64,000 nucleotides of DNA from Granulosicoccus antarcticus IMCC3135 (GTDB taxonomy: Bacteria; Pseudomonadota; Gammaproteobacteria; Granulosicoccales; Granulosicoccaceae). Position numbers and translations under genes: made by a program. The notes under the pieces are model-generated. The model saw nothing but the letters and a program-made list of their open reading frames with translations, searched no databases and was not told the DNA's origin. Below, piece by piece: positions 1-64,000 of the stretch (position 1 is its first letter; each line of letters begins with the position of its first letter). The DNA is taken from NCBI RefSeq assembly GCF_002215215.1, contig NZ_CP018632.1:3034501-3098500 (forward strand). The letters run 5' to 3'.

Positions 1-84
1 CTGTTGGGCTGGGTGGTGGGCGCGCCAGAGCCGCGAGCCAGGGTGGTGCTGCCGGTGCTCGGGGACGACTCTCTCGACGTCTGA
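1..84 (+). CDS. C-terminal tail of a gene cut by the window edge
   Basis: Frame 1 is open from the first base to a TGA at 82-84 and gives 27 residues ending in GDDSLDV. The codons are GC-rich. A strong terminator hairpin follows about 130 bases later, which fits the end of a plus-strand gene. Too little is present to assign a family. It could be a chance open frame. Confidence 0.3.
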   Translation: MLGWVVGAPEPRARVVLPVLGDDSLDV

Positions 85-212
85 GGCGGCATCTCAAGTG
101 CCCTTTGGGTGGTAAGGGGCTGGCTTCATACTAATGGGGGGCTCTGAGGCCTGTCTTACATGGTCCGAGCCCAGTAAGTGCATTGATAGGGGGCTTGCTT
201 TTCTCTGTGCAT

Positions 213-248
213 AAAAAAGGCGCCTGACCATGATGGGAGGCGCCTTTT
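213..248. terminator. Bidirectional rho-independent terminator
   Basis: A-tract, GGCGCC, a 14-base loop, GGCGCC and a T-tract form a perfect stem flanked by A on one side and T on the other, so it works on both strands. It sits past the 3' end of the minus-strand GH16 gene and downstream of the partial gene at the left edge. Confidence 0.85.
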
Positions 249-317
249 CTGAAAGTCAGCTTTTCTTCTCGATCAAGGATCGTGATTAATCAGATCCTTG
301 ATCGAACAAGGGATAGC

Positions 318-1667
318 TTACTGAGCCTTGTAGAAACGGACGTAGTCAATTTCGAGGGCAGGATTGTCGAATTCAACGAGATCGTTAGCATTCGGGAAGA
401 GCGCGTCAGAACTGCGTCCCAGGCCACCAGCGGTCGTTGGGAAGTTAGTCCAGTTTCCACCCATTGCCAGGTTGATTATGACGTATAGCTCTTCGTAGTT
501 GGCTTCGTTACTACTGACTTCACTAACCTGTACGCCGTCGATGTACCAGACGATGTTGCTTTCAGTCCACTTCACTGCATAGACGTGGAATTCTTCGCTG
601 AAGTCCGTACCGTCATAAACCTGACCACTTGGCTCAGGCTTCATGAAAGTTGCATCGCCAAAGTAGGAAGACGTTACGTTCTTGAAGTAGTGAAAGGAAT
701 TATAGATATACCAGGGAGCGTGGCCCAGGTTTTCCATGATGTCGATTTCAGTACGCTGTGTGCCTTCATTGGCCTCTTTGTCGTGAAGCAACCAGAAAGC
801 CGGGAAAGTACCTGTTGCACTGGGGATTTTGATGCTTGCTTCAAAGTAGCCATACTTCTGGCTGAACTTGTCATGTGTCGAGATGACGCCAGAGAGGAAG
901 GTTTGCTGTGATGAGATTTGCTCCAGTGAGCCGTAAGTGAGCTCATTGGTGTTTGTTTGCAGCGAGTTCTTGGCAGAGCGAATGGAGAGTGTGGAGCCAC
1001 TAAACTGGAAGGGATCGTATACCGGTGCGATTGTGTCCAGGTGCTCTTGATCTTCACTGAGGACGTTGACATAAAACTGGTCTTCGCCGTTGATGACGCG
1101 ATACTCAAAGCGCTCACCATTGAATTCACCATCCCAGCGCAACTGCGAGTTCCAGCGGTAAGGGTTGAGTGCTGTACCGTTGAATTCATCACTGAACACC
1201 AGCTCATAACCGCTGTGCTCATAGACTTCAGGATAATCGTAAGAGGCCGGATCGATCAGGCTCTCGACACTGGATGCACTCGCATCGCCTTGCACTGAGC
1301 TATCGATACTCTTGCTACCTATACCGGTAGTCACATCGACATTGGCTGTTGCGGATTGCACTGATGAGTTACCACTGGCATCGATTGCTTCAACGGTCAT
1401 CGAGTGTTCTCCAGCCCAGAGATCGCTGCTGGTAAAGCTCAGGTCACTGGTTTCCCCGACGTAGGCGCCATCGACTGTCACCTGGTAGCTGCTGGCACCG
1501 GAAACGGCACTCCAGGTCCATGTGATCACACCATCATTGGCATAAGATTGTGCTACTTCGCTGCCGCTGGTGTCCAGCGGAGCATCGATGGCGTAAGCCA
1601 TGGACGACAGGCACCCTGAAAGGGCAATTGCAAGGTAGGACTTTTTTACAAGGTTCTTACTAGTCAT
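318..1667 (-). CDS. Secreted GH16-family glycoside hydrolase (beta-glucanase type)
   Basis: Likely a secreted endo-glucanase of glycoside hydrolase family 16 (laminarinase, lichenase or agarase group) acting on algal or microbial polysaccharide. The chosen start gives MTSKNLVKK, a hydrophobic segment and a Sec-type signal ending near AYA. A fibronectin-like/Ig-like segment (about residues 25-110) and a Ser-rich linker follow. The GH16 domain runs from about residue 150 with FSDEFNG, the catalytic motif EIDIME (nucleophile and acid/base Glu in the ExDxxE pattern) and the C-terminal IDYVRFYK strand. An in-frame ATG lies 30 bases upstream at 1697. Neither start has a strong ribosome-binding site. 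The gene stands alone. Exact substrate cannot be told from sequence. Confidence 0.88.
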   Translation of the reverse strand: MTSKNLVKKSYLAIALSGCLSSMAYAIDAPLDTSGSEVAQSYANDGVITWTWSAVSGASSYQVTVDGAYVGETSDLSFTSSDLWAGEHSMTVEAIDASGNSSVQSATANVDVTTGIGSKSIDSSVQGDASASSVESLIDPASYDYPEVYEHSGYELVFSDEFNGTALNPYRWNSQLRWDGEFNGERFEYRVINGEDQFYVNVLSEDQEHLDTIAPVYDPFQFSGSTLSIRSAKNSLQTNTNELTYGSLEQISSQQTFLSGVISTHDKFSQKYGYFEASIKIPSATGTFPAFWLLHDKEANEGTQRTEIDIMENLGHAPWYIYNSFHYFKNVTSSYFGDATFMKPEPSGQVYDGTDFSEEFHVYAVKWTESNIVWYIDGVQVSEVSSNEANYEELYVIINLAMGGNWTNFPTTAGGLGRSSDALFPNANDLVEFDNPALEIDYVRFYKAQ

Positions 1668-1697
1668 CGTGGTTCGTCTAATGTGCTCATTCAGCAA

Positions 1698-2843
1698 TAT
1701 ATGTGGTCAGAGGAAGAGCCTACCTTGGCCCCCTGAACGCAGACATCACCTTTTGGTGTAGTTAGCAGAAACCGCTCGCGTAAGAAATTCTTTCGCGACG
1801 AGTGGCTTACAACGTTTGGAATAATATGTACGAGAAATACTTAACAATGATGCAATGCAAAAAAGCTATTGCAAACAACTGTTGCTGGCGTGGATTCTAC
1901 GGTAAAAATTCCTGAAAACCAGTCAATTCCATGAGCTGGTTTATGATGGTTTAGCCATGATAACTAGACGGAAAGGTAGAAAACGGCTTCAGAAAGTCAT
2001 TTTGATGAATAAAAATACATGTTATTTGTGCATATCAGGAAATTATTCGTAATTGTAAAAACGGCAGTGCATCAGGCTTTAAGATGAAAAATAAGCAATA
2101 TTTCGCATATTTTTAGTTCAAATAACCATGTTGCAGTGCAAAATTGAATAATCTTTTATTGATCAAAAATTGCGACATTGATCAAGAGTTCTGATTAGGA
2201 TTTGATGGCTGAATTTGTAACCAAATAAAATCGCAAAAGTGTCTCGAATTGAATGCAGCGCAGAATAATGTGACCTGGTGCAGAGTAATGCGAGCTTGCT
2301 GTGACGGTGTGAAGCAAGAAAGGAGCTGCGCAGGTGCAGGGTGAGGGCAGTGCGGGTGCAGAGTGGGTGCAGAGTGGGCGCAGCGCGGGCGCAGCAACGC
2401 AGCAACGCAGTTCATGCTTACGGGGCTGAAAAGCTCGATCAGGTTGTATGTATTCGGAAAACGGTCACTTCCAGACGATCACATACCATCCATCGCTAAT
2501 CAAGAGCACTGATTAGGAGCACCGAGTTGACGGAAGCGCTCCCACAGATGTCTGGCTATTCCGGCGTGATGTCGGCTCTTTAATCGATCATCAGAAGGAA
2601 GGTCTCAAGAGCGTCTTCACGCACTTCACCGATGAGGTGATCTGCAGTTTGATTGCAACACATGCCTGCTGAGAAGCCTTTGCGTCCGGGTATTTCTATT
2701 GAGCGCGTGTGAGACTGCTATTGCGCGTGCTCCGCGTTGGTGACGTACGGTTTTGTCTCTTTCCGATGCGTGCTAACTATGGATGTTCCAAAATGACCGA
2801 ATTACTATGCTTCGGTCAGATTGGAAGATATTAATGAGTCAAA
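1698..2843. other. Long noncoding interval
   Basis: I see no convincing gene in about 1.1 kb. The first half, upstream of the GH16 gene, is A+T-rich and presumably holds its promoter. The middle has the GC-rich tandem repeat described separately. The right part has a small inverted repeat, TAATCA-7-TGATTA, near 2496-2515. A 27-codon minus-strand frame at 2580-2663 (MCCNQTADHLIGE) is too short to support. Confidence 0.5.
2331..2410. repeat. Degenerate GC-rich tandem repeat, about 11-bp unit
   Basis: Seven or so imperfect units of the form GTGCAGAGTGG / GCGCAGCGCGG / GCAGCAAC run head to tail. The block contrasts sharply with its A+T-rich surroundings. Minus-strand open frames across it translate to low-complexity Cys/Pro/His text and are by-products of the repeat. 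Confidence 0.6.
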
Positions 2844-3368
2844 TTATCCTGCGTAAGTACCACGAGCGGGGTAGTCATTTGCCAAGGCATAATCGACTTT
2901 TGTAAGCAGGTTTTTCAGATCTGGCCGTGCCCATGGCATGTTCGAGATATCGGCAAGGTATAGCTTTCCGTCTGGGCGAATCCAGAACAGGCCTGGTTCT
3001 GTAAATATATCGGCCTCTACATCTTTGAATGCCTTTGAAATCCACAGACCCCAGTTCTTGGCGTCATCAACAGAAACACTATGCGCGAGGCGAAGACTAC
3101 CGAGTTCCCATTCTGCAGCAGCCTTTTCAGCCAACTCGGGACCATTCATGGAAGCAGCAACGACACTGAAGCCTGCTTCCTCATAGCCGCTCAACAATGC
3201 TGCTAGTCCTTGAAGGTAGTTCTTGCACACGGGGCAATGATAGCCACGGTAAAACAACACCATGGTGAAGTTTTTGGGTGTTTCTGCGGAAAGGTCAAAT
3301 GTTCCACCACCTACCAACGGTAGTTTTAAACCTGGTACCGCTGTGTCTGGTGTTAATTTTTCGCTCAT
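2844..3368 (-). CDS. Peroxiredoxin-like protein (AhpC/TSA superfamily)
   Basis: A thioredoxin-fold protein of the peroxiredoxin-like/redoxin group, expected to reduce peroxides or act as a thiol oxidoreductase in the cytoplasm. The sequence has VLFYRGYHCPVCKNYL at about residues 38-53, a CxxC-like peroxidatic region, and the later FTEPGLFWIRPDGK strand typical of AhpC/TSA folds. The ATG at 3368 has AAGGA about 8 bases upstream; a TTG 15 bases further upstream would bury that site in the coding region and is rejected. It is divergent from the glutathione S-transferase gene, with about 275 bases between them. The shared theme is thiol/oxidative stress. Confidence 0.85.
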   Translation of the reverse strand: MSEKLTPDTAVPGLKLPLVGGGTFDLSAETPKNFTMVLFYRGYHCPVCKNYLQGLAALLSGYEEAGFSVVAASMNGPELAEKAAAEWELGSLRLAHSVSVDDAKNWGLWISKAFKDVEADIFTEPGLFWIRPDGKLYLADISNMPWARPDLKNLLTKVDYALANDYPARGTYAG

Positions 3369-3643
3369 TGCATTTCCTTTCAAGTGATTAACAGATCGTT
3401 ACTCTGTTATGGAATGGTAAATCTCGCGATTCACTAGGAAGTGTATAGCAGGGCACATGCAGCGGTATATTATAAAAATTGATATTGCCAATCAAATATT
3501 CTTTTAGAGAGTTTGAAATTAGCGCATCATGAGAAAATTATAACAAGGGTTTTTCAGGTCAATTATTTAGTACTTTATAATATGGCGAATGATAATATAT
3601 AAAACTATTTGGTTGTGATAGCTACTTGAGTTAAAGAGTCATA

Positions 3644-4291
3644 ATGATAAAATTATTCGGGCGAAGTACGTCTATTAATGTGCAAAAGGTCATGTGGGTT
3701 CTTGCAGAGCTCAATCTGAAATATGACCGGTTCGATGTAGGTGGGGCTTTTGGTGGGTTGAATGATGCTGAGTATATCGCTCTCAATCCACATCAAAAAG
3801 TTCCAACCCTTGTCGATGACACCGTCGTTCTTTGGGAGTCAAATGCAATTTTGCGTTATCTCGCAGATGCTTATGGGCGGGATGTCATCTTTGGGACAAC
3901 CCCGGCAGCACGTGGTACATCGGATATGTGGATGGAGTGGTATCAAAACTCCGTCTATCCGAATTTTCAAGCAATTTTTCACCAAAAGGTGAGGCTGCGG
4001 AGCACCGAACGTAGTTCTGACGTTCTCGCGCGGGCGCAGGATGTCGTTTTCAAGCAATTTTCTCTATTCGATTCGAAGCTTGAATCAACAGAATTTATAA
4101 ACGGGGATCATCTTACCTTGGGCGATGTGCCAATGGCGGCATGCCTGTATCGTTATTTTACGATGGATATAGAGCGGCCAGATTACCCGCAAATCGCACG
4201 GTATTATGAAAGTCTAACGCAGCGTTCTACCTTTAGCGAGAATGTGATGATCAATTATGACAGTCTGCGCACGCCAGAACTAACGGATTGA
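3644..4291 (+). CDS. Glutathione S-transferase family protein
   Basis: A cytosolic GST-fold protein expected to conjugate glutathione or act as a thiol-dependent reductase. The N-terminal thioredoxin-like domain starts IKLFGRSTSINVQKVMW, with the conserved cis-proline region HQKVPTLVDD near residue 50 and WESNAILRYLA, the glutathione-binding ES motif, near residue 66. The helical C-terminal domain contains the conserved LTLGDVPMAACLYR. Length of 215 residues is normal. It is followed within 50 bases by a 141-nt hairpin-forming repeat that separates it from the convergent hydrolase gene. Confidence 0.9.
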   Translation: MIKLFGRSTSINVQKVMWVLAELNLKYDRFDVGGAFGGLNDAEYIALNPHQKVPTLVDDTVVLWESNAILRYLADAYGRDVIFGTTPAARGTSDMWMEWYQNSVYPNFQAIFHQKVRLRSTERSSDVLARAQDVVFKQFSLFDSKLESTEFINGDHLTLGDVPMAACLYRYFTMDIERPDYPQIARYYESLTQRSTFSENVMINYDSLRTPELTD

Positions 4292-4333
4292 TTGTCAGCT
4301 GACAAATCCAGTCAAATTGAGCATGACAGCAGA

Positions 4334-4474
4334 CTCCCGAAGGGCGAGTTTGTCAGCCGCGCTGCCTGCGTTGTTCCCCCTCGCAGTACTCCAGTGCGCC
4401 TTCGTGTGAACGCCTTGCCATCACGGCTGACAAACTCGCTGAGTATTACCTTATTTCCCGATCGACCCACTAGA
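4334..4474 (+). repeat. 141-nt palindromic repeat element, copy 1
   Basis: Two perfect 16-base arms, GCGAGTTTGTCAGCCG at 4344-4359 and its reverse complement at 4424-4439, flank a GC-rich centre. The outer parts are CTCCCGAAGGG on the left and TTATTTCCC...GACCCACTAGA on the right. A second copy of identical length and mostly identical sequence lies inverted at 43816-43956. Both sit in the gap between convergent genes. Short open frames read through it, but they are produced by the repeat and do not represent a gene. Confidence 0.85.
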
Positions 4475-4481
4475 TCTGTAT

Positions 4482-5258
4482 TTAACTTAGTCCGAGAAAA
4501 TCGCTAATTGCAGATTCCAGGCCGCTTGTATTGTTCACAGCGACAATATGGCCACATTCTGGAACAAGCGCGAACTTTCCGTCCAGTGTGGCATCTGCCA
4601 TCTCTTGCATTGTCTGTGGGGCTGCACCTTTGTCTTCTGAACCAGCTACAAAAAGTACGGGTACTTTCATCGTGCCAAGATCCTTGAGATAATCGAGTCC
4701 TTTCAATGCCGCTGCGCAACCTCTGAATCCTTCCGGGTTGGTCAACAGGAAGTCGTTTCTGAGTTGCTCAACTGAGTCAGGTTGTGCTTCTCTGAAGGCG
4801 GGTGTTAACCAATTTGCAAGCGAGCCTTCCCAGAGTGCAGAAATGTCGTTTTTATCCAGTACTGCAATTCTGTCATCCCAGCTTTGTTTGAAGGGTGCTG
4901 GTGAGTCTGCACGGGCAGCAGTACAAACGATACGTTCAATGCGCTCTGGACGGCTCAGTCCCATGCCTAATGCAGTCATGCTGCCCAGAGAGCAACCCAT
5001 GATGCTTGCAGTTTCTAATCCGTGCTGATCCATGACCGCAAATGCATCATTGACCAGATCGTCGAAAGAGTAGGGGGCTGCAGGTGCCGGGCTCTTTCCA
5101 TGTCCGCGTGTGTCATATCTGACAACTTTGAAGTGCTTCTCCAGAGCGGGCAGCAATGGGTTCCACATATTGACTGTCGTGGAAAGACTGTTGCTAAGCA
5201 GCAGTCCTGGACCATCAGACAAGCCGGAGACCTGTGAGTGAAGATTGATAGTGGTCAT
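4482..5258 (-). CDS. Alpha/beta hydrolase, enol-lactonase-like
   Basis: A cytoplasmic alpha/beta-hydrolase resembling 3-oxoadipate enol-lactonases (PcaD group). It shows VRYDTRGHGKS near residue 50, the nucleophile elbow MGCSLGSMTA (GxSxG, Ser near residue 88), an acidic residue in VLFVAGSEDKG and the catalytic His in VPECGHIV near the C-terminus, so the triad is complete. The ATG at 5258 overlaps the stop of a small upstream frame as ATGA. An in-frame ATG lies at 5264. It belongs to the catabolic locus with the TRAP transporter and DUF849 enzyme and probably hydrolyses an ester or lactone intermediate. The true substrate is unknown. Confidence 0.85.
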   Translation of the reverse strand: MTTINLHSQVSGLSDGPGLLLSNSLSTTVNMWNPLLPALEKHFKVVRYDTRGHGKSPAPAAPYSFDDLVNDAFAVMDQHGLETASIMGCSLGSMTALGMGLSRPERIERIVCTAARADSPAPFKQSWDDRIAVLDKNDISALWEGSLANWLTPAFREAQPDSVEQLRNDFLLTNPEGFRGCAAALKGLDYLKDLGTMKVPVLFVAGSEDKGAAPQTMQEMADATLDGKFALVPECGHIVAVNNTSGLESAISDFLGLS

Positions 5259-5410
5259 GAGCATTCCATCAGGTGTTTGACCCACTGTTTGCAGGTCGTA
5301 AGTGTAGGCATGAGCTTTTCAGCCATGAGCCTTATTGAATTGATTGCGTGTTCTCGGTCTTTCCGGAGATGATCAGCAAACGCAATTGCTTTGATCAAAC
5401 CGATTTTCAT
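5255..5410 (-). CDS. Possible small coupled ORF upstream of the hydrolase
   Basis: A 51-codon frame beginning MKIGLIKAIAFADHLRK ends in the ATGA overlap with the hydrolase start, the usual sign of translational coupling. An AGG-rich stretch precedes the ATG. The protein looks helical and charged and matches no family I recognise. It begins just after the dctP terminator, so it may be a leader peptide for the hydrolase gene or a chance frame. Confidence 0.3.
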   Translation of the reverse strand: MKIGLIKAIAFADHLRKDREHAINSIRLMAEKLMPTLTTCKQWVKHLMECS

Positions 5411-5437
5411 TCGCCTGCCTGAGACCAGGCTGGAATG

Positions 5438-5473
5438 AAAACCGCTACCCTGTTGAGTCAAGGGCAGCGGTTA
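5438..5473 (-). terminator. Terminator downstream of dctP
   Basis: On the minus strand AACCGCTGCCCTT pairs with the later AGGGTAGCGGTTTT, giving about 11 base pairs with one mismatch, followed by TTTTCATT. It lies just past the dctP-like stop and should uncouple the hydrolase from the transporter gene. Confidence 0.7.
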
Positions 5474-5523
5474 GGGGGAGGGGAGGAAAATGAACGAATA
5501 TTGTTGGTTATCGGAATTATAGA

Positions 5524-6597
5524 TTATTCAAGATCATATTCAACTGGCCACTGGTGGCCTACAGTCTTGGCAGCCTCCAGATAGGATTTCATGACTTTTT
5601 GTCCCGGTAAACCACGTGATTCTGCATCAGCGACTTGCCTTTTAGGGAAATCCACAAGACTCTCAGCCCACTCCACACGGACCTCTTCGGGCAGGGTTTT
5701 TATGATGGCCCCGTTTTCTTTCAATTTGGTCAAGCCGATATTCTGGACGTCGTCCATTATTGCACCGTTTTGAGCTTCCCATTCAGCGCCAACTTCGACG
5801 ATGATATTGCGAACATCTTCAGGCAAGGACTCCATCTTGGCTTTATTGGCGGTGAGCGCAATCACTGGCATCGCACCAAAGCCGATCAAGGTGTAATAAG
5901 GCGCAGGCTCATAGAGTTTGAAGCCATTGTAGGCAGATGGCGTCATCAGCCAGCCAGTGTAAACGCCGGTTTTCAGCGCTAGATAACCTTCTGGTAGCGT
6001 TGATTGAACAGGGATCGCTTCAACATATTCAAGCCAAGGCAAGTTTGGTCCGGCACCACCGATTTTGATACCTTTGAGGTCGGCCGTGGTGTCCCATTCT
6101 TCTTTGGTTCCAAGGTGGTAGTTGTCCCAGGTTCCAAGTCCCAGGAATACCTGGTTGTATTCATCTTCCATGACTTGTTCAAGCCATGGGTTCTCATCGT
6201 AAACCTGGCGAGCTGCGGCAATAGCATCAGACGACTTTTGTGGGCCAAATGCCAGATAGTAGGGGAAATTGTGAAGGAACAGCTTTGAAGTCTCGAAGCA
6301 AACGCAATACCCACCGAAATCAAGGATGCCTTGTTGTACTGATTCCAGTGTGTCTGCAACACTGGCAATAGAACCGCCATAGGCTTCAATGAACTTGACC
6401 TTGTGTTCTGTTTGTTCTGCAACTCGTTTTTCAACTTCAACGGCAAAGAAGTCGGACATGGTAGTCACATAAGGGGCAGGCCCTTTTGGGTGTCCCGAGC
6501 CGATTCGGAATGTGAAACTGTCGGAAAATGCCGGGGAGGCCATTAGAGTTGAGCCTGTCAGGACAGCACCGGCTAATATCGTGTTTATTATTTTCAT
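5524..6597 (-). CDS. dctP: TRAP transporter substrate-binding protein (DctP family)
   Basis: Periplasmic solute-binding protein of a TRAP transporter, which captures a carboxylate-type substrate and hands it to the DctQM membrane pair. A Sec signal occupies about residues 1-25 (MKIINTILAGAVLTGS...FSDS). The mature part shows the DctP fold with SGHPKGPAPYVTT, DLKGIKIGGAGPNLPWLEYV and the GVYTGWLMTP region. The start has a strong AAGGAGG site 7 bases upstream. A terminator follows. The matching permease genes are not adjacent: dctQM lie about 2.3 kb upstream on the same strand, beyond the DUF849 gene and an opposing LysR gene. Substrate is inferred only from neighbours. Confidence 0.92.
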   Translation of the reverse strand: MKIINTILAGAVLTGSTLMASPAFSDSFTFRIGSGHPKGPAPYVTTMSDFFAVEVEKRVAEQTEHKVKFIEAYGGSIASVADTLESVQQGILDFGGYCVCFETSKLFLHNFPYYLAFGPQKSSDAIAAARQVYDENPWLEQVMEDEYNQVFLGLGTWDNYHLGTKEEWDTTADLKGIKIGGAGPNLPWLEYVEAIPVQSTLPEGYLALKTGVYTGWLMTPSAYNGFKLYEPAPYYTLIGFGAMPVIALTANKAKMESLPEDVRNIIVEVGAEWEAQNGAIMDDVQNIGLTKLKENGAIIKTLPEEVRVEWAESLVDFPKRQVADAESRGLPGQKVMKSYLEAAKTVGHQWPVEYDLE

Positions 6598-6858
6598 TAT
6601 TCCTCCTTAGTGAATTAAGGACCCTTTTACTGTTGTACTACACAGTAGTAAAGGCTACTGATAATTCCTTATACAAATATTGTTAAGACATGTCTATGCA
6701 CTTGATGGCGAATATTTTATATAAAATATAAATAATTTTAAGTGCAGTCGTACCTGGTTTACATGTTTGGAAGTGTTTAACTCCATAAGCGCGTGGTGGA
6801 CGGCTCATTGGGGTGGATATTCACAATCAAACGTTTAAAAGAGCTAGTGGTTGGGCCG

Positions 6859-7635
6859 CTAGAGACGTGATGATAGCTCCGCGACTCGTTCTGCATTGTC
6901 TTTTGCCAATGATCCATCGGCATTCCAGAGAGAATTTTCAAAGCCTATTCGCGCCTTGCCGCCTAGCCTGATTGCCTCAACGAGACAGTCGGTTTCCTCT
7001 TTGCCAAAGGCGCAAAGCATCCAGTCAAAGTTGAGCTCCTTCGGCGCGGCTTTCAACATGTCTGTATAGACTGAAACCAGGCTTGGTTTACTGATCTCGC
7101 TCCCATCGTAGTTACCCAGTACAAATAGCAGAATATGATGGTTACCAGGAACGTCGCCCTTGCCGACAGCGGTCAAAAAATCTTGCAGCTCTTGCGGAGA
7201 GTAAAGGATGTGTTGAATCTGGACATTGTTGTCGCTTGCCCATGCGTAAAATGTAGTCGCGTTTGACCAGTCTTCCGGCTTGCGTACCATCTCTCGTACA
7301 GCCACCGAAACATAGCGCGGTTTTAATGCACGCATCATGTCTTGCTGTTGTGTCGTCTCATACAAACCAGCGGATTCAGAGGTAACTTGCAGGTACATTT
7401 CTGGAACGGCTTGGTCGAGTCTCTCGAGCAACGCTCGATAATGCTCAGCATCTATGATATGTGTGCCCTCTGCATCACGGATGTGGAGGTGGGCGCCTTC
7501 TGCACCAGCTGCCTGGGATGCAACGACGGTGTCAACCAGGGCATCGTCAGTCAGGGGGATACTTGGATGGCTTTTCTGATTGCGCCTTGCACCGTTGGGT
7601 GCAACCATGATTTTAGGTAAAGGGGTCGGGTTCAT
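6859..7635 (-). CDS. Beta-keto acid cleavage enzyme (BKACE, DUF849)
   Basis: BKACE enzymes condense a beta-keto acid with acetyl-CoA and release acetoacetate and a new acyl-CoA, using a divalent metal. The N-terminus KIMVAPNGARR, the metal-binding HLHIRD motif near residue 50 and the C-terminal GGKARIGFENSLW region are characteristic of the family. At 258 residues it is slightly shorter than many relatives. The ATG at 7635 is preferred to a TTG one codon upstream. It lies 261 bases upstream of dctP on the same strand, so a TRAP-imported keto acid or its derivative is a plausible substrate. That is inference from context. Confidence 0.88.
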   Translation of the reverse strand: MNPTPLPKIMVAPNGARRNQKSHPSIPLTDDALVDTVVASQAAGAEGAHLHIRDAEGTHIIDAEHYRALLERLDQAVPEMYLQVTSESAGLYETTQQQDMMRALKPRYVSVAVREMVRKPEDWSNATTFYAWASDNNVQIQHILYSPQELQDFLTAVGKGDVPGNHHILLFVLGNYDGSEISKPSLVSVYTDMLKAAPKELNFDWMLCAFGKEETDCLVEAIRLGGKARIGFENSLWNADGSLAKDNAERVAELSSRL

Positions 7636-7638
7636 CAA

Positions 7639-7995
7639 AGTCTACTCGGCTCACAATAAGTGTTAGTCATGCAGTTAGACAACGGGTTTTGCTGGTGAGG
7701 CTTGTGCGTGGTAACGCTAAGGGTGCGCTTTCACAACGCCAGTCAACATCCTTTGATTGCGTCGTCAGAAGGTGGTAAAAAGTCGAGGGTTGCTTGTGTC
7801 GTCAGATTCATCACGAAAGTCCTATGGGCGCGGTAAGTAGAGGTAAAAGGCAGCCATGGCAACTAAATTCGAATCCGACTGTTGTTGTGTTTTGTAGTAT
7901 TTCAACTTTGCTGCTGTAAGACAACTTATATTATTCTATGCCTTCCAGTAGAAATCATGATAGCTTGGCCGTAGCTTCTCACCCAGGTAGGGCCC
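7639..7995. promoter_or_regulatory. Divergent control region between DUF849 gene and LysR gene
   Basis: About 360 bases separate the DUF849 start (minus) from the LysR coding region (plus). The arrangement is the classic one for a LysR regulator controlling a divergent target. The right half is A+T-rich. I could not pin a single T-N11-A operator, so exact sites are not assigned. Confidence 0.45.
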
Positions 7996-8025
7996 GTTAT
8001 CAAAATTCAGCAACTGAAGTTCTTT

Positions 8026-8916
8026 GTGGCGGTTTATGAGGAGGGATCTTTTTCTGCTGCTGCAGTGCGGGTGAACGCGACACAGTCCGGGCTTTCAATG
8101 CATGTGCGCGAATTGGAAAAACGCTACGATGTCGTGTTTTTTCATCGAAGCTCCACAGGCGTTGAGCCAACAGAGACTGGTCGACAATTCTATAAGGTCG
8201 CAATTTCTGTCTTGAATGCCTCTGCAGTTGCTGAAGACAAGTTGAGAGAGTTGTCAGGTGTTTTGTCGGACCACATTACGCTGGGATTGATGCCTGCCTT
8301 TGCTCGAGCAGTGCTTGGCCCAACGCTGCTTAGATTCGCGCGAGAACACAAGCATGTTCGTGTCTCTGTGCAGGAGGCATACTCAGGTCAGCTGTCGCAG
8401 GATGTGGCCGAGGGCAAGTTGGATTTTGCAGTCGTTCCTTTCTACAATTCAGAGCTGGATTTGAATTCGACGACCATGGGTGTCGATCAGGAATGTCTGG
8501 CGACTTCTGCGCAGACCAGCCTGGTCTTGGGCTCTGAGGTCGCACTGTCTGAATTACCGCCATTGCGCATGATTTTACCTACCAAAGGTAATGCTCGCCG
8601 TCCACGGATAGAACACTATCTATCCGTAAATGGCGTTGAAATCGAAGAGACCATGGAGCTGGACACCATGTTGGGGACGCTTGATCTTGTTGCCAACTCC
8701 GATTGGGTTTCGATTCTTCCTGCGGTATTGAGTCCGCCTGATAAAGACGGTCGAAAACGACTTTTCACCCCTTTGGCCAACCCGCCTTTAACTGTGGAAT
8801 ATATGCGCATCACACATAAGGCACGACCACTGAGTAGAGCTGCTCAAGCCTTTGCGGATGTGCTTCAAGAAGAGCTGAACAACGTTCTTGAAGCAGATCC
8901 TTTAAGTGCCCGCTGA
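8026..8916 (+). CDS. LysR-type transcriptional regulator
   Basis: DNA-binding activator/repressor with an N-terminal winged helix-turn-helix (SFSAAAVRVNATQSGLSMHV) and a C-terminal inducer-binding domain (DHITLGLMPAFARAVLG onward). The first canonical start is GTG at 8026, but clear LysR-type sequence (IKIQQLKFFVAVYEEGSF) continues upstream in the same open frame to about 7999. No ATG, GTG or TTG exists there; the codon expected to be the start is GTT at 7996. Either a rare start codon is used, the start has mutated, or the protein lacks its first helix. It faces dctM convergently and is divergent from the DUF849 gene, so it is the likely local regulator. Confidence 0.88.
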   Translation: MAVYEEGSFSAAAVRVNATQSGLSMHVRELEKRYDVVFFHRSSTGVEPTETGRQFYKVAISVLNASAVAEDKLRELSGVLSDHITLGLMPAFARAVLGPTLLRFAREHKHVRVSVQEAYSGQLSQDVAEGKLDFAVVPFYNSELDLNSTTMGVDQECLATSAQTSLVLGSEVALSELPPLRMILPTKGNARRPRIEHYLSVNGVEIEETMELDTMLGTLDLVANSDWVSILPAVLSPPDKDGRKRLFTPLANPPLTVEYMRITHKARPLSRAAQAFADVLQEELNNVLEADPLSAR

Positions 8917-8928
8917 ATCAAGGTGCAA

Positions 8929-10245
8929 TTACATCAAGTTCTGCGGTAGCCATGTGGTCAGAAATGGGAAGGCAAGAATCAGAATGGCCACTACCAGTAT
9001 CATGATCCAATAAGGAATTGATCCTTTGAAAATCATGCCCAACGTTACCGACTGATCGGGCACCGCAGCCTTTACTGTAAATATGAGCAATCCGAACGGC
9101 GGTGTCAAAAGCCCAGCCTCAATAACGAGGATGCCAAAGATTGCAAACGCGAGCTCATTGACTCCCAGCAAAGTAGCAATCGGTGCAAAGATAGGCACGG
9201 TCAACAAGATGATCGATGTTGAATCTATGAACATTCCCAACACCAGCCAGATAGCAAAAATCATTGCTATCAAAACCATGGGGTCTTCGCTGATGGCAAA
9301 CATGGTTTCATGGATGACACTAACGGCTCCGCCCATGGCCAGGAAACGAGAATACATCGATGCGGTGATGAGAAGGATCATGATGGGTGCGGTGGTTTTA
9401 CCCGCACTGTAGATTGCATCTATAATTTCCTTGCGACGCATACCCTTCAGCAGGCCTACGATGAACGCACCCATGGCACCAAAACCTGCTGCCTCGGTAG
9501 GTGTTAGAAATCCACCCCAGATACCACCGATAACGATTCCAATCAGACCTAATATGGCAGTACCACTTATCAACTCGCTTCTACGTTGCGAAGGGCTGAT
9601 GTTTTCTTCAGTGGGTATTGGGCAAGGTGGTGCTACCTGCGGATTCATTTTCGCGGTAATGATGCAGTACAGGATGAAAAATGTCGCTAGCAGCAATCCA
9701 GGCAACAGGCCTGCGATAAAGAGTGCTCCTATGGAAATTTCCGTCAAAACTGCCCAGATAATCATGAGAATACTGGGGGGGATAAGCATGCCTAGACATG
9801 CACTGCCCGCGATCACACCCAGGGCATAGCTTTTCTTGTAACCCAATGCGACCATCTCGGGGTATGCGATTCTTGAGAATGTGGCCGCGGATGCAATTGA
9901 TACGCCTGTAATGGCTGCGAAAATGGAGTTGCCTGAAACGGTGGCGACTGCAAGACAGCCAGGTATTTTTCGAAATGCCCGGTTGCTGATTGTGTAAATG
10001 TCTTTGGCGGCACCTGAGTGACTGACAAAGCCTCCCATTAGAACAAACAGTGGAATGACGATGAATATGTCTTTACGAAGTGCTTCATAGGCTGTTCCGC
10101 TAAGTACTGAAAATGCAATATCAGGACTTCCCAGTAGAAAGTAGACGCCTAATGCGCTTGCGGCACCCAACGCCACTGCTATATGCACACCGAGTAAAAC
10201 GAGAATGAGCAGCAATGTCAGGATGCTGAAAATAAGTGTTGCCAT
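8929..10245 (-). CDS. dctM: TRAP transporter large permease (DctM family)
   Basis: Large membrane subunit of a TRAP transporter, providing the sodium- or proton-coupled translocation path. It is 438 residues with about a dozen hydrophobic segments. Family hallmarks include GSPDIAFSVLSGTAYEALRK near the N-terminus, SGNSIFAAITGVSIASAATF and a C-terminal TPPFGLLIFTVKA. GGAAG-like sequence (GGAAG) lies about 9 bases before the ATG. It follows dctQ by 39 bases and should be co-transcribed with it and the luciferase-like gene upstream. Confidence 0.93.
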   Translation of the reverse strand: MATLIFSILTLLLILVLLGVHIAVALGAASALGVYFLLGSPDIAFSVLSGTAYEALRKDIFIVIPLFVLMGGFVSHSGAAKDIYTISNRAFRKIPGCLAVATVSGNSIFAAITGVSIASAATFSRIAYPEMVALGYKKSYALGVIAGSACLGMLIPPSILMIIWAVLTEISIGALFIAGLLPGLLLATFFILYCIITAKMNPQVAPPCPIPTEENISPSQRRSELISGTAILGLIGIVIGGIWGGFLTPTEAAGFGAMGAFIVGLLKGMRRKEIIDAIYSAGKTTAPIMILLITASMYSRFLAMGGAVSVIHETMFAISEDPMVLIAMIFAIWLVLGMFIDSTSIILLTVPIFAPIATLLGVNELAFAIFGILVIEAGLLTPPFGLLIFTVKAAVPDQSVTLGMIFKGSIPYWIMILVVAILILAFPFLTTWLPQNLM

Positions 10246-10284
10246 GGTTTGGCTTCCAATATGGTTGTTTTATAGTTGTTATAA

Positions 10285-10794
10285 TTAGTAGTTTATGAGT
10301 GCCTCATTTTCGGGTAGGGCACCACGCCAATCTGCAACCATCAGCGTCAAGTAGGCAAATGCAGCAAATGCCCCGGTTATCACGATCAAAAACCTTATTG
10401 GCCAGGTGTAGATACGAAACGAGCCTTCTCCTTCATATTCACTTATTCTGTAGGCATCAATTGCTTCTGGAAAAGAGGCGTAAGCAATTGCCGCAAATAA
10501 TGCAAACCCAGTGATATATGCAATTGTACGTAGTAGCTTCTTTACAAAGGGAGGCATTAGGTCGCTGATCAGGGTCGTACGCAACATTGACCCCGAATAG
10601 ATGGCCAACGGGACCTGCAGGAAAGTAACCGCGATAACCGAGTTTTGAAGTATTTCCTTTGTCCCCGGAAGAGGTTGCAAAAACACGATACGCCCAAAGA
10701 CATCTACTAAAATGACCGCCGCAAGGATGAACACCCAAACCGACGAAAGGATGTGCATGGACTTCGCAACATTAAGAATTTGAGCCGTTTTCAC
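10285..10794 (-). CDS. dctQ: TRAP transporter small permease (DctQ family)
   Basis: Small four-helix membrane subunit that pairs with DctM. Hydrophobic segments begin at SSVWVFILAAVILVDVFGR, followed by the typical PLPGTKEILQNSVIAVTFLQVPLAI region. I place the start at GTG 10794 because AGGAG lies about 10 bases upstream and this start falls just after the stop of the monooxygenase gene. Longer in-frame starts would overlap that gene by 28 bases. Length is then 169 residues, normal for DctQ. Confidence 0.9.
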   Translation of the reverse strand: MKTAQILNVAKSMHILSSVWVFILAAVILVDVFGRIVFLQPLPGTKEILQNSVIAVTFLQVPLAIYSGSMLRTTLISDLMPPFVKKLLRTIAYITGFALFAAIAYASFPEAIDAYRISEYEGEGSFRIYTWPIRFLIVITGAFAAFAYLTLMVADWRGALPENEALINY

Positions 10795-10805
10795 GATTAG
10801 TGCTC

Positions 10806-11927
10806 CTATTTGTTTTTGGTTTCTGGCTTCCAATCCTCTTCATGCTTTGTTGCTTCTTGCAGGATTGGTAGAACCTTTTCACCCATCAAGATCATGGATT
10901 TTCGACCAAGATTAATGTCCGTCCAGTCATGACCGGCATAAACGAGATGTTTGAATGGTCCAATTTCTTCGCGAACGGCCAGAAGCTGATCAGCAACAGA
11001 TTCCACATCACCATGAATGACCAATTGATCGAGGACATAGTCCAGCGTCACATCGTCATCAGGCATGTTTTGATCATGTTTGAACAGATTCAAGCGTCCG
11101 CCTTTTCTCATCTTGGTCAGCAACTGGGAATAGTAGTACACATAAGGACTACCAGGGTCGCGAGCGTATGCACGGGCGGTTTTAGCATCATCGGCAACAC
11201 AGATATTTTTAGCAACACGCCAGTCTGCGAAAGAGGGGGTGAACCCACCTGTCAGACAACCTTCCACATAATTTGGCCAATGAGTCGCTGCCCATTTAGG
11301 TAACAGAAAGTTTCCGGAAATTGGTTGCCAACCGCGCGCGGCCATTGCTGTGACGCCCTTGGAGAATGGTGCAACAGCAGTACCGATGATAGGAGGGTGG
11401 GGAGCCTGGAATGGCTTCATGATATCCCCTTGCCCGATGTCGCGCACCATTGTGCGCTCCGTGGAAATATCCCAGAATTCGCCCTTCAGGTTGTAGGGCG
11501 CATTGCCAGCCCATATTTCGAGCACCATGTTGATGCATTCCAGAAACATGTCATTGCGGTTCTTGTCTATTGAACCGAACACCTCGGCATCGGACATCAG
11601 ACCACCAGGCGAAATACCGAAATTCAGTCTGCCTTCGAGCATATGATCCAGCATGGCTACTTCTGCAGCGACGCGTGCCGGGTGAGAATTTGGCATATTC
11701 ACTGTGCCAGTACCCAGACGTATCTGCTTTGTCTCATAAGCCAGGCTTGCAAGAAAGGCAACCGTTGACGTGACGATTTCAGCCTGATCGGTTGTGTGTT
11801 CGCCGCAATAGGCCTCAGCATAGCCAAGCGAATCGGCGAGCAAAAAGGCTTCACGATCTTCTTTGAGGCTTTGGGCTATATTTTTGCCGACGGGGTGGAT
11901 TGGCATTGTGAAAAACGAAAGTTTCAT
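10806..11927 (-). CDS. Luciferase-like flavin-dependent monooxygenase (LLM class)
   Basis: FMN-dependent oxygenase of the bacterial luciferase-like superfamily, which uses reduced flavin and oxygen to hydroxylate or cleave a small organic substrate. The TIM-barrel start MKLSFFTMPIHPVG, YAEAYCGEHTTDQ, IRLGTGTVNMPNSHPARVA and GRLNFGISPGG match the family. AGGAGA lies 7 bases before the ATG. It heads the minus-strand operon with dctQM, so it probably works on the imported compound. It needs a flavin reductase, and one is encoded divergently about 600 bases away. Confidence 0.9.
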   Translation of the reverse strand: MKLSFFTMPIHPVGKNIAQSLKEDREAFLLADSLGYAEAYCGEHTTDQAEIVTSTVAFLASLAYETKQIRLGTGTVNMPNSHPARVAAEVAMLDHMLEGRLNFGISPGGLMSDAEVFGSIDKNRNDMFLECINMVLEIWAGNAPYNLKGEFWDISTERTMVRDIGQGDIMKPFQAPHPPIIGTAVAPFSKGVTAMAARGWQPISGNFLLPKWAATHWPNYVEGCLTGGFTPSFADWRVAKNICVADDAKTARAYARDPGSPYVYYYSQLLTKMRKGGRLNLFKHDQNMPDDDVTLDYVLDQLVIHGDVESVADQLLAVREEIGPFKHLVYAGHDWTDINLGRKSMILMGEKVLPILQEATKHEEDWKPETKNK

Positions 11928-12533
11928 ATATGTCTCCTAGCGAGTGAGGTCAGTATCCTGAAACACGAGCATTGGAAGTACCGATAATTTCTTGTGTCTG
12001 CCATCAAGAAAATATATGGCACGAAGGCAATGAGGACGGAAAACGTGATCATTGACGACTAAAGGAAGCGCTCTTGTCTGCGATCTCTGAACTTGAAATC
12101 GGAAATATTCAGATTCAATCGTGCACGATCGAGGTTGGGTTGCCTCGGGCATGGACCGGTACTCATCTATATAGGAGAGTGCTGGCAAGGTGGTCTTTGT
12201 ACGCTTGTTGATCCCGGGCTTTGCACGGCTATATCGGTGTGCTCGCAGCATGATGGGTTTGACATCAAGAAAATAGATACCTTGCATCAGAAAACATCAG
12301 TTTTTCAGCTAGTGATAATGCTGCACACTGCTTGAAAATAAAGGGTAAACCCCTTGAAGCTTTCGTTCTTTACGGTCCTGGTCGTTGTCTGGGCCATCAG
12401 CTCAGACACCCTATCTGTAGCGCTCCAGGGAGTCGCCAGTGCCAATTGAACGCGAGTGGGTGATGCAGAGATTGACTATTACTCAGGGACGTACTTACTA
12501 AACAAATCGCAAAATCCGACCTGGAGATCAAGT
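11928..12533. promoter_or_regulatory. Divergent intergenic region, monooxygenase and flavin reductase
   Basis: About 600 bases without a supported gene separate two head-to-head transcription units. A 13-base motif, CATCAAGAAAATA, occurs twice in the same orientation, near 12003 and 12263, and could be an operator pair. Overlapping frames on both strands lack family resemblance. The 5' boundary of the reductase mRNA must lie here. Confidence 0.45.
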
Positions 12534-13475
12534 GTGACTACCACAAAAATACATGACGAAATAGACCCGAAAGCCTTTCGTCGGGCGCTTGGCAACTTTG
12601 CAACTGGCGTGACGATTATCACAACTCGCGCTGCTGATGGCTCTAACGTGGGCGTCACAGCCAGCAGTTTCAACTCACTGTCGATGGACCCTCCACTGAT
12701 TTTGTGGAGCTCCATCAAGGAGACTCCCAGCTGCAAGGTATTCGAGTCTGCTAGTCATTTTGCAGTCAATATCCTTGCTTCAGACCAAATGGAGATGTCG
12801 AACCATTTTGCCCGCCAGCAGGAAGACAAATTTGAAGGGGTTCAATGGGAAGAGGGTCTAGGTGGCGCTCCGATATTTCCTGATTGTGCCGGGCGATTCC
12901 AGTGTGAATCCTATGACAAGCTTGATGGCGGTGACCATTGGATATTTGTTGGCAAGGTTGTGAAATTCGATGATTTTGGCCGATCACCGCTATGCTTTCA
13001 TCAAGGCTCTTATTCCATGGTTTTCAGCCATCCCGAGACCTACCCGAATGCCGGGCAAAACGAATCAGACAATGCTGATCAAGGTCGATTGGGCAATCAC
13101 GCATTCTTCTTGATGTTGCGAGCGGTGCGGGCTTATCAGGAGCGTTATCGCCCCAAGCTGGTGACTCTTGGTCTGAATCTGATTGAGTCGCGAGTCTTGT
13201 TGGTATTAAACGATTTTCCAGGACTGGGCGCAGAGGGACTCGTTGTTCACCTGCACACGCCGATGACTGAGGCACGCGAAGCATTACTCAGTTTGTGTGA
13301 TCGCGGCTTGGTGGCGGTCAAAGGAGAAGGATACGTTTTGACCAGTTCGGGACAGTCAAAAACCGACGAATGCTGGAATCTGGCAGAAGCGCACGCGAAG
13401 GAGACGTTCGAACGTTTCAGCAGTGCCGAAGTTGACACTTTCACTGACATCCTGCGGCAGTTGATTAGTCAATAA
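12534..13475 (+). CDS. Flavin reductase fused to a MarR-type winged-helix domain
   Basis: The N-terminal half (about residues 10-165) is a flavin reductase of the HpaC/RutF group, which uses NAD(P)H to supply reduced FMN or FAD. Motifs include FRRALGNFATGVTIITT, VGVTASSFNSLSMDPPL and FAVNILASDQ. The C-terminal half (about 185-313) resembles a MarR-type winged helix: RPKLVTLGLNLIESRVLLVL, HTPMTEAREALLSLCDRGLV and GEGYVLTSSG. GTG 12534 is preferred because GGAGA lies 7 bases upstream; an earlier GTG at 12456 lacks support. The likely partner is the divergent luciferase-like monooxygenase. The fusion suggests an enzyme that also senses and regulates, but DNA binding is inferred. Confidence 0.85.
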   Translation: MTTTKIHDEIDPKAFRRALGNFATGVTIITTRAADGSNVGVTASSFNSLSMDPPLILWSSIKETPSCKVFESASHFAVNILASDQMEMSNHFARQQEDKFEGVQWEEGLGGAPIFPDCAGRFQCESYDKLDGGDHWIFVGKVVKFDDFGRSPLCFHQGSYSMVFSHPETYPNAGQNESDNADQGRLGNHAFFLMLRAVRAYQERYRPKLVTLGLNLIESRVLLVLNDFPGLGAEGLVVHLHTPMTEAREALLSLCDRGLVAVKGEGYVLTSSGQSKTDECWNLAEAHAKETFERFSSAEVDTFTDILRQLISQ

Positions 13476-13509
13476 AGAATCGAGTCATGAAGCTTTCTGA
13501 TGCCGATGA

Positions 13510-14997
13510 CTAAGAAAATTTTCCCTTCAGATACGCCAGGTAGGGGGAAGCATCATTGGCCTTGAGGCCTGATGCTTCCAGTATCTGGGCGCGAGTCTTG
13601 CGGCGGCCCCATTGCCAGACCTTCTCCGTCAGTGCCTCATTCAACGGTGCAGTATCAGCACTATTCAAGGCGTGCCGAATCTGCGGGGATTGTTCATCGA
13701 GATGCGCCATCAGCTGGGCGGCGGTGGCATTGCCGATCGTGTAGGTAGGGAACGAGCCCAGATAGCCCGAGGACCAGTGCACATCCTGTAGGCAGCCATT
13801 GGCATCATCATCAATAGCAACTCCCAGATCGTTGTGCATGGCTTCGCGCCAGACATCGGGTATGTCGGCCACCGAGAGTGAGCCATCCATCAATCCCATT
13901 TCGATCTTGACGCGCAGCATGATATGCAGATCGTAACTCAGTTCATCGGCCTCCACCCGTATGGCTCCGGGCTCGACTCGATTCACTGCTGCCAGAAATT
14001 CATCCACGCTGACATCACGAAGTTGGTCGGGGAAAGTATCTCGCAGGCGGACATAATGTTTTTCCCAGAACGGTGCGCTTCGACCAACATGGTTTTCGTA
14101 AAGGCGTGACTGGCTTTCGTGCATGCCGAAACTCGTACCACCGACGGCATACAGACCGATCATGTCAGTTGCAAAGGCGCTGCGCGTCAACTCGGGGGCG
14201 ATGCCTTGCTCGTAGAGCGCATGACCCACTTCATGGATGCTGCCAAAGATGGACATGGGCAGATACTGTTCGGGCCAGCGTGAGGTAATGCGGACATCAT
14301 TTCGGGTAAAGCTGACTTCAAACGGATGTACCGTGGTGTCAAGTCGACCTCGTTCAAAATCGAACCCCAGGGATTGCGCCGTGCCGGTGGCGAATGCCTG
14401 TTGTCCTGCCTGTGGGTAATGGCGATAGAGGAAATCGGTACGTGGAACAGGGCGGCCGCGTGCCGTATCGAGGATAGGGAGAATGCCTGAGCGTAGCTCA
14501 TCGAAAAAGCAACTCAGACTCGCAGCGGTTTCGCCAGGTTCATATATCCGGACCATCGGGTCATAGGGGTGTTTTTCATAGCCCAGTGCGTCGGCCGATT
14601 GTCGTGCAAGATCCACGACTTTCTCAAGGTGCGGCTGGAACAATGAGAAGTCGGAGCTGGCCCGCGCCTTCGCCCAGGCAGCACCGGCCACAGTTGCACT
14701 TTCAGATTGTGCTTTCAGCAGCTCGGCTGGCAATCGGCGATGATAATCGATGGCCTCTTGGGCTACCGATGCGGATGGATCATCTCCTGCCTCATCAACT
14801 GCGGCTTGCATGGCAGGATCGATAATCATGCTGCGAGCCAGACCCATCAGCGTGGCGATCTGCTGTCCGCGAGTTGTCGCACCACCAGCAGGCATCTGGG
14901 TACGTGCATCCCAGTTCAGGGTATTGACCGCGCACAGTACGTCGTTCAATCGTGCCAGCTGATCGGTCAGCTTGTTCGTTGTCAGATTTCTGCTCAT
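13510..14997 (-). CDS. Carboxypeptidase M32 (thermostable carboxypeptidase 1 family)
   Basis: Cytoplasmic zinc metallocarboxypeptidase that trims residues from peptide C-termini. The metal motif is SIHEVGHALYEQG with His255, Glu256 and His259, and the family HPF tripeptide is at 224-226. Length of 495 residues is typical. Its ATG overlaps the stop of the upstream ABC ATPase gene as ATGA, so it is translationally coupled as the last gene of the peptide-importer operon. Imported peptides are its probable substrates. Confidence 0.93.
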   Translation of the reverse strand: MSRNLTTNKLTDQLARLNDVLCAVNTLNWDARTQMPAGGATTRGQQIATLMGLARSMIIDPAMQAAVDEAGDDPSASVAQEAIDYHRRLPAELLKAQSESATVAGAAWAKARASSDFSLFQPHLEKVVDLARQSADALGYEKHPYDPMVRIYEPGETAASLSCFFDELRSGILPILDTARGRPVPRTDFLYRHYPQAGQQAFATGTAQSLGFDFERGRLDTTVHPFEVSFTRNDVRITSRWPEQYLPMSIFGSIHEVGHALYEQGIAPELTRSAFATDMIGLYAVGGTSFGMHESQSRLYENHVGRSAPFWEKHYVRLRDTFPDQLRDVSVDEFLAAVNRVEPGAIRVEADELSYDLHIMLRVKIEMGLMDGSLSVADIPDVWREAMHNDLGVAIDDDANGCLQDVHWSSGYLGSFPTYTIGNATAAQLMAHLDEQSPQIRHALNSADTAPLNEALTEKVWQWGRRKTRAQILEASGLKANDASPYLAYLKGKFS

Positions 14998-15998
14998 TCG
15001 ACACCGCCATCGTTCAGGTGACAGGCAACGGTGCGCAAATTGCCGGCTTCTGCCAGGCGTGGCACTTCACTGCGGCATCGCGCGCCTGCCAGAGGGCAGC
15101 GAGGGTGAAAGGCACAGCCCGAAGGTGGATTGATAGGCGACGGTATTTCACCTTTGATGGCTTCGAACACACGTTTACCGGTACCTACGGTGGGTACCGA
15201 TGCAAACAAGGCCGAGGTATAAGGGTGCAAGGGGTTTTCATACAGCTCTTTTGCCGGAGCCAGTTCGACCAGGCGTCCCAGATACATGATGGCAACCCTG
15301 TCGCAGACATGGCGAACCACGGACAGATCATGGCTGATGAACAGGGCAGTCAGCCCCAGATCGCGTTGCAGATCCATGAACAGGTTCAGTACCTGTGCCT
15401 GTATCGATACATCCAGTGAGGCCACAGCTTCATCCAGAACCAGCAGTTCAGGTTCCATGGCCAGAGCGCGGGCGATAGCGATGCGTTGACGCTGGCCGCC
15501 GGAGAACTGATGCGGCAATCGATCTGCATAGGCGCCTTCAAGGCCGACTTGTTCGAGCAGGCTGCGTACGCGTTCAGGTACCTCCTTCGCCGGTATGATC
15601 TTGTGATAGCGCGGTCCCTCTGCGATGGTTTCACCGACTTTCATACGTGGATTGAGGCTGGCAAACGGGTCCTGGTGGATCATCTGCACCTGTGTTGTCA
15701 GCTTTTCCACGGTGCCTTGCTGGTCTCGTATGACGGGCTTGCCATCGAGCAATACGCTACCATCGCTTGGAGCATAAATGCCGGAAACAACCCGGCCTAA
15801 TGTGGATTTACCGCAGCCAGACTCACCGACAACACCCAGCACTTCACCTCGTGCCACATCCAGCGTGACATCGGTCAGGGCGTGGACGACAACGGGTTCT
15901 CCGCCCCCGGTCAGTCGCCCGGCGAGGCGCTCTGCCAATCCGGGTTTACGGGTGAAGCGTTTTGAGACCTGATCGATTTTCAGTAGTGGCTCGCTCAT
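14994..15998 (-). CDS. Oligopeptide/dipeptide ABC transporter ATPase, DppF/OppF type
   Basis: One of two ATPases that power the peptide importer. The Walker A motif GESGCGKST is near residues 58-66. The signature FSGGQRQRIAIARALA and Walker B LLVLDEAVASLD follow, and a C-terminal oligopeptide-binding tail contains HPRCPLAGARC. ATG 15998 overlaps the previous stop as ATGA with GGAGG about 6 bases upstream, so the longer start at 16022 is rejected. The second of the ATPase pair, coupled to the DppD-like gene before it and the carboxypeptidase after it. Confidence 0.93.
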   Translation of the reverse strand: MSEPLLKIDQVSKRFTRKPGLAERLAGRLTGGGEPVVVHALTDVTLDVARGEVLGVVGESGCGKSTLGRVVSGIYAPSDGSVLLDGKPVIRDQQGTVEKLTTQVQMIHQDPFASLNPRMKVGETIAEGPRYHKIIPAKEVPERVRSLLEQVGLEGAYADRLPHQFSGGQRQRIAIARALAMEPELLVLDEAVASLDVSIQAQVLNLFMDLQRDLGLTALFISHDLSVVRHVCDRVAIMYLGRLVELAPAKELYENPLHPYTSALFASVPTVGTGKRVFEAIKGEIPSPINPPSGCAFHPRCPLAGARCRSEVPRLAEAGNLRTVACHLNDGGVE

Positions 15999-16960
15999 GA
16001 GCCCTCCAGAGGGTGGTGACATAGAACGATCTGAGCGTTTCGGTTATCAATGGGTGGTTCGCTGCTGCATAGTTCGGTGGCACGGTTGCATCGTGTACGG
16101 AAAGGGCAGCCAGAAGGCAGTCGTGACAGCTGTGGCGTGGAGCCCGGTATTTGTGGCAGATGGCCTCCGGGTTCATGGCGGGCCGGGATAGAGTCCAGCA
16201 ACCCCTGGGTATAGGGGTGGCGCGGATTCCCGATGACCTGCTCGGCCGTACCACGTTCGACAATGCGACCTGCGTACATGACGCAGATATCATCAGCCAG
16301 GCTGGATACAACAGCCAGATCATGGGTTACCCAGACGATGGCGGTACCCAGTTCATCGGCGAGTCTGCGAACCTCAGCCAGTATCTGCCCCTGAATGGAG
16401 ACATCCAGTGCTGTTGTGGGTTCATCGGCAATGATGACACTGGGCCGGTGCAGTAGTGCCATGGCAATCGCCACGCGCTGACGCATGCCGCCAGAGAGTT
16501 GATGGGGGTAGGCTTTCAGACGTTCTGCGGGTGAGGGGATGCCGACGATTTCCAGAGCCTTGCGAGACTCTTCCAAGGCCTCACGTTTTGGCATCTTGCG
16601 ATGAACACGTACTGCCATGGCCATCTGATCGCCAATACGCAAAACCGGATTCAAGGTCATCATGGGATCCTGGAATACCATGGCCAGCCGGCTTCCCCGC
16701 ATCCGGCGCATGTCGTCGGGTAACAAACTGCGCAAGTCGATGCCGTCCACGATGACGGATCCTGCGACCACCTTGCCCGGTTCGTCGACCAGGTCGAGGA
16801 TGGAGAATCCGGTGACGCTCTTACCCGATCCACTTTCACCAACAAGCCCGAGAATTCGCCCCGGCTCAACCGAGAAGCTGACATCGTTGACCGCCGTAAC
16901 GCTTCCTGCGCGCGTGTCGAAACGAGTGGTCAGGCCGTTGACTTCCAGCGCGGCATTCAT
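15995..16960 (-). CDS. Oligopeptide/dipeptide ABC transporter ATPase, DppD/OppD type
   Basis: First ATPase of the importer. It has Walker A GESGSGKSVTG near residue 41, the Q-loop in MVFQDPMMTLNPV, the signature LSGGMRQRVAIAMAL, Walker B IIADEPTTALD and the Cys-containing C-terminal tail (FRTRCNRATELC) seen in Opp/Dpp ATPases. Its start overlaps the permease stop by 4 bases. Length of 321 residues is standard. Confidence 0.93.
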   Translation of the reverse strand: MNAALEVNGLTTRFDTRAGSVTAVNDVSFSVEPGRILGLVGESGSGKSVTGFSILDLVDEPGKVVAGSVIVDGIDLRSLLPDDMRRMRGSRLAMVFQDPMMTLNPVLRIGDQMAMAVRVHRKMPKREALEESRKALEIVGIPSPAERLKAYPHQLSGGMRQRVAIAMALLHRPSVIIADEPTTALDVSIQGQILAEVRRLADELGTAIVWVTHDLAVVSSLADDICVMYAGRIVERGTAEQVIGNPRHPYTQGLLDSIPARHEPGGHLPQIPGSTPQLSRLPSGCPFRTRCNRATELCSSEPPIDNRNAQIVLCHHPLEGS

Positions 16961-17895
16961 CGGCTATTCCTCGGGTCAAGTACTGTGCGGATCTGATCAC
17001 CGACAAGATTGATTGCCACAACCGTGATCATCAGAAAGATTCCCGGATAGATGGATAGCCAGTAGCGACCGGCATGGATGTACTTGAAGCCGTTGGAGAT
17101 CAGTGAGCCCAAAGAGGGTTCAGTCAATGGCAGACCGACACCCAGAAACGACAGAGTGGCTTCGAGCGAGATCGCGCTGGCCACTTGCACGGTTGCCACG
17201 ACGATCAGGGGGGGCAGTACATTGGGTAGCAGGTGGCGGAACATGATTCGTCGCGTGGGCAGTGGTGTCGAACGCGCCGCCTCTATATAGTCCTTGCGCC
17301 GCTCTACCGATGCGGCCCCATGGGTGGTCCGGGCGAAATAGGCGTATTGCGCCACAACCAGTGCCAGAATGATCTGCGGAACGCCTTGTCCCAGCATTGC
17401 CACCAGCACCAGAGCCAGCAAGATGGCAGGCATTGATAGTTGCAGATCGACGATTCGCATGAGCAGCGCTTCGAGTCGACCGCCGAAATACGCAGCACTC
17501 AGTCCGACGGTAATGCCCACTGCCAGAGCAAGGGTGCCAGCAGACAAGCCGATTACAAAGCTGGTGCGCAGGCCGTAGAGAATAGCTGAGAGCATGTCGC
17601 GTCCGGCGTTGTCAGTCCCCAGCAGGAGCGTATAGCCACCGCTTCCTGTTTCACCGGGAGGTAGAAATGCATCGGCCCATTCCAGTGTGGAAAGATCATA
17701 GGGGTCCTGAGGTACCAGGTACGGTGCACCAAAGGCACCGATGGTCAGGGCCATAATGACTAACAGAGCTAATAAGGCAACTCTGGACTCACAGAAGTCG
17801 AACCAGAAATTACGCAGACGCGTAGCCATTGTTTCCCGATCGATAGCAGCTGATGGTTCGCCCGCGTTGCCACTACCTGTTGATGTGTTGCTCAT
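16957..17895 (-). CDS. Peptide ABC transporter permease, DppC/OppC type
   Basis: Inner-membrane permease with about six hydrophobic segments. An N-terminal cytoplasmic stretch precedes FCESRVALLALLVIMALTIGAFG, and LGTDNAGRDMLSAILYGLRTS is the DppC hallmark. The EAA loop that contacts the ATPase reads EAARSTPLPTRRIMFRHLLPN. ATG overlaps the stop of the DppB-like gene by one base (TGATG), so the two permeases are coupled. Confidence 0.92.
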   Translation of the reverse strand: MSNTSTGSGNAGEPSAAIDRETMATRLRNFWFDFCESRVALLALLVIMALTIGAFGAPYLVPQDPYDLSTLEWADAFLPPGETGSGGYTLLLGTDNAGRDMLSAILYGLRTSFVIGLSAGTLALAVGITVGLSAAYFGGRLEALLMRIVDLQLSMPAILLALVLVAMLGQGVPQIILALVVAQYAYFARTTHGAASVERRKDYIEAARSTPLPTRRIMFRHLLPNVLPPLIVVATVQVASAISLEATLSFLGVGLPLTEPSLGSLISNGFKYIHAGRYWLSIYPGIFLMITVVAINLVGDQIRTVLDPRNSR

Positions 17896-18869
17896 CAGGA
17901 ATCTCCTTTGAGTCGCACACGTGGATCAAGGCGTGCGTAGATCAGGTCAACGATCAGGTTGATCATCACGAACAGAATCACCACCATGACCAGATAGGAC
18001 ACCATGACGGGGCGATCGAGTTGCAGAATGCTGTCGATAATCAGCTTGCCGACCCCTGGCCAGTTGAACACCGTCTCGGTGACAACGGCAAAAGCCAGTG
18101 TTGAACCCAGTTCAAGGCCAAAGACTGTCACGATGGGAATCGAGATATTGCGCAGGATATGACTGAAGACGATTTGCCGGTCGGGCAAGCCCTGAGCGCG
18201 GGCGAATCGCACGTACTCGGCGCCCATTGCCTCTACCATGCCGGCGCGAGTCAGCCGTATCAGCAATCCCATCTTGAACAGTGAGAGATTGATGGCAGGC
18301 ATGATGACATGCGCCCAGCCATCGGAGGTGGCCAACGAGGTGTTGAACCAGAGAAATTCTGCCACTTCTCCGCGCCCTCCTGAGGGCAGCCAGCCAAGTT
18401 CGACGGCAAAGCCCATGATCATCAGCATGCCGATCCAGAAGGTGGGTACCGAGAAACCCAGAACAGAGAGTGCCATGATCAGCTTGGCGCCCAGACTGTT
18501 GGGCTTGTAACCGGCATACAGTCCAGCTGGAATACCGATAAGCGATGCAATGACGACCGACACCAGGACCAGTTCGACGGTGGCTGGCAATCTGGAAAAT
18601 ACAAGGTTGGTAACCGATATATTGTAGATCATCGATCGGCCAAGGTCGCCGTGGAAAACGTTGCTGACAAAGGTGAAATACTGTTGCCACAACGGTTGAT
18701 CAAGGCCATATTGCCGGATCAGCTTGTCGCGTATTTCCTGGGTGGCACCGGGATCGATCATGACATCGATCGGGTTGCCGATGGCATAGACGCCAACGAA
18801 CACGATTATCGACATGGCAAAAACCACGACGACTGCTTGTGACAATCGACCGATCAGATATCCGAACAT
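17895..18869 (-). CDS. Peptide ABC transporter permease, DppB/OppB type
   Basis: Inner-membrane permease starting MFGYLIGRLSQAVVVVFAMS, with the DppB-type region RQYGLDQPLWQQYFTFVSNV and HGDLGRSM. The EAA loop is GAEYVRFARAQGLPDRQIVF, and the C-terminal tail YARLDPRVRL is typical. It pairs with the DppC-type permease. It lies 154 bases downstream of the binding-protein gene, and a GC-rich hairpin in that gap probably lowers expression of the membrane genes relative to the binding protein. Confidence 0.92.
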   Translation of the reverse strand: MFGYLIGRLSQAVVVVFAMSIIVFVGVYAIGNPIDVMIDPGATQEIRDKLIRQYGLDQPLWQQYFTFVSNVFHGDLGRSMIYNISVTNLVFSRLPATVELVLVSVVIASLIGIPAGLYAGYKPNSLGAKLIMALSVLGFSVPTFWIGMLMIMGFAVELGWLPSGGRGEVAEFLWFNTSLATSDGWAHVIMPAINLSLFKMGLLIRLTRAGMVEAMGAEYVRFARAQGLPDRQIVFSHILRNISIPIVTVFGLELGSTLAFAVVTETVFNWPGVGKLIIDSILQLDRPVMVSYLVMVVILFVMINLIVDLIYARLDPRVRLKGDS

Positions 18870-18989
18870 TGAAACCTCGCGCTCTTTCCGGTGCTTGTGA
18901 TGATGGGCATTGGGCAGGTGGGATCAGAAGTTGAGCGCCACGTTTGTCGTAAAGACAGAACGGGTACGAGTTTGAAAAAAGAGGATAGA

Positions 18990-19012
18990 GGCGCGCCCAT
19001 ATCGGGTGCGCC
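18990..19012 (-). terminator. Intercistronic hairpin after the binding-protein gene
   Basis: GGCGCACCC, loop GATAT, GGGCGCGCC forms a nine-base stem with one mismatch. It is not followed by a long T-run. In binding-protein-dependent transport operons such hairpins commonly act as partial terminators or stabilise the upstream mRNA. Confidence 0.55.
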
Positions 19013-19023
19013 CCCGGGCACTT

Positions 19024-20595
19024 CTACTCAGGCGTGATTTCGTAGGCCCGGGTTTCCTGGTCGACCCGTGGTGGGAAGTCCAGTGTGCCGGCCTTTGATG
19101 CCCAGACGGTTTGCAGGATGACGGTGGGGATCAGGGCGCGATCTTCCATGGCGATGTAGGAAGCCTCTTCATAGAGTTCGCGACGCGGCTCGGCGTCCAG
19201 TAACTGTGAGCCTTCATCGAATACCTTGTCAAATTCAGGGTTCGAATAGCCACTGCGATTGAAGTTTCCAAAGCCTTTTTCAGCATCTTTGCTGCGTACC
19301 ATTGCACCGTATGTATAGGCGGCTTCGCCTGTCAGGGTGCCCCAGGCGGACATGGTCATGGTGTATTCCTCACGAGCTGCAGCAGGGAAATACACGGTGC
19401 CGTTGAGTGCCTGTGCATTGACTTTCAGACCCAGTTTTGACCACATTTGAGCCAATGCTTCACACACGACGGCATCGCCTGGAACGCGGTTATTGGTGCA
19501 AGTAAAATCGATTTCAAAACCATCCGGATAACCGGCTTCGGCGAGTAATGACTTGGCTTGTTCAATGTCGTATTCACGCTCGCCCAGTTTGTCTGAATAG
19601 CCAAAGAAGCCTTCAGGCATGAGCTGGTTGGCTGGTGTTCCCAAGCCTTCGAGAACGACGCGTACCAGTGTCTTGCGATCGATAGCGTAATCCAGTGCCT
19701 TGCGTACTCTCAGATCCTGTAGTGGGTTGCCGTCTACCTCTTTACCGTTGACCTTGATAGGTTGGGGTTCTTCATCTTTAACCGAAGGCGCGATATTCAG
19801 AATGTAGATAGAGTCGGAGACAGATGTCTCCAGGCTGGAGTCGTTCTGCATCGACACATAATCGGTTGCCGGTACGTAATTGATCAGATCGACCTGGCCG
19901 GATTTGAGCGCAGCAACGCGTGCTGCATCGTCAGGGATTTCCCGGCGCGTAACTTTCTCCCAGGCTGGGGTTTCTCCCCAGTATCCCTCATAACGCTCCA
20001 TCACCATGTCGCCCTTGGGCTGCCAGCTGATGAACTTGTAGGGTCCTGTGCCAATGGCTTTTTCGCCTGAGTTGAATTCTTCGTTACGTGCGTCCATGCC
20101 GGTTTCGGATGGCACGACAAACAGGCGAGTGAAATCGTTGGGCAGAGAAGGGGCGCGACCTTTCGTCTTGATATGTAGCGTGTAGTCGTCGACCACCTCA
20201 ACCGAGTCAACGTACTTGGTGTACAGCGTCATTGGCATGGGGCCTGTGACTTCTGGAATGCGTTCGATGGAAAATTTCACATCGTCGGCCGTGAAGGGGC
20301 TGCCATCATGAAAGGTGACGCCTTCGCGTAGCTTGAATTCCCAAGTGGTGTCATCAATCGCCTCCCAGCTCAGTGCCAGGCCTGGCTTGAGTTGCAGTTT
20401 GTCATCGACGTCTACCACTGTATCGAAGACATGACGCAAGGCTTCGGCCTGACTACCCAGAGTGGACCAGTGCGGGTCAATGGAATCAGGCCCGGCACGC
20501 AGGCCGATCATGAGATCTTGCGCCATGACACCGGGGGCTGCAGTCAATAACGCTAGCGCTGCAATGCCGGGTCTGAGAGTGGTCTTCAACATCAT
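19024..20595 (-). CDS. Peptide ABC transporter substrate-binding protein (SBP family 5)
   Basis: Periplasmic binding protein that delivers peptide-like ligands to the importer. A Sec signal runs to about residue 25 (LALLTAAPGVMAQ). Family 5 features follow: DSIDPHWSTLGSQAEALRHV, LKLREGVTFHDGSPFTADDVKFS, GTGPYKF and DLRVRKALDYAIDR. GGAGAAGC precedes a double ATG. It is the first gene of a six-gene minus-strand operon. A GntR regulator gene is divergent 183 bases away and probably controls both directions. Confidence 0.92.
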   Translation of the reverse strand: MMLKTTLRPGIAALALLTAAPGVMAQDLMIGLRAGPDSIDPHWSTLGSQAEALRHVFDTVVDVDDKLQLKPGLALSWEAIDDTTWEFKLREGVTFHDGSPFTADDVKFSIERIPEVTGPMPMTLYTKYVDSVEVVDDYTLHIKTKGRAPSLPNDFTRLFVVPSETGMDARNEEFNSGEKAIGTGPYKFISWQPKGDMVMERYEGYWGETPAWEKVTRREIPDDAARVAALKSGQVDLINYVPATDYVSMQNDSSLETSVSDSIYILNIAPSVKDEEPQPIKVNGKEVDGNPLQDLRVRKALDYAIDRKTLVRVVLEGLGTPANQLMPEGFFGYSDKLGEREYDIEQAKSLLAEAGYPDGFEIDFTCTNNRVPGDAVVCEALAQMWSKLGLKVNAQALNGTVYFPAAAREEYTMTMSAWGTLTGEAAYTYGAMVRSKDAEKGFGNFNRSGYSNPEFDKVFDEGSQLLDAEPRRELYEEASYIAMEDRALIPTVILQTVWASKAGTLDFPPRVDQETRAYEITPE

Positions 20596-20778
20596 GCTTC
20601 TCCGATTGTTATGGACAGCTGTAACACTAAACTGTGATCATATAAGGGTCAAGGCATAATTCAGGATTAATTACGCATTAAAATTCACAAATCGAATGGT
20701 TAATGCGGAATATAGCGCCTAAGATCAATCAATCAGATCTTGTTGATACTAAAATTGATATGCTACATTGATACGATA
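20596..20778. promoter_or_regulatory. Divergent promoter region, peptide importer and GntR operon
   Basis: A+T-rich 183-base gap between head-to-head genes. The imperfect repeat AAGATCAATCAATCAGATCTTG near 20723-20745 contains the inverted words AAGATC and GATCTT, a reasonable candidate for a GntR operator. The assignment rests on position and symmetry only. Confidence 0.4.
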
Positions 20779-21795
20779 ATGACTCAAAATGAATCACAAG
20801 CAATAGGCAATGCACTAAAAAGGATCACGGATGCTATCGACGTTAATTCGTCGGTTCCCGTTTCTGTGCAGCTGCGAGGTGCTCTGGAATATGGCATCGC
20901 TACTGGCGAACTGCCAGCCAGTTCGCAGTTGCCGTCGGTGCGCCGATTTGCAGCCTATCTTGGTTTGTCACCGGTAACCGTCAGCGGTGTGTATGCGGTG
21001 TTGCAAGAGCGTGGGCATATTGAGGGTCGTGTCGGCTGTGGCACCTTTGTGGTGGATCGTGGCAAGCCTTCGGCTTCAGAAGCACTGCAAATGGCCAGGT
21101 TTGAAAAACAGCTCACCGAACTGATTTGCGCGGGGGAGGCATTGGGTTTGTCGTGTCAGGACATCGCGTTCAGGGTGTCTATAGCCAGTGCCCGTCAAAC
21201 GGTTACGCCGTTGCGTGTGCTGATGTTGGCAACTTTTCGTGAGACCACCGAAGCCTACGCCGAGGATTTGCGACAGTTTCTCGACAGTGGTGACGAAGTC
21301 GTGGCATGGAGTGTTGATCGGCTTGAAGAAGGCGATCCGCCTGTGGCGGACCTGGTGTGCTGCCCGCATACCATGACCGGGGAGGCCAGCCGCCTGTTTC
21401 CGCAGTTACCGGTTGTCGGACTGACACTGATTCCCAATGGAGAAACTCGGGTTGCCCTGGCAACGATGCCACCTGAGGCAACGGTGCTGGTTGTGTCCTT
21501 CTTCGACGATTTTCTTGCACTGATGAAGAGCGGTGTCGCGCGGTTCGCCCCGCATGTCAATGAAATCATTGCGGTGCCGTGCAGCGATAGCAATCTTGAA
21601 CAGGCACTCAAAATGGCCGACGTGGTCATCTATTCGAGCGGTGCCGGTTATCTGCGAGACACGTTGCGAGCGAATCAGAACGCCATTGAATACAGACATA
21701 CTCCGGACAGCAATTCGGTTAGACGCGAGTTGTTACCGGCCATTGAATCTGCGCGCTCCTGCGCAGTGCCCAAGGAGATAGACCGTGAAGATTAG
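20779..21795 (+). CDS. GntR-family transcriptional regulator
   Basis: The N-terminal GntR winged helix is visible in VPVSVQLRGALEYGIATGEL, PASSQLPSVRRFAAYLGLSP and VTVSGVYAVLQERGHIEGR. The remaining 220 residues form an unassigned effector domain with Rossmann-like strands (VLMLATFRETTEAYAEDL, VLVVSFFDDF). ATG 20779 gives MTQNESQA; an in-frame ATG 39 bases upstream is possible. The stop overlaps the creatininase gene by 11 bases, so the regulator is translated together with the pathway it probably controls. Confidence 0.87.
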   Translation: MTQNESQAIGNALKRITDAIDVNSSVPVSVQLRGALEYGIATGELPASSQLPSVRRFAAYLGLSPVTVSGVYAVLQERGHIEGRVGCGTFVVDRGKPSASEALQMARFEKQLTELICAGEALGLSCQDIAFRVSIASARQTVTPLRVLMLATFRETTEAYAEDLRQFLDSGDEVVAWSVDRLEEGDPPVADLVCCPHTMTGEASRLFPQLPVVGLTLIPNGETRVALATMPPEATVLVVSFFDDFLALMKSGVARFAPHVNEIIAVPCSDSNLEQALKMADVVIYSSGAGYLRDTLRANQNAIEYRHTPDSNSVRRELLPAIESARSCAVPKEIDRED

Positions 21796-22486
21796 TGACT
21801 GCAACTGGTTCGAGGTCGAACGCTGGCTTGAAACCGATGACCGTTGTGTGTTGCCGCTGGGCAGTACCGAGCAACATGCGTATCTGAGCCTTTCTGTTGA
21901 CTCGATATTGTCGGAGAAAATGGCGGCAGATGCAGCAGAGCCGTTGGGAGTACCTGTGTTCCCGGCAATCCCCTATGGCCTGACGCCTTATTTCATGGCA
22001 TTTCCCGGTACTGTCTCACTGAGTCTGAGCACTTATGCAACTGTGGTACGCGAGGTTCTGGACAGTCTCTATGCGACAGGTTTCAGGCGTATTCTCATTG
22101 TCAACGGGCATGGCGGCAACAGTCCCGTGCAGCCGGCCTGCGCCGAGTGGATGCAGGCAAATGAAGGTGCCCGTTGTCGCTTTCATGATTGGTGGCGAGC
22201 CCCTAAAACCTGGGAGGCTGTGCAGTCCATTGATCCTGTCGCTTCACACGCCTCATGGATGGAGAATTTTCCCTGGACTCGTCTTGAAGATCGACAGATG
22301 CCCAGTGAGCAAAAGCCCTACGTTGATTTCGATCGCTTGCGTGATCGCAATGCCCAGGGTGTACGCGAATTGATCGGTGACGGTAACTATGGTGGCTTCT
22401 ACCAGCGCCCTGATGAAGAGATGCATCAGTTATGGGATGTGGCGGTTAACGAGACGCGCGAGCTGATGGAAGGCGACTGGCTATGA
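21785..22486 (+). CDS. Creatininase-family amidohydrolase
   Basis: Metal-dependent hydrolase that opens cyclic or linear amides. Metal-ligand motifs are LGSTEQHAYLSLSVDS (Glu29, His31, Asp39) and NGHGGN around residue 109. The GTG start has AAGGAG about 8 bases upstream inside the end of the regulator gene. At 233 residues it is near family length. Downstream overlap with the reductase gene is ATGA. True creatinine activity is not implied; formamide, lactam or hydantoin-type substrates fit equally well. Confidence 0.88.
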   Translation: MKISDCNWFEVERWLETDDRCVLPLGSTEQHAYLSLSVDSILSEKMAADAAEPLGVPVFPAIPYGLTPYFMAFPGTVSLSLSTYATVVREVLDSLYATGFRRILIVNGHGGNSPVQPACAEWMQANEGARCRFHDWWRAPKTWEAVQSIDPVASHASWMENFPWTRLEDRQMPSEQKPYVDFDRLRDRNAQGVRELIGDGNYGGFYQRPDEEMHQLWDVAVNETRELMEGDWL

Positions 22487-23514
22487 CGACAGGTGTTGGT
22501 GGCGATCCGATACTAATCTGGGGCGCCGGTGCCATAGGTGGCATTTTGGGTGCCTATTTTGCCAGAGCCGGACAGGCCGTGCAGATGGTCGATATTGTCG
22601 AAGACCATGTCACGGCAATGAGCACGGATGGCTTGCTGATAGAAGGGCCTGTGGAAGAATTCAGACAGGTTTTACCGGCGGCCACCCCTGAGACTCTGAC
22701 TGGTAGCTATCGACGTGTGATCCTCGCTGTCAAGGCTCATCACACCGAACTGGCACTTGATATGTTGATGCCACACTTGGCCGAGGACGGTTATATCGTC
22801 TCTGCGCAGAATGGTATGAATGAGCGGCAAATCGCCTTGCGCGTGGGAGCGCATCGTACCGTGGGTTGTTTCGTGAATTTCAGTGCAGACTGGCTGGGGC
22901 CCGGACGCATACTCTATGGTAATCGCGCAGCAGTGGCGCTGGGAGAGCTGGACGGTAGCATGAGCTCCCGTTTGCAAGAGATGCATAGTCTGTTCAGTCT
23001 GGTGGAACCCAAGGCTGTCATGACAGACAATATCTGGGGGTACCTGTGGGGCAAGATGGGCTACGGATCATTGCTGTTTGCAACGGCGTTGACGCCTGAA
23101 TCCATGTCCGATGCCATGGATCCGGCAGTGCATCGGCCGGTTTATGCCATGCTGGGTGGGGAGGTCATGCGATTGGCTGCGGCTGAGGGTGTGCAGCCTA
23201 TTGGTTTCAACGGTTTCGATCCGCTGGCATTCAGCACCGTAAATACACAGCAGATTGATAAATCGATTGATACGATGGTGGCGCACAACCGCAAGACTGC
23301 CAAGACTCATTCGGGCATTTATCGTGATCTGGCCGTGCGCAAACGCAAGACCGAAGTGGATGCTCAAATTGGTATTCTTGTTGAGATTGGTCGCTTGCAC
23401 GGGATCGCAACGCCTGCGCTGGAATGCCTCTACGATATGATTCGCGATATTGAAAACGGCAAGCGGGAGCAATCCACCGAATTGCTGGATAGGATGGTGC
23501 CACTATGCAGCTGA
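22483..23514 (+). CDS. Ketopantoate reductase-like oxidoreductase (PanE/ApbA family)
   Basis: NADPH-dependent reductase fold. The Rossmann motif is ILIWGAGAIGGILGAYFARAG, then VKAHHTELAL and SAQNGMNE. The C-terminal helical domain contains KMGYGSLLFATAL and the substrate-region KRKTEVDAQIG. The family includes ketopantoate reductases and many paralogues acting on other 2-keto acids. Its place inside an amide-catabolism operon makes a dedicated catabolic role more likely than pantothenate synthesis. The stop overlaps the SDR gene by 10 bases. Confidence 0.85.
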   Translation: MTTGVGGDPILIWGAGAIGGILGAYFARAGQAVQMVDIVEDHVTAMSTDGLLIEGPVEEFRQVLPAATPETLTGSYRRVILAVKAHHTELALDMLMPHLAEDGYIVSAQNGMNERQIALRVGAHRTVGCFVNFSADWLGPGRILYGNRAAVALGELDGSMSSRLQEMHSLFSLVEPKAVMTDNIWGYLWGKMGYGSLLFATALTPESMSDAMDPAVHRPVYAMLGGEVMRLAAAEGVQPIGFNGFDPLAFSTVNTQQIDKSIDTMVAHNRKTAKTHSGIYRDLAVRKRKTEVDAQIGILVEIGRLHGIATPALECLYDMIRDIENGKREQSTELLDRMVPLCS

Positions 23515-24260
23515 ATCTTGATCAGCGAGTATTTGCAGTTACCGGTGCTGCGCAGGGAATCGGTGCGGCGATCGTGGAATCGCTGGTGGCAGAAGGGGCC
23601 ATTGTTGCCGCAATCGATATTGATGCTGATGGTCTGAGCCGGCTCGAGATGCTGCAGGGTGTGACCTGTCACAGCGGCGATCTGGGCTCGCCCGACAGTG
23701 CGCATGCCATCTGTAAAGAGATCATTGATCAACATGGCCATGTCGATGGACTGGTGACCGCTGCAGGCGGCGTGCGAGGTCAGATTGGCAGGCCATTGGA
23801 AGAGATCACGCCAGCGGATTGGCAGGCCATTTTTGCGGCCAACGTGGATGCTGCCATGTGGTGTGCACAAGGCTTTGCACCTGCCATGAAGCAACGTGGC
23901 TGGGGGCGAATCGTGACCATATCGTCGGGGGCTGGATTGAAACCCAGTCTGACGGGCATACAAGCCTATGCCTCGGCAAAGCACGCCCTGGTAGGTCTGA
24001 CCCGGCAGCTTGCACTGGAGCTGGGGCCGGCGGGTATTACTGTCAATTCGGTTGCACCCGGCTTTGTCCTGTCCAATCCTTCAACTGAGCGACAGTGGCA
24101 AGCTTTCGGGGCCGAGCGACAGGCGCAGATTGTCAACAGTATCCATACACGCAGGCTTGGCCGGGCGGAGGATATTGCTGATGCCGTGACGTTTCTATGC
24201 TCGGACAAGGCTGGCTGGATCACGGGGCAGATACTCCAGGTGGACGGAGGTCATGCATGA
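23505..24260 (+). CDS. Short-chain dehydrogenase/reductase (SDR)
   Basis: NAD(P)(H)-dependent oxidoreductase. It has the classical TGAAQGIG cofactor motif, the NNAG-equivalent TAAGG, the catalytic Ser in ISSGAGLKPS and YASAKHAL (YxxxK). The C-terminal GWITGQILQVDGG is standard. Length is 251 residues. It is the fourth gene of the plus-strand operon. Substrate unknown. Confidence 0.92.
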   Translation: MQLNLDQRVFAVTGAAQGIGAAIVESLVAEGAIVAAIDIDADGLSRLEMLQGVTCHSGDLGSPDSAHAICKEIIDQHGHVDGLVTAAGGVRGQIGRPLEEITPADWQAIFAANVDAAMWCAQGFAPAMKQRGWGRIVTISSGAGLKPSLTGIQAYASAKHALVGLTRQLALELGPAGITVNSVAPGFVLSNPSTERQWQAFGAERQAQIVNSIHTRRLGRAEDIADAVTFLCSDKAGWITGQILQVDGGHA

Positions 24261-24297
24261 GATTTTGGGAAGTGTTGCACAGTGAAGGAGATCGATA

Positions 24298-25203
24298 ATG
24301 ACTGAGCCTCATGAGTGGGATGAAGCGACATGGCGTCAGAAAGTCAATGCCGTCAGAGCAGGGCGCTCTTTGTTGCCCAAGACTTGGCCCGGTGGCGCCC
24401 GGTGTGCCGTGGCCTTGTCCTTTGACAGTGACCATGAGACCAATGAGCTGCGTGATGGTGCTCAGTCGGTAGCGCGACTTAGTTGGGGAGAATACGGATC
24501 AAGACGCGGCATTCCGCGTATCCGGCGTGCGCTTGATCGCCACGGTGCCAAGGCCAGTTTTTTTGTGCCAGCAGTATCAGCCTTGTTGCATCCCGAAGAG
24601 CAGCGTGCATTGGCCGATGAGGGTCATGAGATTGGCCTGCATGGCTGGATTCATGAGCTGAATACCAAGCTCGATGCAGTTACCGAACGAGAGCTGATGC
24701 TGCGCGCCTCTGACACCTTGGAGAAGGTGTGTGGCGTGCGCCCGCAGGGAATGCGAACGCCTTCCTGGGACTACAGCCCGAATACGTTGAACATTGCACG
24801 TGAAATGGGATTGTTGTATGACAGTTCGCTGTTCTCCGATGATGATCCGTATGAAATCATGGCTGAAGGCAAGCCGACAGGTATTGTCGAGCTACCGGTC
24901 GAGTGGATTCGTGATGATGCGGTGTATTTCATGATGAACCGTTTCGGTGCGCAGCGACCGTATACGCCGCCTGCTGATGTGCTGGATATTTTCCTGCGCG
25001 AATTCGAAGGTGCAAGAGAGGAGGGCGGACTTTTTCTGCTGACCATGCATCCGCATGTCATTGGCTACCGCAGTCGGATCTTTATACTAGAAAAATTGCT
25101 TGAACATATTGTAGCGACGGGTGATTGCTGGATAGCCACCCATGCCGAGATCGCCAGCTACTGTCTGGCTGAATCTGAACACTCAGGAACCCCATCATCA
25201 TGA
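24298..25203 (+). CDS. Polysaccharide deacetylase-family hydrolase (allantoinase PuuE-like)
   Basis: NodB-fold metal hydrolase. It shows ALSFDSDHETNE at the metal site, ASFFVPAVSALL, DEGHEIGLHGWIHE with the paired His residues and RTPSWDYSPNTL. Homologues near amidohydrolases often act on cyclic amides such as allantoin or N-acyl groups rather than on polysaccharide. No signal peptide is seen, so it is probably cytoplasmic. AAGGAG lies 8 bases before the ATG. ATGA overlap with the isoaspartyl peptidase gene. Confidence 0.87.
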   Translation: MTEPHEWDEATWRQKVNAVRAGRSLLPKTWPGGARCAVALSFDSDHETNELRDGAQSVARLSWGEYGSRRGIPRIRRALDRHGAKASFFVPAVSALLHPEEQRALADEGHEIGLHGWIHELNTKLDAVTERELMLRASDTLEKVCGVRPQGMRTPSWDYSPNTLNIAREMGLLYDSSLFSDDDPYEIMAEGKPTGIVELPVEWIRDDAVYFMMNRFGAQRPYTPPADVLDIFLREFEGAREEGGLFLLTMHPHVIGYRSRIFILEKLLEHIVATGDCWIATHAEIASYCLAESEHSGTPSS

Positions 25204-26147
25204 CTCGTTTTTCTCTGGCAGTACACGGCGGTGCCGGCACGATCAATAAAGCCACTCTGACCCCGGAGCTGGAGGTTCGTTACCACGAGGGTTTACGCAC
25301 CGCTCTGCGAGCCGGGCATGCCATCTTGAAAGACGGCGGTAGTGCGATGGATGCTGTTACCGCAGCGGTGTGTGCTCTGGAGGATGAGCCGCTATTCAAT
25401 GCGGGTCGAGGAGCCGTATTTACCAGTGAAGGTGTGCAGGAAATGGATGCTGCCGTCATGGATGGCAAAACACGCGAAGCGGGAGCTGTTGGTGGGATCT
25501 TCGGGCCTCGAAATCCGATTCTTGCCGCACGAGCCGTGATGGAGAGTACAGAGCATGTCATGTTGATCGGCCCCAATGCCCTGCAGGTTGCCAGAAACGC
25601 TGACTTACCTTTTGAAGAGGCGCCGTATTTTTTTACCCAGTCACGCTGGGATGCTCTGCAGTCGACATTGGCGATGCGTGCGACGGGGCAGGTGGACGAT
25701 GATCCTGCCCGACGTCACGGTACCGTGGGTGCCGTCGCTTGTGATGCGCAGGGTAATCTTGCGGCCGCAACCTCGACCGGTGGCATGACCGCCAAAGCGC
25801 CGGGGCGAATAGGAGACACACCTATTATCGGTGCAGGTACCTATGCTGACAACAAGACCTGTGCGGTGTCAGGAACCGGGCATGGCGAGGTGTTTATCCG
25901 CTTTACCGCTGCCGCAGAAATTGCCGCTCGCATGCGGCATGCGGGAGAGTCTCTGGAGACGGCTGCAACTCATGTGGTGATGGAAGACCTGGGCAAGAAC
26001 GACGGTTCAGGTGGGCTGATTGCGGTTGATGCTCAGGGTCATATCGTGATGCCCTTCAACTGCGAAGGTATGTATCGGGGCATGGTCAATGAGAACGCAG
26101 ATTTTGAGACCTTTATCTATTCAGAAGCGGGGCAGGTCGAAACGTGA
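25200..26147 (+). CDS. Isoaspartyl peptidase / L-asparaginase (Ntn hydrolase)
   Basis: Releases L-aspartate from beta-aspartyl dipeptides and hydrolyses asparagine. The proenzyme cleaves itself before the nucleophile Thr175 in RRHGTVGAVA. Other family signs are LAVHGGAGTI, FNAGRGAVFT, EMDAAVMDG and GTGHGEVFIR. Length of 315 residues is normal. It ends the plus-strand operon, and its 3' end overlaps the convergent adenylate-forming enzyme gene by 31 bases. It fits a pathway that degrades damaged or cyclised aspartyl peptides taken up by the adjacent importer. Confidence 0.93.
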   Translation: MTRFSLAVHGGAGTINKATLTPELEVRYHEGLRTALRAGHAILKDGGSAMDAVTAAVCALEDEPLFNAGRGAVFTSEGVQEMDAAVMDGKTREAGAVGGIFGPRNPILAARAVMESTEHVMLIGPNALQVARNADLPFEEAPYFFTQSRWDALQSTLAMRATGQVDDDPARRHGTVGAVACDAQGNLAAATSTGGMTAKAPGRIGDTPIIGAGTYADNKTCAVSGTGHGEVFIRFTAAAEIAARMRHAGESLETAATHVVMEDLGKNDGSGGLIAVDAQGHIVMPFNCEGMYRGMVNENADFETFIYSEAGQVET

Positions 26148-27571
26148 TGGTCGACCCTTGAGCGGTTGTTCACTTGATTCAACTTGCCACTGACTGCATT
26201 TCGTTGTGGCGGTCGAGGATCATGTTGAAGCTTTACGGGCAAGGTGCCCTGAGACTCAAAGTATTGCTTCAGCGGTGCACGAATTTTATCAAACGCTTCT
26301 CTACGGGACTGTATGTCATCGCCTTGTGTCCGGATTGATAGTTCTTGCGCTCCGATCTGGTTGATCTGGAATCCGAATTCATTTGCCATTTCCTCTATTA
26401 CGGTGTTCAAGGCAAGTGGCAAAATTGGAATATGGTCGGCCTCATTGGCAGGCAGCCATAAAGTGTCATCGTTGCGACCCTCAATGCTGAGGGTAGGTAG
26501 GGGATTTCCACAGTCACAGGCGTCGGTATGCAAGGTTATGCTGTCGCCAATATCATAACGAATGATGGGCTGTAGTCGACTGGCCAGGTTTGTCACCAGC
26601 GTGGTTGCCGATTTCTCACCTGCTGGTAGCACTTGCCTGTTCTCGTCCACCGGTTCCAATATGAACCAGTCAGTGTTGATGTGCAGCCTTCCATGATCGC
26701 AGCCAAAGGCCATATTCATCGCTTCGGAGGCGCCGTAGTCCTCGACGATGTTGCATCCGAACGCGGCCTCTATCTTTCGTTTCTGTTGTTCCCCGAGTTG
26801 TTCGCCGCCACTCCACAGGCTATTGAGGGATAGTTTCAGTCTGCCAGATTTCTGTTCATTGGCAAGCACTGCCAGCATGCTCGGGTAGCTGGACATAAAC
26901 CCTGGCTGCCAATCATTAAGCCTTTCAACCAGGGTGGCAACAGGTTGAAGAATCGAAAAGGTTCGAGTTCGACTGGAAAGCCATGGGTTCAGTCGTGCCG
27001 CCCATTTCCAGTAAACGGTTCCTGCAAAATGGCCTTCCAGGGCGGCAATCATGGCCATTCGATCTGAATTCAAAACCAGATGCCATGGGTCGGTAGAGGC
27101 AGAAGCGTGTCCACTCTGCTGATACCTGACGGATATCAACGATTGATAGATAGACATTGCGTTCTTGTCCTGCACGTAAATACCCGGTTCGCCACAGGTG
27201 CCACTGCTGGTCCAGACAAGGTAGTTATCAAGATAGCGTTCGCCAATGGTGTCCGTGGACGACAGAAAATGGTTTACGGACTTCTTGTCTATTCGTCGAT
27301 CGGTTGCCCATTCATCGAAATGATCCATGAGTGTGGAGCGAGCGACAGGAGGATAGGCTTCCAGAGGTGAGTCTGTGGGTATGGATGAATAGTATTTTGC
27401 GTAGAAGGGAGAGTGCTGCCGAGAGTGCGCTAGCAACTCAGAAGCACGTTTAAAACCTTTTTTTCTGGCTGAGGCTGCGCTCACAACCGGTTCGGATTGC
27501 AACCGGTATACAGCCTGCCAGCAACGTATACCGTCTGCCCAATCCGTCATGTAGTCGAGTGGTGTTTGCAT
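26117..27571 (-). CDS. CapK/PaaK-like adenylate-forming enzyme
   Basis: Member of the phenylacetate-CoA ligase-like branch of AMP-forming enzymes, which activate a carboxylate as acyl-adenylate. Motifs are LVWTSSGTCGEPG (ATP P-loop equivalent), YGASEAMNMAFGC and RYDIGDSITL. The C-terminal lid subdomain is present. ATG 27571 has AAGGA about 10 bases upstream; in-frame ATGs exist at 27595 and 27604. No ACP or product genes sit next to it. It overlaps the isoaspartyl peptidase gene tail to tail. Substrate unknown. Confidence 0.82.
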   Translation of the reverse strand: MQTPLDYMTDWADGIRCWQAVYRLQSEPVVSAASARKKGFKRASELLAHSRQHSPFYAKYYSSIPTDSPLEAYPPVARSTLMDHFDEWATDRRIDKKSVNHFLSSTDTIGERYLDNYLVWTSSGTCGEPGIYVQDKNAMSIYQSLISVRYQQSGHASASTDPWHLVLNSDRMAMIAALEGHFAGTVYWKWAARLNPWLSSRTRTFSILQPVATLVERLNDWQPGFMSSYPSMLAVLANEQKSGRLKLSLNSLWSGGEQLGEQQKRKIEAAFGCNIVEDYGASEAMNMAFGCDHGRLHINTDWFILEPVDENRQVLPAGEKSATTLVTNLASRLQPIIRYDIGDSITLHTDACDCGNPLPTLSIEGRNDDTLWLPANEADHIPILPLALNTVIEEMANEFGFQINQIGAQELSIRTQGDDIQSRREAFDKIRAPLKQYFESQGTLPVKLQHDPRPPQRNAVSGKLNQVNNRSRVDHHVSTCPASE

Positions 27572-27604
27572 CCTGTCGGATTCCTTCGTCTTCATGCGTG
27601 ACAC

Positions 27605-27933
27605 CGGAATCGCCTGAATAACAGGGATTGCGACAACCCCAAGTGAGCGAATACCCGGCTGGATTAGAACCTTAAGCTCTTCAGCTTGCCATGATATTGA
27701 TGTCGATCAAGTGGCATTACCGATAAACAGGCAGTGCAGGGTTACATGTGGCGTTTCAAAATATCCATGACAGGCAGTGGAAGTATTCGATATTGAAGCG
27801 ACTTGAACGCTGGTCAGCGGCTCTACAGAGAGCTGACGGTGATATAGCCGCCCGGATGTGAACAAGTCCGGGCGATTTCTGACGTCAGGGGATCAGCAAG
27901 CACTAATGAGCTGTTGATCAAAAGAGCGCTGAA
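27605..27933. other. Intergenic region with one strong hairpin
   Basis: About 330 bases with no gene I can support. Its main content is the hairpin at 27849-27874. The rest presumably holds the promoter of the minus-strand adenylate-forming enzyme. Confidence 0.4.
27849..27874 (-). terminator. Possible terminator of the molbindin gene
   Basis: CGCCCGGA and TCCGGGCG form a perfect eight-base stem with a ten-base loop, 60 bases past the molbindin stop. The T-run is weak on both strands, so termination efficiency is uncertain. Confidence 0.45.
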
Positions 27934-28143
27934 TCAGTCGACACCGATCATGACGTTGCTGGCCTTTGTCAGTGCGTACACTTCCTTGCCTACTTCCAGC
28001 TCAAGGCCTTCACAGGATTTTTTGGTGATGATGGATGTCAATAACACGCCAGGTGCGATTTCCACTTCCACTTCGGCGTTGACAGCACCGATTTCAATCG
28101 ATGTGACTTTGCCTTTCATGACGTTGCGTGCACTGAGTTTCAC
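27934..28143 (-). CDS. Molbindin: TOBE-domain molybdopterin/molybdate-binding protein
   Basis: A 69-residue single TOBE (Mop) domain: KLSARNVMKGKVTSIEIGAV, then NAEVEVEIAPGVLLTSIIT and VYALTKASNVMIGVD. Such proteins assemble into hexamers that bind and buffer molybdate or tungstate in the cytoplasm. The GTG start has GGAG about 11 bases upstream. No molybdate transporter or cofactor genes are adjacent, so it appears to be a stand-alone storage protein. Confidence 0.92.
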   Translation of the reverse strand: MKLSARNVMKGKVTSIEIGAVNAEVEVEIAPGVLLTSIITKKSCEGLELEVGKEVYALTKASNVMIGVD

Positions 28144-28253
28144 TATGTATATCTCCAGGATGTGAATTGCCGGATAGTCAATCTACCCGGTCAACAGCGT
28201 CAGTATAATGCAGCGATAAAGCTATAGACGAAAGTTGTCGGGATCCGCTCACT

Positions 28254-28652
28254 TCAGAAATTCACCGGATGTTGCTGGCAGTCTTCAGCGACTTCTTTCA
28301 TCAGAGCGCTGAGTGTGGAGCATGCGTCAGTATTCAAAATATGCCAAAATATTGACACGTTCAGGCTAGCCAAAGGAAGCTCAAAAACACAGATATCTTT
28401 CCAGAACGAGTTAGAGCTCGACAAGAATGCTTGCCTGAAATGGTCTGCAGGGATAAATCGGCAGGAGTTATTAGTCGTGGAATTAGCGGAGTAACACGGT
28501 GCTACGAAGCTTCTTTGCCATTGTAGGGAAAGAGCTGATCCCCTGGTTCCAAAACAGATAAATTCGAATAGCCAGAAGTGTTGGGCAAGCGCGCTCGCAA
28601 GTATTCCCGACTCGGTTACACTAGCTCTCTGGAGTTCAGGAAGAACAATCAA
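28254..28652 (-). pseudogene. Possible decayed LysR-type regulator C-terminus
   Basis: A 132-codon frame whose end, ELPLASLNVSIFWHILNTD followed by STLSALMKEVAED, resembles the last strand and helix of NahR/NodD-like LysR effector domains. The preceding stretch matches only loosely and no helix-turn-helix is present on either side. I read it as a remnant with lost 5' portion. It may also be a chance frame, since the codon usage is not distinctive. Confidence 0.35.
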
Positions 28653-29185
28653 CCCGTTGCTATGACAGCATGACCCTGGTGTCTATCTGCCAAATCGGGG
28701 AAGTTTCACGTTGTAAGTGCTGAAGATTCTCTTTTTCGAGATGTGTGTCTCACTTGGGAGTGTCAGATCAAGTAGGTGAGCCAGGATATATAAGCCAGGT
28801 CACACTCCACTGTTAGCACCTATCAAGGCTGAAATGGCATAGAGGCTGTTTGTCAACCTGACTTCGGACGCACGCCATCCGAGTTTATCTCTTTTTCAGG
28901 GCCATAGTCAGGGAGTCAGAACCAATGCCAAAGTCTTGCAAAAGCAGTCTGCCCGGGGCTGAAGTCGTGCGCGGCGAAGTTCTGGAGAAGTGCCTCCGGC
29001 GTAGCTTGATAGCTCGGCTCGCACAAGAACCAATCCGACTGTATAGCTATGTGTTATTGAGATACTCAGAATACAGCTGTATGTACGCTTTCTATAAAAG
29101 CGACCTTAGGGTCGTTTTTTTATATGTCAAATAATATAAATAAAATATCAGGTTGTTACTGTATTTATTATGAGTTGAAGGAATT
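28653..29185. other. Boundary region before the A+T-rich biosynthetic island
   Basis: No supported gene in about 530 bases. A 69-codon frame at 28925-29134 runs through the terminator at 29096-29121 and is rejected. Base composition changes here: GC-rich to the left, A+T-rich to the right. The last 50 bases hold the promoter/leader of darA-like gene. Confidence 0.45.
29096..29121 (+). terminator. Rho-independent terminator at the island edge
   Basis: AAAAG CGACC TTAG GGTCG TTTTTTT: a five-pair GC stem with tetraloop and a seven-T tail. It reads on the plus strand and insulates the biosynthetic operon from upstream transcription. Confidence 0.75.
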
Positions 29186-30100
29186 ATGAAAAATGTATTA
29201 GTTATTTATTACTCGCAAAGCGGTCAGTTGTCAAAGATGGCTGAATCAGTAACGGCCTCGCTTAATGAGAGTGAACACGTAAAGGTTGATTATTGCCCTA
29301 TAAAGCCTGTAACTGCCTATCCTTACCCATGGCAATTTTATCCATTTTTTGATGCCTTTCCTGAATCCATATATATGAATGGCTGTCCTGTGGAAGCAAT
29401 CGAGCCGCAAGAAAAAGAATATGATCTGATTATCCTGGCTTATAGCGTATGGTTTTTATCACCGGCTATTCCAATAACGGGGTTCTTGAAAACAGAACAA
29501 GCCAAACAGTTACTTAAGGGCAAGCCAGTAATTACCTTGATTGCCTGTCGTGATATGTGGGTGATGGCCCAGGAGAAAATGAAGTTATTGTTGGTAGATC
29601 TGCAAGCTACTCTCATTGATAACGTCGTTTTAACTGATCAAGGTGGATCGCTTTACGCGTTTGTGACCACTCCGCGTTGGATGTTTACGGGCAAGAAAAG
29701 TCCGTTTTTATTTTTCCCAGCTGCTGGTGTGAGTGACCATGCGTTTCAGGACAGTCGTCGCTTTGGAGATCGATTACTTGTTGCGTTGGAAAATGACGAA
29801 GAAAAAACAGGTAAACCCTTGCTTACCAACATGGGGGCAGTATCGGTAGATGGCAAACTAATTGGTAGTGAGAAGGTAGGAACTCGCTCATTCATGATAT
29901 GGGGGAATCTTATTAAAAAATCAGGTAAGCCGGGATCGGTTGCAAGAAAAGTGGTGATAACCATTTATGTGGTATTTCTTTTCGTACTGATATTGACCGT
30001 TGTACCTTTGAATATACTAATTCGTCGTCTGATTTATCCGTTTACCAAAAAATCGATAGAAGAAAGTGTCCGCGAATATGAGAAGCCGTCTGGACGATAA
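29186..30100 (+). CDS. darA: DarA-like dialkylresorcinol condensing enzyme (flavodoxin-fold)
   Basis: Resembles DarA of dialkylresorcinol and flexirubin pathways, which joins two beta-keto acyl precursors into an aromatic ring. Visible features are the flavodoxin-like start NVLVIYYSQSGQLSKM, the family PYPWQFYPFFDAFPESIY, and DLIILAYSVWFLSPAIPI. A membrane segment near residues 256-283 (VVITIYVVFLFVLILTVVPL) precedes a basic tail, so the enzyme is probably membrane-anchored. GAAGGA lies 5 bases before the ATG. It starts a nine-gene operon and its stop overlaps darB-like by one base. Assignment is by recognised sequence pattern; the product is unknown. Confidence 0.85.
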   Translation: MKNVLVIYYSQSGQLSKMAESVTASLNESEHVKVDYCPIKPVTAYPYPWQFYPFFDAFPESIYMNGCPVEAIEPQEKEYDLIILAYSVWFLSPAIPITGFLKTEQAKQLLKGKPVITLIACRDMWVMAQEKMKLLLVDLQATLIDNVVLTDQGGSLYAFVTTPRWMFTGKKSPFLFFPAAGVSDHAFQDSRRFGDRLLVALENDEEKTGKPLLTNMGAVSVDGKLIGSEKVGTRSFMIWGNLIKKSGKPGSVARKVVITIYVVFLFVLILTVVPLNILIRRLIYPFTKKSIEESVREYEKPSGR

Positions 30101-31251
30101 TGATGACTAGAAACGTATATATTAACGACATTCAAGCTTTCATGCCTAACGAGGCGGTTAGCAATGATGATATGGAAGCGCTCTTGGGTCAGGTAGGTGC
30201 GCGACCTTCACGTGCTCGTAAGATGATATTGCGTTCCAACAAAATTACCTCCCGATACTATGCGATAAACAAAGAAACAGGATTGGCGACACATACGAAT
30301 GCGCAGTTAACCGCTGAGTCTGTCCGTCAGCTAAATACTGAATCATTTAGTATTTCTGATATTGAACTACTTGCCTGTGGAACCTCAGTACCAGATCAAA
30401 TGTTACCTAATCATGCCTTGATGGTGCATGGCGAGCTTGGAATTCCTAGCTGCGAGGTTGTTGCTACTTCGGGAATCTGCTTGTCGGGAACCATGTCGCT
30501 TAAATATGGCTATATGTCGATTTTGAGTGGATTAAGTAATAACGCGGTGGCAACGGGGTCTGAAGTGGCATCTGCAGTGATGCGTGCCAATAATTTCAAA
30601 GAGGAAGTTGAAATTAGAAGTGAAGCATTAGAGTCTAAGCCGGAAATTGCATTTGACAAGGATTTTTTGCGTTGGATGCTTAGTGATGGAGCCGGTGCTG
30701 CATTGATGAGTGCAAAGCCTAATGAAGAAGGACTGACAATAAAAATTGACTGGATAGTACAAAAGTCCTATGCCAATGAACATGATACTTGTATGTACGC
30801 TGGTGCGGAAAAGCAAGTAGACGGTAGTTTGAAGGGCTGGATGGCATATGACAGCAAGGAATGGTTAAACCAATCTATCTTTAGTATAAAACAGGATGTT
30901 AAGCAGCTTAATGAGAATATTGTTGACTACACAGTGACCAGGCCGCTTAAGGAGTTGGTTGATAAAGGCCAGGTAGATGCGGATAGTATTGACTATTTTC
31001 TGCCACATTATTCTTCTGGTTATTTCCGAGACAAGCTCTACCAAGGGATGCAAGAAGCAGGGTGCGATATCCCACAAGACAAATGGTTCACCAACCTGGC
31101 AACAAAAGGCAATACGGGGGCTGCTTCAATTTATATTATGTTGGCAGAGTTGTTTCATTCAGGAAAGTTGAAAAAGGCCGACAAGTTGCTTTGCTATGTT
31201 CCTGAGAGTGGCCGGTTTTCTACAGCATTCATGCAATTAACAATTGTGTGA
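30100..31251 (+). CDS. darB: DarB-like 3-oxoacyl-ACP synthase III (FabH fold)
   Basis: FabH-type condensing enzyme. The catalytic triad is complete: Cys127 in TSGICLSG, His303 in FLPHYSSGYF and Asn338 in GNTGAAS. Length is 383 residues, longer than housekeeping FabH and in line with DarB. In known resorcinol pathways DarB acts with DarA to condense and cyclise acyl chains. TAATG overlap with darA-like gene shows coupling. The first residues read as two Met codons in a row; either may be used. Confidence 0.88.
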   Translation: MMTRNVYINDIQAFMPNEAVSNDDMEALLGQVGARPSRARKMILRSNKITSRYYAINKETGLATHTNAQLTAESVRQLNTESFSISDIELLACGTSVPDQMLPNHALMVHGELGIPSCEVVATSGICLSGTMSLKYGYMSILSGLSNNAVATGSEVASAVMRANNFKEEVEIRSEALESKPEIAFDKDFLRWMLSDGAGAALMSAKPNEEGLTIKIDWIVQKSYANEHDTCMYAGAEKQVDGSLKGWMAYDSKEWLNQSIFSIKQDVKQLNENIVDYTVTRPLKELVDKGQVDADSIDYFLPHYSSGYFRDKLYQGMQEAGCDIPQDKWFTNLATKGNTGAASIYIMLAELFHSGKLKKADKLLCYVPESGRFSTAFMQLTIV

Positions 31252-31264
31252 CCAGGGGTTGATG

Positions 31265-31672
31265 ATGGAAATTAATGATGTTCCGCAAGATGCCATTTCT
31301 ACCTATGCTGAGAACAAAAAGGCTGTCTACGCAACGGACAAAAACGGTCAGTATGCAGTTGTCAGCTCTTCGGGCTGGGATGTAGAAGAGGAGGTAACAA
31401 AGCAGGCGTTGACAGAGCTACAACGGCAGGCTGATTTGGCCTATCAAGCCGTTGTTTCAGGTTCCAAGTCGCCACTTTATTATCATATGTATGCGCAACG
31501 TATGGATGTGACGGTCTTGGCTCAATCCATGGGCATGTTCAAATGGCGGGTCAAACGCCACTTGCAACCGGATACTTTCAAATCTCTCTCTGCCGGTATG
31601 TTTGCCCGTTATAGCGATGCATTGGGTCTTGATGTTGAGCAGCTGAAAAAATTACCTGAGTTGAAATATTAA
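31265..31672 (+). CDS. Small protein with C-terminal HTH-like segment, DarB-associated
   Basis: A 135-residue protein I cannot place in a named family. ATG 31265 is chosen because AGGGG lies 7 bases upstream; upstream in-frame starts overlap darB-like. The N-terminal part (residues 1-50) is polar; the C-terminal part YHMYAQRMDVTVLAQSMGMF then WRVKRHLQPDTFKSLS and FARYSDALGLDVEQLKKL looks like a Cro/CI-type helix-turn-helix, with LAQSMGM as turn. It could regulate the operon or act as an adaptor for the enzymes. It lies between darB-like and BtrH-like genes in the same frame order with no gap. Confidence 0.65.
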   Translation: MEINDVPQDAISTYAENKKAVYATDKNGQYAVVSSSGWDVEEEVTKQALTELQRQADLAYQAVVSGSKSPLYYHMYAQRMDVTVLAQSMGMFKWRVKRHLQPDTFKSLSAGMFARYSDALGLDVEQLKKLPELKY

Positions 31673-31676
31673 TAGA

Positions 31677-32675
31677 ATGGAAACAATGCAATTCAAACAT
31701 CAGCATGCAGCACATTGCGAAAGTGGTGTTATGTCATCTATGTGCACTAATCATGGTCTAGTGCTTTCCGAAGCGATGGTGTTTGGTTTGTCTAACGCAC
31801 TCTCTTTTGTTTATTTGCCCTTCGTGAAAATTGGTGGCATGCCATTAGTTGCCTATCGTTCTATGCCGAAGTCGATTATTAAAGGTTTGCAGAAAAATAT
31901 TGGCATGAAAATGAAAGTAGAAAAATTTTCAAACCCGGAGCAAGGCGGCAAGCGGCTTGATGAGTTACTTGCACAGGGTAAAATAGTCGGAGCGCAAACC
32001 TCGGTCTTCTGGTTGCCTTATTTTCCTGAAGAGATGCGTTTTCATTTTAATGCTCATAACCTCATGATCGTTGACAAGACTAACGATACTTATACGATCA
32101 GTGATCCGGTGTTTGAGCACCTGGTTGAATCAGATAGTAAGTCTTTGTTGAAAGCACGGTTTGTGAAAGGGGTGATGGCACCCAAGGGTGCGTTGTATTA
32201 CCCCACATTTGTGCCCGAGAGCATCGATTATCAAAAAGTACTGCCAAAGTGTATCAAGAAAACTGCCAAAACCATGCTTAAAACACCAGTGCCTATTGCT
32301 GGTTTGAAAGGGATGCACACACTGGCCAGACATATACGTCGGTTGGAAAAAAAGGATGAACATTCCAACAAGTTATTCCTGGGCAATATAATTCGCATGC
32401 AGGAAGAGATCGGTACTGGTGGTGCGGGATTTCGGTTTATCTACGCCTCCTTTTTACAGGAATCAGGCGAATTGATTAATAATCAGGATTTGATCAAAGC
32501 TTCACAAATGATGACAGCAACGGGAGATGCATGGCGTGAGTTTGCCCTGCTGATTGCCAAGTCAATTCGGTCGAAAAATAAAAAAGCGATAGATTACCAG
32601 GCTATTGCTGAAAAATTGGAGTCTGTTGCTGATCTGGAAAAGAAGGTATATACATTTTTATTACAGGCGTTCTGA
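31677..32675 (+). CDS. BtrH N-terminal-domain protein (acyltransferase-like)
   Basis: The N-terminus has the BtrH-type cysteine-protease/acyltransferase fold: HCESGVMSSMCTNHGLVLSE with Cys14, then MVFGLSNALSFVYLPF, His127 in FNAHNLMIVD and Asp143 in ISDPVF as a likely catalytic set. The C-terminal helical half (about 200-332) matches the DUF4872-like region that often follows. BtrH transfers an acyl group from an acyl carrier protein to an aminoglycoside, so this protein may move the finished chain from the operon's ACP to an acceptor. That role is inferred. TGATG overlap with the ATPase gene. Confidence 0.78.
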   Translation: METMQFKHQHAAHCESGVMSSMCTNHGLVLSEAMVFGLSNALSFVYLPFVKIGGMPLVAYRSMPKSIIKGLQKNIGMKMKVEKFSNPEQGGKRLDELLAQGKIVGAQTSVFWLPYFPEEMRFHFNAHNLMIVDKTNDTYTISDPVFEHLVESDSKSLLKARFVKGVMAPKGALYYPTFVPESIDYQKVLPKCIKKTAKTMLKTPVPIAGLKGMHTLARHIRRLEKKDEHSNKLFLGNIIRMQEEIGTGGAGFRFIYASFLQESGELINNQDLIKASQMMTATGDAWREFALLIAKSIRSKNKKAIDYQAIAEKLESVADLEKKVYTFLLQAF

Positions 32676-33589
32676 TGATCAGAATAGACAAGCTCTGTAA
32701 AAAGTACGGTAAGAAGAAAGCTCTGGATGATCTTTGCCTGGAGATTAAGGGAAATACGATCTTTGGTCTTCTTGGGCCAAATGGGGCAGGAAAAACGACA
32801 CTTATCTCTGTTTTGAATGGCCTGACGACATTTGATAGTGGAGAGGTGTCTGTTTTTGATAAAGCGCTATCTAAAAATATCAGAGAAATACGCAGGCGTT
32901 GCTCTCTGATCCCTCAAAGTCTGGCTTTTTACGACAAATTATCCGTTAAAGAGAATCTTGACTATTTTTCTGCTATTCAGAAAATATCACCTGCAGATGT
33001 AAAAAAGAATATCAGTTATGCGGTTGAAGTCAATCGCCTGGGTTCAATGTTGACGCAGAAAGCGTCGACTTTGTCAGGTGGTCAAAAGCGTCGTTTGAAT
33101 ATTGCTATTGGATTATTGAACAATCCAGACATTCTTTTTTTGGATGAACCTACCGTTGGTATTGACCTGGAATCACGTAACGAAATACTGGAAATGATTC
33201 GCTCGTTCAAGCAGCAGAATAAATGCGTGATATATACCTCTCATTATATGCCTGAAATTGAAAAGATATGTGATCAGGTTGCGATTATTAATGACGGACA
33301 TATTGTCAAGCAGGGAAGCATTGAAACAATGCTTGAGGATGAATCCAACAATCAGGTGATGATTGAAATATACGAAACGCCCCTAGCTGTTCTTCAGGAG
33401 TGCAGTGAAAAATTCTCTCTATTGACGGTGCTCGATAGCCAGAGGTTGCAACTGGCTTCTAAATCCACGAATGATGTTTCACAGTCAATATCTGTATTGG
33501 AAGGCAATGGGGTCAAGATCAAGCGAATAAATTACGTGACCAGCACACTTGAATCTGTATTTGTCAATTTAACATCGAGAGGGATATAG
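32675..33589 (+). CDS. ABC exporter ATP-binding protein (ABC-2 type)
   Basis: ATPase of a drug/lipid-type exporter. Walker A is GPNGAGKTT at residues 34-42. The signature TLSGGQKRRLNIAIGLL and Walker B ILFLDEPTVGID follow, with the H-loop in YTSHYMPEIE. The C-terminal extension (about 215-304) resembles CcmA/NatA exporters. The start overlaps the BtrH-like stop by one base and the permease follows immediately, so product export is the probable job. Confidence 0.92.
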   Translation: MIRIDKLCKKYGKKKALDDLCLEIKGNTIFGLLGPNGAGKTTLISVLNGLTTFDSGEVSVFDKALSKNIREIRRRCSLIPQSLAFYDKLSVKENLDYFSAIQKISPADVKKNISYAVEVNRLGSMLTQKASTLSGGQKRRLNIAIGLLNNPDILFLDEPTVGIDLESRNEILEMIRSFKQQNKCVIYTSHYMPEIEKICDQVAIINDGHIVKQGSIETMLEDESNNQVMIEIYETPLAVLQECSEKFSLLTVLDSQRLQLASKSTNDVSQSISVLEGNGVKIKRINYVTSTLESVFVNLTSRGI

Positions 33590-33590
33590 C

Positions 33591-34763
33591 ATGTTTAAAG
33601 CGATGTTAATCAAGGAGTATTTGCTGGTTTTTCGAGACAAGCACGCATTGGCCGCTTTGTTTGTCATGCCGGCTGTTTTTATCCTGATCATGTCTCTGGC
33701 GCTGAAGGATACTTTTAATGAGGAAAGGTCGGTGCTTTCAATGGCCATCGCTGACCAGGCTGCTAATGACAGTAGTAGGCTGTTTGTTGATTCCATTCAA
33801 GGCAACAAACAACTCAATAGCAAATTGCTTGTAAGTGATGATACTCATGATGTAGAGCAGCAAGGCGTGCAGTTTGTGATTGTGCTTCCTGATGGGTACG
33901 GGGTTGAGCAAGACAAGAAATTACAGATACAGGTCGCCTCTGATGTTTCGCAGGCGGTTTTGCTTTTATTTAAAGCACAGGTCATGCAAATCATCATGCA
34001 GCAAAAAATGGACTCACTTCACGCAAGGCAGGTGGAACGCGCGAGCCAGGCAGGTTCGCCGATTCCAGAGGCTAACTCATTGAGTGAGAAGGATCTTATG
34101 AACATTCAATACGTCAGGTTGGATGAAGATGTAAAGCCGACATCAACTCAGCAGAGCGTGCCTTCATGGATTGTATTTGGTCTGTTTTTTGTCGTGATTC
34201 CCATGTCGACCATATTCATCAGTGAACGTAAGCAAAATACATTGATGCGTTTGACTGTCATGAATGTCACGATTCCCGCACTGTTTGCTGGAAAAATAAT
34301 ACCTTACATGATTATAAATCAGCTGCAGGTATGGCTGATGATTGCCGTCGGCATGTATGTGGTGCCCATGTTCGGCGCTGATGCTTTAACGTTGGGAGGT
34401 TCGTTGCCCGGGTTGATTCTTCTGTCGCTCGCACTGAGCCTGGCAGCTATTGGTCTGTCTATCTTGATTGCAACTGTTGTTGATAGTGTTGAACAAGCGA
34501 CTACAATTGGCGGAATTATCAATATATTGCTGGGTGCTATTGGTGGGGTGATGGTACCTAAATATATAATGCCTGAGTTTATGCAGAATTTTGCAAATAT
34601 ATCCCCTATGTCGTGGGGCTTGGACGGTTATCTGGACCTGTTTTTACGTAATGGAAGTTTGGCTGATGTTGCGAATGAGATATTGGCATTAACCTCATTT
34701 GGTCTGCTTTTGCTTTTGTTAGCGGCTATCATTTTTAATATTAAAATAAGGACGGTTTCATGA
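33591..34763 (+). CDS. ABC-2 type permease
   Basis: Exporter membrane subunit of 390 residues. One N-terminal helix (LAALFVMPAVFILIMSLAL) is followed by a periplasmic domain of about 150 residues and five C-terminal helices beginning WIVFGLFFVVIPMSTIF. This is the ABC-2/YhgE-like layout. The 3' end overlaps the acyl carrier protein gene by 4 bases (ATGA). Confidence 0.9.
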   Translation: MFKAMLIKEYLLVFRDKHALAALFVMPAVFILIMSLALKDTFNEERSVLSMAIADQAANDSSRLFVDSIQGNKQLNSKLLVSDDTHDVEQQGVQFVIVLPDGYGVEQDKKLQIQVASDVSQAVLLLFKAQVMQIIMQQKMDSLHARQVERASQAGSPIPEANSLSEKDLMNIQYVRLDEDVKPTSTQQSVPSWIVFGLFFVVIPMSTIFISERKQNTLMRLTVMNVTIPALFAGKIIPYMIINQLQVWLMIAVGMYVVPMFGADALTLGGSLPGLILLSLALSLAAIGLSILIATVVDSVEQATTIGGIINILLGAIGGVMVPKYIMPEFMQNFANISPMSWGLDGYLDLFLRNGSLADVANEILALTSFGLLLLLLAAIIFNIKIRTVS

Positions 34764-35029
34764 TTGGATCACAAGATGATGCGCTTAAATTACGGTTAAA
34801 GACAATGATCATTGAAGAGTGTGAAAAAGAAGAATTCACACCTGATGATATTAGCGACGAAGTGTTACTGTTTTCTCCCGAAAGTGGTTTGGAGCTTGAT
34901 TCTGTTGATGCCTTGCAATTGTCCATGAGTTTGCAGCAAGAGTTCAATGTTCGTTTGACTGATCCCAAGGCATTTCGGCGGGCTGTTACCAGTATCAATG
35001 GTCTCGCTGATTATTTGCAAGCTGAGTAA
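34760..35029 (+). CDS. Acyl carrier protein
   Basis: An 89-residue acyl carrier protein with the phosphopantetheine site LELDSVDALQL (Ser48). Helices I and III are recognisable. It is a dedicated carrier, encoded between the exporter permease and the ketosynthase. Its Ser must be modified by a phosphopantetheinyl transferase; none is in the operon, so a chromosomal one is presumably used. Confidence 0.92.
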   Translation: MIGSQDDALKLRLKTMIIEECEKEEFTPDDISDEVLLFSPESGLELDSVDALQLSMSLQQEFNVRLTDPKAFRRAVTSINGLADYLQAE

Positions 35030-35034
35030 GACTA

Positions 35035-36177
35035 ATGATCACTATTTTGGGCGGTGATATTATTTGTGCTCTGGGTGATAAGCAGCAGCGTCTGCAACAT
35101 CTTGAAAACGGTACCTATGAAACCGTTGAAAAACAGATGGATGTTTTTGGTGAGATGCGCAGTTATCCCTACTATCAGCTGGCTGGTAGGCCAGTATTGC
35201 CGGAATATTTCGATCCGATACCCATCATCATTCCACTTATACAAACTCTAATTGACAAGCACGAGATCGATGCTGATGCATTGGGTCGCTGTGGTTTGTT
35301 TTTGGGTTGTTCTGCAAATGATCTGTCTATTTCTCACTCAATCTGGTTGAATGCAAAAGATTCTACGTCAGTTGAATTTGATGAGAAACGAGTAGGGAAT
35401 GGAGTCTATGCAACCCGTTTGATAGAGCATTTCGGACTGAATGAATTGTCTCTTACCTATAACACGGCGTGTACTTCCAGTGCCAATGCTGCGCTTGATG
35501 CTGCAACGATGCTAGAAGCCAATGTTATTGATTATGCCTTGGTCATTGGCTTGGAGACGTTTGCCAGTCTTTCATTTGAAGGTTTTGCTTCGATGCAATT
35601 ACTGGCTGATGATCAAGTGTCTCCATTTTCAAAGGATCGTCAAGGCATGGTATTAGGTGAGTCATTGGCTGCTCTATTCATGAGCCGTGATGATGTATGT
35701 GAAAGTAGTTGGAAATATAGAGGTGGTGTTAATCGTAGCGAAATCGCTAGTGTTACCGGCGCCAAGTTGGATGGCAGTGGTATCAAGGAGGTGATTGATC
35801 TGACGCTAGCCAGTTGTCAGCTTCAGGCGGGACAAATAACGTCGATAAAGACGCATGGTACCGGTAGTCCGATGGGGGATCTAGCAGAAATTAGAGGGAT
35901 GCAAAGCGTATTCGAACAGCAACCAGATTTCTTTTCTTTTAAACCTTTTATAGGTCATACCCTTGGTAGTTGTGGGGTAAGTGAGATGTTACTTTTGATA
36001 GAGTGTGTTGATCAAGGGTTTATTCCAGGGACGCCCAATTTCGAAAATATTGATCCAGATCTGCGATGGGCGCCGATGGAAAAAAGCAAAAGTTGCGAAG
36101 CAGGAAATTTTTTACTTAACTATTTTGGATTTGGCGGTAACAATGTTTCCATGGTTGTCGAAAAGGTAGCCTTGTGA
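35035..36177 (+). CDS. Beta-ketoacyl-ACP synthase (FabF/KAS II type), active
   Basis: Decarboxylating condensing enzyme for chain extension. The Cys-His-His triad is intact: Cys146 in YNTACTSSANAALDA, His274 in KTHGTGSPMGD and His308 in KPFIGHTLGS. The C-terminal NYFGFGGNNVS motif is present. Length of 380 residues is slightly below FabF. The stop overlaps the ketosynthase-like partner by 4 bases, which suggests a heterodimer. Confidence 0.92.
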   Translation: MITILGGDIICALGDKQQRLQHLENGTYETVEKQMDVFGEMRSYPYYQLAGRPVLPEYFDPIPIIIPLIQTLIDKHEIDADALGRCGLFLGCSANDLSISHSIWLNAKDSTSVEFDEKRVGNGVYATRLIEHFGLNELSLTYNTACTSSANAALDAATMLEANVIDYALVIGLETFASLSFEGFASMQLLADDQVSPFSKDRQGMVLGESLAALFMSRDDVCESSWKYRGGVNRSEIASVTGAKLDGSGIKEVIDLTLASCQLQAGQITSIKTHGTGSPMGDLAEIRGMQSVFEQQPDFFSFKPFIGHTLGSCGVSEMLLLIECVDQGFIPGTPNFENIDPDLRWAPMEKSKSCEAGNFLLNYFGFGGNNVSMVVEKVAL

Positions 36178-37028
36178 TCTATATCCAGCAAACTGCAATA
36201 GTTAATCACAACGAACCAGAACAAGTTGATGTAAAAGCTCTTTGCAGAGAAGTTGCTGCAAAACATGTTCGTCGTACAGATCGCTTTATTCAACTCGGTA
36301 TTTTGGGTGTTGAGAAGATCCAGAGAAAGCAGGACGTCAAGGAGAATACGGCTTTATATATAACGTCTGGTCAGGGGAATATTCCTTTATTCAAGTACTT
36401 GTGTGATCGTCAATTGGTGGATAAAACCCCACCCAAGCCTGTTGATTTCATTAACTCATTGAGTAGTTCGGCGGGTTTTTATATTTCCCAATACTTGGGG
36501 TTGAACAGTAAAAATACGAATATATTCAATCATGGATTTGCTGTGGAAATGGCACTTACATTGGCCGATTGCGAATTGAAGCTGGGCAAGGAAGAGCAGA
36601 TATTGGTAGGCGGCATTGATCAGTTGTTTGAGCCTGAAGATATTGCCAGGCAGTATCTTGGATTAAAGCCTGATGTCAATTTGGGGGAAGGCAGTAACTG
36701 GATGCTGCTCAGTAACGAGAGTAAGGGTTCGCTCGCTTCTATCAATGTTGTCATTCAAGCGATGACTGTTAGCCAACTAGAGGGATATATCGATAATATT
36801 GGTAATGATGCTCAAGTTGCGTTTTCACTGCGTTGTCCCGAGGCAATTATTGAAAAATTGCTGGCGGGAAATACATTGGTCCGATTTTGTTATGAGTCCC
36901 AGGTCAATTTTTATGAAACAGTTGTGCTTTATGCGCTTAATCATTTCGTGCAAACTGAAAAGGGCAAGTTGATATTTATTGATTATTTTGAAGGCACTTC
37001 AAGATTGATTGAGCTGGATGTTTATTGA
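36174..37028 (+). CDS. Ketosynthase-like chain-length-factor protein without active-site Cys
   Basis: A 284-residue protein whose sequence follows the ketosynthase N-terminal fold: FINSLSSSAGFYISQYLGL, then NIFNHGFAVEMALTLAD where an active enzyme has the TACTSS motif, and ILVGGIDQL. The nucleophilic Cys is replaced (His120-Gly121 region) and the two C-terminal His motifs are absent. Such proteins pair with an active ketosynthase as chain-length factors in type II polyketide and aryl polyene systems. The immediate coupling to the intact ketosynthase fits that role. A degenerate, non-functional copy is the alternative. Confidence 0.75.
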   Translation: MIYIQQTAIVNHNEPEQVDVKALCREVAAKHVRRTDRFIQLGILGVEKIQRKQDVKENTALYITSGQGNIPLFKYLCDRQLVDKTPPKPVDFINSLSSSAGFYISQYLGLNSKNTNIFNHGFAVEMALTLADCELKLGKEEQILVGGIDQLFEPEDIARQYLGLKPDVNLGEGSNWMLLSNESKGSLASINVVIQAMTVSQLEGYIDNIGNDAQVAFSLRCPEAIIEKLLAGNTLVRFCYESQVNFYETVVLYALNHFVQTEKGKLIFIDYFEGTSRLIELDVY

Positions 37029-37343
37029 ATGAAGCAGAAGATAACAATGAGATGATCGCCTGCAAATCAGAAATTGGCGTTTTAGCAAGAGCGTCTGAAT
37101 GAGGCATAGACCATGTACTTGCCTTCTGCTGTGGTGCATGAGGCGTTCGGGCGGTTGGTGGTATCGTTGCCTTGACGTGATCCTGGCGGCAGACTGATCG
37201 TTCATGAAGCAATTTTCAGGAATTGATCGATAACGTCGCAAGCCGTGATGACAAAGGAGTCCCCCCAGTGCATATCCTGGAGGGACTCTTTACTGATCAT
37301 ATGCACGGCAACACCCATCGACGACAGGTGGTGCCGCCAAGAA
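37029..37343. other. Intergenic region closing the biosynthetic operon
   Basis: About 315 bases without a supported gene. It contains the bidirectional terminator at 37253-37291. Composition returns to GC-rich along this stretch, marking the right edge of the A+T-rich island. Confidence 0.45.
37253..37291. terminator. Bidirectional terminator at the right edge of the island
   Basis: AAAGGAGTCCC pairs with GGGACTCTTT across an 18-base loop, giving ten pairs with one G-T wobble. A and T tracts flank it, so it can stop both the plus-strand biosynthetic operon and the minus-strand lipoprotein gene. Confidence 0.65.
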
Positions 37344-38204
37344 CTACTGGCGAGTGAGCAGGGCTGTGAAGTTGTTGGCGTCACCTTCGGCACCGAATCC
37401 GTTCAACACCAGTTGGCTGCTAGTACGGTTGAAGAACAGCACACCCTCGCGGTCGAAGTCATTCCAGTTGTAATCGATCGCCAGATACAGGGAGGAGTCC
37501 GCAGCGGCTTCGACAGAACCTGTCAGAGGGATGCCATCAACACCATCGGGAATGCTGCCACTGGCGTAATCAGTGAATCCGCTGACTGTACCATCTGCTG
37601 AGATGGTCATTGAAAGCACCAGATTGTCGTCTTCACTGAAGGAGGTGAGTGCGACCCAGGTACCGGCAATGTCTGCCACGCTGATGGCACTGACGTCATC
37701 GCTACCGGCGAAGGTCAGCGAAAAGCTGCCGGCATCGCCCGTGTTGTCCAGTTGCTGGCCATCATTGGTGACAGCGAGGTTGTAGGTAACGGAATCCGCT
37801 CCAGCGTCGAACGTCGTGATGGCCGAAGGCACATCACCCACCAGCGTGAAGGAATCGCCGTGTGCCGGATTATCACTGTCACGATGGATAAATCGGCTTG
37901 CCGCATCACCCACACTGCCAAAGGCAGCTTCGTAGTTACCGCTACCAGCGCTGTAGCTGTAGATATCATTGTCTGGCTCGATCACGACTACCGCTTCGCC
38001 GAAGCCGTTGTTGCCGAACCACACACCAGAGGTACCGCCGTCCACGTTGTCACCACCGGTTCCATTTCCGGTATCAGTTCCAGTGTCAGTTCCGGTATCA
38101 GTTCCGGTATCAGTTCCGGTCGTGCCACCATCGGAGTCATCGCTGCTTGAACAGGCTGTCAGACTGGCGATCAGCAGCAGTGGCAGAAGGGTTCTTACTT
38201 TCAT
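37344..38204 (-). CDS. Hypothetical lipoprotein with Thr-Asp repeat linker
   Basis: Signal peptide with lipobox SLTAC (Cys18), so the protein is lipid-anchored, probably in the outer membrane. Residues about 20-55 form a low-complexity linker of TGTD repeats, followed by a domain beginning SGVWFGNNGFGEAVVVIEPD with alternating beta-strand character through the C-terminus (ADIAGTWVALTSFSED, DYNWNDFDREGVLFFN). I recognise no named family. GGAAG lies 6 bases before the ATG. It may be a calycin/beta-sandwich-type surface protein. Confidence 0.75.
   Translation of the reverse strand: MKVRTLLPLLLIASLTACSSSDDSDGGTTGTDTGTDTGTDTGTDTGNGTGGDNVDGGTSGVWFGNNGFGEAVVVIEPDNDIYSYSAGSGNYEAAFGSVGDAASRFIHRDSDNPAHGDSFTLVGDVPSAITTFDAGADSVTYNLAVTNDGQQLDNTGDAGSFSLTFAGSDDVSAISVADIAGTWVALTSFSEDDNLVLSMTISADGTVSGFTDYASGSIPDGVDGIPLTGSVEAAADSSLYLAIDYNWNDFDREGVLFFNRTSSQLVLNGFGAEGDANNFTALLTRQ
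38068..38120. repeat. 12-bp tandem repeat inside the lipoprotein gene
   Basis: The unit GGTATCAGTTCC repeats four to five times with small changes and encodes the TGTD linker. Repeat number could vary by slippage in steps of four residues without loss of frame. Confidence 0.75.
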
Positions 38205-38516
38205 ATCAGGCTTCCATTATCTGTCGAAACGACCATGCAATCGTACCGCATCCAGAACCCTGTCTCACAACGACGCCCCACAAACAGGGCATCATTTTAC
38301 GCCTCATGCTATGCAAGTATCATTTCCACGGCGTTCCTCTACTTCATTGGCCTGGGAGTCTGTCCGAGAAAGCTGATCTGCTATGCAATATTCTGCGCAA
38401 GTCAGGCCGCTACCCGGCAAATCGTGAATTTTGTGTTGCGCGTAGTCTCAATTAAAGCGTAGTACACTCACGCCACTCACCGGATCGTCGGCAAGCTCAA
38501 TCCAAAGGAATTCCTT
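38205..38516. other. Divergent intergenic region, lipoprotein and isomerase
   Basis: About 310 bases between head-to-head genes. I see promoter-like A+T patches but no gene. An imperfect stem (CCCTGT ... ACAGGG) near 38262-38300 is present but is not followed by a clean T-run. Confidence 0.35.
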
Positions 38517-39353
38517 ATGCGTTTCGCCCTGCATGGCATGTGCTCCCTGCACAGCAATATTGTAAGTGACATTCGTTTGGCAAAAGAATCAGGCTATCAG
38601 GGCCTTGAGATTCACACCGAGAAGCTCTGGCGGTATATACAGGCTGGTTTCACCAGTCAAGATTTGAAATCCCGACTCAATCAAGCTGGCATCACCCCGA
38701 CTGCTATCGACATCATTGGCTCGGTGGAGGCCTCTGACAAGTCCACACAGGCCGAGGTGTTCAAACAAGCCGAGACCTTGTGTGCTTTTGCCCAGGACAT
38801 TGGTGCCCCCACTATTCAGCTGAACGCCTTTGAAGCACTGAACGGTTTATCGGTTGAGGAGAACATTCAGATCACGGCTCGCAACATTCAACAGATTGCC
38901 GATATCGGCAAGCAGGCCGGCATTCGCTTTCAATACGAAGGTGCAGCCTGGACACCCATTGCCAAGCTCAGTGATTATTACCGACTGCATGATGCGGTTG
39001 GGCGCGATAACTTTGGTTTCGTTCTGGACACCTGGCACTTCTGGGCAAGTCGCGGTGCCACCCCTGAAGACATGGCAGGCATTGACAAGAGTCTCATCTA
39101 TAACGTGCACCTCTCCGATGGAAAACGCCCAGCAGTCAATGAACCCTGGGTTGATGAAAAAGAGCTGCGCGGCTACCTTCTGGGTGAGGGTGAGATCCCG
39201 CTTCAGGAGTGGGTAGATGCCATTGAAAGCACCGGTTACGAGGGCTTCTATTCTGGAGAGTTTCTCAACGACCAACTGTGGGAAGCCGACCACTACGAAA
39301 TTGCTGAGAGCATGCTGGCAGGCATGAAATCACTGCTCTCAAGCAAAGTCTGA
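38517..39353 (+). CDS. Sugar phosphate isomerase/epimerase-like TIM barrel protein
   Basis: Xylose isomerase-like TIM barrel (AP endonuclease 2 superfamily), expected to isomerise a sugar or polyol using a divalent metal. Metal-site strands are visible in GYQGLEIHTEKLW, QYEGAAWTP, VLDTWHFWASRG, NVHLSDGKRP and FYSGEFL. Length of 278 residues is typical. AAAGGA lies 8 bases before the ATG. The last 15 bases overlap the convergent small Tat gene. Confidence 0.88.
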   Translation: MRFALHGMCSLHSNIVSDIRLAKESGYQGLEIHTEKLWRYIQAGFTSQDLKSRLNQAGITPTAIDIIGSVEASDKSTQAEVFKQAETLCAFAQDIGAPTIQLNAFEALNGLSVEENIQITARNIQQIADIGKQAGIRFQYEGAAWTPIAKLSDYYRLHDAVGRDNFGFVLDTWHFWASRGATPEDMAGIDKSLIYNVHLSDGKRPAVNEPWVDEKELRGYLLGEGEIPLQEWVDAIESTGYEGFYSGEFLNDQLWEADHYEIAESMLAGMKSLLSSKV

Positions 39354-39533
39354 CAGATAACGGGATCCTTGATCTTTGGCTATGGTCGAACCCAGCGACA
39401 GGGCTGCCGCAGAAACGCCAGCGGCACCTGCCGCCATGAAAAAGGAGCGGCGGGACTGATTCGAGCTCAGTGAATCCAGCGGGTCGTTGAACCGTAGCGG
39501 CTTGAAATCGGCCCATTCATCGGCCAAGCACAT
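39339..39533 (-). CDS. Small protein with a twin-arginine signal
   Basis: A 64-residue protein dominated by a Tat signal: SRRSFFMAAGAAGVSAAALS, then GSTIAKDQGSRYLSDFA. It resembles the tiny Tat-leader proteins found near formate dehydrogenase genes in proteobacteria, but no dehydrogenase lies here. It overlaps the end of the large secreted protein gene by 17 bases and the isomerase gene by 15. The ribosome-binding site is weak. It might be real and orphaned, or a leftover of a lost locus. Confidence 0.55.
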   Translation of the reverse strand: MCLADEWADFKPLRFNDPLDSLSSNQSRRSFFMAAGAAGVSAAALSLGSTIAKDQGSRYLSDFA

Positions 39534-41112
39534 GTTGCCAGACAGTCCATTCTGGCAACCAGGATTGCTGGAATTCTTCCACTTCAGTGCCGTTCACCAG
39601 TTGAATGTTGACTGTATCATCGTCGCCAGTTCCGGCATTCAGGATCAGTTGACTGCCGTCCTCTGCTGAAATATTCAGTATGCCAGAGCTGTAATTCCAG
39701 TCGGTACTGTCGCTTAGTAACTGATTGTGGTTGAAAGAGCTGGGAGTGTTGACATGAATGAGCTCATTGTTCGTAATCTGCGAACGAAGATCAAAGCTTC
39801 CAGAGAAGGAAGTGTTGAGGAATGGTGTGGAGTGCATGAGATGGGCGAAAGTGTATTCCAGGTTAGCGTTCTGCAGCTGTAATTCACTGTCAGGGGTAAT
39901 AACTGAAATATTCATATCCACGGCGCTGTAGAAGCCGGGGGTTGGATGTATTGCTCCGTCCAGGCTGCCAGAGAATTGGAATTCCGTATTCAAGTCCGAA
40001 GTGATTGTCATCCCGGAGGAAGATACCCTGTCGGTATCGCCATAGTATTCATGTACATTGAAGTTTCCGTGGTACACGGCATCGTCGATGCGACAATCGT
40101 CAAACTCGATAGTGAACGGTCCTTCGAACAAGGCCTCACCGCCGTTGATACAGGCATAGGGGTTACTGGCACTGAAGTCTTGATTAACCAGGCTTCGCAG
40201 CTCGGACATCGTATTGTTGGCAAGATCGGAAAGCTGCTCGCGATATTGCCTACCAAAATAGAGGCCTAATACCTCCGCCAACAAGGCTTCGTGATTGTCC
40301 CGACTAATCGTCGGAAAGGGCAGGGCCTGCGCCTCTCCGGGTGTGATGATAGGGACACTGCGTGAGGCGGATTCAGTCCCATCGGCATAAATAGCCTGAA
40401 CGCGTATTATCGTTGTGCTGCCAGCTGTAAAATCATCCGAGAACCAACTGGTGCCGTTCGTCTCAGTGACTGACTCAGCACCCTTGCTGACTCGGTAGCT
40501 AATGCCGCTTCCCGGCAATCTATCCCAGAATACTTCTGCAGCTGTTTGGCTGTAGACATCAGATCTCAGGCCAGTGATGACATCTTCTGGCGCCCCCGGG
40601 TTGCTGATTGTAATCGTTTCTGACCGTGGCCAATTCTGCCAGAGCCCATCATTGGTCGCGACCAGGAAATAATCCCCGAACTGCTCAGGTTGCCAGTTGG
40701 TTGCGTCTCCGGCTAGAGATTCGATAAAGGTGCCATCACCCTGGTGTACATTAATGCTGAGAGCGGAAACCGCGGGCCAGGCGAGTTCGATGAAATTGAC
40801 AAATGGCATGGGGGCTCCGCTGGTGGAACCATCCTGTACCGTCACGGCATCCGAACGTGGCCAGTCCCTCCAGTCACCTTCGTCTGCAGCGACCAGGTAA
40901 TATTCGCCGGCCTCAGGCGCCGTCCACGAAGTAGCACTTCCAGGTAACGACTCAACGTACGAGCCGTCTCCTCTGTGTATGTTGATGGTTGAGGCTGTCA
41001 GAGAAGACCAGCTGAGTTCACTGCCGTCTACGTCCGGTGTGGTCAGGTTGGCCCATGCTCCCGTCGTGACTGACGCTAATGTTGTTACCAGCAATACGAA
41101 AGGGATTCTCAT
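39517..41112 (-). CDS. Large secreted protein with two N-terminal repeats
   Basis: Sec signal MRIPFVLLVTTLASVTTGAWA. Two related modules follow at about residues 27-95 and 103-175, each with the pattern S-(I/V)-N-(I/V)-H-x-G-D-G, ES-L-(P/A)-G, then Y(Y/F)LVA and WPRS. A fibronectin-like stretch spans about 180-265. The 270-residue C-terminal domain is Cys-poor and strand-rich. No family is recognised. GAGG lies 9 bases before the ATG. Probably periplasmic or extracellular. Confidence 0.78.
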   Translation of the reverse strand: MRIPFVLLVTTLASVTTGAWANLTTPDVDGSELSWSSLTASTINIHRGDGSYVESLPGSATSWTAPEAGEYYLVAADEGDWRDWPRSDAVTVQDGSTSGAPMPFVNFIELAWPAVSALSINVHQGDGTFIESLAGDATNWQPEQFGDYFLVATNDGLWQNWPRSETITISNPGAPEDVITGLRSDVYSQTAAEVFWDRLPGSGISYRVSKGAESVTETNGTSWFSDDFTAGSTTIIRVQAIYADGTESASRSVPIITPGEAQALPFPTISRDNHEALLAEVLGLYFGRQYREQLSDLANNTMSELRSLVNQDFSASNPYACINGGEALFEGPFTIEFDDCRIDDAVYHGNFNVHEYYGDTDRVSSSGMTITSDLNTEFQFSGSLDGAIHPTPGFYSAVDMNISVITPDSELQLQNANLEYTFAHLMHSTPFLNTSFSGSFDLRSQITNNELIHVNTPSSFNHNQLLSDSTDWNYSSGILNISAEDGSQLILNAGTGDDDTVNIQLVNGTEVEEFQQSWLPEWTVWQHVLGR

Positions 41113-41346
41113 TGCAACTACCTCGCTGATTACTTGTCCTTTCCAATTGAACGGCGCTGCATCTCTGCATGTCTTCTATACTATTCAGAACCCAAACTCA
41201 GTGAGATGCAAGCCAGGATTGCGCATGCCTGCAGGTAAAAGTACCCCTGTTGCAACCAGCTTGGACCGGTCGGCCACGTTTGACACAAGGTCATGGGAGA
41301 GGCTGTAGCGGACAAACTCTGCAAACCCGGCATGGGAGACTTCGCC
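41113..41346. other. Intergenic region
   Basis: No gene supported. It holds the promoter region of the secreted-protein gene on the minus strand and ends at the dispersed repeat starting at 41347. Confidence 0.35.
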
Positions 41347-41435
41347 AGCTAACGGTTATCCCCAAATCCTGTGGATAACCATGTGGATGAACCGCGTATA
41401 GATCGGTGGATCAGTGTTGCTGTCATGCTTTCGTC
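41347..41435. repeat. Dispersed hairpin repeat with DnaA-box-like motif, copy a
   Basis: AGCTAACGGTTATCCCC, a short loop and TGTGGATAACC form an inverted repeat. The word TGTGGATAA (41370-41378) equals the reverse complement of the consensus DnaA box. A tail GAACCGCGTATAGAT and TGTCATGCTTTCGTC follows. Nearly the same sequence is at 56811-56889, and weaker copies occur at 45789-45830 and 61017-61070. Here it abuts the broken tnpB, as if it were a right end. Confidence 0.75.
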
Positions 41436-41710
41436 TTGCGACGCTTTGCCGAGCAGCGTTTGCAGGCGTAGTGTTCGGCAGTTTCCTGAATCGTACTGCT
41501 GCCAATATGCTCGAACTGCTTCGAGGCACCCACCGTGTAAGCAGAGAAGTCAAATCCGGACATCCACCGACCACGCTCCCGAATCATACGATCAGACAGC
41601 TCGTTGCAGTAGTTCCATACCTGATTGACTTCAGTCGCCATGCTGCGCAAAAGCGGCGCGTGGCGATCTTTTACCTTGACTTTGAGAACCTTGATGCATG
41701 TTGATTTCAC
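41423..41710 (-). pseudogene. tnpB: Truncated tnpB (first 92 codons)
   Basis: The frame reads MKSTCIKVLKVKVKDRHAPL and continues almost identically to residues 1-92 of the intact TnpB at 46112-47158. It then breaks after AKRRK and ends in a short foreign tail (TKA) inside the dispersed repeat. All RuvC and zinc-finger motifs are lost. Its left-end hairpin at 41786-41825 is preserved, so this is an internal deletion derivative of the same element family in opposite orientation. Confidence 0.88.
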
Positions 41711-41785
41711 GGCTCGATTGTATATCCGTTCCGCCCCTATTCACCCAGAAGGGCCAACAAAAACTGGCTATATATACAGCATTCC

Positions 41786-41825
41786 AATTCCTCCCCGCCC
41801 TGAACGACGGGGTATCCTTGGAATT
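41786..41825 (-). repeat. Left-end hairpin of the deleted TnpB element
   Basis: AATTCC...CCCCGCCC TGAAC GACGGGG...GGAATT forms the same nested hairpin as at 45998-46036, with one base changed in the stem. Subterminal hairpins of this type mark IS200/IS605-family ends. Confidence 0.75.
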
Positions 41826-41869
41826 TAAGGGATGAATGGGTTTGCTAAGGTTTGGAATTGTGCGCATAT

Positions 41870-41886
41870 ACGGCGAATGCCGCCGT
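41870..41886 (+). promoter_or_regulatory. Distal AbiEi operator-like inverted repeat
   Basis: ACGGCG, five bases, CGCCGT. It shares its core ACGGCGAAT with the stronger palindrome 70 bases downstream. Autoregulating AbiE systems are known to use paired inverted repeats in the promoter. Confidence 0.6.
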
Positions 41887-41939
41887 GAAAAACACATTTG
41901 GTAAACTATTTGCTACTATGTTGGTTCATCAATCATCGT

Positions 41940-41964
41940 ATTTACGGCGAATATCGCCGTAAAT
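41940..41964 (+). promoter_or_regulatory. Proximal AbiEi operator, perfect 11-bp palindrome
   Basis: ATTTACGGCGA, spacer ATA, TCGCCGTAAAT: two perfect 11-base arms, 36 bases before the antitoxin start. With the half-conserved copy at 41870-41886 it forms an operator pair, expected to be bound by the winged helix of the AbiEi-type antitoxin. Confidence 0.75.
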
Positions 41965-41999
41965 CATGTTGTTCATAAACTTGTCGAGGAATAGGGTGT

Positions 42000-42839
42000 T
42001 TGTCTAAAAGTACGGTTTCATCCAATGAGGCGGCCAAAGGTGCTTATAAGCCGCTACTCAGGAAGCTACTTCCCTATGGCATGCTCGCGACTAAAAAGTG
42101 GCTGGCAGAGAATGGCGTAAGCATTCATGCGTTGGATAACGCCGTCAAAACGGAAACCTTGCTGCCTCTGGGGACCGGTGTGTACAGTCAGTATTCACGA
42201 TCGCTTGGCTGGGAAGGTGTCGTGGCCTCGTTGCAGCGAATGGAGACATCTGATGCCGTGAAACTCCCGCCTGTTGTCGTGGGAGGATTGTCGGCACTGG
42301 CTCTGGCCGGGTTGGCGCACTACCTGTCATTGGGCGGCAAACCGCATATCCATTTGTATGCCCAAGGCAGCCTACCTGCCTGGTTGACGCGTTTGTCGTT
42401 GTCCATGGAATTCGAAAGACATGGGACGAGCAGGCTATGGCCGGTATGGTTGTTACAGGACAAGAAGTTTATGAAAGTGCATGAGTGGCAAGAGGGTTTG
42501 CCACCGGTATATTTCTCCTGTCCGGAAAAAGCGATACTGGAAGTTTTGATGGACCTGCCAGATGCGGTTACTTTCGAGCATGCTGATGAATTGATGCAGG
42601 GCCTGGTAAATCTGTCTCCCAGAAAGCTGGACGAATTGTTGAAAGCATGCAAGAGCGTGAAGGTCAAACGATTGTTTTTGTGGCTGGCCAAACGTCATGG
42701 CTATGCCTGGTGCGACAAGCTGAGTTCGGCCGATTATGACCTGGGTTCCGGAAAACGCCTGGTGATGAAAGGTGGCAAGTTGAATACCGAATTCTTGATT
42801 ACTGTTCCGGCGCATATGGCGTCGAAAACTCAAGAGTGA
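42000..42839 (+). CDS. AbiEi-family antitoxin of a type IV toxin-antitoxin pair
   Basis: Antitoxin that represses its own operon and counteracts the AbiEii-type nucleotidyltransferase without direct binding to it. The N-terminal winged helix is in KKWLAENGVSIHALDNAVKT and LLPLGTGVYSQYSR. The central LPPVVVGGLSALALAGLAHY and CPEKAILEVLMDLP regions match AbiEi-type proteins. The start is TTG with GAGGA nine bases upstream. Two inverted repeats lie in the promoter. The toxin gene follows after 21 bases. Confidence 0.87.
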   Translation: MSKSTVSSNEAAKGAYKPLLRKLLPYGMLATKKWLAENGVSIHALDNAVKTETLLPLGTGVYSQYSRSLGWEGVVASLQRMETSDAVKLPPVVVGGLSALALAGLAHYLSLGGKPHIHLYAQGSLPAWLTRLSLSMEFERHGTSRLWPVWLLQDKKFMKVHEWQEGLPPVYFSCPEKAILEVLMDLPDAVTFEHADELMQGLVNLSPRKLDELLKACKSVKVKRLFLWLAKRHGYAWCDKLSSADYDLGSGKRLVMKGGKLNTEFLITVPAHMASKTQE

Positions 42840-42860
42840 ACAATTAGCTGAAGGTCACGG

Positions 42861-43775
42861 ATGAATAGAAGCAGTACGTATTACAAGCAAGTTCAGTTGG
42901 TCATGCAGGTGCTCCCTTTTGTTGCCAGGCAAGCTTGTTTTGCGCTCAAAGGGGGAACGGCAATCAACCTTTTCGTACGAGATCTGCCGCGTCTATCGGT
43001 CGATATCGACTTGGTGTACTTGCCAATGAAAGAGCGGGCTGAAGCGTTGCAGGAAATATATGAATCACTTGATGCCATCGGTGATGAGGTGCACAGTGCC
43101 TTTAATGATGTCGAGTTGACAAAAGCCTATCGATCAAAATCAGATGCGTTGAGACTTGTAATTTCAAGCAATGGTGTTCAGATCAAGGTGGAACTCTCAC
43201 CGGTGTTGCGAGGAACAGTATTTGAACCGCAACTCAGAGAGGTTTGCGAAGCCGTTGAGGAAGAATTTGGCTATGCCGAAGTACCTCTCGTTTCTCTGGC
43301 TGATCTATATGCAGGGAAAATATGTGCGGCTCTTGACAGGCAGCATCCGAGAGACTTGTTCGATGTCAAGTATCTACTGGAAAACGAGGGTCTGACTGCG
43401 CCGATACGTAAGGCATTGCTCGTGTATCTGGCGAGTCATAGCCGACCAATGGCCGAATTGCTTACGCCAAATTTCAAGGATATCAGCACCATTTACGCAG
43501 GTGAGTTCGTGAACATGACTGAGAATGACGTGCCACTGGAGGAGCTATTGGCTGTTCGAGAAAACTTGGTTGAGAAAATTCACCAAGAGCTGACGGACAG
43601 TGAAAAGTCCTTTCTTCTATCGTTCAAGAGTCGCGATCCGGATTGGTCTTTGCTTGATCTCGAAGGTATCAGCGAATTGCCCGCGATAAAGTGGAAGCAG
43701 CGAAACCTGATGAACATGCCCGACGAAAAACATGCCCAAGCATTCAGGAAATTGCGATCAGCACTGGGTTTCTGA
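42861..43775 (+). CDS. AbiEii/AbiGii-family nucleotidyltransferase toxin
   Basis: Toxin of the type IV system. It has the nucleotidyltransferase motif LKGGTAINLF at residues 29-38, the metal-binding DxD in RLSVDIDLVYL (Asp48, Asp50) and the downstream LYAGKICAALDRQHPRDLFD motif with the conserved Lys and Arg-Asp. All key residues are present, so it is probably active. Known relatives transfer nucleotides to RNA or protein targets and stop growth, which aborts phage infection. It is followed by a 141-nt palindromic repeat. Confidence 0.92.
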   Translation: MNRSSTYYKQVQLVMQVLPFVARQACFALKGGTAINLFVRDLPRLSVDIDLVYLPMKERAEALQEIYESLDAIGDEVHSAFNDVELTKAYRSKSDALRLVISSNGVQIKVELSPVLRGTVFEPQLREVCEAVEEEFGYAEVPLVSLADLYAGKICAALDRQHPRDLFDVKYLLENEGLTAPIRKALLVYLASHSRPMAELLTPNFKDISTIYAGEFVNMTENDVPLEELLAVRENLVEKIHQELTDSEKSFLLSFKSRDPDWSLLDLEGISELPAIKWKQRNLMNMPDEKHAQAFRKLRSALGF

Positions 43776-43815
43776 TATAGCCTGTTTTCGAGAAAGCACT
43801 GTTGTCAAGGGCATG

Positions 43816-43956
43816 TCTAGTGGGTCGATTGGGAAATAAGGTAATGCTCAGCGAGTTTGTCAGCCGTGATGACAAGGCGTTCCTACGAAGGCGTACCGGG
43901 GTACTCCGAGGGGGAACAACGCAGACAGCGCGGCTGACAAACTCGCCCTTCGGGAG
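43816..43956 (-). repeat. 141-nt palindromic repeat element, copy 2
   Basis: Inverted copy of the element at 4334-4474, same length. The 16-base arms lie at 43851-43866 and 43931-43946 and are identical to copy 1. The central loop differs at about a dozen positions. It lies between convergent genes, the toxin gene and gamma-glutamyltransferase, and may serve as a transcription stop. Confidence 0.85.
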
Positions 43957-44142
43957 CCTGCATGCGCCTGGGACGACGAGAACCAAGAGCCATAAAACGA
44001 AGACCCAAATCGCGCAAATTGTTGGATATCTCACGATCAGCCGCGTGAACATACTGTCTTATGTAAGAGCAGTGGTTGCTTATTTGAGTGCAATTGCACT
44101 AACTAAGGCCTGCCAAGCCTTGCCAGCTGTAAGTGATGAATC

Positions 44143-45729
44143 CTAAAAGCTTAATGCAGCCCCGTCCGCACGAGGATCGGTGGCGCATTCCATCAGACCA
44201 TCGGGATGCAGAACCACAGCCCCTGCATGGCCTGTCAGATCGGAATACTCTGGCAATATCTCTACCTGGTGCCCGGCGTCCTGCAACTCTCTGATCATCG
44301 CCTCTGAGAAACGAGATTCGAGCTTCAGGCTGGTGGTGTTATCGCCCCAGGTCTTGCCCAACAACCATCGAGGTTCTGTGATGGCTTGTTGCAGATCCAT
44401 GCCGAACTGTGCATAGCGTGTGAAAAGCGCCGCTTGTGTCTGCGGTTGCCCTTCGCCACCCATGGTGCCATAGGCCATGACTCGCCCGTCGTTGAGAACG
44501 GATAGCGCAGGGTTCAGCGTGTGAAACGGAAGCTTCCCGGGTCTGAGTTGATTGGGGCCTTCTGCCAGTGAGAATCCGGCTCCCCGATTCTGGAATACAA
44601 CGCCTGTGTCAGGACAAAGCAATCCGGATCCGAACTCCCAGAAAACACTCTGTATGAAGCTGACCACTGTTCCTTCGCCATCAGCCGCACCCATCCAGAT
44701 GGTGTCGCCTTGGGCCGGCTCATGCGGCCAGTTCAGGGCCGTTTTGCGATTGATTTCAAGCGCTAACTTATCCAGAAATAGACTCTCGAGCCATTGTGCG
44801 GCCGACTCACTCATATCGTTCGCATCTCCCAGCCCGGCGTTGCGTACCAGGAAGGCTTGCTTGGTGGCTTCGATCAGCCCGTGCACATGGTCAAAACTCT
44901 CAGGTGCCTCTACGTTCAACCGATCGAACAGGCCCAGAATCATCAATGACGACACCCCCTGTGTTGGCGGTGTCATGTTGTACATCTCACCCAGGCTGGT
45001 TGTCAGATTCAATGGTTCAACTAAAGCTGCTTGATAATCATGAAAGTCCTGCAGTCTCAGAGGGCTACCTTGGGCTTCCAGATAATGCGCATGCCGGGCG
45101 GCAATGTCACCTCGATAATAGCTGTCCAGGCCTTCTCGTCCCAACTGCTCCAAGGTGTTGCCAAGCGCGCTCTGTAACATTTTACTGCCGCTTGCGTAGG
45201 GCGCTCCTTCGTCCAGGTAGACATCGGCAAATCCCGGCACGCAGGCGAGTGAGTCCATCTTTGCCGCTGTGCAGTCTGCCTGATTGCCTGTGACAGCTAT
45301 TCCTTCCCGTGCATAGCTGATGGCGTTGGCCAACAAGTCCGGCAAGGGCATGCGCCGCGCCGCTGGTATCAGTTCCAGTGCACGTTGCCAGCCCCCGACG
45401 CTGCCAGGTACCGTCAATGCGGCAAGCGGACCTCTGGCCGGTATATCGTGTTCATGTCCATGGGAGCGATAGAAGTCCACGGTGGCAAGTGCTGCGGCCT
45501 GGCCACAGGCACGTATGCCAATCGGTGGTTTGTCCTTCTGCTTTATCAGCCAGAATCCGTCTCCACCAATACCGTTCATGTGTGGATAGACCACGGCTAT
45601 CGTGGCAGCTGCGGCTACCATGGCTTCCACTGCCGTGCCGCCAGCATCAAGCACTTGCTGTCCCGCCAGAGCTGCTGAGCGATGCGGGGCGGAGAAAGAC
45701 CCGTTGAAACCTAATGCAGATTTGAGCAC
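44143..45729 (-). CDS. ggt: Gamma-glutamyltransferase (Ntn hydrolase)
   Basis: Transfers or hydrolyses gamma-glutamyl groups of glutathione and related compounds. The proenzyme self-cleaves at the nucleophile Thr343 in GDTIWMGAAD. Other family regions are VVYPHMNGIGGDGFW near residue 55, TPPTQGVSSLMIL and GTMGGEGQPQTQAALFTRY. The GTG start has AGGA about 8 bases upstream. I see no signal peptide, so it may be cytoplasmic, unlike the periplasmic enzyme of enterics. It stands alone. Confidence 0.92.
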   Translation of the reverse strand: MLKSALGFNGSFSAPHRSAALAGQQVLDAGGTAVEAMVAAAATIAVVYPHMNGIGGDGFWLIKQKDKPPIGIRACGQAAALATVDFYRSHGHEHDIPARGPLAALTVPGSVGGWQRALELIPAARRMPLPDLLANAISYAREGIAVTGNQADCTAAKMDSLACVPGFADVYLDEGAPYASGSKMLQSALGNTLEQLGREGLDSYYRGDIAARHAHYLEAQGSPLRLQDFHDYQAALVEPLNLTTSLGEMYNMTPPTQGVSSLMILGLFDRLNVEAPESFDHVHGLIEATKQAFLVRNAGLGDANDMSESAAQWLESLFLDKLALEINRKTALNWPHEPAQGDTIWMGAADGEGTVVSFIQSVFWEFGSGLLCPDTGVVFQNRGAGFSLAEGPNQLRPGKLPFHTLNPALSVLNDGRVMAYGTMGGEGQPQTQAALFTRYAQFGMDLQQAITEPRWLLGKTWGDNTTSLKLESRFSEAMIRELQDAGHQVEILPEYSDLTGHAGAVVLHPDGLMECATDPRADGAALSF

Positions 45730-46111
45730 TTCACCATCCTAGTTGTTGAGGCAACCACGTCGCCATGGCTGGAAATTGAAAGACGAGTGTGAACCGCATA
45801 TAGATAGCCAGAGCTCCGTTTTCGTTGCCAGGGCGCTGGTTCAGTAAAGCGCGCCAATGCTGTGAAAACGTGCCCAAGTATTAACGGTTACTCTGGGCTG
45901 GCAGGATCAGGCCGGTCATCCAGTCTGGCAAGCCATCATCAAAAGCGCTCAAGTTTCTTATTTTTGCTGCCCACGGATTGGAAATTTCATCCTTTCAATT
46001 CCAAGGATACCCCGCCGTTCAGGGCGGGGAGGAATTGGAATGCTGTATATATAGCCAGTGATTGTTGACCTTTCCGGGTGAATAGGGGCGGAACGGTTAT
46101 ACAATCGAGCT
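45730..46111. other. Intergenic region with repeat remnant and TnpB element left end
   Basis: No gene. It contains a degraded copy of the DnaA-box repeat tail (GAACCGCATATAGAT, 45789-45830) and the left-end hairpin of the TnpB element at 45998-46036. Confidence 0.5.
45998..46036 (+). repeat. Left-end hairpin of the TnpB element
   Basis: AATTCC, then CCCCGCC GTTCAG GGCGGGG and GGAATT form two nested stems. Sequence from here to the tnpB start is nearly identical to the deleted copy at 41710-41825, which fixes the left boundary of the element. Confidence 0.8.
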
Positions 46112-47158
46112 GTGAAATCAACATGCATCAAGGTTCTCAAAGTCAGGGTAAAAGATCGCCACGCGCCGCTTTTGCGCAGCATGGCGACTGAAGTCAATCA
46201 GGTATGGAACTACTGCAACGAGCTGTCTGATCGTATGATTCGGGAGCGTGGTCGGTGGATGTCCGGATTTGACTTCTCTGCTTACACGGTGGGTGCCTCG
46301 AAGCAGTTCGAGCACATTGGCAGCAGTACGATTCAGGAAACGGCCGAACACTACGCCAGCAAACGCTCCTCGGCAAAGCGTCGCAAGCTGAGGTGGCGCA
46401 AGAGTTTTGGCGATAAACGCTCGTTGGGATGGGTGCCCTTCAAGGCTCGGGCAGCTCACTGGAAGCACGGGCAGGTCTTCTTTGCAGGTTCTCACTTCAA
46501 GGTATGGGACAGCTTCGGTCTTGCCAATTACAAGTTCAGGGCAGGTTGTTTCACTGAAGATGCTCGCGGTCGATGGTATTTTTGCATCTGTGTCTCGGTT
46601 GATCGCACGTGTCCCAAGGGGCAAGATAGTATTGGTATCGATCTTGGTCTGAAAACCGTGGCCACCTGCAGCGATGGCACCGTGCTGGAGGGACGTTGGT
46701 ATCGCCACCTGGAAGGCAAGCTTGCCAAGGCCCAGCGGGCAAGACGCAAACGGCGCACCCGGGCGATTCACGCAAAAATCAGGAATCGCAGAGCAGATGC
46801 CCTGCATAAATTCAGCCGCAATCTGGTCAATCGATGCGGCGAGATCTACGTGGGAGATGTCAGTAGCTCGAAGCTGACAAAAACCACGATGGCCAAGTCT
46901 GCGCTTGACGCAAGCTGGGCCAGCTTCAAGACAATGCTCGACTACAAGAGCCAGCAGGCCGGTATTGTCTATCGAGAAATCAATGAAGCCTATACCACGC
47001 GAGCGTGCTCCGAATGCGGAAGCCTGTGCGGACCGCAGGGAATAAGAGCTCTTTCGGTAAGAGACTGGCAATGTGTTGAATGTGGTGTTCAGCATGATCG
47101 TGACGTTAACGCGGCTCGAAATATTCTCCGTCTCGGCGCAGGACATTGCGCTCCTTAG
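46112..47158 (+). CDS. tnpB: TnpB RNA-guided nuclease, with rearranged RuvC site
   Basis: Accessory nuclease of IS605-type elements, relative and ancestor of Cas12, guided by an RNA from the element's right end. The RuvC I Asp is Asp177 in SIGIDLGLKTV; the RuvC III Asp is Asp331 in HDRDVNAARNIL. The zinc ribbon has Cys299, Cys302, Cys321 and Cys324. At the usual RuvC II position the sequence is EIYVGDVSS, with Gly instead of the catalytic Glu; a Glu at 292 in REINEAYTTRACS could substitute, as in described rearranged-site TnpBs. The GTG start is 75 bases after the left-end hairpin. An antisense open frame across it is a shadow. Confidence 0.92.
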   Translation: MKSTCIKVLKVRVKDRHAPLLRSMATEVNQVWNYCNELSDRMIRERGRWMSGFDFSAYTVGASKQFEHIGSSTIQETAEHYASKRSSAKRRKLRWRKSFGDKRSLGWVPFKARAAHWKHGQVFFAGSHFKVWDSFGLANYKFRAGCFTEDARGRWYFCICVSVDRTCPKGQDSIGIDLGLKTVATCSDGTVLEGRWYRHLEGKLAKAQRARRKRRTRAIHAKIRNRRADALHKFSRNLVNRCGEIYVGDVSSSKLTKTTMAKSALDASWASFKTMLDYKSQQAGIVYREINEAYTTRACSECGSLCGPQGIRALSVRDWQCVECGVQHDRDVNAARNILRLGAGHCAP

Positions 47159-47191
47159 TGGGAATCCTCTTTTTTTTAGGGAGAGGAGGAT
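47159..47191 (+). ncRNA. Right-end hairpin, probable 3' part of the TnpB guide RNA
   Basis: ATCCTC, a loop with eight T, and GAGGAGGAT form a hairpin starting a few bases after the tnpB stop. In IS605 elements the guide (omega) RNA overlaps the tnpB 3' end and ends at the element's right end, with the guide taken from flanking DNA. Exact RNA limits are not determined. Confidence 0.45.
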
Positions 47192-47368
47192 GTCAATTCA
47201 ACTGGAAAAATTCAACTAGAACTACAAACGCCTGCTAAAATCATCGATAGTAAAGGCTGCCTAGAGCAGTCAATATCGATATCTGCTTGGCATATCCAAT
47301 CAGGTGCCGCACAGCCACAAGACGGGAGACAGAATCATGATTCTTCCGGGTGGGCCAGCTGCGATGAG

Positions 47369-47665
47369 ATGCATGGGGGAATGGATCCTAGCCAGTACAA
47401 AGAAGATGCGCTGACCTTGCCGTTCATGAAGTCCGTGTCGGACAAGTACAAGGGTGGTCTCTATGGCATGATCGTGGTACCGGAAGAGACCAGTTTCGAT
47501 GGCGTGATGGCGCGGCTGAAACTTGCCACGGATGATGATGGAGTCGCAGAATTGAAGCAGGCCAGAAAACTCTTTGATGCTGAAACCGTCGCCAAGAAGT
47601 TCCTGGTGCAAGAGCTGGGTAAGAAAGTGGCCGATCACTTGAAGGTTATGGGGATGAAGGTATGA
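47369..47665 (+). pseudogene. hsdM remnant (type I restriction-modification methylase)
   Basis: The first 45 residues (MHGGMDPSQYKEDALTLPFM, then SVSDKYKGGLYGMIVVPEE) match the N-terminal helical domain of type I methylase HsdM. HsdM-like sequence also continues upstream without a start (SSGWASCDEM). The last 45 residues (DAETVAKKFLVQELGKKV) look like a C-terminal fragment. The entire catalytic centre with the NPPF/Y motif is absent, as after a large in-frame deletion. Its stop overlaps the YhcG-like gene start as ATGA. Confidence 0.65.
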
Positions 47666-48708
47666 GCATCGAGCCTCAGGTAGCGCTTGAGGCCCTGGTT
47701 GCCGATATTGCTCAGGAGATCGAGGCGGCGCGGGGCCAGGTACGTCAGGCAGTCAATAGTGCCATGGTGCAAAGCTATTGGCAGATCGGGCGTTTGATTG
47801 TCGAGCATGAGCAGCAGGGTGAGAGCCGTGCGGCCTATGGCAAGCAGCAGCTTCAGGCTTTGTCAGTGCGGTTGACGGCGCGACTGGGCAAGGGGTTCGA
47901 TGTCACTAACCTACGGAATATGCGACAGTTTTACGAGGTTTTCCCAATTCGCGACGCAGTGCGTCGCGAATTGAGCTGGACACATTATCGCCGACTGCTT
48001 CGCATTGAAAACAAGCAGGCTCGTGCTTGGTATTTGCAGGAGGCTGTCCAGCAAGGCTGGAGTTCCCGTGCACTCGACCGACAGATCAGCAAGCTCTACT
48101 ACGAGCGTTTGCTGGCCAGTCAGGATAAGCAGCTTGTCGAGACCGAAGCTGAAGAGCATACGCAACAGCTAACGGAGAGCGCAAAGGACTATCTGCGGGA
48201 CCCCTATATTCTGGACTTCCTGAATCTGGATGACAAAAGCTATCAGGAAGCCGACCTGGAAAAGGCGATCATCTCCAACCTGCAGCAGTTTCTGTTGGAA
48301 CTGGACAAGGGCTTTGCCTTCGTTGAACGCCAGCAACGTATTCGCTTTGATGATGAAGACTTCTATCTGGATCTGGTGTTCTACAACTTCAAGCTCAAAT
48401 GCTTTCTGCTGATCGATCTGAAACTGGGCAAGCTGAAGCATCAGGATGTTGGCCAGATGGACACCTATGTGCGCCTGTACGATGAGCGTCACAAGGGAGC
48501 TGACGACAACCCCACCATCGGGCTGGTGCTGTGTAGTGAAAAGAGTGAGGCGGTGGTGAAATATTCGGTTCTGGCTGATCAGCAACAATTGTTCGCTGCC
48601 AAGTATTTATCCTATTTGCCTAGTGAGGAGGAGCTTGCACGAGAGCTGGAACGTGAGCGGGCAAGGGCGGTGAGGCAATTGTCGAAGCAGAAGGCGGGCG
48701 ATGAGTGA
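47662..48708 (+). CDS. YhcG/DUF1016 PD-(D/E)xK nuclease-family protein
   Basis: Two-domain protein common beside type I restriction loci. The N-terminal DUF1016 domain (about 10-155) has QSYWQIGRLIVEHEQQG and LSWTHYRRLLRIEN. The C-terminal nuclease domain (about 175-330) shows FYLDLVFYNF followed by LLIDLKLGKL, the Asp ... Asp-x-Lys arrangement of PD-(D/E)xK enzymes, then HQDVGQMDTYV. Length of 348 residues is normal. It starts inside the hsdM remnant stop. The rest of a type I system (hsdS, hsdR) is absent. Confidence 0.9.
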   Translation: MSIEPQVALEALVADIAQEIEAARGQVRQAVNSAMVQSYWQIGRLIVEHEQQGESRAAYGKQQLQALSVRLTARLGKGFDVTNLRNMRQFYEVFPIRDAVRRELSWTHYRRLLRIENKQARAWYLQEAVQQGWSSRALDRQISKLYYERLLASQDKQLVETEAEEHTQQLTESAKDYLRDPYILDFLNLDDKSYQEADLEKAIISNLQQFLLELDKGFAFVERQQRIRFDDEDFYLDLVFYNFKLKCFLLIDLKLGKLKHQDVGQMDTYVRLYDERHKGADDNPTIGLVLCSEKSEAVVKYSVLADQQQLFAAKYLSYLPSEEELARELERERARAVRQLSKQKAGDE

Positions 48709-48750
48709 ACGAGCGGAGGATATAGAGGCGACAATTGTTGCCTGAGTGTT

Positions 48751-49422
48751 TCAAGGCCTCCAGAATTCTGCCAGCTCATCACTTTTCACCACATGACAGT
48801 AGATCATGTTGATGATTTCCAGCTCATGATGATGTAATTGGTCGGTGGCCGCTGCACAGGCATCTTCCACCACCACTACACCGAAACTCTCGTCGGCCAG
48901 ACTACGTACCGTGGATGAGACACACTGGTCGGTGAAGATACCGGCCACAACGACGTCCTTGATGCCCATATTGTGCAGGATCAACCGAAGATTGGTACCC
49001 GTCAGTGCCGAGTCGGTGGTTTTCAATACCGTGATCTCATCGGCCTGCGGCTGCAATGGATCAACAACCTGGCTGTCGGGTCTGTCCTTGGGTAACAGCA
49101 GATAGTTGAACCCAGGCTTTTTCTGGCTCAGTGAACGGTCCCGTCCATCATCCTTCAGGCAGGCGATACGCGCGAATATCACCTCGACACCCCGAGCCCT
49201 GGCATCTTCTATCAAGCGTGCGGTATTGGGAATGACTGTCTTGTTCATTCGCTCGAAAAACGGCTGCCAGCGTGCCGCTTCGATGGGGTTCTCAGGCACT
49301 TCCAGGTAGGTATTCTGAATATCGATGACCAGTAGCGCTGTGCTCTGCGGCTGCAATTCGATATCCTCAGGCGGCTCGGCGTGTTCGTAATAGAACGATC
49401 GATAAGCAGTTTTCCACGACAT
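48751..49422 (-). CDS. Isochorismatase-fold cysteine hydrolase
   Basis: Cytoplasmic amidase-like enzyme with the full Asp-Lys-Cys triad: Asp34 in LLVIDIQNTYL, Lys134 in VLKTTDSAL and Cys167 in FTDQCVSSTVR. Relatives hydrolyse biuret, ureidoacrylate, nicotinamide and N-carbamoyl compounds. GGAGAA lies 8 bases before the ATG. It is the last gene of the amide/peptide importer operon, 28 bases after the ATPase gene, and probably acts with the acetamidase on the imported substrate. Confidence 0.9.
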   Translation of the reverse strand: MSWKTAYRSFYYEHAEPPEDIELQPQSTALLVIDIQNTYLEVPENPIEAARWQPFFERMNKTVIPNTARLIEDARARGVEVIFARIACLKDDGRDRSLSQKKPGFNYLLLPKDRPDSQVVDPLQPQADEITVLKTTDSALTGTNLRLILHNMGIKDVVVAGIFTDQCVSSTVRSLADESFGVVVVEDACAAATDQLHHHELEIINMIYCHVVKSDELAEFWRP

Positions 49423-49450
49423 CAGTAATTCTCCAGTGTTGTTGATCAGG

Positions 49451-51253
49451 TTAACCGGCTGCGACGGCTACCCAGTGATTATTGCCTCTGTCCAACAGGG
49501 TCTGTCGATTGGGAACCATGCCTTCGGGGTACAGGACAGACACCAGATCCTCTTCTGTGCGCAGAAACGGAGGGCGCTGATGATTGGGGTCAGGGATAGG
49601 CACCGCTGAGAGAAGACGTTGGGTATACGCATGCCCCGGGTTGCCCAACACGGTCGCGGTAGGACCGCTCTCGACTACTTGTCCTGCATACAGTACGGCG
49701 ACCCGATCACTGACCTGTTCCACTACCGCCATGTCATGCGAGATGAACAGATAACTCAAGCCCTGTTCTTCCTGTAGTTCACGCAGCAACTCCAACACCT
49801 GGGCCTGCACAGAAACATCGAGTGCCGAAACACACTCGTCTGCCACAATGACTTTCGGGTTGAGGGCCAGTGCTCGTGCAATGCAGATACGTTGTCGTTG
49901 TCCACCGGAAAATTCATGTGGATGACGTCGCATGGCATCCAGAGGCAGCCCCACTCGCTGGAAAAGCCACGCCACCCTATCTGTCAGTTCCGAGCCGCTT
50001 GCCAGAGCATGTATCAGCAAGGGCTCAGCCACTTGATCCCCGACCGGCATGCGCGGATCCAGTGAGGCGTAGGGGTCCTGAAAAATCATCTGTACATCGC
50101 GTCTTACGGCCCGTAAGGATTGGCGACTGAGGCCGCGGGTGGCACGGCCGTTGATTCTGATTTCCCCCTTAAACGGTAGCAGCGACATCAAGGCCTTGCC
50201 GATGGTACTTTTGCCACTGCCGGATTCGCCAACCAGCGCCAGCGTCTCACCGGCATTGATTGACAGGGATACGTTTTCCACGGCGTGCACGTTCTGCTGC
50301 ACCCGATTGAACAGCCCGCCTCGCACCGGAAAACGCACTGACAGATCATTCACCTCTACCACGGTTGCCTGGCTGGCGGCAGGATTGGTAATCCGAGCAT
50401 TGAGGGCCGTGCCAAGACGTGGAACGGCGGCCAGAAGCGTGCGGGTATAATCCGTTGAGGGCTGTGCGAACAGTTGTTTGACCGGCGAGGTTTCCACCGA
50501 CTTGCCAGCACGCATGACGATCACCCGATCGGCAATCTCCGCCACCACCCCCATATCGTGAGTGATCATGATGACGGCTGTCCCGGTGCGTTCCTGCAGC
50601 TTGCTGATCAGGTCCAGTATCTCGGCTTGTACCGTCACATCCAGTGCCGTGGTCGGTTCATCGGCAATCAGGATATCCGGTCGGCAGGCCAGGGCGATGG
50701 CAATGACCACGCGTTGTCGCATGCCGCCAGAGAGTTCGTGCGGGTATTGCTTGAGTCGGCGTTCGGGTGCGCTCATGCGCACATCCTTGAGCAATTCCAG
50801 AGCCGCAGCTGCGGCTTGCTCGGCACTGATCGCCTGATGCGCTCTCAACACTTCGCTTATCTGCTCACCGATGCTCATGATGGGATTCAGCGAGGTCATC
50901 GGTTCCTGAAAGATCATGGCAACTCGTGTTGCCCTGAGCTTGCGGTACTGCGATTCTGGCAGATCCACCAGATCCTGGCCGTTGAGCAGAATCTGACCGT
51001 GGGTAATACGCGCCGCAGGCTTGGGCAGCAGCCCCATGATGGCCATGGCTGTCAGTGATTTGCCAGAGCCTGATTCACCGGCCAGACACAGCACTTCATT
51101 GGGCATCAGCGTAAAGCTGATGCCGTCCAGAACCGTCTTGCCGCCGGTGGCCGTAGCCACTTGAATTGTCAGGTCTCTGACTTGCAGTATCGGTTCTGGC
51201 GCCGTATCAGGGACGTCAGCACCGAGCTCACCGGCAGAAAGAATTGAGTTCAT
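49451..51253 (-). CDS. Dipeptide ABC transporter ATPase, DppD and DppF fused
   Basis: One 600-residue chain contains both ATPases of a peptide importer. Domain 1: Walker A GESGSGKSLTAM, signature LSGGMRQRVVIAIAL, Walker B ILIADEPTTALD. Domain 2 (from about residue 305): GESGSGKSTIGKAL, FSGGQRQRICIARALA and VIVADECVSALD. In the second Walker B the usual Pro is Cys, which leaves the catalytic Glu intact. The start is 6 bases after the acetamidase stop. The other importer in this window, at 15-18 kb, uses two separate ATPases. Confidence 0.93.
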   Translation of the reverse strand: MNSILSAGELGADVPDTAPEPILQVRDLTIQVATATGGKTVLDGISFTLMPNEVLCLAGESGSGKSLTAMAIMGLLPKPAARITHGQILLNGQDLVDLPESQYRKLRATRVAMIFQEPMTSLNPIMSIGEQISEVLRAHQAISAEQAAAAALELLKDVRMSAPERRLKQYPHELSGGMRQRVVIAIALACRPDILIADEPTTALDVTVQAEILDLISKLQERTGTAVIMITHDMGVVAEIADRVIVMRAGKSVETSPVKQLFAQPSTDYTRTLLAAVPRLGTALNARITNPAASQATVVEVNDLSVRFPVRGGLFNRVQQNVHAVENVSLSINAGETLALVGESGSGKSTIGKALMSLLPFKGEIRINGRATRGLSRQSLRAVRRDVQMIFQDPYASLDPRMPVGDQVAEPLLIHALASGSELTDRVAWLFQRVGLPLDAMRRHPHEFSGGQRQRICIARALALNPKVIVADECVSALDVSVQAQVLELLRELQEEQGLSYLFISHDMAVVEQVSDRVAVLYAGQVVESGPTATVLGNPGHAYTQRLLSAVPIPDPNHQRPPFLRTEEDLVSVLYPEGMVPNRQTLLDRGNNHWVAVAAG

Positions 51254-51259
51254 GAGAGT

Positions 51260-52204
51260 CTATTCGAAGACGATGCGTGGGAAATAGAATGACACTACCC
51301 AGTTGGGTTGATCCACAATTTCCGAGATTCGCAGATCACCACAGACAGAGCACAGCAGGTAGGCATCGGTTGCGGACAGGCCACGTGTGGCGCACAGGAA
51401 GTCGATCATGCCGGAGAGTGCCGCTCGAGCACCTTCCATCAGATCACTGCCAATGCCAGTAGTTACCTCATAACCGGCGCTATCCAGATGGTTTGTGACA
51501 GGCCCGGGGGTAGTGAAGCGCGGCATGGCCAGAGGTTGTTGCTTGACAAGATCCAGCTTCAGTGCAACCGACATGGGGCTTTCAATAGCGGTGCCACACA
51601 CCTCACCATCGCCCTGAGCGGCATGGGTATCGCCGATGGAGAACAGGGCACCTGCTACTTCGACCGGCAGGTACAGCACCGAGCCTGCGGCCAGGTCGCG
51701 GATATCCAGATTGCCTCCCACGCGTCTGGGTGGTACGACAGAGTGCAAGCCTGGTTCAGCTGGGGCGACACCGATGGTGCCTGCGAATGGCTTCAACGGC
51801 ACCTTCGCCTCACTGGAGAATAATGCCGGGAGCAATGCGTCTGCCTGATAATTCCAGATTTTCAGGGCAGGGTCGGTGAACTGGTCGGCCAGTAGTCCGA
51901 AGCCCGGGATATTGGCTGTCCAGCCAAACCCGGAAGGTTTATAGGACAGCAACTCAACCCTCAGCACGTCACCAGGTTCAGCGCCGTCAACAAACACCGG
52001 TCCCGTGACCGGATTGACTTTGCCGAAATCCAGCGAGACCACATCATCGACCGTGCTGTTCGGGGTGAGCTGACCGGCCGAACTGTCCAGACATTCGAAC
52101 TCAAGAGAGCTTCCTGGTGCAACGCGCTGCACCGGTTTGATGGAATGGTCCCAACCGAAATGATGGTGAACACCATGAATGGTGTACTGAGGGCTGTTGC
52201 ACAT
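51260..52204 (-). CDS. Acetamidase/formamidase family hydrolase
   Basis: FmdA/AmdA-type amidase that releases ammonia from short amides. Family regions are HHFGWDHSIKPVQRVAPGS near the N-terminus, VNPVTGPVFVDGAEPGDVL, GLHSVVPPRRVGGNLDIRDL and GDTHAAQGDGEVCGTAIE. The 314-residue length fits the family. It lies 2 bases after the binding-protein stop and 6 before the ATPase start, so the amidase is part of the importer operon. Formamide or an acyl-amide may be the imported substrate or a product. Confidence 0.92.
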   Translation of the reverse strand: MCNSPQYTIHGVHHHFGWDHSIKPVQRVAPGSSLEFECLDSSAGQLTPNSTVDDVVSLDFGKVNPVTGPVFVDGAEPGDVLRVELLSYKPSGFGWTANIPGFGLLADQFTDPALKIWNYQADALLPALFSSEAKVPLKPFAGTIGVAPAEPGLHSVVPPRRVGGNLDIRDLAAGSVLYLPVEVAGALFSIGDTHAAQGDGEVCGTAIESPMSVALKLDLVKQQPLAMPRFTTPGPVTNHLDSAGYEVTTGIGSDLMEGARAALSGMIDFLCATRGLSATDAYLLCSVCGDLRISEIVDQPNWVVSFYFPRIVFE

Positions 52205-52206
52205 GA

Positions 52207-53832
52207 TTATTGAGCTGCAGTTGAGTAGACGTAGTCGTAGTTCACCGGTACATGGACCGGATCCACGAAGATGGCATCTTCACCGCCTACCGCCGGTGAG
52301 CGCATGGTGAAGCGTTGTTCATTGAATACCGGTACCCACGGTGCATCTTCCATGATCGACAGGTAGATCTCGCGCCACAGCTGTTCACGTTCGGCAGACT
52401 TTGCCGCATCGGTCATGGCATCAGCCTCGACAGCCTTGGCATCCAGCTCCTCATTGCAGTACCAGGACCAGTTCCAGCCACCGGGTACCGCACCGGCACA
52501 ACCCAGAATCGGGCCATAGAAGTTGGATGGATCCGGAAAATCGGCAATCCAGGCCATGCCACCCGACCAGATCATGGGAGCCTGATCGGCCTCACCACCC
52601 GCTGCAATGACATTGGCCTGTGCCAGTGACTTGATTGAGGCGTTGATGCCAATGGCTTTCAGATCCTGCTGGATGGATTGTGCAATACGCGGGTTTGGAT
52701 CCGTGTTGTAGACATAAAGCTCGGTTTCGAAGCCTTCGCCAAAGCCTGCCTCTTTGAGCATGGCCTTGGCAGCGTCGGGATCATAGGCATAGCCTTCATA
52801 ATCCGGAGCGTAGCCCGGCATGGTAGGCGGCAGTGGCTGATTGGCAACCACGGCGCGACCGTTGATGACACGGACGATGCGTTCCTTGTTGATGGCCATG
52901 TTCACAGCCTGGCGCACGATCTTGTTGTCAAATGGCGGCATTTTCACATTCATGGTGATATAGCCGGTCTGCAACTGACCACCTTCGATGATGAAGTCCT
53001 TGAATTGCTCATCGTTGGACACTTCCACGAATTTGGCAGGCGGTATGCCATCACCCGGGATGTCCACTTCGCCTTGTTGCAATCGCAGTAATGCCACAAC
53101 CGGCTCCTGACCGACCTCAAAGGTTATCTGATCCAGGTTTGGCAGACCCTCTTTCCAGTAGTCTTCGTTACGGGAGAAGATCAGGTGCTGACCCAGTGTC
53201 CAGTCTGTCAGCTCAAACGCGCCGGTGCCCACCGGGTTCTTGCCAAAGTCTTCACCGAACTCTTCAACAACCTCTTTGGGTACGATGGATGAGAAGTTGA
53301 TGGCCATGACATGCAGAAAGGTGGCATCGGGTCGCGACAGGGAAATGCTGATGGTTTTGGGATCCACCACGCTGACGCCCGACAGGCTTTGTGCATCACC
53401 GGATGAGACCTCATCAAAGCCTGCGATGGAGGCAAAGAAGCCAGCTCCCGGGCTTTGGGTTGCCGGGTTGGTGACTCTATCGAGCGAGTATTTGACATCG
53501 TCAGCACTCATTGCCCGGCCGTTGTGAAACGTCACGCCATCGCGCAATACAAAGGTGTAGGTCAGCCCGTCGTCTGACAGGGTGTAGCTCTCAGCCAGAT
53601 CGTTGATCAGCTCGGTGGTACCAGGCTTGTAATCCATCAGGCCATCAAACAGGCTCTTTATCATGGACCAGTTTTGCCAGTCGTAGCCAATGGCAGGATC
53701 CAGAGTCGACACATCATCTTTATAGGTGACGATCATGCTGCCGCCATTGGCTGCATCGTCCGCGTGTAGGGCGAGGGGAGCTGTCAGACCCAGTACGGCG
53801 AGAGCCACTGGCCCGAGTACGTGCTTTTTCAT
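52207..53832 (-). CDS. ABC transporter substrate-binding protein (SBP family 5)
   Basis: Periplasmic solute-binding protein for a peptide/opine/amide-type importer. The Sec signal ends near ALHADD (residue 25). Family 5 features include VSTLDPAIGYDWQNWSMIKS, FVLRDGVTFHNGRAMSADDV, GTGAFELTDW and DFPDPSNFYGPI. Length of 541 residues is standard. It follows the two permease genes rather than preceding them, an unusual order. Confidence 0.92.
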   Translation of the reverse strand: MKKHVLGPVALAVLGLTAPLALHADDAANGGSMIVTYKDDVSTLDPAIGYDWQNWSMIKSLFDGLMDYKPGTTELINDLAESYTLSDDGLTYTFVLRDGVTFHNGRAMSADDVKYSLDRVTNPATQSPGAGFFASIAGFDEVSSGDAQSLSGVSVVDPKTISISLSRPDATFLHVMAINFSSIVPKEVVEEFGEDFGKNPVGTGAFELTDWTLGQHLIFSRNEDYWKEGLPNLDQITFEVGQEPVVALLRLQQGEVDIPGDGIPPAKFVEVSNDEQFKDFIIEGGQLQTGYITMNVKMPPFDNKIVRQAVNMAINKERIVRVINGRAVVANQPLPPTMPGYAPDYEGYAYDPDAAKAMLKEAGFGEGFETELYVYNTDPNPRIAQSIQQDLKAIGINASIKSLAQANVIAAGGEADQAPMIWSGGMAWIADFPDPSNFYGPILGCAGAVPGGWNWSWYCNEELDAKAVEADAMTDAAKSAEREQLWREIYLSIMEDAPWVPVFNEQRFTMRSPAVGGEDAIFVDPVHVPVNYDYVYSTAAQ

Positions 53833-53872
53833 GAATGAACTCCGTTATTGATGAAAGGGATTGGAATGAACA

Positions 53873-54793
53873 TCAGCGAATGCGGATCCGCGGATCGACG
53901 AGCGGTGCAACCATGTCGGCCAGCAGATTGCCGATGACGATGGCGCAGGCAGAGACCAGGGTCACGCCCATGATGATCGGTATGTCAACGCGCTGAATGG
54001 CCTGCCAGGCCAGCTGACCGATACCCGGCCAGCTGAAGACACTCTCAACCACCACGATGCCACTCATGAACAGACCGATATCGATACCGATCATGGCGAT
54101 GATGGGCAGAATGGCGTTGGGTATGACGTGTCGGAAGAGAATACGTCCGCGTGACAGTCCTTTGGAACGCGCGGTGCGTATATAGTCCTTTTCAAGCACA
54201 TCGATCATGCTTGAACGCATCATGCGCGCATACCAGCCCGCGCCCAGAATACCCAGAGTCAATGCCGGCAAGATCAGATGGGCAAAGGTGCCGTATCCGC
54301 CGATAGGGACCCAGTGAAGCTTGACCGCAAACACGTACAGCAGCAGTATGCCGATCACGAACTGCGGCGCTGAGACGGAGGTAAACGAGACGAGAGTAAG
54401 AATTCGATCGGTGCGGCTGTTTCTCCACAGTGCGGATATGACGCCCAGTGTCAGACCGATGATGAGTTCGCACACGATGGCGCCTGCCATCAGCAACAGG
54501 GTTGCCGGCAGGCGCGAGGCAATGAGTTCGGACACCTCTGTTTTCTGTAGATAGGAGCGTCCGAGATCCCCCTGCAGCAGGTTGGTCAGATAATGCCAGT
54601 ACTGCTGATACAGAGGCAGGTTCAGTCCCAGTTGCTCGCGGATGTTCTCGACCGTCTCAACCGTGGCACTTCTGCCCGCTATCTGTCTGGCAGGGTCGGC
54701 AGGCAGTAGATACAACAATAGAAATGTCACCAGCGTGATGCCAAGTAGAATCAGCAGCGACTCCATGATGCGCCTGAGCAGATGAATACTCAT
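53873..54793 (-). CDS. ABC transporter permease, DppB type
   Basis: Inner-membrane permease. It starts MSIHLLRRIMESLLILLGIT and has REQLGLNLPLYQQYWHYLTN and QGDLGRSYL. The EAA loop is EKDYIRTARSKGLSRGRILF, and the tail is APLVDPRIRIR. ATG 54793 has AGAGG about 8 bases upstream, so the longer start at 54811 is rejected. The DppC-type gene lies upstream. Confidence 0.92.
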   Translation of the reverse strand: MSIHLLRRIMESLLILLGITLVTFLLLYLLPADPARQIAGRSATVETVENIREQLGLNLPLYQQYWHYLTNLLQGDLGRSYLQKTEVSELIASRLPATLLLMAGAIVCELIIGLTLGVISALWRNSRTDRILTLVSFTSVSAPQFVIGILLLYVFAVKLHWVPIGGYGTFAHLILPALTLGILGAGWYARMMRSSMIDVLEKDYIRTARSKGLSRGRILFRHVIPNAILPIIAMIGIDIGLFMSGIVVVESVFSWPGIGQLAWQAIQRVDIPIIMGVTLVSACAIVIGNLLADMVAPLVDPRIRIR

Positions 54794-54863
54794 GCTGCAA
54801 CCTCTGCACAAAAGCCCGGGACATAGCGTGTAATGACAGTGACATCCTGATCGTTGCAGACTC

Positions 54864-55766
54864 TCATCCGTGTCTGCCTTTCAGGGTTGGATCAAGAATG
54901 TCGCGAAGCGCATCGCCAACGAGGTTGAACGCCAGCGCCATCAGTAGGATGGCGGCACCCGGAATGAATACGAGCCAGGGAGCCGAGGTAAAATAGGTCT
55001 GGTTCTCGAAGATGATGTTGCCCCAGCTAGGCGTGGGTGGTTGCACGCCAACCCCCAGATAGCTCAGCGTGGCTTCCAGCAGCACCGTCGTGGAGATACC
55101 CAGCGTGCTGAATACGACAATTGATGACAGCAGGTGCGGCAAGACATGCTTGAGCAGTACTCTCATGGGCCCAGAACCCATGGAGATCTGTGCCTGGATG
55201 AAATCGCGTTCAGTCAAGGAACGCGTTTCGGTATACACCACCCGGGCCATCTGCACCCAGTTGACCATCGCAATCACCATGGCAACAATCCACAGACTCG
55301 GTTCAAAAATCGCAGCCAGTACGATGGCCAGCAATAGAGCCGGAAATGCCATCATCAGATCGGTGAATCGCATCAGAACCGCAGCGGTCAATCCGCCAAA
55401 GTAGCCTGCCGCAACACCAACTGCGGTACCCAGTATGGCGGACAGGCCATTGGCAACAACCCCTATGATCAATGATGTTTGAGCCCCTACGATCAGACGG
55501 GAGAAAAGGTCGCGCCCCAGCAGGTCTGTGCCCATCCAGTGTTCGGCACTGGGAGCGATGGGCGCACCTTCTATCGTCAGGCCATCGAAGGGCTGGTCGT
55601 TGGGATCAAACGGTGTGATGTACTCAGCCGTCAGGGCGCACAATACAATGATGGCAATCAGCATCAGACCGAAGGCACTACCGGGCCGCATCAGTAGTTG
55701 CCGGAACAGGCCGGGAGGCTCGCTGGTCTGGGTTGAGTTCAGTTCCGTCAGCATTGCGCTTTTCAT
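54864..55766 (-). CDS. ABC transporter permease, DppC type
   Basis: Inner-membrane permease, first gene of the operon. The fold begins MRPGSAFGLMLIAIIVLCAL; MGTDLLGRDLFSRLIVGAQT is the DppC hallmark, and the EAA loop contains ERDFIQAQISMGSGPMRVLL. The frame is open up to 55937, but the extra 57 residues (rich in His, Tyr and Arg) have no counterpart in the family. I prefer an internal ATG at 55766. Neither start has a strong ribosome-binding site, so this is a judgement. Confidence 0.85.
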   Translation of the reverse strand: MKSAMLTELNSTQTSEPPGLFRQLLMRPGSAFGLMLIAIIVLCALTAEYITPFDPNDQPFDGLTIEGAPIAPSAEHWMGTDLLGRDLFSRLIVGAQTSLIIGVVANGLSAILGTAVGVAAGYFGGLTAAVLMRFTDLMMAFPALLLAIVLAAIFEPSLWIVAMVIAMVNWVQMARVVYTETRSLTERDFIQAQISMGSGPMRVLLKHVLPHLLSSIVVFSTLGISTTVLLEATLSYLGVGVQPPTPSWGNIIFENQTYFTSAPWLVFIPGAAILLMALAFNLVGDALRDILDPTLKGRHG

Positions 55767-56259
55767 GATGCGCTCATGGCCACGTTGGATACTTTCCAGG
55801 CCAGAAAGGAATGCAGATTCAGAATGAAGAGGGTCATTGGGTTCAAGTTTTTCCTGGCTTGCATTGATGTGATGTCGGTGCATCCAGGCACTGAGGTATC
55901 GGTATCGATACTGGTATGGGTGCATGCTGTATGCCACACGTTACATCAGTGTAATATCCAATAAAAACAATAAGATGGAAGTTTTGCGTTTTACGCTAAG
56001 CACTGTTTAAGTGCACTTGTCGGCGTGTGCGCACTTCAATAGTCCACGTTTAAATGGGTCCGACTTTGGTGATTTGGGAGCGGCAAAGGCCTTGGACTGC
56101 AGCATGATGTTTGAAGGCTATACGTTGCGCTGGAGCATTGACCAAGAGCGCCCAATGGCAAAGAAAGCACCATTTTTTAACCCTATACAAATCGGCCACA
56201 TGGAATGGTATCTTCCTTCTACAGTTCTATCTCTGTCGAACACTAACTTGCGAGGACAT
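55767..56259. promoter_or_regulatory. Divergent control region of the amide importer operon
   Basis: Upstream of the DppC-type gene the sequence GGTATCGGTATCGATACTGG (55891-55910) is a direct-plus-inverted repeat around GGTATCGATAC and could be an operator. If the longer permease start were used it would fall inside the coding region. An A+T-rich patch at 55950-55990 is a likely promoter. Confidence 0.4.
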
Positions 56260-56700
56260 ATGATCTTTACACTGAAAGTCACGCTGCTCGGTGGCATGTA
56301 TGCAGAAAGCGAATGCATCAGAACCATTGAGATTGACTCATCCTCGACGCTGGATGATCTACATCTGGTTATCCTTGACGCCGTGGGTTTCGACAATGAC
56401 CACCTGTATGAATTCTACGTGTCGCGAACGGAACGCAGCCGGGACCGAAGGCGATATAGCAGTTTCGATGGGTATGATTTCGAGGATGACGAAAATTCCG
56501 ATGAGGTGACTCTGGAAAGTCTCTTCCCATTGGAGAAGAGCAAAAACCTTTATTATCTGTTTGATTTCGGAGACAGTTGGCGCTTCAGGATTACCAAAAG
56601 CCGAAAGAAACCGACCAATCCTGAGAAAGGTGTCCGGTATCCTCGGATCGTTGAACGCGTTGGTGATGATCCGGAGCAGTATCCAGCGTTCGAGGATTGA
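56260..56700 (+). CDS. IS1096 passenger TnpR-like / plasmid pRiA4b ORF-3-like protein
   Basis: A 146-residue protein of the family found as a passenger of IS1096 and on plasmids; molecular role unknown. Family pattern: HMIFTLKVTLLGG, then RTIEIDSSSTLDDLHLVILD, HLYEFYVS and LYYLFDFGDSWRFRI. ATG 56260 has GAGGA just upstream and removes 83 unsupported residues from the longer frame starting at 56011. It lies at the edge of the second accessory zone next to IS and repeat sequences. Confidence 0.82.
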   Translation: MIFTLKVTLLGGMYAESECIRTIEIDSSSTLDDLHLVILDAVGFDNDHLYEFYVSRTERSRDRRRYSSFDGYDFEDDENSDEVTLESLFPLEKSKNLYYLFDFGDSWRFRITKSRKKPTNPEKGVRYPRIVERVGDDPEQYPAFED

Positions 56701-57103
56701 ACTCTGCCTGAAACAGCCGCGACGACTACCCTGGTTCTGTCCCGGATGAACTGATTGAAGCAGAGAATGGCTTCAATGCCTATCAAGCATCTGTCCAGAT
56801 AGCTAACGGTTATCCCCAAAACCTGTGGATAACCATGTGGATGAACCGCGTATAGATTGCCAGGGCCGAGTTCCTGTCATGCTTTCGTCATTTTGTACAA
56901 AGTATGCGCACCCGGGGGCGGTGCTTTTCTGCTAGAGCGTAGTTGTTGTCGTAACGACTCTGTGAGGCATGCTCGGAATGAGCCACCATTGCCCGGTATT
57001 CGATAAGCACATCACCCGGCAGAGAGTGCTGTAGCCGTCAGGCCTGAGGCTCCCCATGGAACAGGTGATCGCTGATGGCGTGGTCCAGATAGCAGGCTGT
57101 CGG
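56701..57103. other. Interval with repeat remnants, no gene
   Basis: Contains the DnaA-box repeat copy at 56811-56889. The rest reads as debris without a recognisable gene. It ends at the target duplication of the IS4-type element. Confidence 0.45.
56811..56889. repeat. Dispersed hairpin repeat with DnaA-box-like motif, copy b
   Basis: Same 55-base head as copy a at 41347, with one or two changes: AGCTAACGGTTATCCCC, TGTGGATAACC and GAACCGCGTATAGAT. TGTCATGCTTTCGTC follows at the same relative position; the segment between is different. TGTGGATAA at 56824-56832 matches the DnaA-box consensus. Confidence 0.75.
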
Positions 57104-58606
57104 GGAATAGGCCAATGGCACTCGGTTAAGCCATCATCGCTCGTATCTGTGAGCGCAAGCGCGTGCTGCTGATCGCGGCATGTCCAACAATGGCCTCGGT
57201 TTCGGTCGCCTTTTTACTGCCCGAGGTTCTTTGCGTCCCGGTCGATTTCCTACCCGGCGACTAGCGATGGCCTTGAGCAGTTGATCCCATTGGTAGGGAT
57301 CCAGCTGGCAGCCGCTCAGTGACCATGCACTCCACAGCTGCACGGTGTGTCGAAAGCTGATCGACCGAGGTTCGCATCCGCAAAGAGTAGCCGCCTCATT
57401 CATCAGTAGCCGCGTCAGGTTGTAGGCCAGCAGGTGTACTGACAACTCTTTTTTGATCATCTCGGCCGTACGGCAAGTCAGTATACCGGCCTCCAGGGCA
57501 CACTTGAGCGAGCGAAAATCCGTCTCGACGTTCCAGCGTAGTAGATACAGTTTCACGATCTGCTTGTCGCTTATCAACTTGCTGTCGGTGAGGGTGGTCA
57601 GGAACACTCTGGGCTGATACCCACGTTGGCAATTGACAACCTGACGCACAGTAATTTGTTTTGGGCACAAGTGGAATGTCTCCAGATCCATCCATTCAGG
57701 GCGCACTGGACGTTTCAGTACCAGCTGCGTGCAATGTTTGCCTGGGCGAGTGCGACTTCCATTGATCTCGAACACACCGTCGCAGCCGATGTCCTGCACC
57801 ATCATGAATGTCCAGTACGTCTCATAGATAGCATCGCCCACGAGCACGTCATTCGCACGCAAGCTACGCGAAAGAATACGCATCTGCGACAGTTCTCCGG
57901 TTGCCTTACCTTTGGCAGCTCCGATCGTCGCATCAATGATCGCGCCGGTAGCCGCGCACGAGAGTGCAACCATGCGAGCTTCGGGGAAGCCCAAACCCTC
58001 TTCCTGGCTGGACGGCTGAGGGAACTCTCTTTGGTTGTCCGGGGTGTCAGGCATTGTGGTTCCTGTACCATCGATGAGCAGAGCGCGTCGCTCGTTCCAG
58101 AGTGATTTGATTGGGGCGTTGTCGCTGACATGCTGCCCTACAACCTTGTAGAGTGACTCAACCAAGTCGCTCGGCAAGCGAACACGCGCCTCACAATAGG
58201 CCGCTGTTGATGTGCTCGGCGGGCGTAATCCATGTTGCAGACAGCGAACAATGCGCTCGTTAACCGCACGTTGACAGGAGCTATCATCACTGAGAACCTG
58301 CGCAACGAACATCGCCAGTGTTTCGGTCGGCGGATAGGTCCGTTCCCGGTGTGTAGGTAAATGAGCCTCGATGGTGCCGAGAAAGCGATCGTCTGTAATC
58401 AGATTGAACACGCCAGTGGAGTTCAAAGTTGCTCGTAGGTCTTGCTCGGACGGTATGGCTCGGGTAGTGTGCATGGTGGCCGGTTTCGGTTACGTTGATT
58501 GTTTCGCAACCTGAAACGTACACGCCGGAACCGGCCACTACAACCTTCCCAAAAATTTCTTTCAGATCAAGCCCTTGCTGCTAACCGAGTGCCATTGGGG
58601 AATAGG
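57104..58606 (-). mobile_element. Complete IS4-family insertion sequence with 8-bp target duplication
   Basis: Inverted repeats CCAATGGCACTCGGTTA (57112-57128) and TAACCGAGTGCCATTGG (58582-58598) are perfect over 17 bases. The octamer GGAATAGG directly flanks both (57104-57111 and 58599-58606). The element itself is 1487 bases and contains one transposase. Perfect ends and target duplication indicate a recent insertion. Confidence 0.93.
57134..58474 (-). CDS. IS4-family transposase
   Basis: DDE transposase of 446 residues, apparently intact. The triad is Asp135 in ALLIDGTGTT, Asp214 in DVLVGDAIYETY and Glu317 in LLRWNVETDFRSLK, the last within the IS4-type Y-x-x-R-W-x-x-E region. A basic C-terminal tail follows. 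It fills the element almost completely, starting about 107 bases from one end. Confidence 0.93.
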   Translation of the reverse strand: MHTTRAIPSEQDLRATLNSTGVFNLITDDRFLGTIEAHLPTHRERTYPPTETLAMFVAQVLSDDSSCQRAVNERIVRCLQHGLRPPSTSTAAYCEARVRLPSDLVESLYKVVGQHVSDNAPIKSLWNERRALLIDGTGTTMPDTPDNQREFPQPSSQEEGLGFPEARMVALSCAATGAIIDATIGAAKGKATGELSQMRILSRSLRANDVLVGDAIYETYWTFMMVQDIGCDGVFEINGSRTRPGKHCTQLVLKRPVRPEWMDLETFHLCPKQITVRQVVNCQRGYQPRVFLTTLTDSKLISDKQIVKLYLLRWNVETDFRSLKCALEAGILTCRTAEMIKKELSVHLLAYNLTRLLMNEAATLCGCEPRSISFRHTVQLWSAWSLSGCQLDPYQWDQLLKAIASRRVGNRPGRKEPRAVKRRPKPRPLLDMPRSAARACAHRYER

Positions 58607-58682
58607 CCTTCTTGGTCTTTTGCAAGGTGATGAATAGCAGGTCTGCCGACGGAATTATTGAAGCGTGACTGCATTCCTTGTG
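58607..58682. other. Flank of the insertion
   Basis: Short sequence continuing the interval at 57103. If the element is removed the two sides read on as noncoding; no interrupted gene is recognised. Confidence 0.35.
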
Positions 58683-58886
58683 TCAAGAAGCCAAACCACT
58701 AATGAACACTGTCAGGTGTTTCAAATTGTCGCCCGCGTTGCCTGTCTCAATTTCTTCAGCAAGTCTTGAAACGTTTCGATTGTCGGGGTTGTGTCGTAGC
58801 TTCAGTACTTCTGCCGCTGTTCGATCAGTTGAGTTGTGTTGCCACATCGCTGACGTGGGATAACGTATCGACAGTCTCGTTGTCAA
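58683..58886 (-). CDS. Small ORF coupled to the AbiEi-type antitoxin
   Basis: A 67-codon frame that overlaps the antitoxin stop as ATGA, where such antitoxins normally have a full nucleotidyltransferase toxin. Its sequence (MTTRLSIRYPTSAMWQHN) shows no nucleotidyltransferase motif. It may be the frayed start of a toxin whose body was lost, or a chance frame. Confidence 0.35.
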   Translation of the reverse strand: MTTRLSIRYPTSAMWQHNSTDRTAAEVLKLRHNPDNRNVSRLAEEIETGNAGDNLKHLTVFISGLAS

Positions 58887-60028
58887 GTTGCCCTGTCAGG
58901 TTCAGTAATGTACTCATCGCGTAGTCGTTGCGCTGTTTCAAGGTTTCTAGGGTCGCCTGTTGCGATCAAGTCTGCGTAGACGATAATAGGGTTTGCGAGA
59001 CCGACGGCGGTCTCTGCATTTTCCAAGAGAGGCTCTGTGGTTTCCTTTGGCAATTCCTGATTATTGTCGCGAGCCAAGCTTCTCTGCGCGGAGGTATTCC
59101 AGAAAGGGGAGTAGAGATAGACCAGAACGTCGTTGTCTTGCCCCTGCTCTCTGGCTTTGCTCAGGCGTGAGTCTCGAATGAGTTTGGCAAGGTTGTGTTT
59201 AGGTATATAGACGGTTGCAACCTGTGGTTTTAGATGATTCGTGTAGATCGCCGCTGCGGTTTCACCGCCCCAGTAGCCTTCGTACATCTGGATATTGGTG
59301 TGCTTCCACCAGTGAGGGTCTTTTGCGGTGAACTTGCCCAGCGAGTGTTTGTGCTTGAGTTTCTCGGGCCATGCGGATACCCATCGATCCAGCAGCTTTT
59401 CGTAGTTTGTGATGCGACGTCTGCCTGTGCTGGCATCAATACCTAGATAGTGGCCTGCTTTTAGCGCGTTGATCACCCAACCTACCGTACCGACAGCCAC
59501 TGCGGATACGCGGGCGATTTCACGGTAGGATTTGGCTACCAATGATGGGTCTTCCAGAAATGCGTAGGTGACCAGAAGACCTTTTGGCTCAAAGGCCCTG
59601 TTGATCTGGCTAGGTACAGAGTTATCAGAGAGCTTGAGTTGTTTCTTACCCGTGATAAGGACGTAGACAGGTTGCTGATTGATATAGGCGTTTCCGCAGG
59701 TGTCGATGAATTGAACACCTGCCTCTTTCAATTTTTCCGCCATCCTGGGATTGATGTAGTCGGCAGCCAGCAAGCCTGGTTCTGGGCCAGGTAGGCGCTT
59801 GATCTGGTTGATCAGTGAGCCAAGATTGACATTTTGAGCATGACGTTTGACTTCTACGCGATACTTTTCACCAGTTTCAAGCAGGCGTAACTCTGCATCT
59901 GGGATCCGCGCGGTGGTTTTTCCCGGTAGTGTCGTTGTGTCCAGAATCTCTGCTTCTAGGCCGGCATTGCTGTTCAAGGCCTCGATGGCAAGTTTGAGAA
60001 TGTCTAGCTCTGATTGGCTTTTGTCCAT
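58883..60028 (-). CDS. AbiEi-family antitoxin / regulator (AbiEi_2 type), apparently orphan
   Basis: A 381-residue protein resembling the longer AbiEi-like antitoxins. The N-terminal third is a helicase-free PD-(D/E)xK-like or dimer fold (EKYRVEVKRHAQNVNL, LLAADYINPRMAEKLKEAG and FIDTCGNAYI). The winged helix is in YREIARVSAVAVGTVGWVIN followed by LKAGHYLG. The C-terminal part contains WKHTNIQMYEGYWGGETAAA, a typical motif of this family. A 19-base perfect palindrome sits 10 bases upstream, fitting autoregulation. No toxin gene follows. Confidence 0.82.
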   Translation of the reverse strand: MDKSQSELDILKLAIEALNSNAGLEAEILDTTTLPGKTTARIPDAELRLLETGEKYRVEVKRHAQNVNLGSLINQIKRLPGPEPGLLAADYINPRMAEKLKEAGVQFIDTCGNAYINQQPVYVLITGKKQLKLSDNSVPSQINRAFEPKGLLVTYAFLEDPSLVAKSYREIARVSAVAVGTVGWVINALKAGHYLGIDASTGRRRITNYEKLLDRWVSAWPEKLKHKHSLGKFTAKDPHWWKHTNIQMYEGYWGGETAAAIYTNHLKPQVATVYIPKHNLAKLIRDSRLSKAREQGQDNDVLVYLYSPFWNTSAQRSLARDNNQELPKETTEPLLENAETAVGLANPIIVYADLIATGDPRNLETAQRLRDEYITEPDRAT

Positions 60029-60038
60029 TATTTTTTAG

Positions 60039-60057
60039 TGTACATTATTAATGTACA
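60039..60057 (-). promoter_or_regulatory. Perfect 19-bp palindrome, antitoxin operator
   Basis: TGTACATTA, centre T, TAATGTACA. It lies 10 bases upstream of the antitoxin ATG. There is almost no room for a ribosome-binding site between it and the start, so the mRNA may be leaderless or the palindrome may overlap the promoter. Confidence 0.75.
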
Positions 60058-60060
60058 TCG

Positions 60061-61178
60061 GTCAGAAGTAGTACGTAATTTCATCTGACGTGCAGGTCGA
60101 GTGCCTGTCTGTCTTGGTGAGGCCGGGCTAAACTGGCAGATACCATCATGCCACCCCCGCGCTGTAGTTGGAAAAAACATCACCCGGCAAAGGGTATTGC
60201 AACCTCCAGGTAATCTGGGTCGGCCGTTCCGATTGATGTTCCACATGGCTGGCCGGACCTGCGAAAAAATAGGACATGGTTTGGCCATTGGGCTGCTTCT
60301 TGGCAACTTGTTAACAGGCTTCGGGCTCGCCCAGCTCCGGCGGAACCAGGCGCTATTTGTCGAGTTTGTTCCGTGCGCGGACATTGCGCTGTTGGTTGGA
60401 TTGTCGGGGAGGAGACAGCGTTGGAGGATGGACGTGGTGATGCCGAGTTGGTTTTGACGGCTAGATCTGGGGAATACGGCTTCCTGGCAAGATCTCGCGC
60501 AGGTAAAGAGATCGTCGTCGTCTACGAGGCGGCAGTGGCGAAGCTGCTACCAGAGATAGGTGACGGACAAGTGATCCGTGTTCTCGACGGCTTATAGAAT
60601 AGAGAAGCGCTGCCAGCTTGAGATAAAGGCGTGGACAGAGCTCTATGTTGTGCAATAGGACAAGTGACTGTTTGTACCCGGCGTTGATTTGGATGCAGAG
60701 AGGGAAAGTAGCGGTGTTTGTCAGCATAGTTGCGTGTGCCGCAGTAATGCGGATCGTTCGACAAGGAGTCTACCGAGAAGTACGAGAAGCTAGAAACGAT
60801 GCAGATGACCCATTGGCAACCGGAGTAGCCACTGGGGGCGGTGTGTCCTTCAAGGCGACTCGTTTGCCTGAAGACACGGATGCAGCGATTGTGCAGGCTT
60901 TGGAGGACAAGTTGTGGCAGGCCGAGCGTCCCTTGCTTGGTCGTATGGGGGCTTGCTGAGATAGCGAATGCGAAGAAAGACCGACGATGAGGTCTGCAGT
61001 TGCTCTTGCCTGATCCGTATCCACAGAATCTATGGATAACCCTATGGATGCATAGCGTATAGATCGTCTGAGCAGATATGAGGTGGTGCTATCGAAAATC
61101 TGCACAGAAAATGTACAAGGCCCGTAATCCATCAGCGGGTGACAGTAGGAGAGTGACACGAATCCGCGTCAGACAGCA
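60061..61178. other. Gene-poor interval
   Basis: About 1.1 kb in which no frame shows a family resemblance. Frames of 74 to 118 codons exist on both strands (for example 60101-60457 and 60645-60959), but they overlap one another and look like debris. A diverged DnaA-box-type repeat (GTATCCACAG...GGATAACC...GCGTATAGAT) occurs at 61017-61070. Confidence 0.45.
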
Positions 61179-62042
61179 TCAGGATTTCGGCGAGTAGCGT
61201 GCCAGTATCTCCGTCACACCTGGCGTGGCCAGACCCAGCGACTTGGCGCGGTCGAGTTGCAGGTCGATTCGTAAGGGAATGCCCCGGTTAGCTGGCGCAG
61301 GTCCCTCATCGATGTTTTCCGGAGCATGCCCCCAGTAACGAAGCATTGCCTTGGCGAATTCAGAGCGGCTGATCGATTCCTCGCCAGCCAGATTCAGTGT
61401 TCCTTGTGCATCGAGATCCAGTGCCAGCTTCAACAGGCCCTCGGCGAGGGCATCGATCCATATTGGTTGGCGGTATACATTGTCAAACAGGCTCTGACGT
61501 TCGCCACGTTCTAACCGGGCGATGAATGAGGCTGTGCCACGATCAATCTGTTCCAGGCCATAGATCAGTGAGGTCCGGACGCACACGACATTGTCATGAG
61601 CTGCCAGTGCTGTAGCTTCAGCCGCCGCCTTTGATTCACCGTAGGCATTGATCGGGTCCGGGCGCGCGTCATCGGCATAGGCTCGTGACGAGCCTGCGTA
61701 GACCATGTCGCTCGACACGAGGACCAACCTTGATCCTATCGCTTTGGCGGCTTCGGCAACGCGCGCGCTCATTGTCTCGTTGGTGCCGATATTGTCGTCG
61801 TCAACCCCAGGGTTGATGGCCGCTGCATGAATGATGGCATCAGGGCGATACTGCTCGAACAGTCCTTGCAGATCGTTTGTCAGGTCAGCCTGCAGCCATT
61901 CAACGCCTTCTTCTGTGTGGGGTGCCTTTCGGGATACTGCCAGTACATCCGCTCGTTGCTTTGCGAGCGGCACCAGGCGATGGCCCAGATAGCCGCTCGC
62001 ACCGGTTATCAATAGACGACTGCGAGAGGAGGGTGATGGCAT
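61179..62042 (-). CDS. RmlD-like NAD(P)-dependent sugar-nucleotide reductase/epimerase
   Basis: Extended SDR of the dTDP-4-dehydrorhamnose reductase type. It has LLITGASGYLGHRLVPLA at the N-terminus, DAIIHAAAINPG, VLVSSDMVYAG, and YGESKAAAE carrying the catalytic Tyr-x-x-x-Lys. Residues 150-280 follow RmlD (VVCVRTSLIYGLEQ and GTLNLAGEESISRSEF). No rhamnose pathway genes are adjacent, so its substrate is open. It is isolated between gene-poor DNA and an intron fragment. Confidence 0.87.
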   Translation of the reverse strand: MPSPSSRSRLLITGASGYLGHRLVPLAKQRADVLAVSRKAPHTEEGVEWLQADLTNDLQGLFEQYRPDAIIHAAAINPGVDDDNIGTNETMSARVAEAAKAIGSRLVLVSSDMVYAGSSRAYADDARPDPINAYGESKAAAEATALAAHDNVVCVRTSLIYGLEQIDRGTASFIARLERGERQSLFDNVYRQPIWIDALAEGLLKLALDLDAQGTLNLAGEESISRSEFAKAMLRYWGHAPENIDEGPAPANRGIPLRIDLQLDRAKSLGLATPGVTEILARYSPKS

Positions 62043-62123
62043 GCTGCTTATCCGGTAAGGGCCTGAAGAGCGATTTTACCTCAACGTGCGGAAAGCTCCG
62101 TCCTTCAGGGCGGGGATGGATAG
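62043..62123. other. Upstream region of the reductase gene with hairpin
   Basis: Contains the hairpin CTCCGTCC TTCA GGGCGGGG at 62096-62115, eight base pairs including G-T wobbles. The core CGTCCTTCAGGGCGGGGA resembles the left-end hairpin of the TnpB elements. It lies 8 bases before the group II intron sequence. Confidence 0.5.
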
Positions 62124-62400
62124 GTGCGCCCGGCATGGGTGCAATCTTGGAGGTGAAAGTCCTGCCGGAAGCTGACCATAGCGAGCGAAGTAAAGCACAA
62201 CTGTGCGAGGGTGACCAAGCGCGGGGAGAAAAAGGTGATGCGTGCAGCGCTTGCTGTGGCTGGGTGATAGGTGGTTGACCGCGAGTAGTCAGCTCTCGGG
62301 GTCTGCCGTGGAGCTGATGGCAGAATTCGAGTCCGCTTCGGTCTGAGTAAGGGCGTTGTGGGGAGGGACGTCCTTGAGATTCGAGTGTGGGTAATTTGTA
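62124..62400 (+). ncRNA. Group II intron, 5' part of domain I only
   Basis: GTGCGCCCGGCATGGGTGC begins with the GTGYG splice-site consensus and matches the start of bacterial group II introns. GGAGGTGAAAGTCCT follows at the usual distance, and GCGAGGGTGACC occurs later. No reverse-transcriptase ORF and no domain V hairpin (AGCCG ... GAAA ... CGGT) are present downstream, so the intron is 3'-truncated and cannot splice. The exact 3' break is not clear; I place it near 62400. Confidence 0.75.
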
Positions 62401-62499
62401 GGCTAGCTTTTGGCCAATCGTTGGCTGAAACTCCGGATCAATTGGCCGAGTCTCGATGAGCCTCGACTAGTCTGGCGGGTTCCAAGTTCGGACGGTTTG
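62401..62499. other. Short noncoding gap
   Basis: About 100 bases between the intron fragment and the convergent nuclease gene. No feature is recognised. Confidence 0.3.
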
Positions 62500-63738
62500 T
62501 TAACCAAGAAGCCTGTCTGCCAAGTCCATGCAATGATAGCGCCTGTTATTACAAAGACCCTTTTTTATCAGGCGCAGATTGAACAAACGAATCGCGGTAA
62601 GAACGGTTGGGTCTTTCAGTAGTTGGCAAGCTGCTTCATATCCCTGGACCTCCAGGTGAACCTGGTCAGAGCCCCCTGTTTCATATAGATAATTGCCCAT
62701 TTGCAAGCTCCGGTGCTTTCTCTTCAGCGAGTCAAGTGACTTTCCGTGTTCAAGTTCCAGAGGCGAGCGAGCCAGGTGAAAACTAAACCACAAGACATTA
62801 TCCTCATTGATCACCGTCAAGACTTCTTGCCAATAAACATTGATTCTTGAGTAAACGGTGACGTGCTTAGTGCTATATGTGGGTAGGCAGGAGCAGCTCC
62901 AGAATGAGTATTCACTTTCTATCGGAACAGGCAAGCCCAGCTGCACATATCGTCGCAAGAATTCGGTTGACTCTTCTGCATAAGGCTTGGAGGCGAGTGT
63001 CTTGAATCTCTTCTGGTATTTCTGACGAAGAGTTTCGTCTTGGATTCTTGTACCTGTTAGCAGAGGGGCGTCATGTGTCTGAACCCATTCATCCTGTTCA
63101 GCTAATGGCATCACCAAATCAAAATCTGACACGCCTTTGGGAATGCTGGTCAGGGCAATGTTTCGCAATGTGAAGTCTTGGTCTTCCAGGCCACTGATGA
63201 CTGCCTTCTCTTCAGCGCTGAGTCTTGATTTTGGTACACGCTTGAAGCTGATATGACTGATGTCATTATGAATTATGCGATGTTGTACATAGCGTCGGGT
63301 GACATCTGTCGACTTGCCTGCATAAACTTCACCGTTGAGAAATCTCAGTACGTATATTCCGCATCGATTCTTTTTTCCGTAAATACCAGCTATCGATGCT
63401 CGTCCTTCAACATGACGGGCTCTGGGAAAGTAATAGCGTTCCTTCAGAAACGATTCCAGCTCCTGCATGAGTGGGTGTTCCGGTTGTCCATGAATCGGAG
63501 GGTGTGTACTTCTGGCTATTTTGAAAGCATACTCGCCTTTTGAGCAGTCGGATGCGTAAACCCGTCCCGCCAGTTGAGGTTTGTCCACAAGGACATTGTG
63601 ATACGGATGCGGCCAGATGTGTTCCCGATTCCAGTAATCGGACTTGTTTTGATCGCTTCCGGATGCTGGGTGGTTCTTATCAACGGGTGCTTGGTGTACA
63701 CCAGTTGTGTCATGTTGTTCATTGTTTGGGCAGCGCAA
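62500..63738 (-). CDS. GIY-YIG nuclease-domain protein with unassigned C-terminus
   Basis: The GIY-YIG core is at about residues 126-165: RCGIYVLRF, then GEVYAGKSTDVTRRYVQH with YAG in place of YIG, the conserved Arg and a His. A preceding motif DYWNREHIWPHPYH (about 34-47) resembles the NREHxWP motif of endonuclease I-like HNH enzymes. Residues about 250-412 form a separate domain with no family I recognise (SEYSFWSCSCLPTYS, VNEDN-type text and LEVQGYEAACQLLKD). The start is TTG with no nearby alternative. It could belong to a homing or defence nuclease of the accessory zone. Confidence 0.7.
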   Translation of the reverse strand: MRCPNNEQHDTTGVHQAPVDKNHPASGSDQNKSDYWNREHIWPHPYHNVLVDKPQLAGRVYASDCSKGEYAFKIARSTHPPIHGQPEHPLMQELESFLKERYYFPRARHVEGRASIAGIYGKKNRCGIYVLRFLNGEVYAGKSTDVTRRYVQHRIIHNDISHISFKRVPKSRLSAEEKAVISGLEDQDFTLRNIALTSIPKGVSDFDLVMPLAEQDEWVQTHDAPLLTGTRIQDETLRQKYQKRFKTLASKPYAEESTEFLRRYVQLGLPVPIESEYSFWSCSCLPTYSTKHVTVYSRINVYWQEVLTVINEDNVLWFSFHLARSPLELEHGKSLDSLKRKHRSLQMGNYLYETGGSDQVHLEVQGYEAACQLLKDPTVLTAIRLFNLRLIKKGLCNNRRYHCMDLADRLLG

Positions 63739-64000
63739 GAAATGATGTCCCAGGAATGGCCGTTTTTGATTGTTCGATTACCAGCAATTTGCTCATGATG
63801 TTTTGCCTGCAGTTTCGGCCGTTCGGCTATCGAGTTGTCCAACGAGTGCTTGACGCAGCCTTGCAGCAGCCTTCGACATACAAAAGTGGCAGCTATCAGC
63901 AGTAGAGCGAACTCTATTTCTACATAAATTATCCGCAAGGAATTCGTCGCTCAAAATTTCGTGTGGCAATGAGTCCATCGTCCATCGTAGTGCGTTATAT
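63739..64000. other. Right edge of the window
   Basis: A 61-codon minus-strand frame at 63793-63978 (MDSLPHEILSDEFLADN) and overlapping plus-strand frames are present, but none has a family resemblance or a good ribosome-binding site. The interval may belong to a gene beyond the window. Confidence 0.3.

Follow-up and report, generated by a model that had tools for sequence, protein, structure and literature searches.

The flexirubins of Flavobacterium johnsoniae and Chitinophaga pinensis are described as resorcinols made by DarA and DarB and esterified to an aryl polyene, the same architecture that we propose here for Granulosicoccus antarcticus IMCC3135. Heterologous expression of darB and darA from C. 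pinensis gave a dialkylresorcinol (PMC3992019), and since these two genes sufficed, ring making in that case proceeded without an acyl carrier protein (ACP) or ketosynthase (KS) from the operon. In Azoarcus sp. BH72 the dar genes azo0293-azo0283 are listed in the order darA-B-D-E-F-I-C-J-K (PMC3949708, Table 1) and their product, arcuflavin, is proposed in the same paper to be a polyene/dialkylresorcinol ester. No free resorcinol was detected in Azoarcus extracts according to that account, and a fragment identical to the resorcinol was seen within the pigment (PMC3949708). How the two halves of such pigments are joined appears only as a proposal in the portions consulted of PMC3949708, PMC3992019, PMC9606717, PMC12945683, PMC10318531 and PMC6772006. 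FlxW has been put forward as a 'ligase-like' joining enzyme for Chitinophaga (PMC3992019), and the sections of PMC3949708 considered here name no enzyme for this step. Among the literature titles and abstract openings listed, none assigned the joining step to a BtrH-like protein, which does not prove that no such assignment has been published; the DarH family is already termed acyltransferase in NCBIfam.

The DNA studied here is a stretch of 64,000 nucleotides from contig NZ_CP018632.1 (positions 3,034,501 to 3,098,500), called the window below. Positions 29186-37028 of the window hold nine co-directional open reading frames on the + strand:

29186..30100, + strand: gene 1, darA, 304 aa, candidate flavodoxin-like aromatase/condensing protein
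30100..31251, + strand: gene 2, darB, 383 aa, KAS III-like head-to-head condensing enzyme with a StlD/DarB family match
31265..31672, + strand: gene 3, darD (DarG in NCBIfam), small conserved protein with a DarG_fam match
31677..32675, + strand: gene 4, darE (DarH in NCBIfam), BtrH-like papain-fold acyltransferase with C14, H127 and D143
32675..33589, + strand: gene 5, darF, ABC transporter ATPase with an ABC_tran match
33591..34763, + strand: gene 6, darI, ABC-2 permease with an ABC2_membrane_3 match
34760..35029, + strand: gene 7, darC, acyl carrier protein with a conserved DSxD site and a PP-binding match
35035..36177, + strand: gene 8, darJ, ketosynthase with C146, H274 and H308
36174..37028, + strand: gene 9, darK, KS-like/chain-length-factor-like, without the active-site cysteine

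Because the homologues of darD begin at the position matching 31265, this is likely its start rather than the TTG at 31244, and with it the intergenic gaps are -1, +13, +4, -1, +1, -4, +5 and -4 bases. The original prediction, which had been made from the letters of the window, is borne out in describing a compact set of nine genes and in reading it as an operon for DarAB-type resorcinol synthesis that also encodes a BtrH-like acyltransferase, an ABC exporter, an ACP, a ketosynthase and an inactive KS-like partner. Its label 'undescribed' fails, since the Azoarcus sp. BH72 dar genes, published in 2014, cover all nine functions in an identical order, so that the gene set was in substance already tied to a product. 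Both loci, as far as Table 1 of PMC3949708 describes the Azoarcus one, run in the single order A-B-D-E-F-I-C-J-K through darA, darB, a small conserved protein, a BtrH-like protein, an ATPase, a permease, an ACP, a KS and the hypothetical darK; the match is one of gene order and named function, not of protein alignment, and the lineage of Azoarcus differs from that of our host. In Azoarcus two genes, with Prevent-host-death and PilT domains, are listed between ATPase and permease, whereas the operon here has none. Judged by its genes, we regard the locus with high confidence as a dar operon that is complete and belongs to the aryl polyene-dialkylresorcinol (arcuflavin/flexirubin-like) type, a confidence that covers the identity of the operon and not the single steps of the pathway.

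Family evidence differs in strength from gene to gene. DarA is weakly flavodoxin-like (Flavodoxin_4, 17.6 bits, below the cut-off of 24) and reaches no curated cut-off; a homologue is present in 53 of the 56 related loci with full flanks. DarB passes the NCBIfam StlD/DarB model NF005293 (609.9 bits against 450) and misses the stricter resorcinol_DarB model NF053539 (530.7 against 550). Genes 3 and 4 carry dialkylresorcinol-type names in NCBIfam, DarD matching DarG_fam (NF053536, 172.8 bits against 70) and DarE the 'BtrH-related acyltransferase DarH' (NF053550 DarH_acyl, 486.1 against 300). Gene 3 had been called HTH-like, which we could not confirm: no HTH family was found among its Pfam-type and NCBIfam matches, and a profile search of solved structures returned two weak matches (E 0.018 and 0.69). 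DarF (ABC_tran, 102.7 bits; the best NCBIfam model, DrrA, at 235.7 stays below its cut-off) and DarI (ABC2_membrane_3, 124.2 bits) both pass their domain cut-offs, as does DarC (PP-binding, 26.5 bits against 20.8), in which D47, S48 and D50 are kept at 93% or more across 40 sequences. DarJ is over the cut-off for both ketosynthase domains (Ketoacyl-synt_C 67.8 bits, ketoacyl-synt 62 bits); C146 and H308 are kept in all 59 aligned sequences and H274 is also present in the gene. By profile alignment and predicted structure DarK is KS-like despite matching no family over cut-off in the domain and NCBIfam profile searches. It aligns to DarJ by hhalign (E 6e-5, probability 65) with a glycine facing the active-site cysteine, and its model (pLDDT 89.2) finds chain B of the ishigamide KS/CLF, 6kxf_B, as its best structural match. 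A DarK profile located the protein where DarJ ends in another 21 loci. Counts of promoter- and terminator-like sites were not above those in shuffled sequence.

An aryl polyene cluster is present in the same genome, at 7.736-7.752 Mb of the contig, and was invisible to the original prediction because it lies outside the window. Its domains comprise a PF13723 KS, ApeI-like and ApeP-like proteins, a thioesterase, a LolA-like protein and two KSs; two ACP-like frames and a FabG-like frame were also read from the sequence. The reductase, dehydratase and thioesterase functions that had been noted as missing from the operon sit in this cluster. The polyene genes of Azoarcus are likewise described as non-adjacent to its dar genes. 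The cluster here showed no aryl starter enzyme; the Azoarcus polyene loci are reported to hold a XanB2-type enzyme. As for the flexirubin subtype, DarD stays below the flexirubin_DarG equivalog cut-off (132.2 bits against 170), and the three ammonia-lyase (PF00221) genes of the genome, at 3.98, 4.82 and 6.85 Mb, all lie outside the 7.74-Mb polyene cluster.

Together these genes suggest the following route. DarB would join two thioesters derived from fatty acids in a head-to-head condensation, and DarA would aromatise the ring to a 2,5-dialkylresorcinol, as shown for relatives. The polyene cluster would assemble a carrier-protein-bound aryl-polyene acid, and DarE may then take the polyene acyl group from that carrier and esterify a phenolic hydroxyl of the resorcinol, a step to which we give somewhat better than even chances. 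DarC, DarJ and DarK might shape or hand over the acyl-ACP substrate, and DarF and DarI might carry the pigment, or the lipid portion of it, in the direction of the outer membrane. An ACP/ketosynthase chain feeding DarAB, as envisaged earlier, was not needed in the described C. pinensis case, in which darB and darA alone gave a dialkylresorcinol.

The proposed role of DarE as an aryl-polyenoyl-ACP:dialkylresorcinol O-acyltransferase on the BtrH/CtaG fold, joining the two halves of the pigment, is a reading that we favour with modest confidence. The protein matches BtrH_N (158.6 bits against 29.7) and also DUF4872, and C14, H127 and D143 are invariant in 28 aligned sequences. A fold search with the predicted structure returned AziU3 (Z 25), CtaG (Z 24) and CcbD (Z 21), with matches spanning 292-306 residues at 9-16% identity. 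The residues C11, H128 and D144 named for CtaG in PDB titles resemble C14, H127 and D143 of DarE in numbering and spacing. We place DarE among the BtrH-like acyltransferases by its papain-like fold, its helical domain and its conserved cysteine, histidine and acidic residue, rather than by residue-by-residue superposition. A sequence profile of DarE searched against solved structures gave designed coiled coils and apolipophorins only, which are not relatives; the relatives came through the fold search. BtrH is described as moving a carrier-protein-bound acyl group, and CcbD as a carrier-protein-dependent Cys-His-Glu enzyme that takes fatty acyl groups. Acyl-chain attachment by the BtrH-like protein, as suggested earlier, is supported by the fold, but the chain is most likely the polyene.

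Relatives of the operon were found in at least 565 stretches. Within the 56 full-flank loci, 21 keep the order A-B-D-E-F-I-C-J and 18 keep A-B-D-E with K-J-C-I-F on the opposite strand; A, B, D, E, F, I and C each occur in 51-56 of them, a recurrence far beyond chance. In a phylum sample of 398 genomes that includes the one studied here, DarH and DarB pass their cut-offs in exactly the same 13 genomes. All 13 DarH carriers also have PF13723 over cut-off, against 89 of the 398 overall (hypergeometric 1.7e-9; 3.5e-7 when counted by 11 genera), figures that are inflated by kinship among the genomes and in which PF13723 is a proxy for the polyene cluster, inspected itself in our own genome only. 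A second set, the named collection, holds 49 DarE carriers, of which 46 pass the PF13723 cut-off: 39 with at least 71 bits and 7 with just 45-59 bits, most of the latter in frames of more than 700 aa. The two sets overlap slightly, G464 and G484 sharing coordinates with G124 and G108. PF13723 is missing in G453, G479 and G486. Close linkage to the polyene genes is seen in a minority of loci: 8 of 79 have at least two kinds of polyene-like gene, not counting the two full-length KSs, a count made with our own polyene proteins as queries in flanks of up to 10 kb, which divergent genes would escape. In 5 of the 13 carriers (G066, G124, G325, G335, G417) PF13723 lies on the same contig within ~30 kb of the dar genes.

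It is possible, if rather doubtful, that the ester is formed by another enzyme, such as a FlxW-like ligase or an acyltransferase encoded in the polyene cluster, with DarE having another task, for example loading or editing DarC. The FlxW proposal for Chitinophaga points this way, as does the control genome of Bacteroides ihuae, which has the polyene marker and neither DarH nor BtrH_N. Among the controls, one genome passes the DarB cut-off and DarH is absent from all, so DarB of the StlD/DarB class occurs without DarE. Conversely, G486 carries DarD-DarE with neither DarB over cut-off nor PF13723. Against this, the closest folds of DarE belong to enzymes described as moving carrier-protein-bound acyl groups, BtrH is described likewise, and DarE and DarB coincide exactly in 13 of 398 genomes.

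We consider it improbable that the product is a free dialkylresorcinol or a polyene-independent resorcinol lipid; in this model, which is that of the original prediction, DarE would attach a fatty acyl chain from DarC/DarJ/DarK. Such a lipid would fit an operon that brings an ACP, a KS, a KS-like protein and a transporter of its own, that is unlinked to the polyene cluster in this genome and whose fold relative CcbD is described as taking fatty acyl groups, and free producers exist (2-hexyl-5-propyl resorcinol, PMC6403133). However, a stand-alone lipid would not need the polyene marker that accompanies 13 of 13 and 46 of 49 carriers; 3 of 7 genomes with weaker DarB-like matches (302-398 bits) and no DarH over cut-off have PF13723. 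The Azoarcus observations on extracts and pigment speak against it as well. It is very improbable that the operon has lain silent since its transfer: its low GC, its foreign grouping and the rarity of DarE in the genus would agree with this, but all nine frames are open, the catalytic residues are kept and the polyene cluster is in the same genome.

Low GC and the grouping with Photobacterium and Vibrio indicate that the operon probably reached this lineage by horizontal transfer, in a form related to that of Vibrionaceae. Its genes have a GC of 0.40-0.46, and 7 of 8 neighbouring genes have 0.51-0.59 (the eighth 0.475). In the tree the window groups with Photobacterium and Vibrio (support 99), and the other carrier of the same genus is placed apart. 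DarE was found in only 1 of the 26 other same-genus genomes searched (G004), several of the 26 being incomplete. Photobacterium indicum (L025) and Vibrio sp. Y2-5 (L026) have all nine genes in the same order, with DarE identities of 78% and 74%; their loci have a GC of 0.41 and 0.43, similar to the operon here, whereas the surroundings in the window are higher. The edges of the insertion are marked only by the GC step at ~29000 and ~37000. When three ligase-bearing relatives (20 kb each) were compared for an empty site, no neighbour gene of the window stood in matching order beside the ligase gene, so the edges are unreadable from these relatives. This AMP-ligase-like gene (26117-27604) was rejected as a partner of the operon: its FlxY match is weak (40.7 bits against a cut-off of 520), homologues with 65-71% identity exist in 4 of the 26 remaining genomes of the genus, all without a DarE match, and G004 has none.

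The find is largely ordinary, adding one more host for a published pigment pathway. The operon deserves attention because the joining step is only a proposal in what we cite of PMC3992019 and PMC3949708. Its value lies mainly in DarE, which co-occurrence and fold evidence make a testable candidate for the joining enzyme and for which the operon offers a compact, intact set. If the assignment is true, DarE would link polyene clusters of several phyla with the resorcinol operon, travelling with the latter by horizontal transfer. It would also be a phenol-esterifying use of its fold, whereas the described members BtrH and CcbD act on amine acceptors.

Nine genes (darA, darB, darD, darE, darF, darI, darC, darJ and darK in the Azoarcus naming) fill 29186-37028 (+) with intergenic gaps of -4 to +13 bases, and the operon is real, intact and well conserved. 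The start of the third gene, darD, is probably 31265, judging from the starts of its homologues. Pfam or NCBIfam cut-offs were exceeded for DarB (StlD/DarB), DarG_fam, DarH_acyl (BtrH-related), the ABC ATPase, the ABC-2 permease, the ACP and the ketosynthase (KS); NCBIfam DarG/DarH are DarD/DarE of PMC3949708, and the names of that paper are used here. The first gene gave a flavodoxin signal below cut-off, and the window DarB fell 19.3 bits short of the cut-off of the NCBIfam resorcinol_DarB model. Although no Pfam or NCBIfam family scored above cut-off for gene 9, its product is KS-like by alignment and predicted structure: hhalign matched it to gene 8 (E 6e-5, probability 65) with a glycine opposite the active-site cysteine, and its model (mean pLDDT 89.2) fitted best to chain B of the ishigamide ketosynthase/chain length factor. 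Gene 8, darJ, retains Cys, His and His. The original prediction of a ketosynthase with an inactive KS-like partner holds. Among 59 aligned DarJ sequences the Cys and the second His are retained in all, and the first catalytic His is replaced by Gln in 22 (L040, L043, L046-L052, L055, L057, L058, L060, L065, L067, L069, L072, L076, L078, L081, L084 and L089). The titles of these loci are mostly betaproteobacteria or unclassified Proteobacteria, and the KS chemistry may be different in this lineage.

In the same genome, the only match to PF13723, a KS family that serves as a marker of aryl polyene clusters, lies within G000:C1:7.736-7.752 Mb, about 3.1 Mb from the operon provided that the genome's one contig, of 7.78 Mb, is circular. 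We found the following features in this cluster:

PF13723 KS, 136.6 bits
AMP-ligase fused to an ApeI-like domain
Lip_A-type acyltransferase
Thioesterase
LolA-like protein (LolA2_flexi 39.2 bits, below cut-off)
L003:10293-11525, FAD-dependent halogenase-like protein (CmlS model 146.3 bits, far under the cut-off of 900)
Two KSs
ApeP-like dehydratase
Second acyltransferase, read from sequence
Two ACPs with DSID sites, read from sequence
Large exporter-like ORF with no Pfam match, read from sequence
FabG-like reductase and PPTase-like ORF, read from sequence

Given the halogenase-like protein, it might be possible that the pigment is halogenated or oxidised. Ammonia-lyase (PF00221) is absent from the cluster, and the three PF00221 genes of the genome are located elsewhere.

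The polyene cluster was inspected in full in this genome, and elsewhere PF13723 is a stand-in for it. When a phylum sample of 398 genomes was searched, DarH_acyl exceeded its cut-off in 13, including the window's, and StlD/DarB in the identical 13; PF13723 did so in 89 genomes, covering all 13 DarH_acyl carriers. This overlap has a hypergeometric probability of 1.7e-9 when genomes are counted and of 3.5e-7 when genera are (11 of 11, against 59 of 213 genera matching PF13723 at E 0.001), both figures being optimistic through relatedness. Most PF13723 carriers, 76 of the 89, had no DarH above cut-off. Sub-cut-off DarH matches occurred in G132, G048 and G246, none of them among the PF13723 matches, and seven genomes had weaker DarB-like matches (302-398 bits) without DarH above cut-off, three of these with PF13723. 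In a second set, 49 of the genomes that carry the best 80 named loci, PF13723 was above cut-off in 46: 39 scored 71 bits or more and seven 45-59 bits, most of the latter in frames >700 aa. The misses were G453, whose assembly measures 1.3 Mb, G479 and G486; G464 and G484 of this set are probably G124 and G108 of the phylum sample, their coordinates being identical. The control Bacteroides ihuae had PF13723, with DarH and BtrH_N not found, and one control genome exceeded the StlD/DarB cut-off.

Since heterologous expression of darB and darA of C. pinensis is described as yielding a resorcinol, relatives settle the ring-making core. The ester bond to the polyene may be made by a FlxW-like ligase, as PMC3992019 proposes for Chitinophaga. 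We infer instead that DarE would be the enzyme transferring the polyenoyl group onto the resorcinol, because of its invariant residues, its fold matches and the carrier-bound acyl chemistry of CtaG, CcbD and BtrH. C14, H127 and D143 are invariant across 28 aligned DarE sequences, and the predicted model (pLDDT 88.7) matched AziU3 (Z 25.4), CtaG (Z 24.2) and CcbD (Z 21.2) over 292-306 residues, followed by PeiR (Z 14.5), which spans residues 2-179 only, the papain-like half. CtaG variants C11A, H128A and D144N appear in PDB titles. CtaG was predicted to pass hydroxybenzoate from a carrier protein on to a peptide that is itself carrier-bound. CcbD is described as a Cys-His-Glu enzyme whose acyl group comes bound to a carrier protein and whose accepted substrates include fatty acyl groups, and BtrH as an ACP:aminoglycoside acyltransferase.

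Relatives were sought among named genomes with an alignment of 11 DarE sequences (A1), and the scan gave at least 565 DarE-like coding stretches; the best 80 were taken as loci, one of which (L087) has no DarE ORF in the ORF set. Among the carriers in the tree are Pseudomonadota, Thermodesulfobacteriota and Campylobacterota. In the 56 loci with enough flank, darA was present in 53, darB in 54, darD and darE in 56, darF, darI and darC in 51, darJ in 48 and darK in 25. The neighbours that the original prediction had read as one operon keep one of two gene orders in most of these loci: 21 of the 56 have forward A-B-D-E-F-I-C-J, with K present or absent, and in another 18 the opposite strand carries K-J-C-I-F after A-B-D-E. 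Neither string was found in 17, part of which differ solely because overlapping ORFs shift the order of start positions. A K profile matched 21 further loci at E 0.0091 or better, in an ORF that ends beyond J or directly follows it; this count leaves out L062 and L082 (match at a KS-like ORF itself) and L063 (match away from DarE). L082 (G486) has DarD-DarE, with DarA and DarB absent from its flanks and no DarB above cut-off or PF13723 match in the assembly; its DarE may have a different acceptor, or the assembly may be incomplete.

The operon genes have a GC of 0.398-0.458, and of eight neighbouring genes tested seven lie at 0.511-0.585 and one (42861-43775) at 0.475. Among 26 other genomes of the genus, several incomplete, DarE was found in one, G004, where A-B-D-E lie on one strand and I, J and K on the opposite one. 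A quick DarB+DarE tree, in which the letter make-up deviates in some rows including the window's, joins the window to Photobacterium indicum and Vibrio sp. Y2-5 (SH-aLRT 99) and places G004 elsewhere. The simplest reading of these sequences is that the two sets were acquired independently; dar genes may thus have entered the genus on two or more occasions, because G004 has another arrangement and distant DarB/DarE. Upstream of darA, at 26117-27604 (-), lies an F390-synthetase-related AMP-ligase with a weak FlxY match; homologues (65-71% identity) occur in four of the 26 genomes, none with a DarE match. The 1.6 kb between this gene and darA (27605-29185) hold short ORFs only (longest listed 132 aa), include a hairpin followed through 29096-29119 by or with a T run close to the darA end, and are perhaps the border of a transferred piece. 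Further out, 19024-26147 carries family-5 solute-binding protein, GntR-like, creatininase-like, ketopantoate-reductase-like, SDR, deacetylase-like and asparaginase-like genes, resembling an ordinary uptake and amide-breakdown set, and 37344-38204 (-) encodes a putative lipoprotein with a TDTG repeat close to its N-terminus and no Pfam or NCBIfam family above cut-off.

The original prediction proposed a candidate undescribed pathway, but its gene set was published in 2014. The operon kind is already described and the novelty lies in the host only; the testable part of this find of modest interest is the joining step by DarE. According to its introduction, PMC3949708 knew the DAR gene cluster from 89 strains; it reports that mutants in two unlinked polyene loci no longer made the pigment, and arcuflavin was proposed from MS data as a xanthomonadin-like polyene acid esterified with resorcinol. 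Table 1 of the paper (Schoner et al. 2014) lists for Azoarcus darA, darB, darD (conserved hypothetical), darE (BtrH-like peptidase), darF (ABC ATPase), darG/darH (Prevent-host-death, PilT domain), darI (permease), darC (ACP), darJ (KS) and darK (hypothetical). Once darG/darH, which the window operon lacks, are removed, this order is that of the window.
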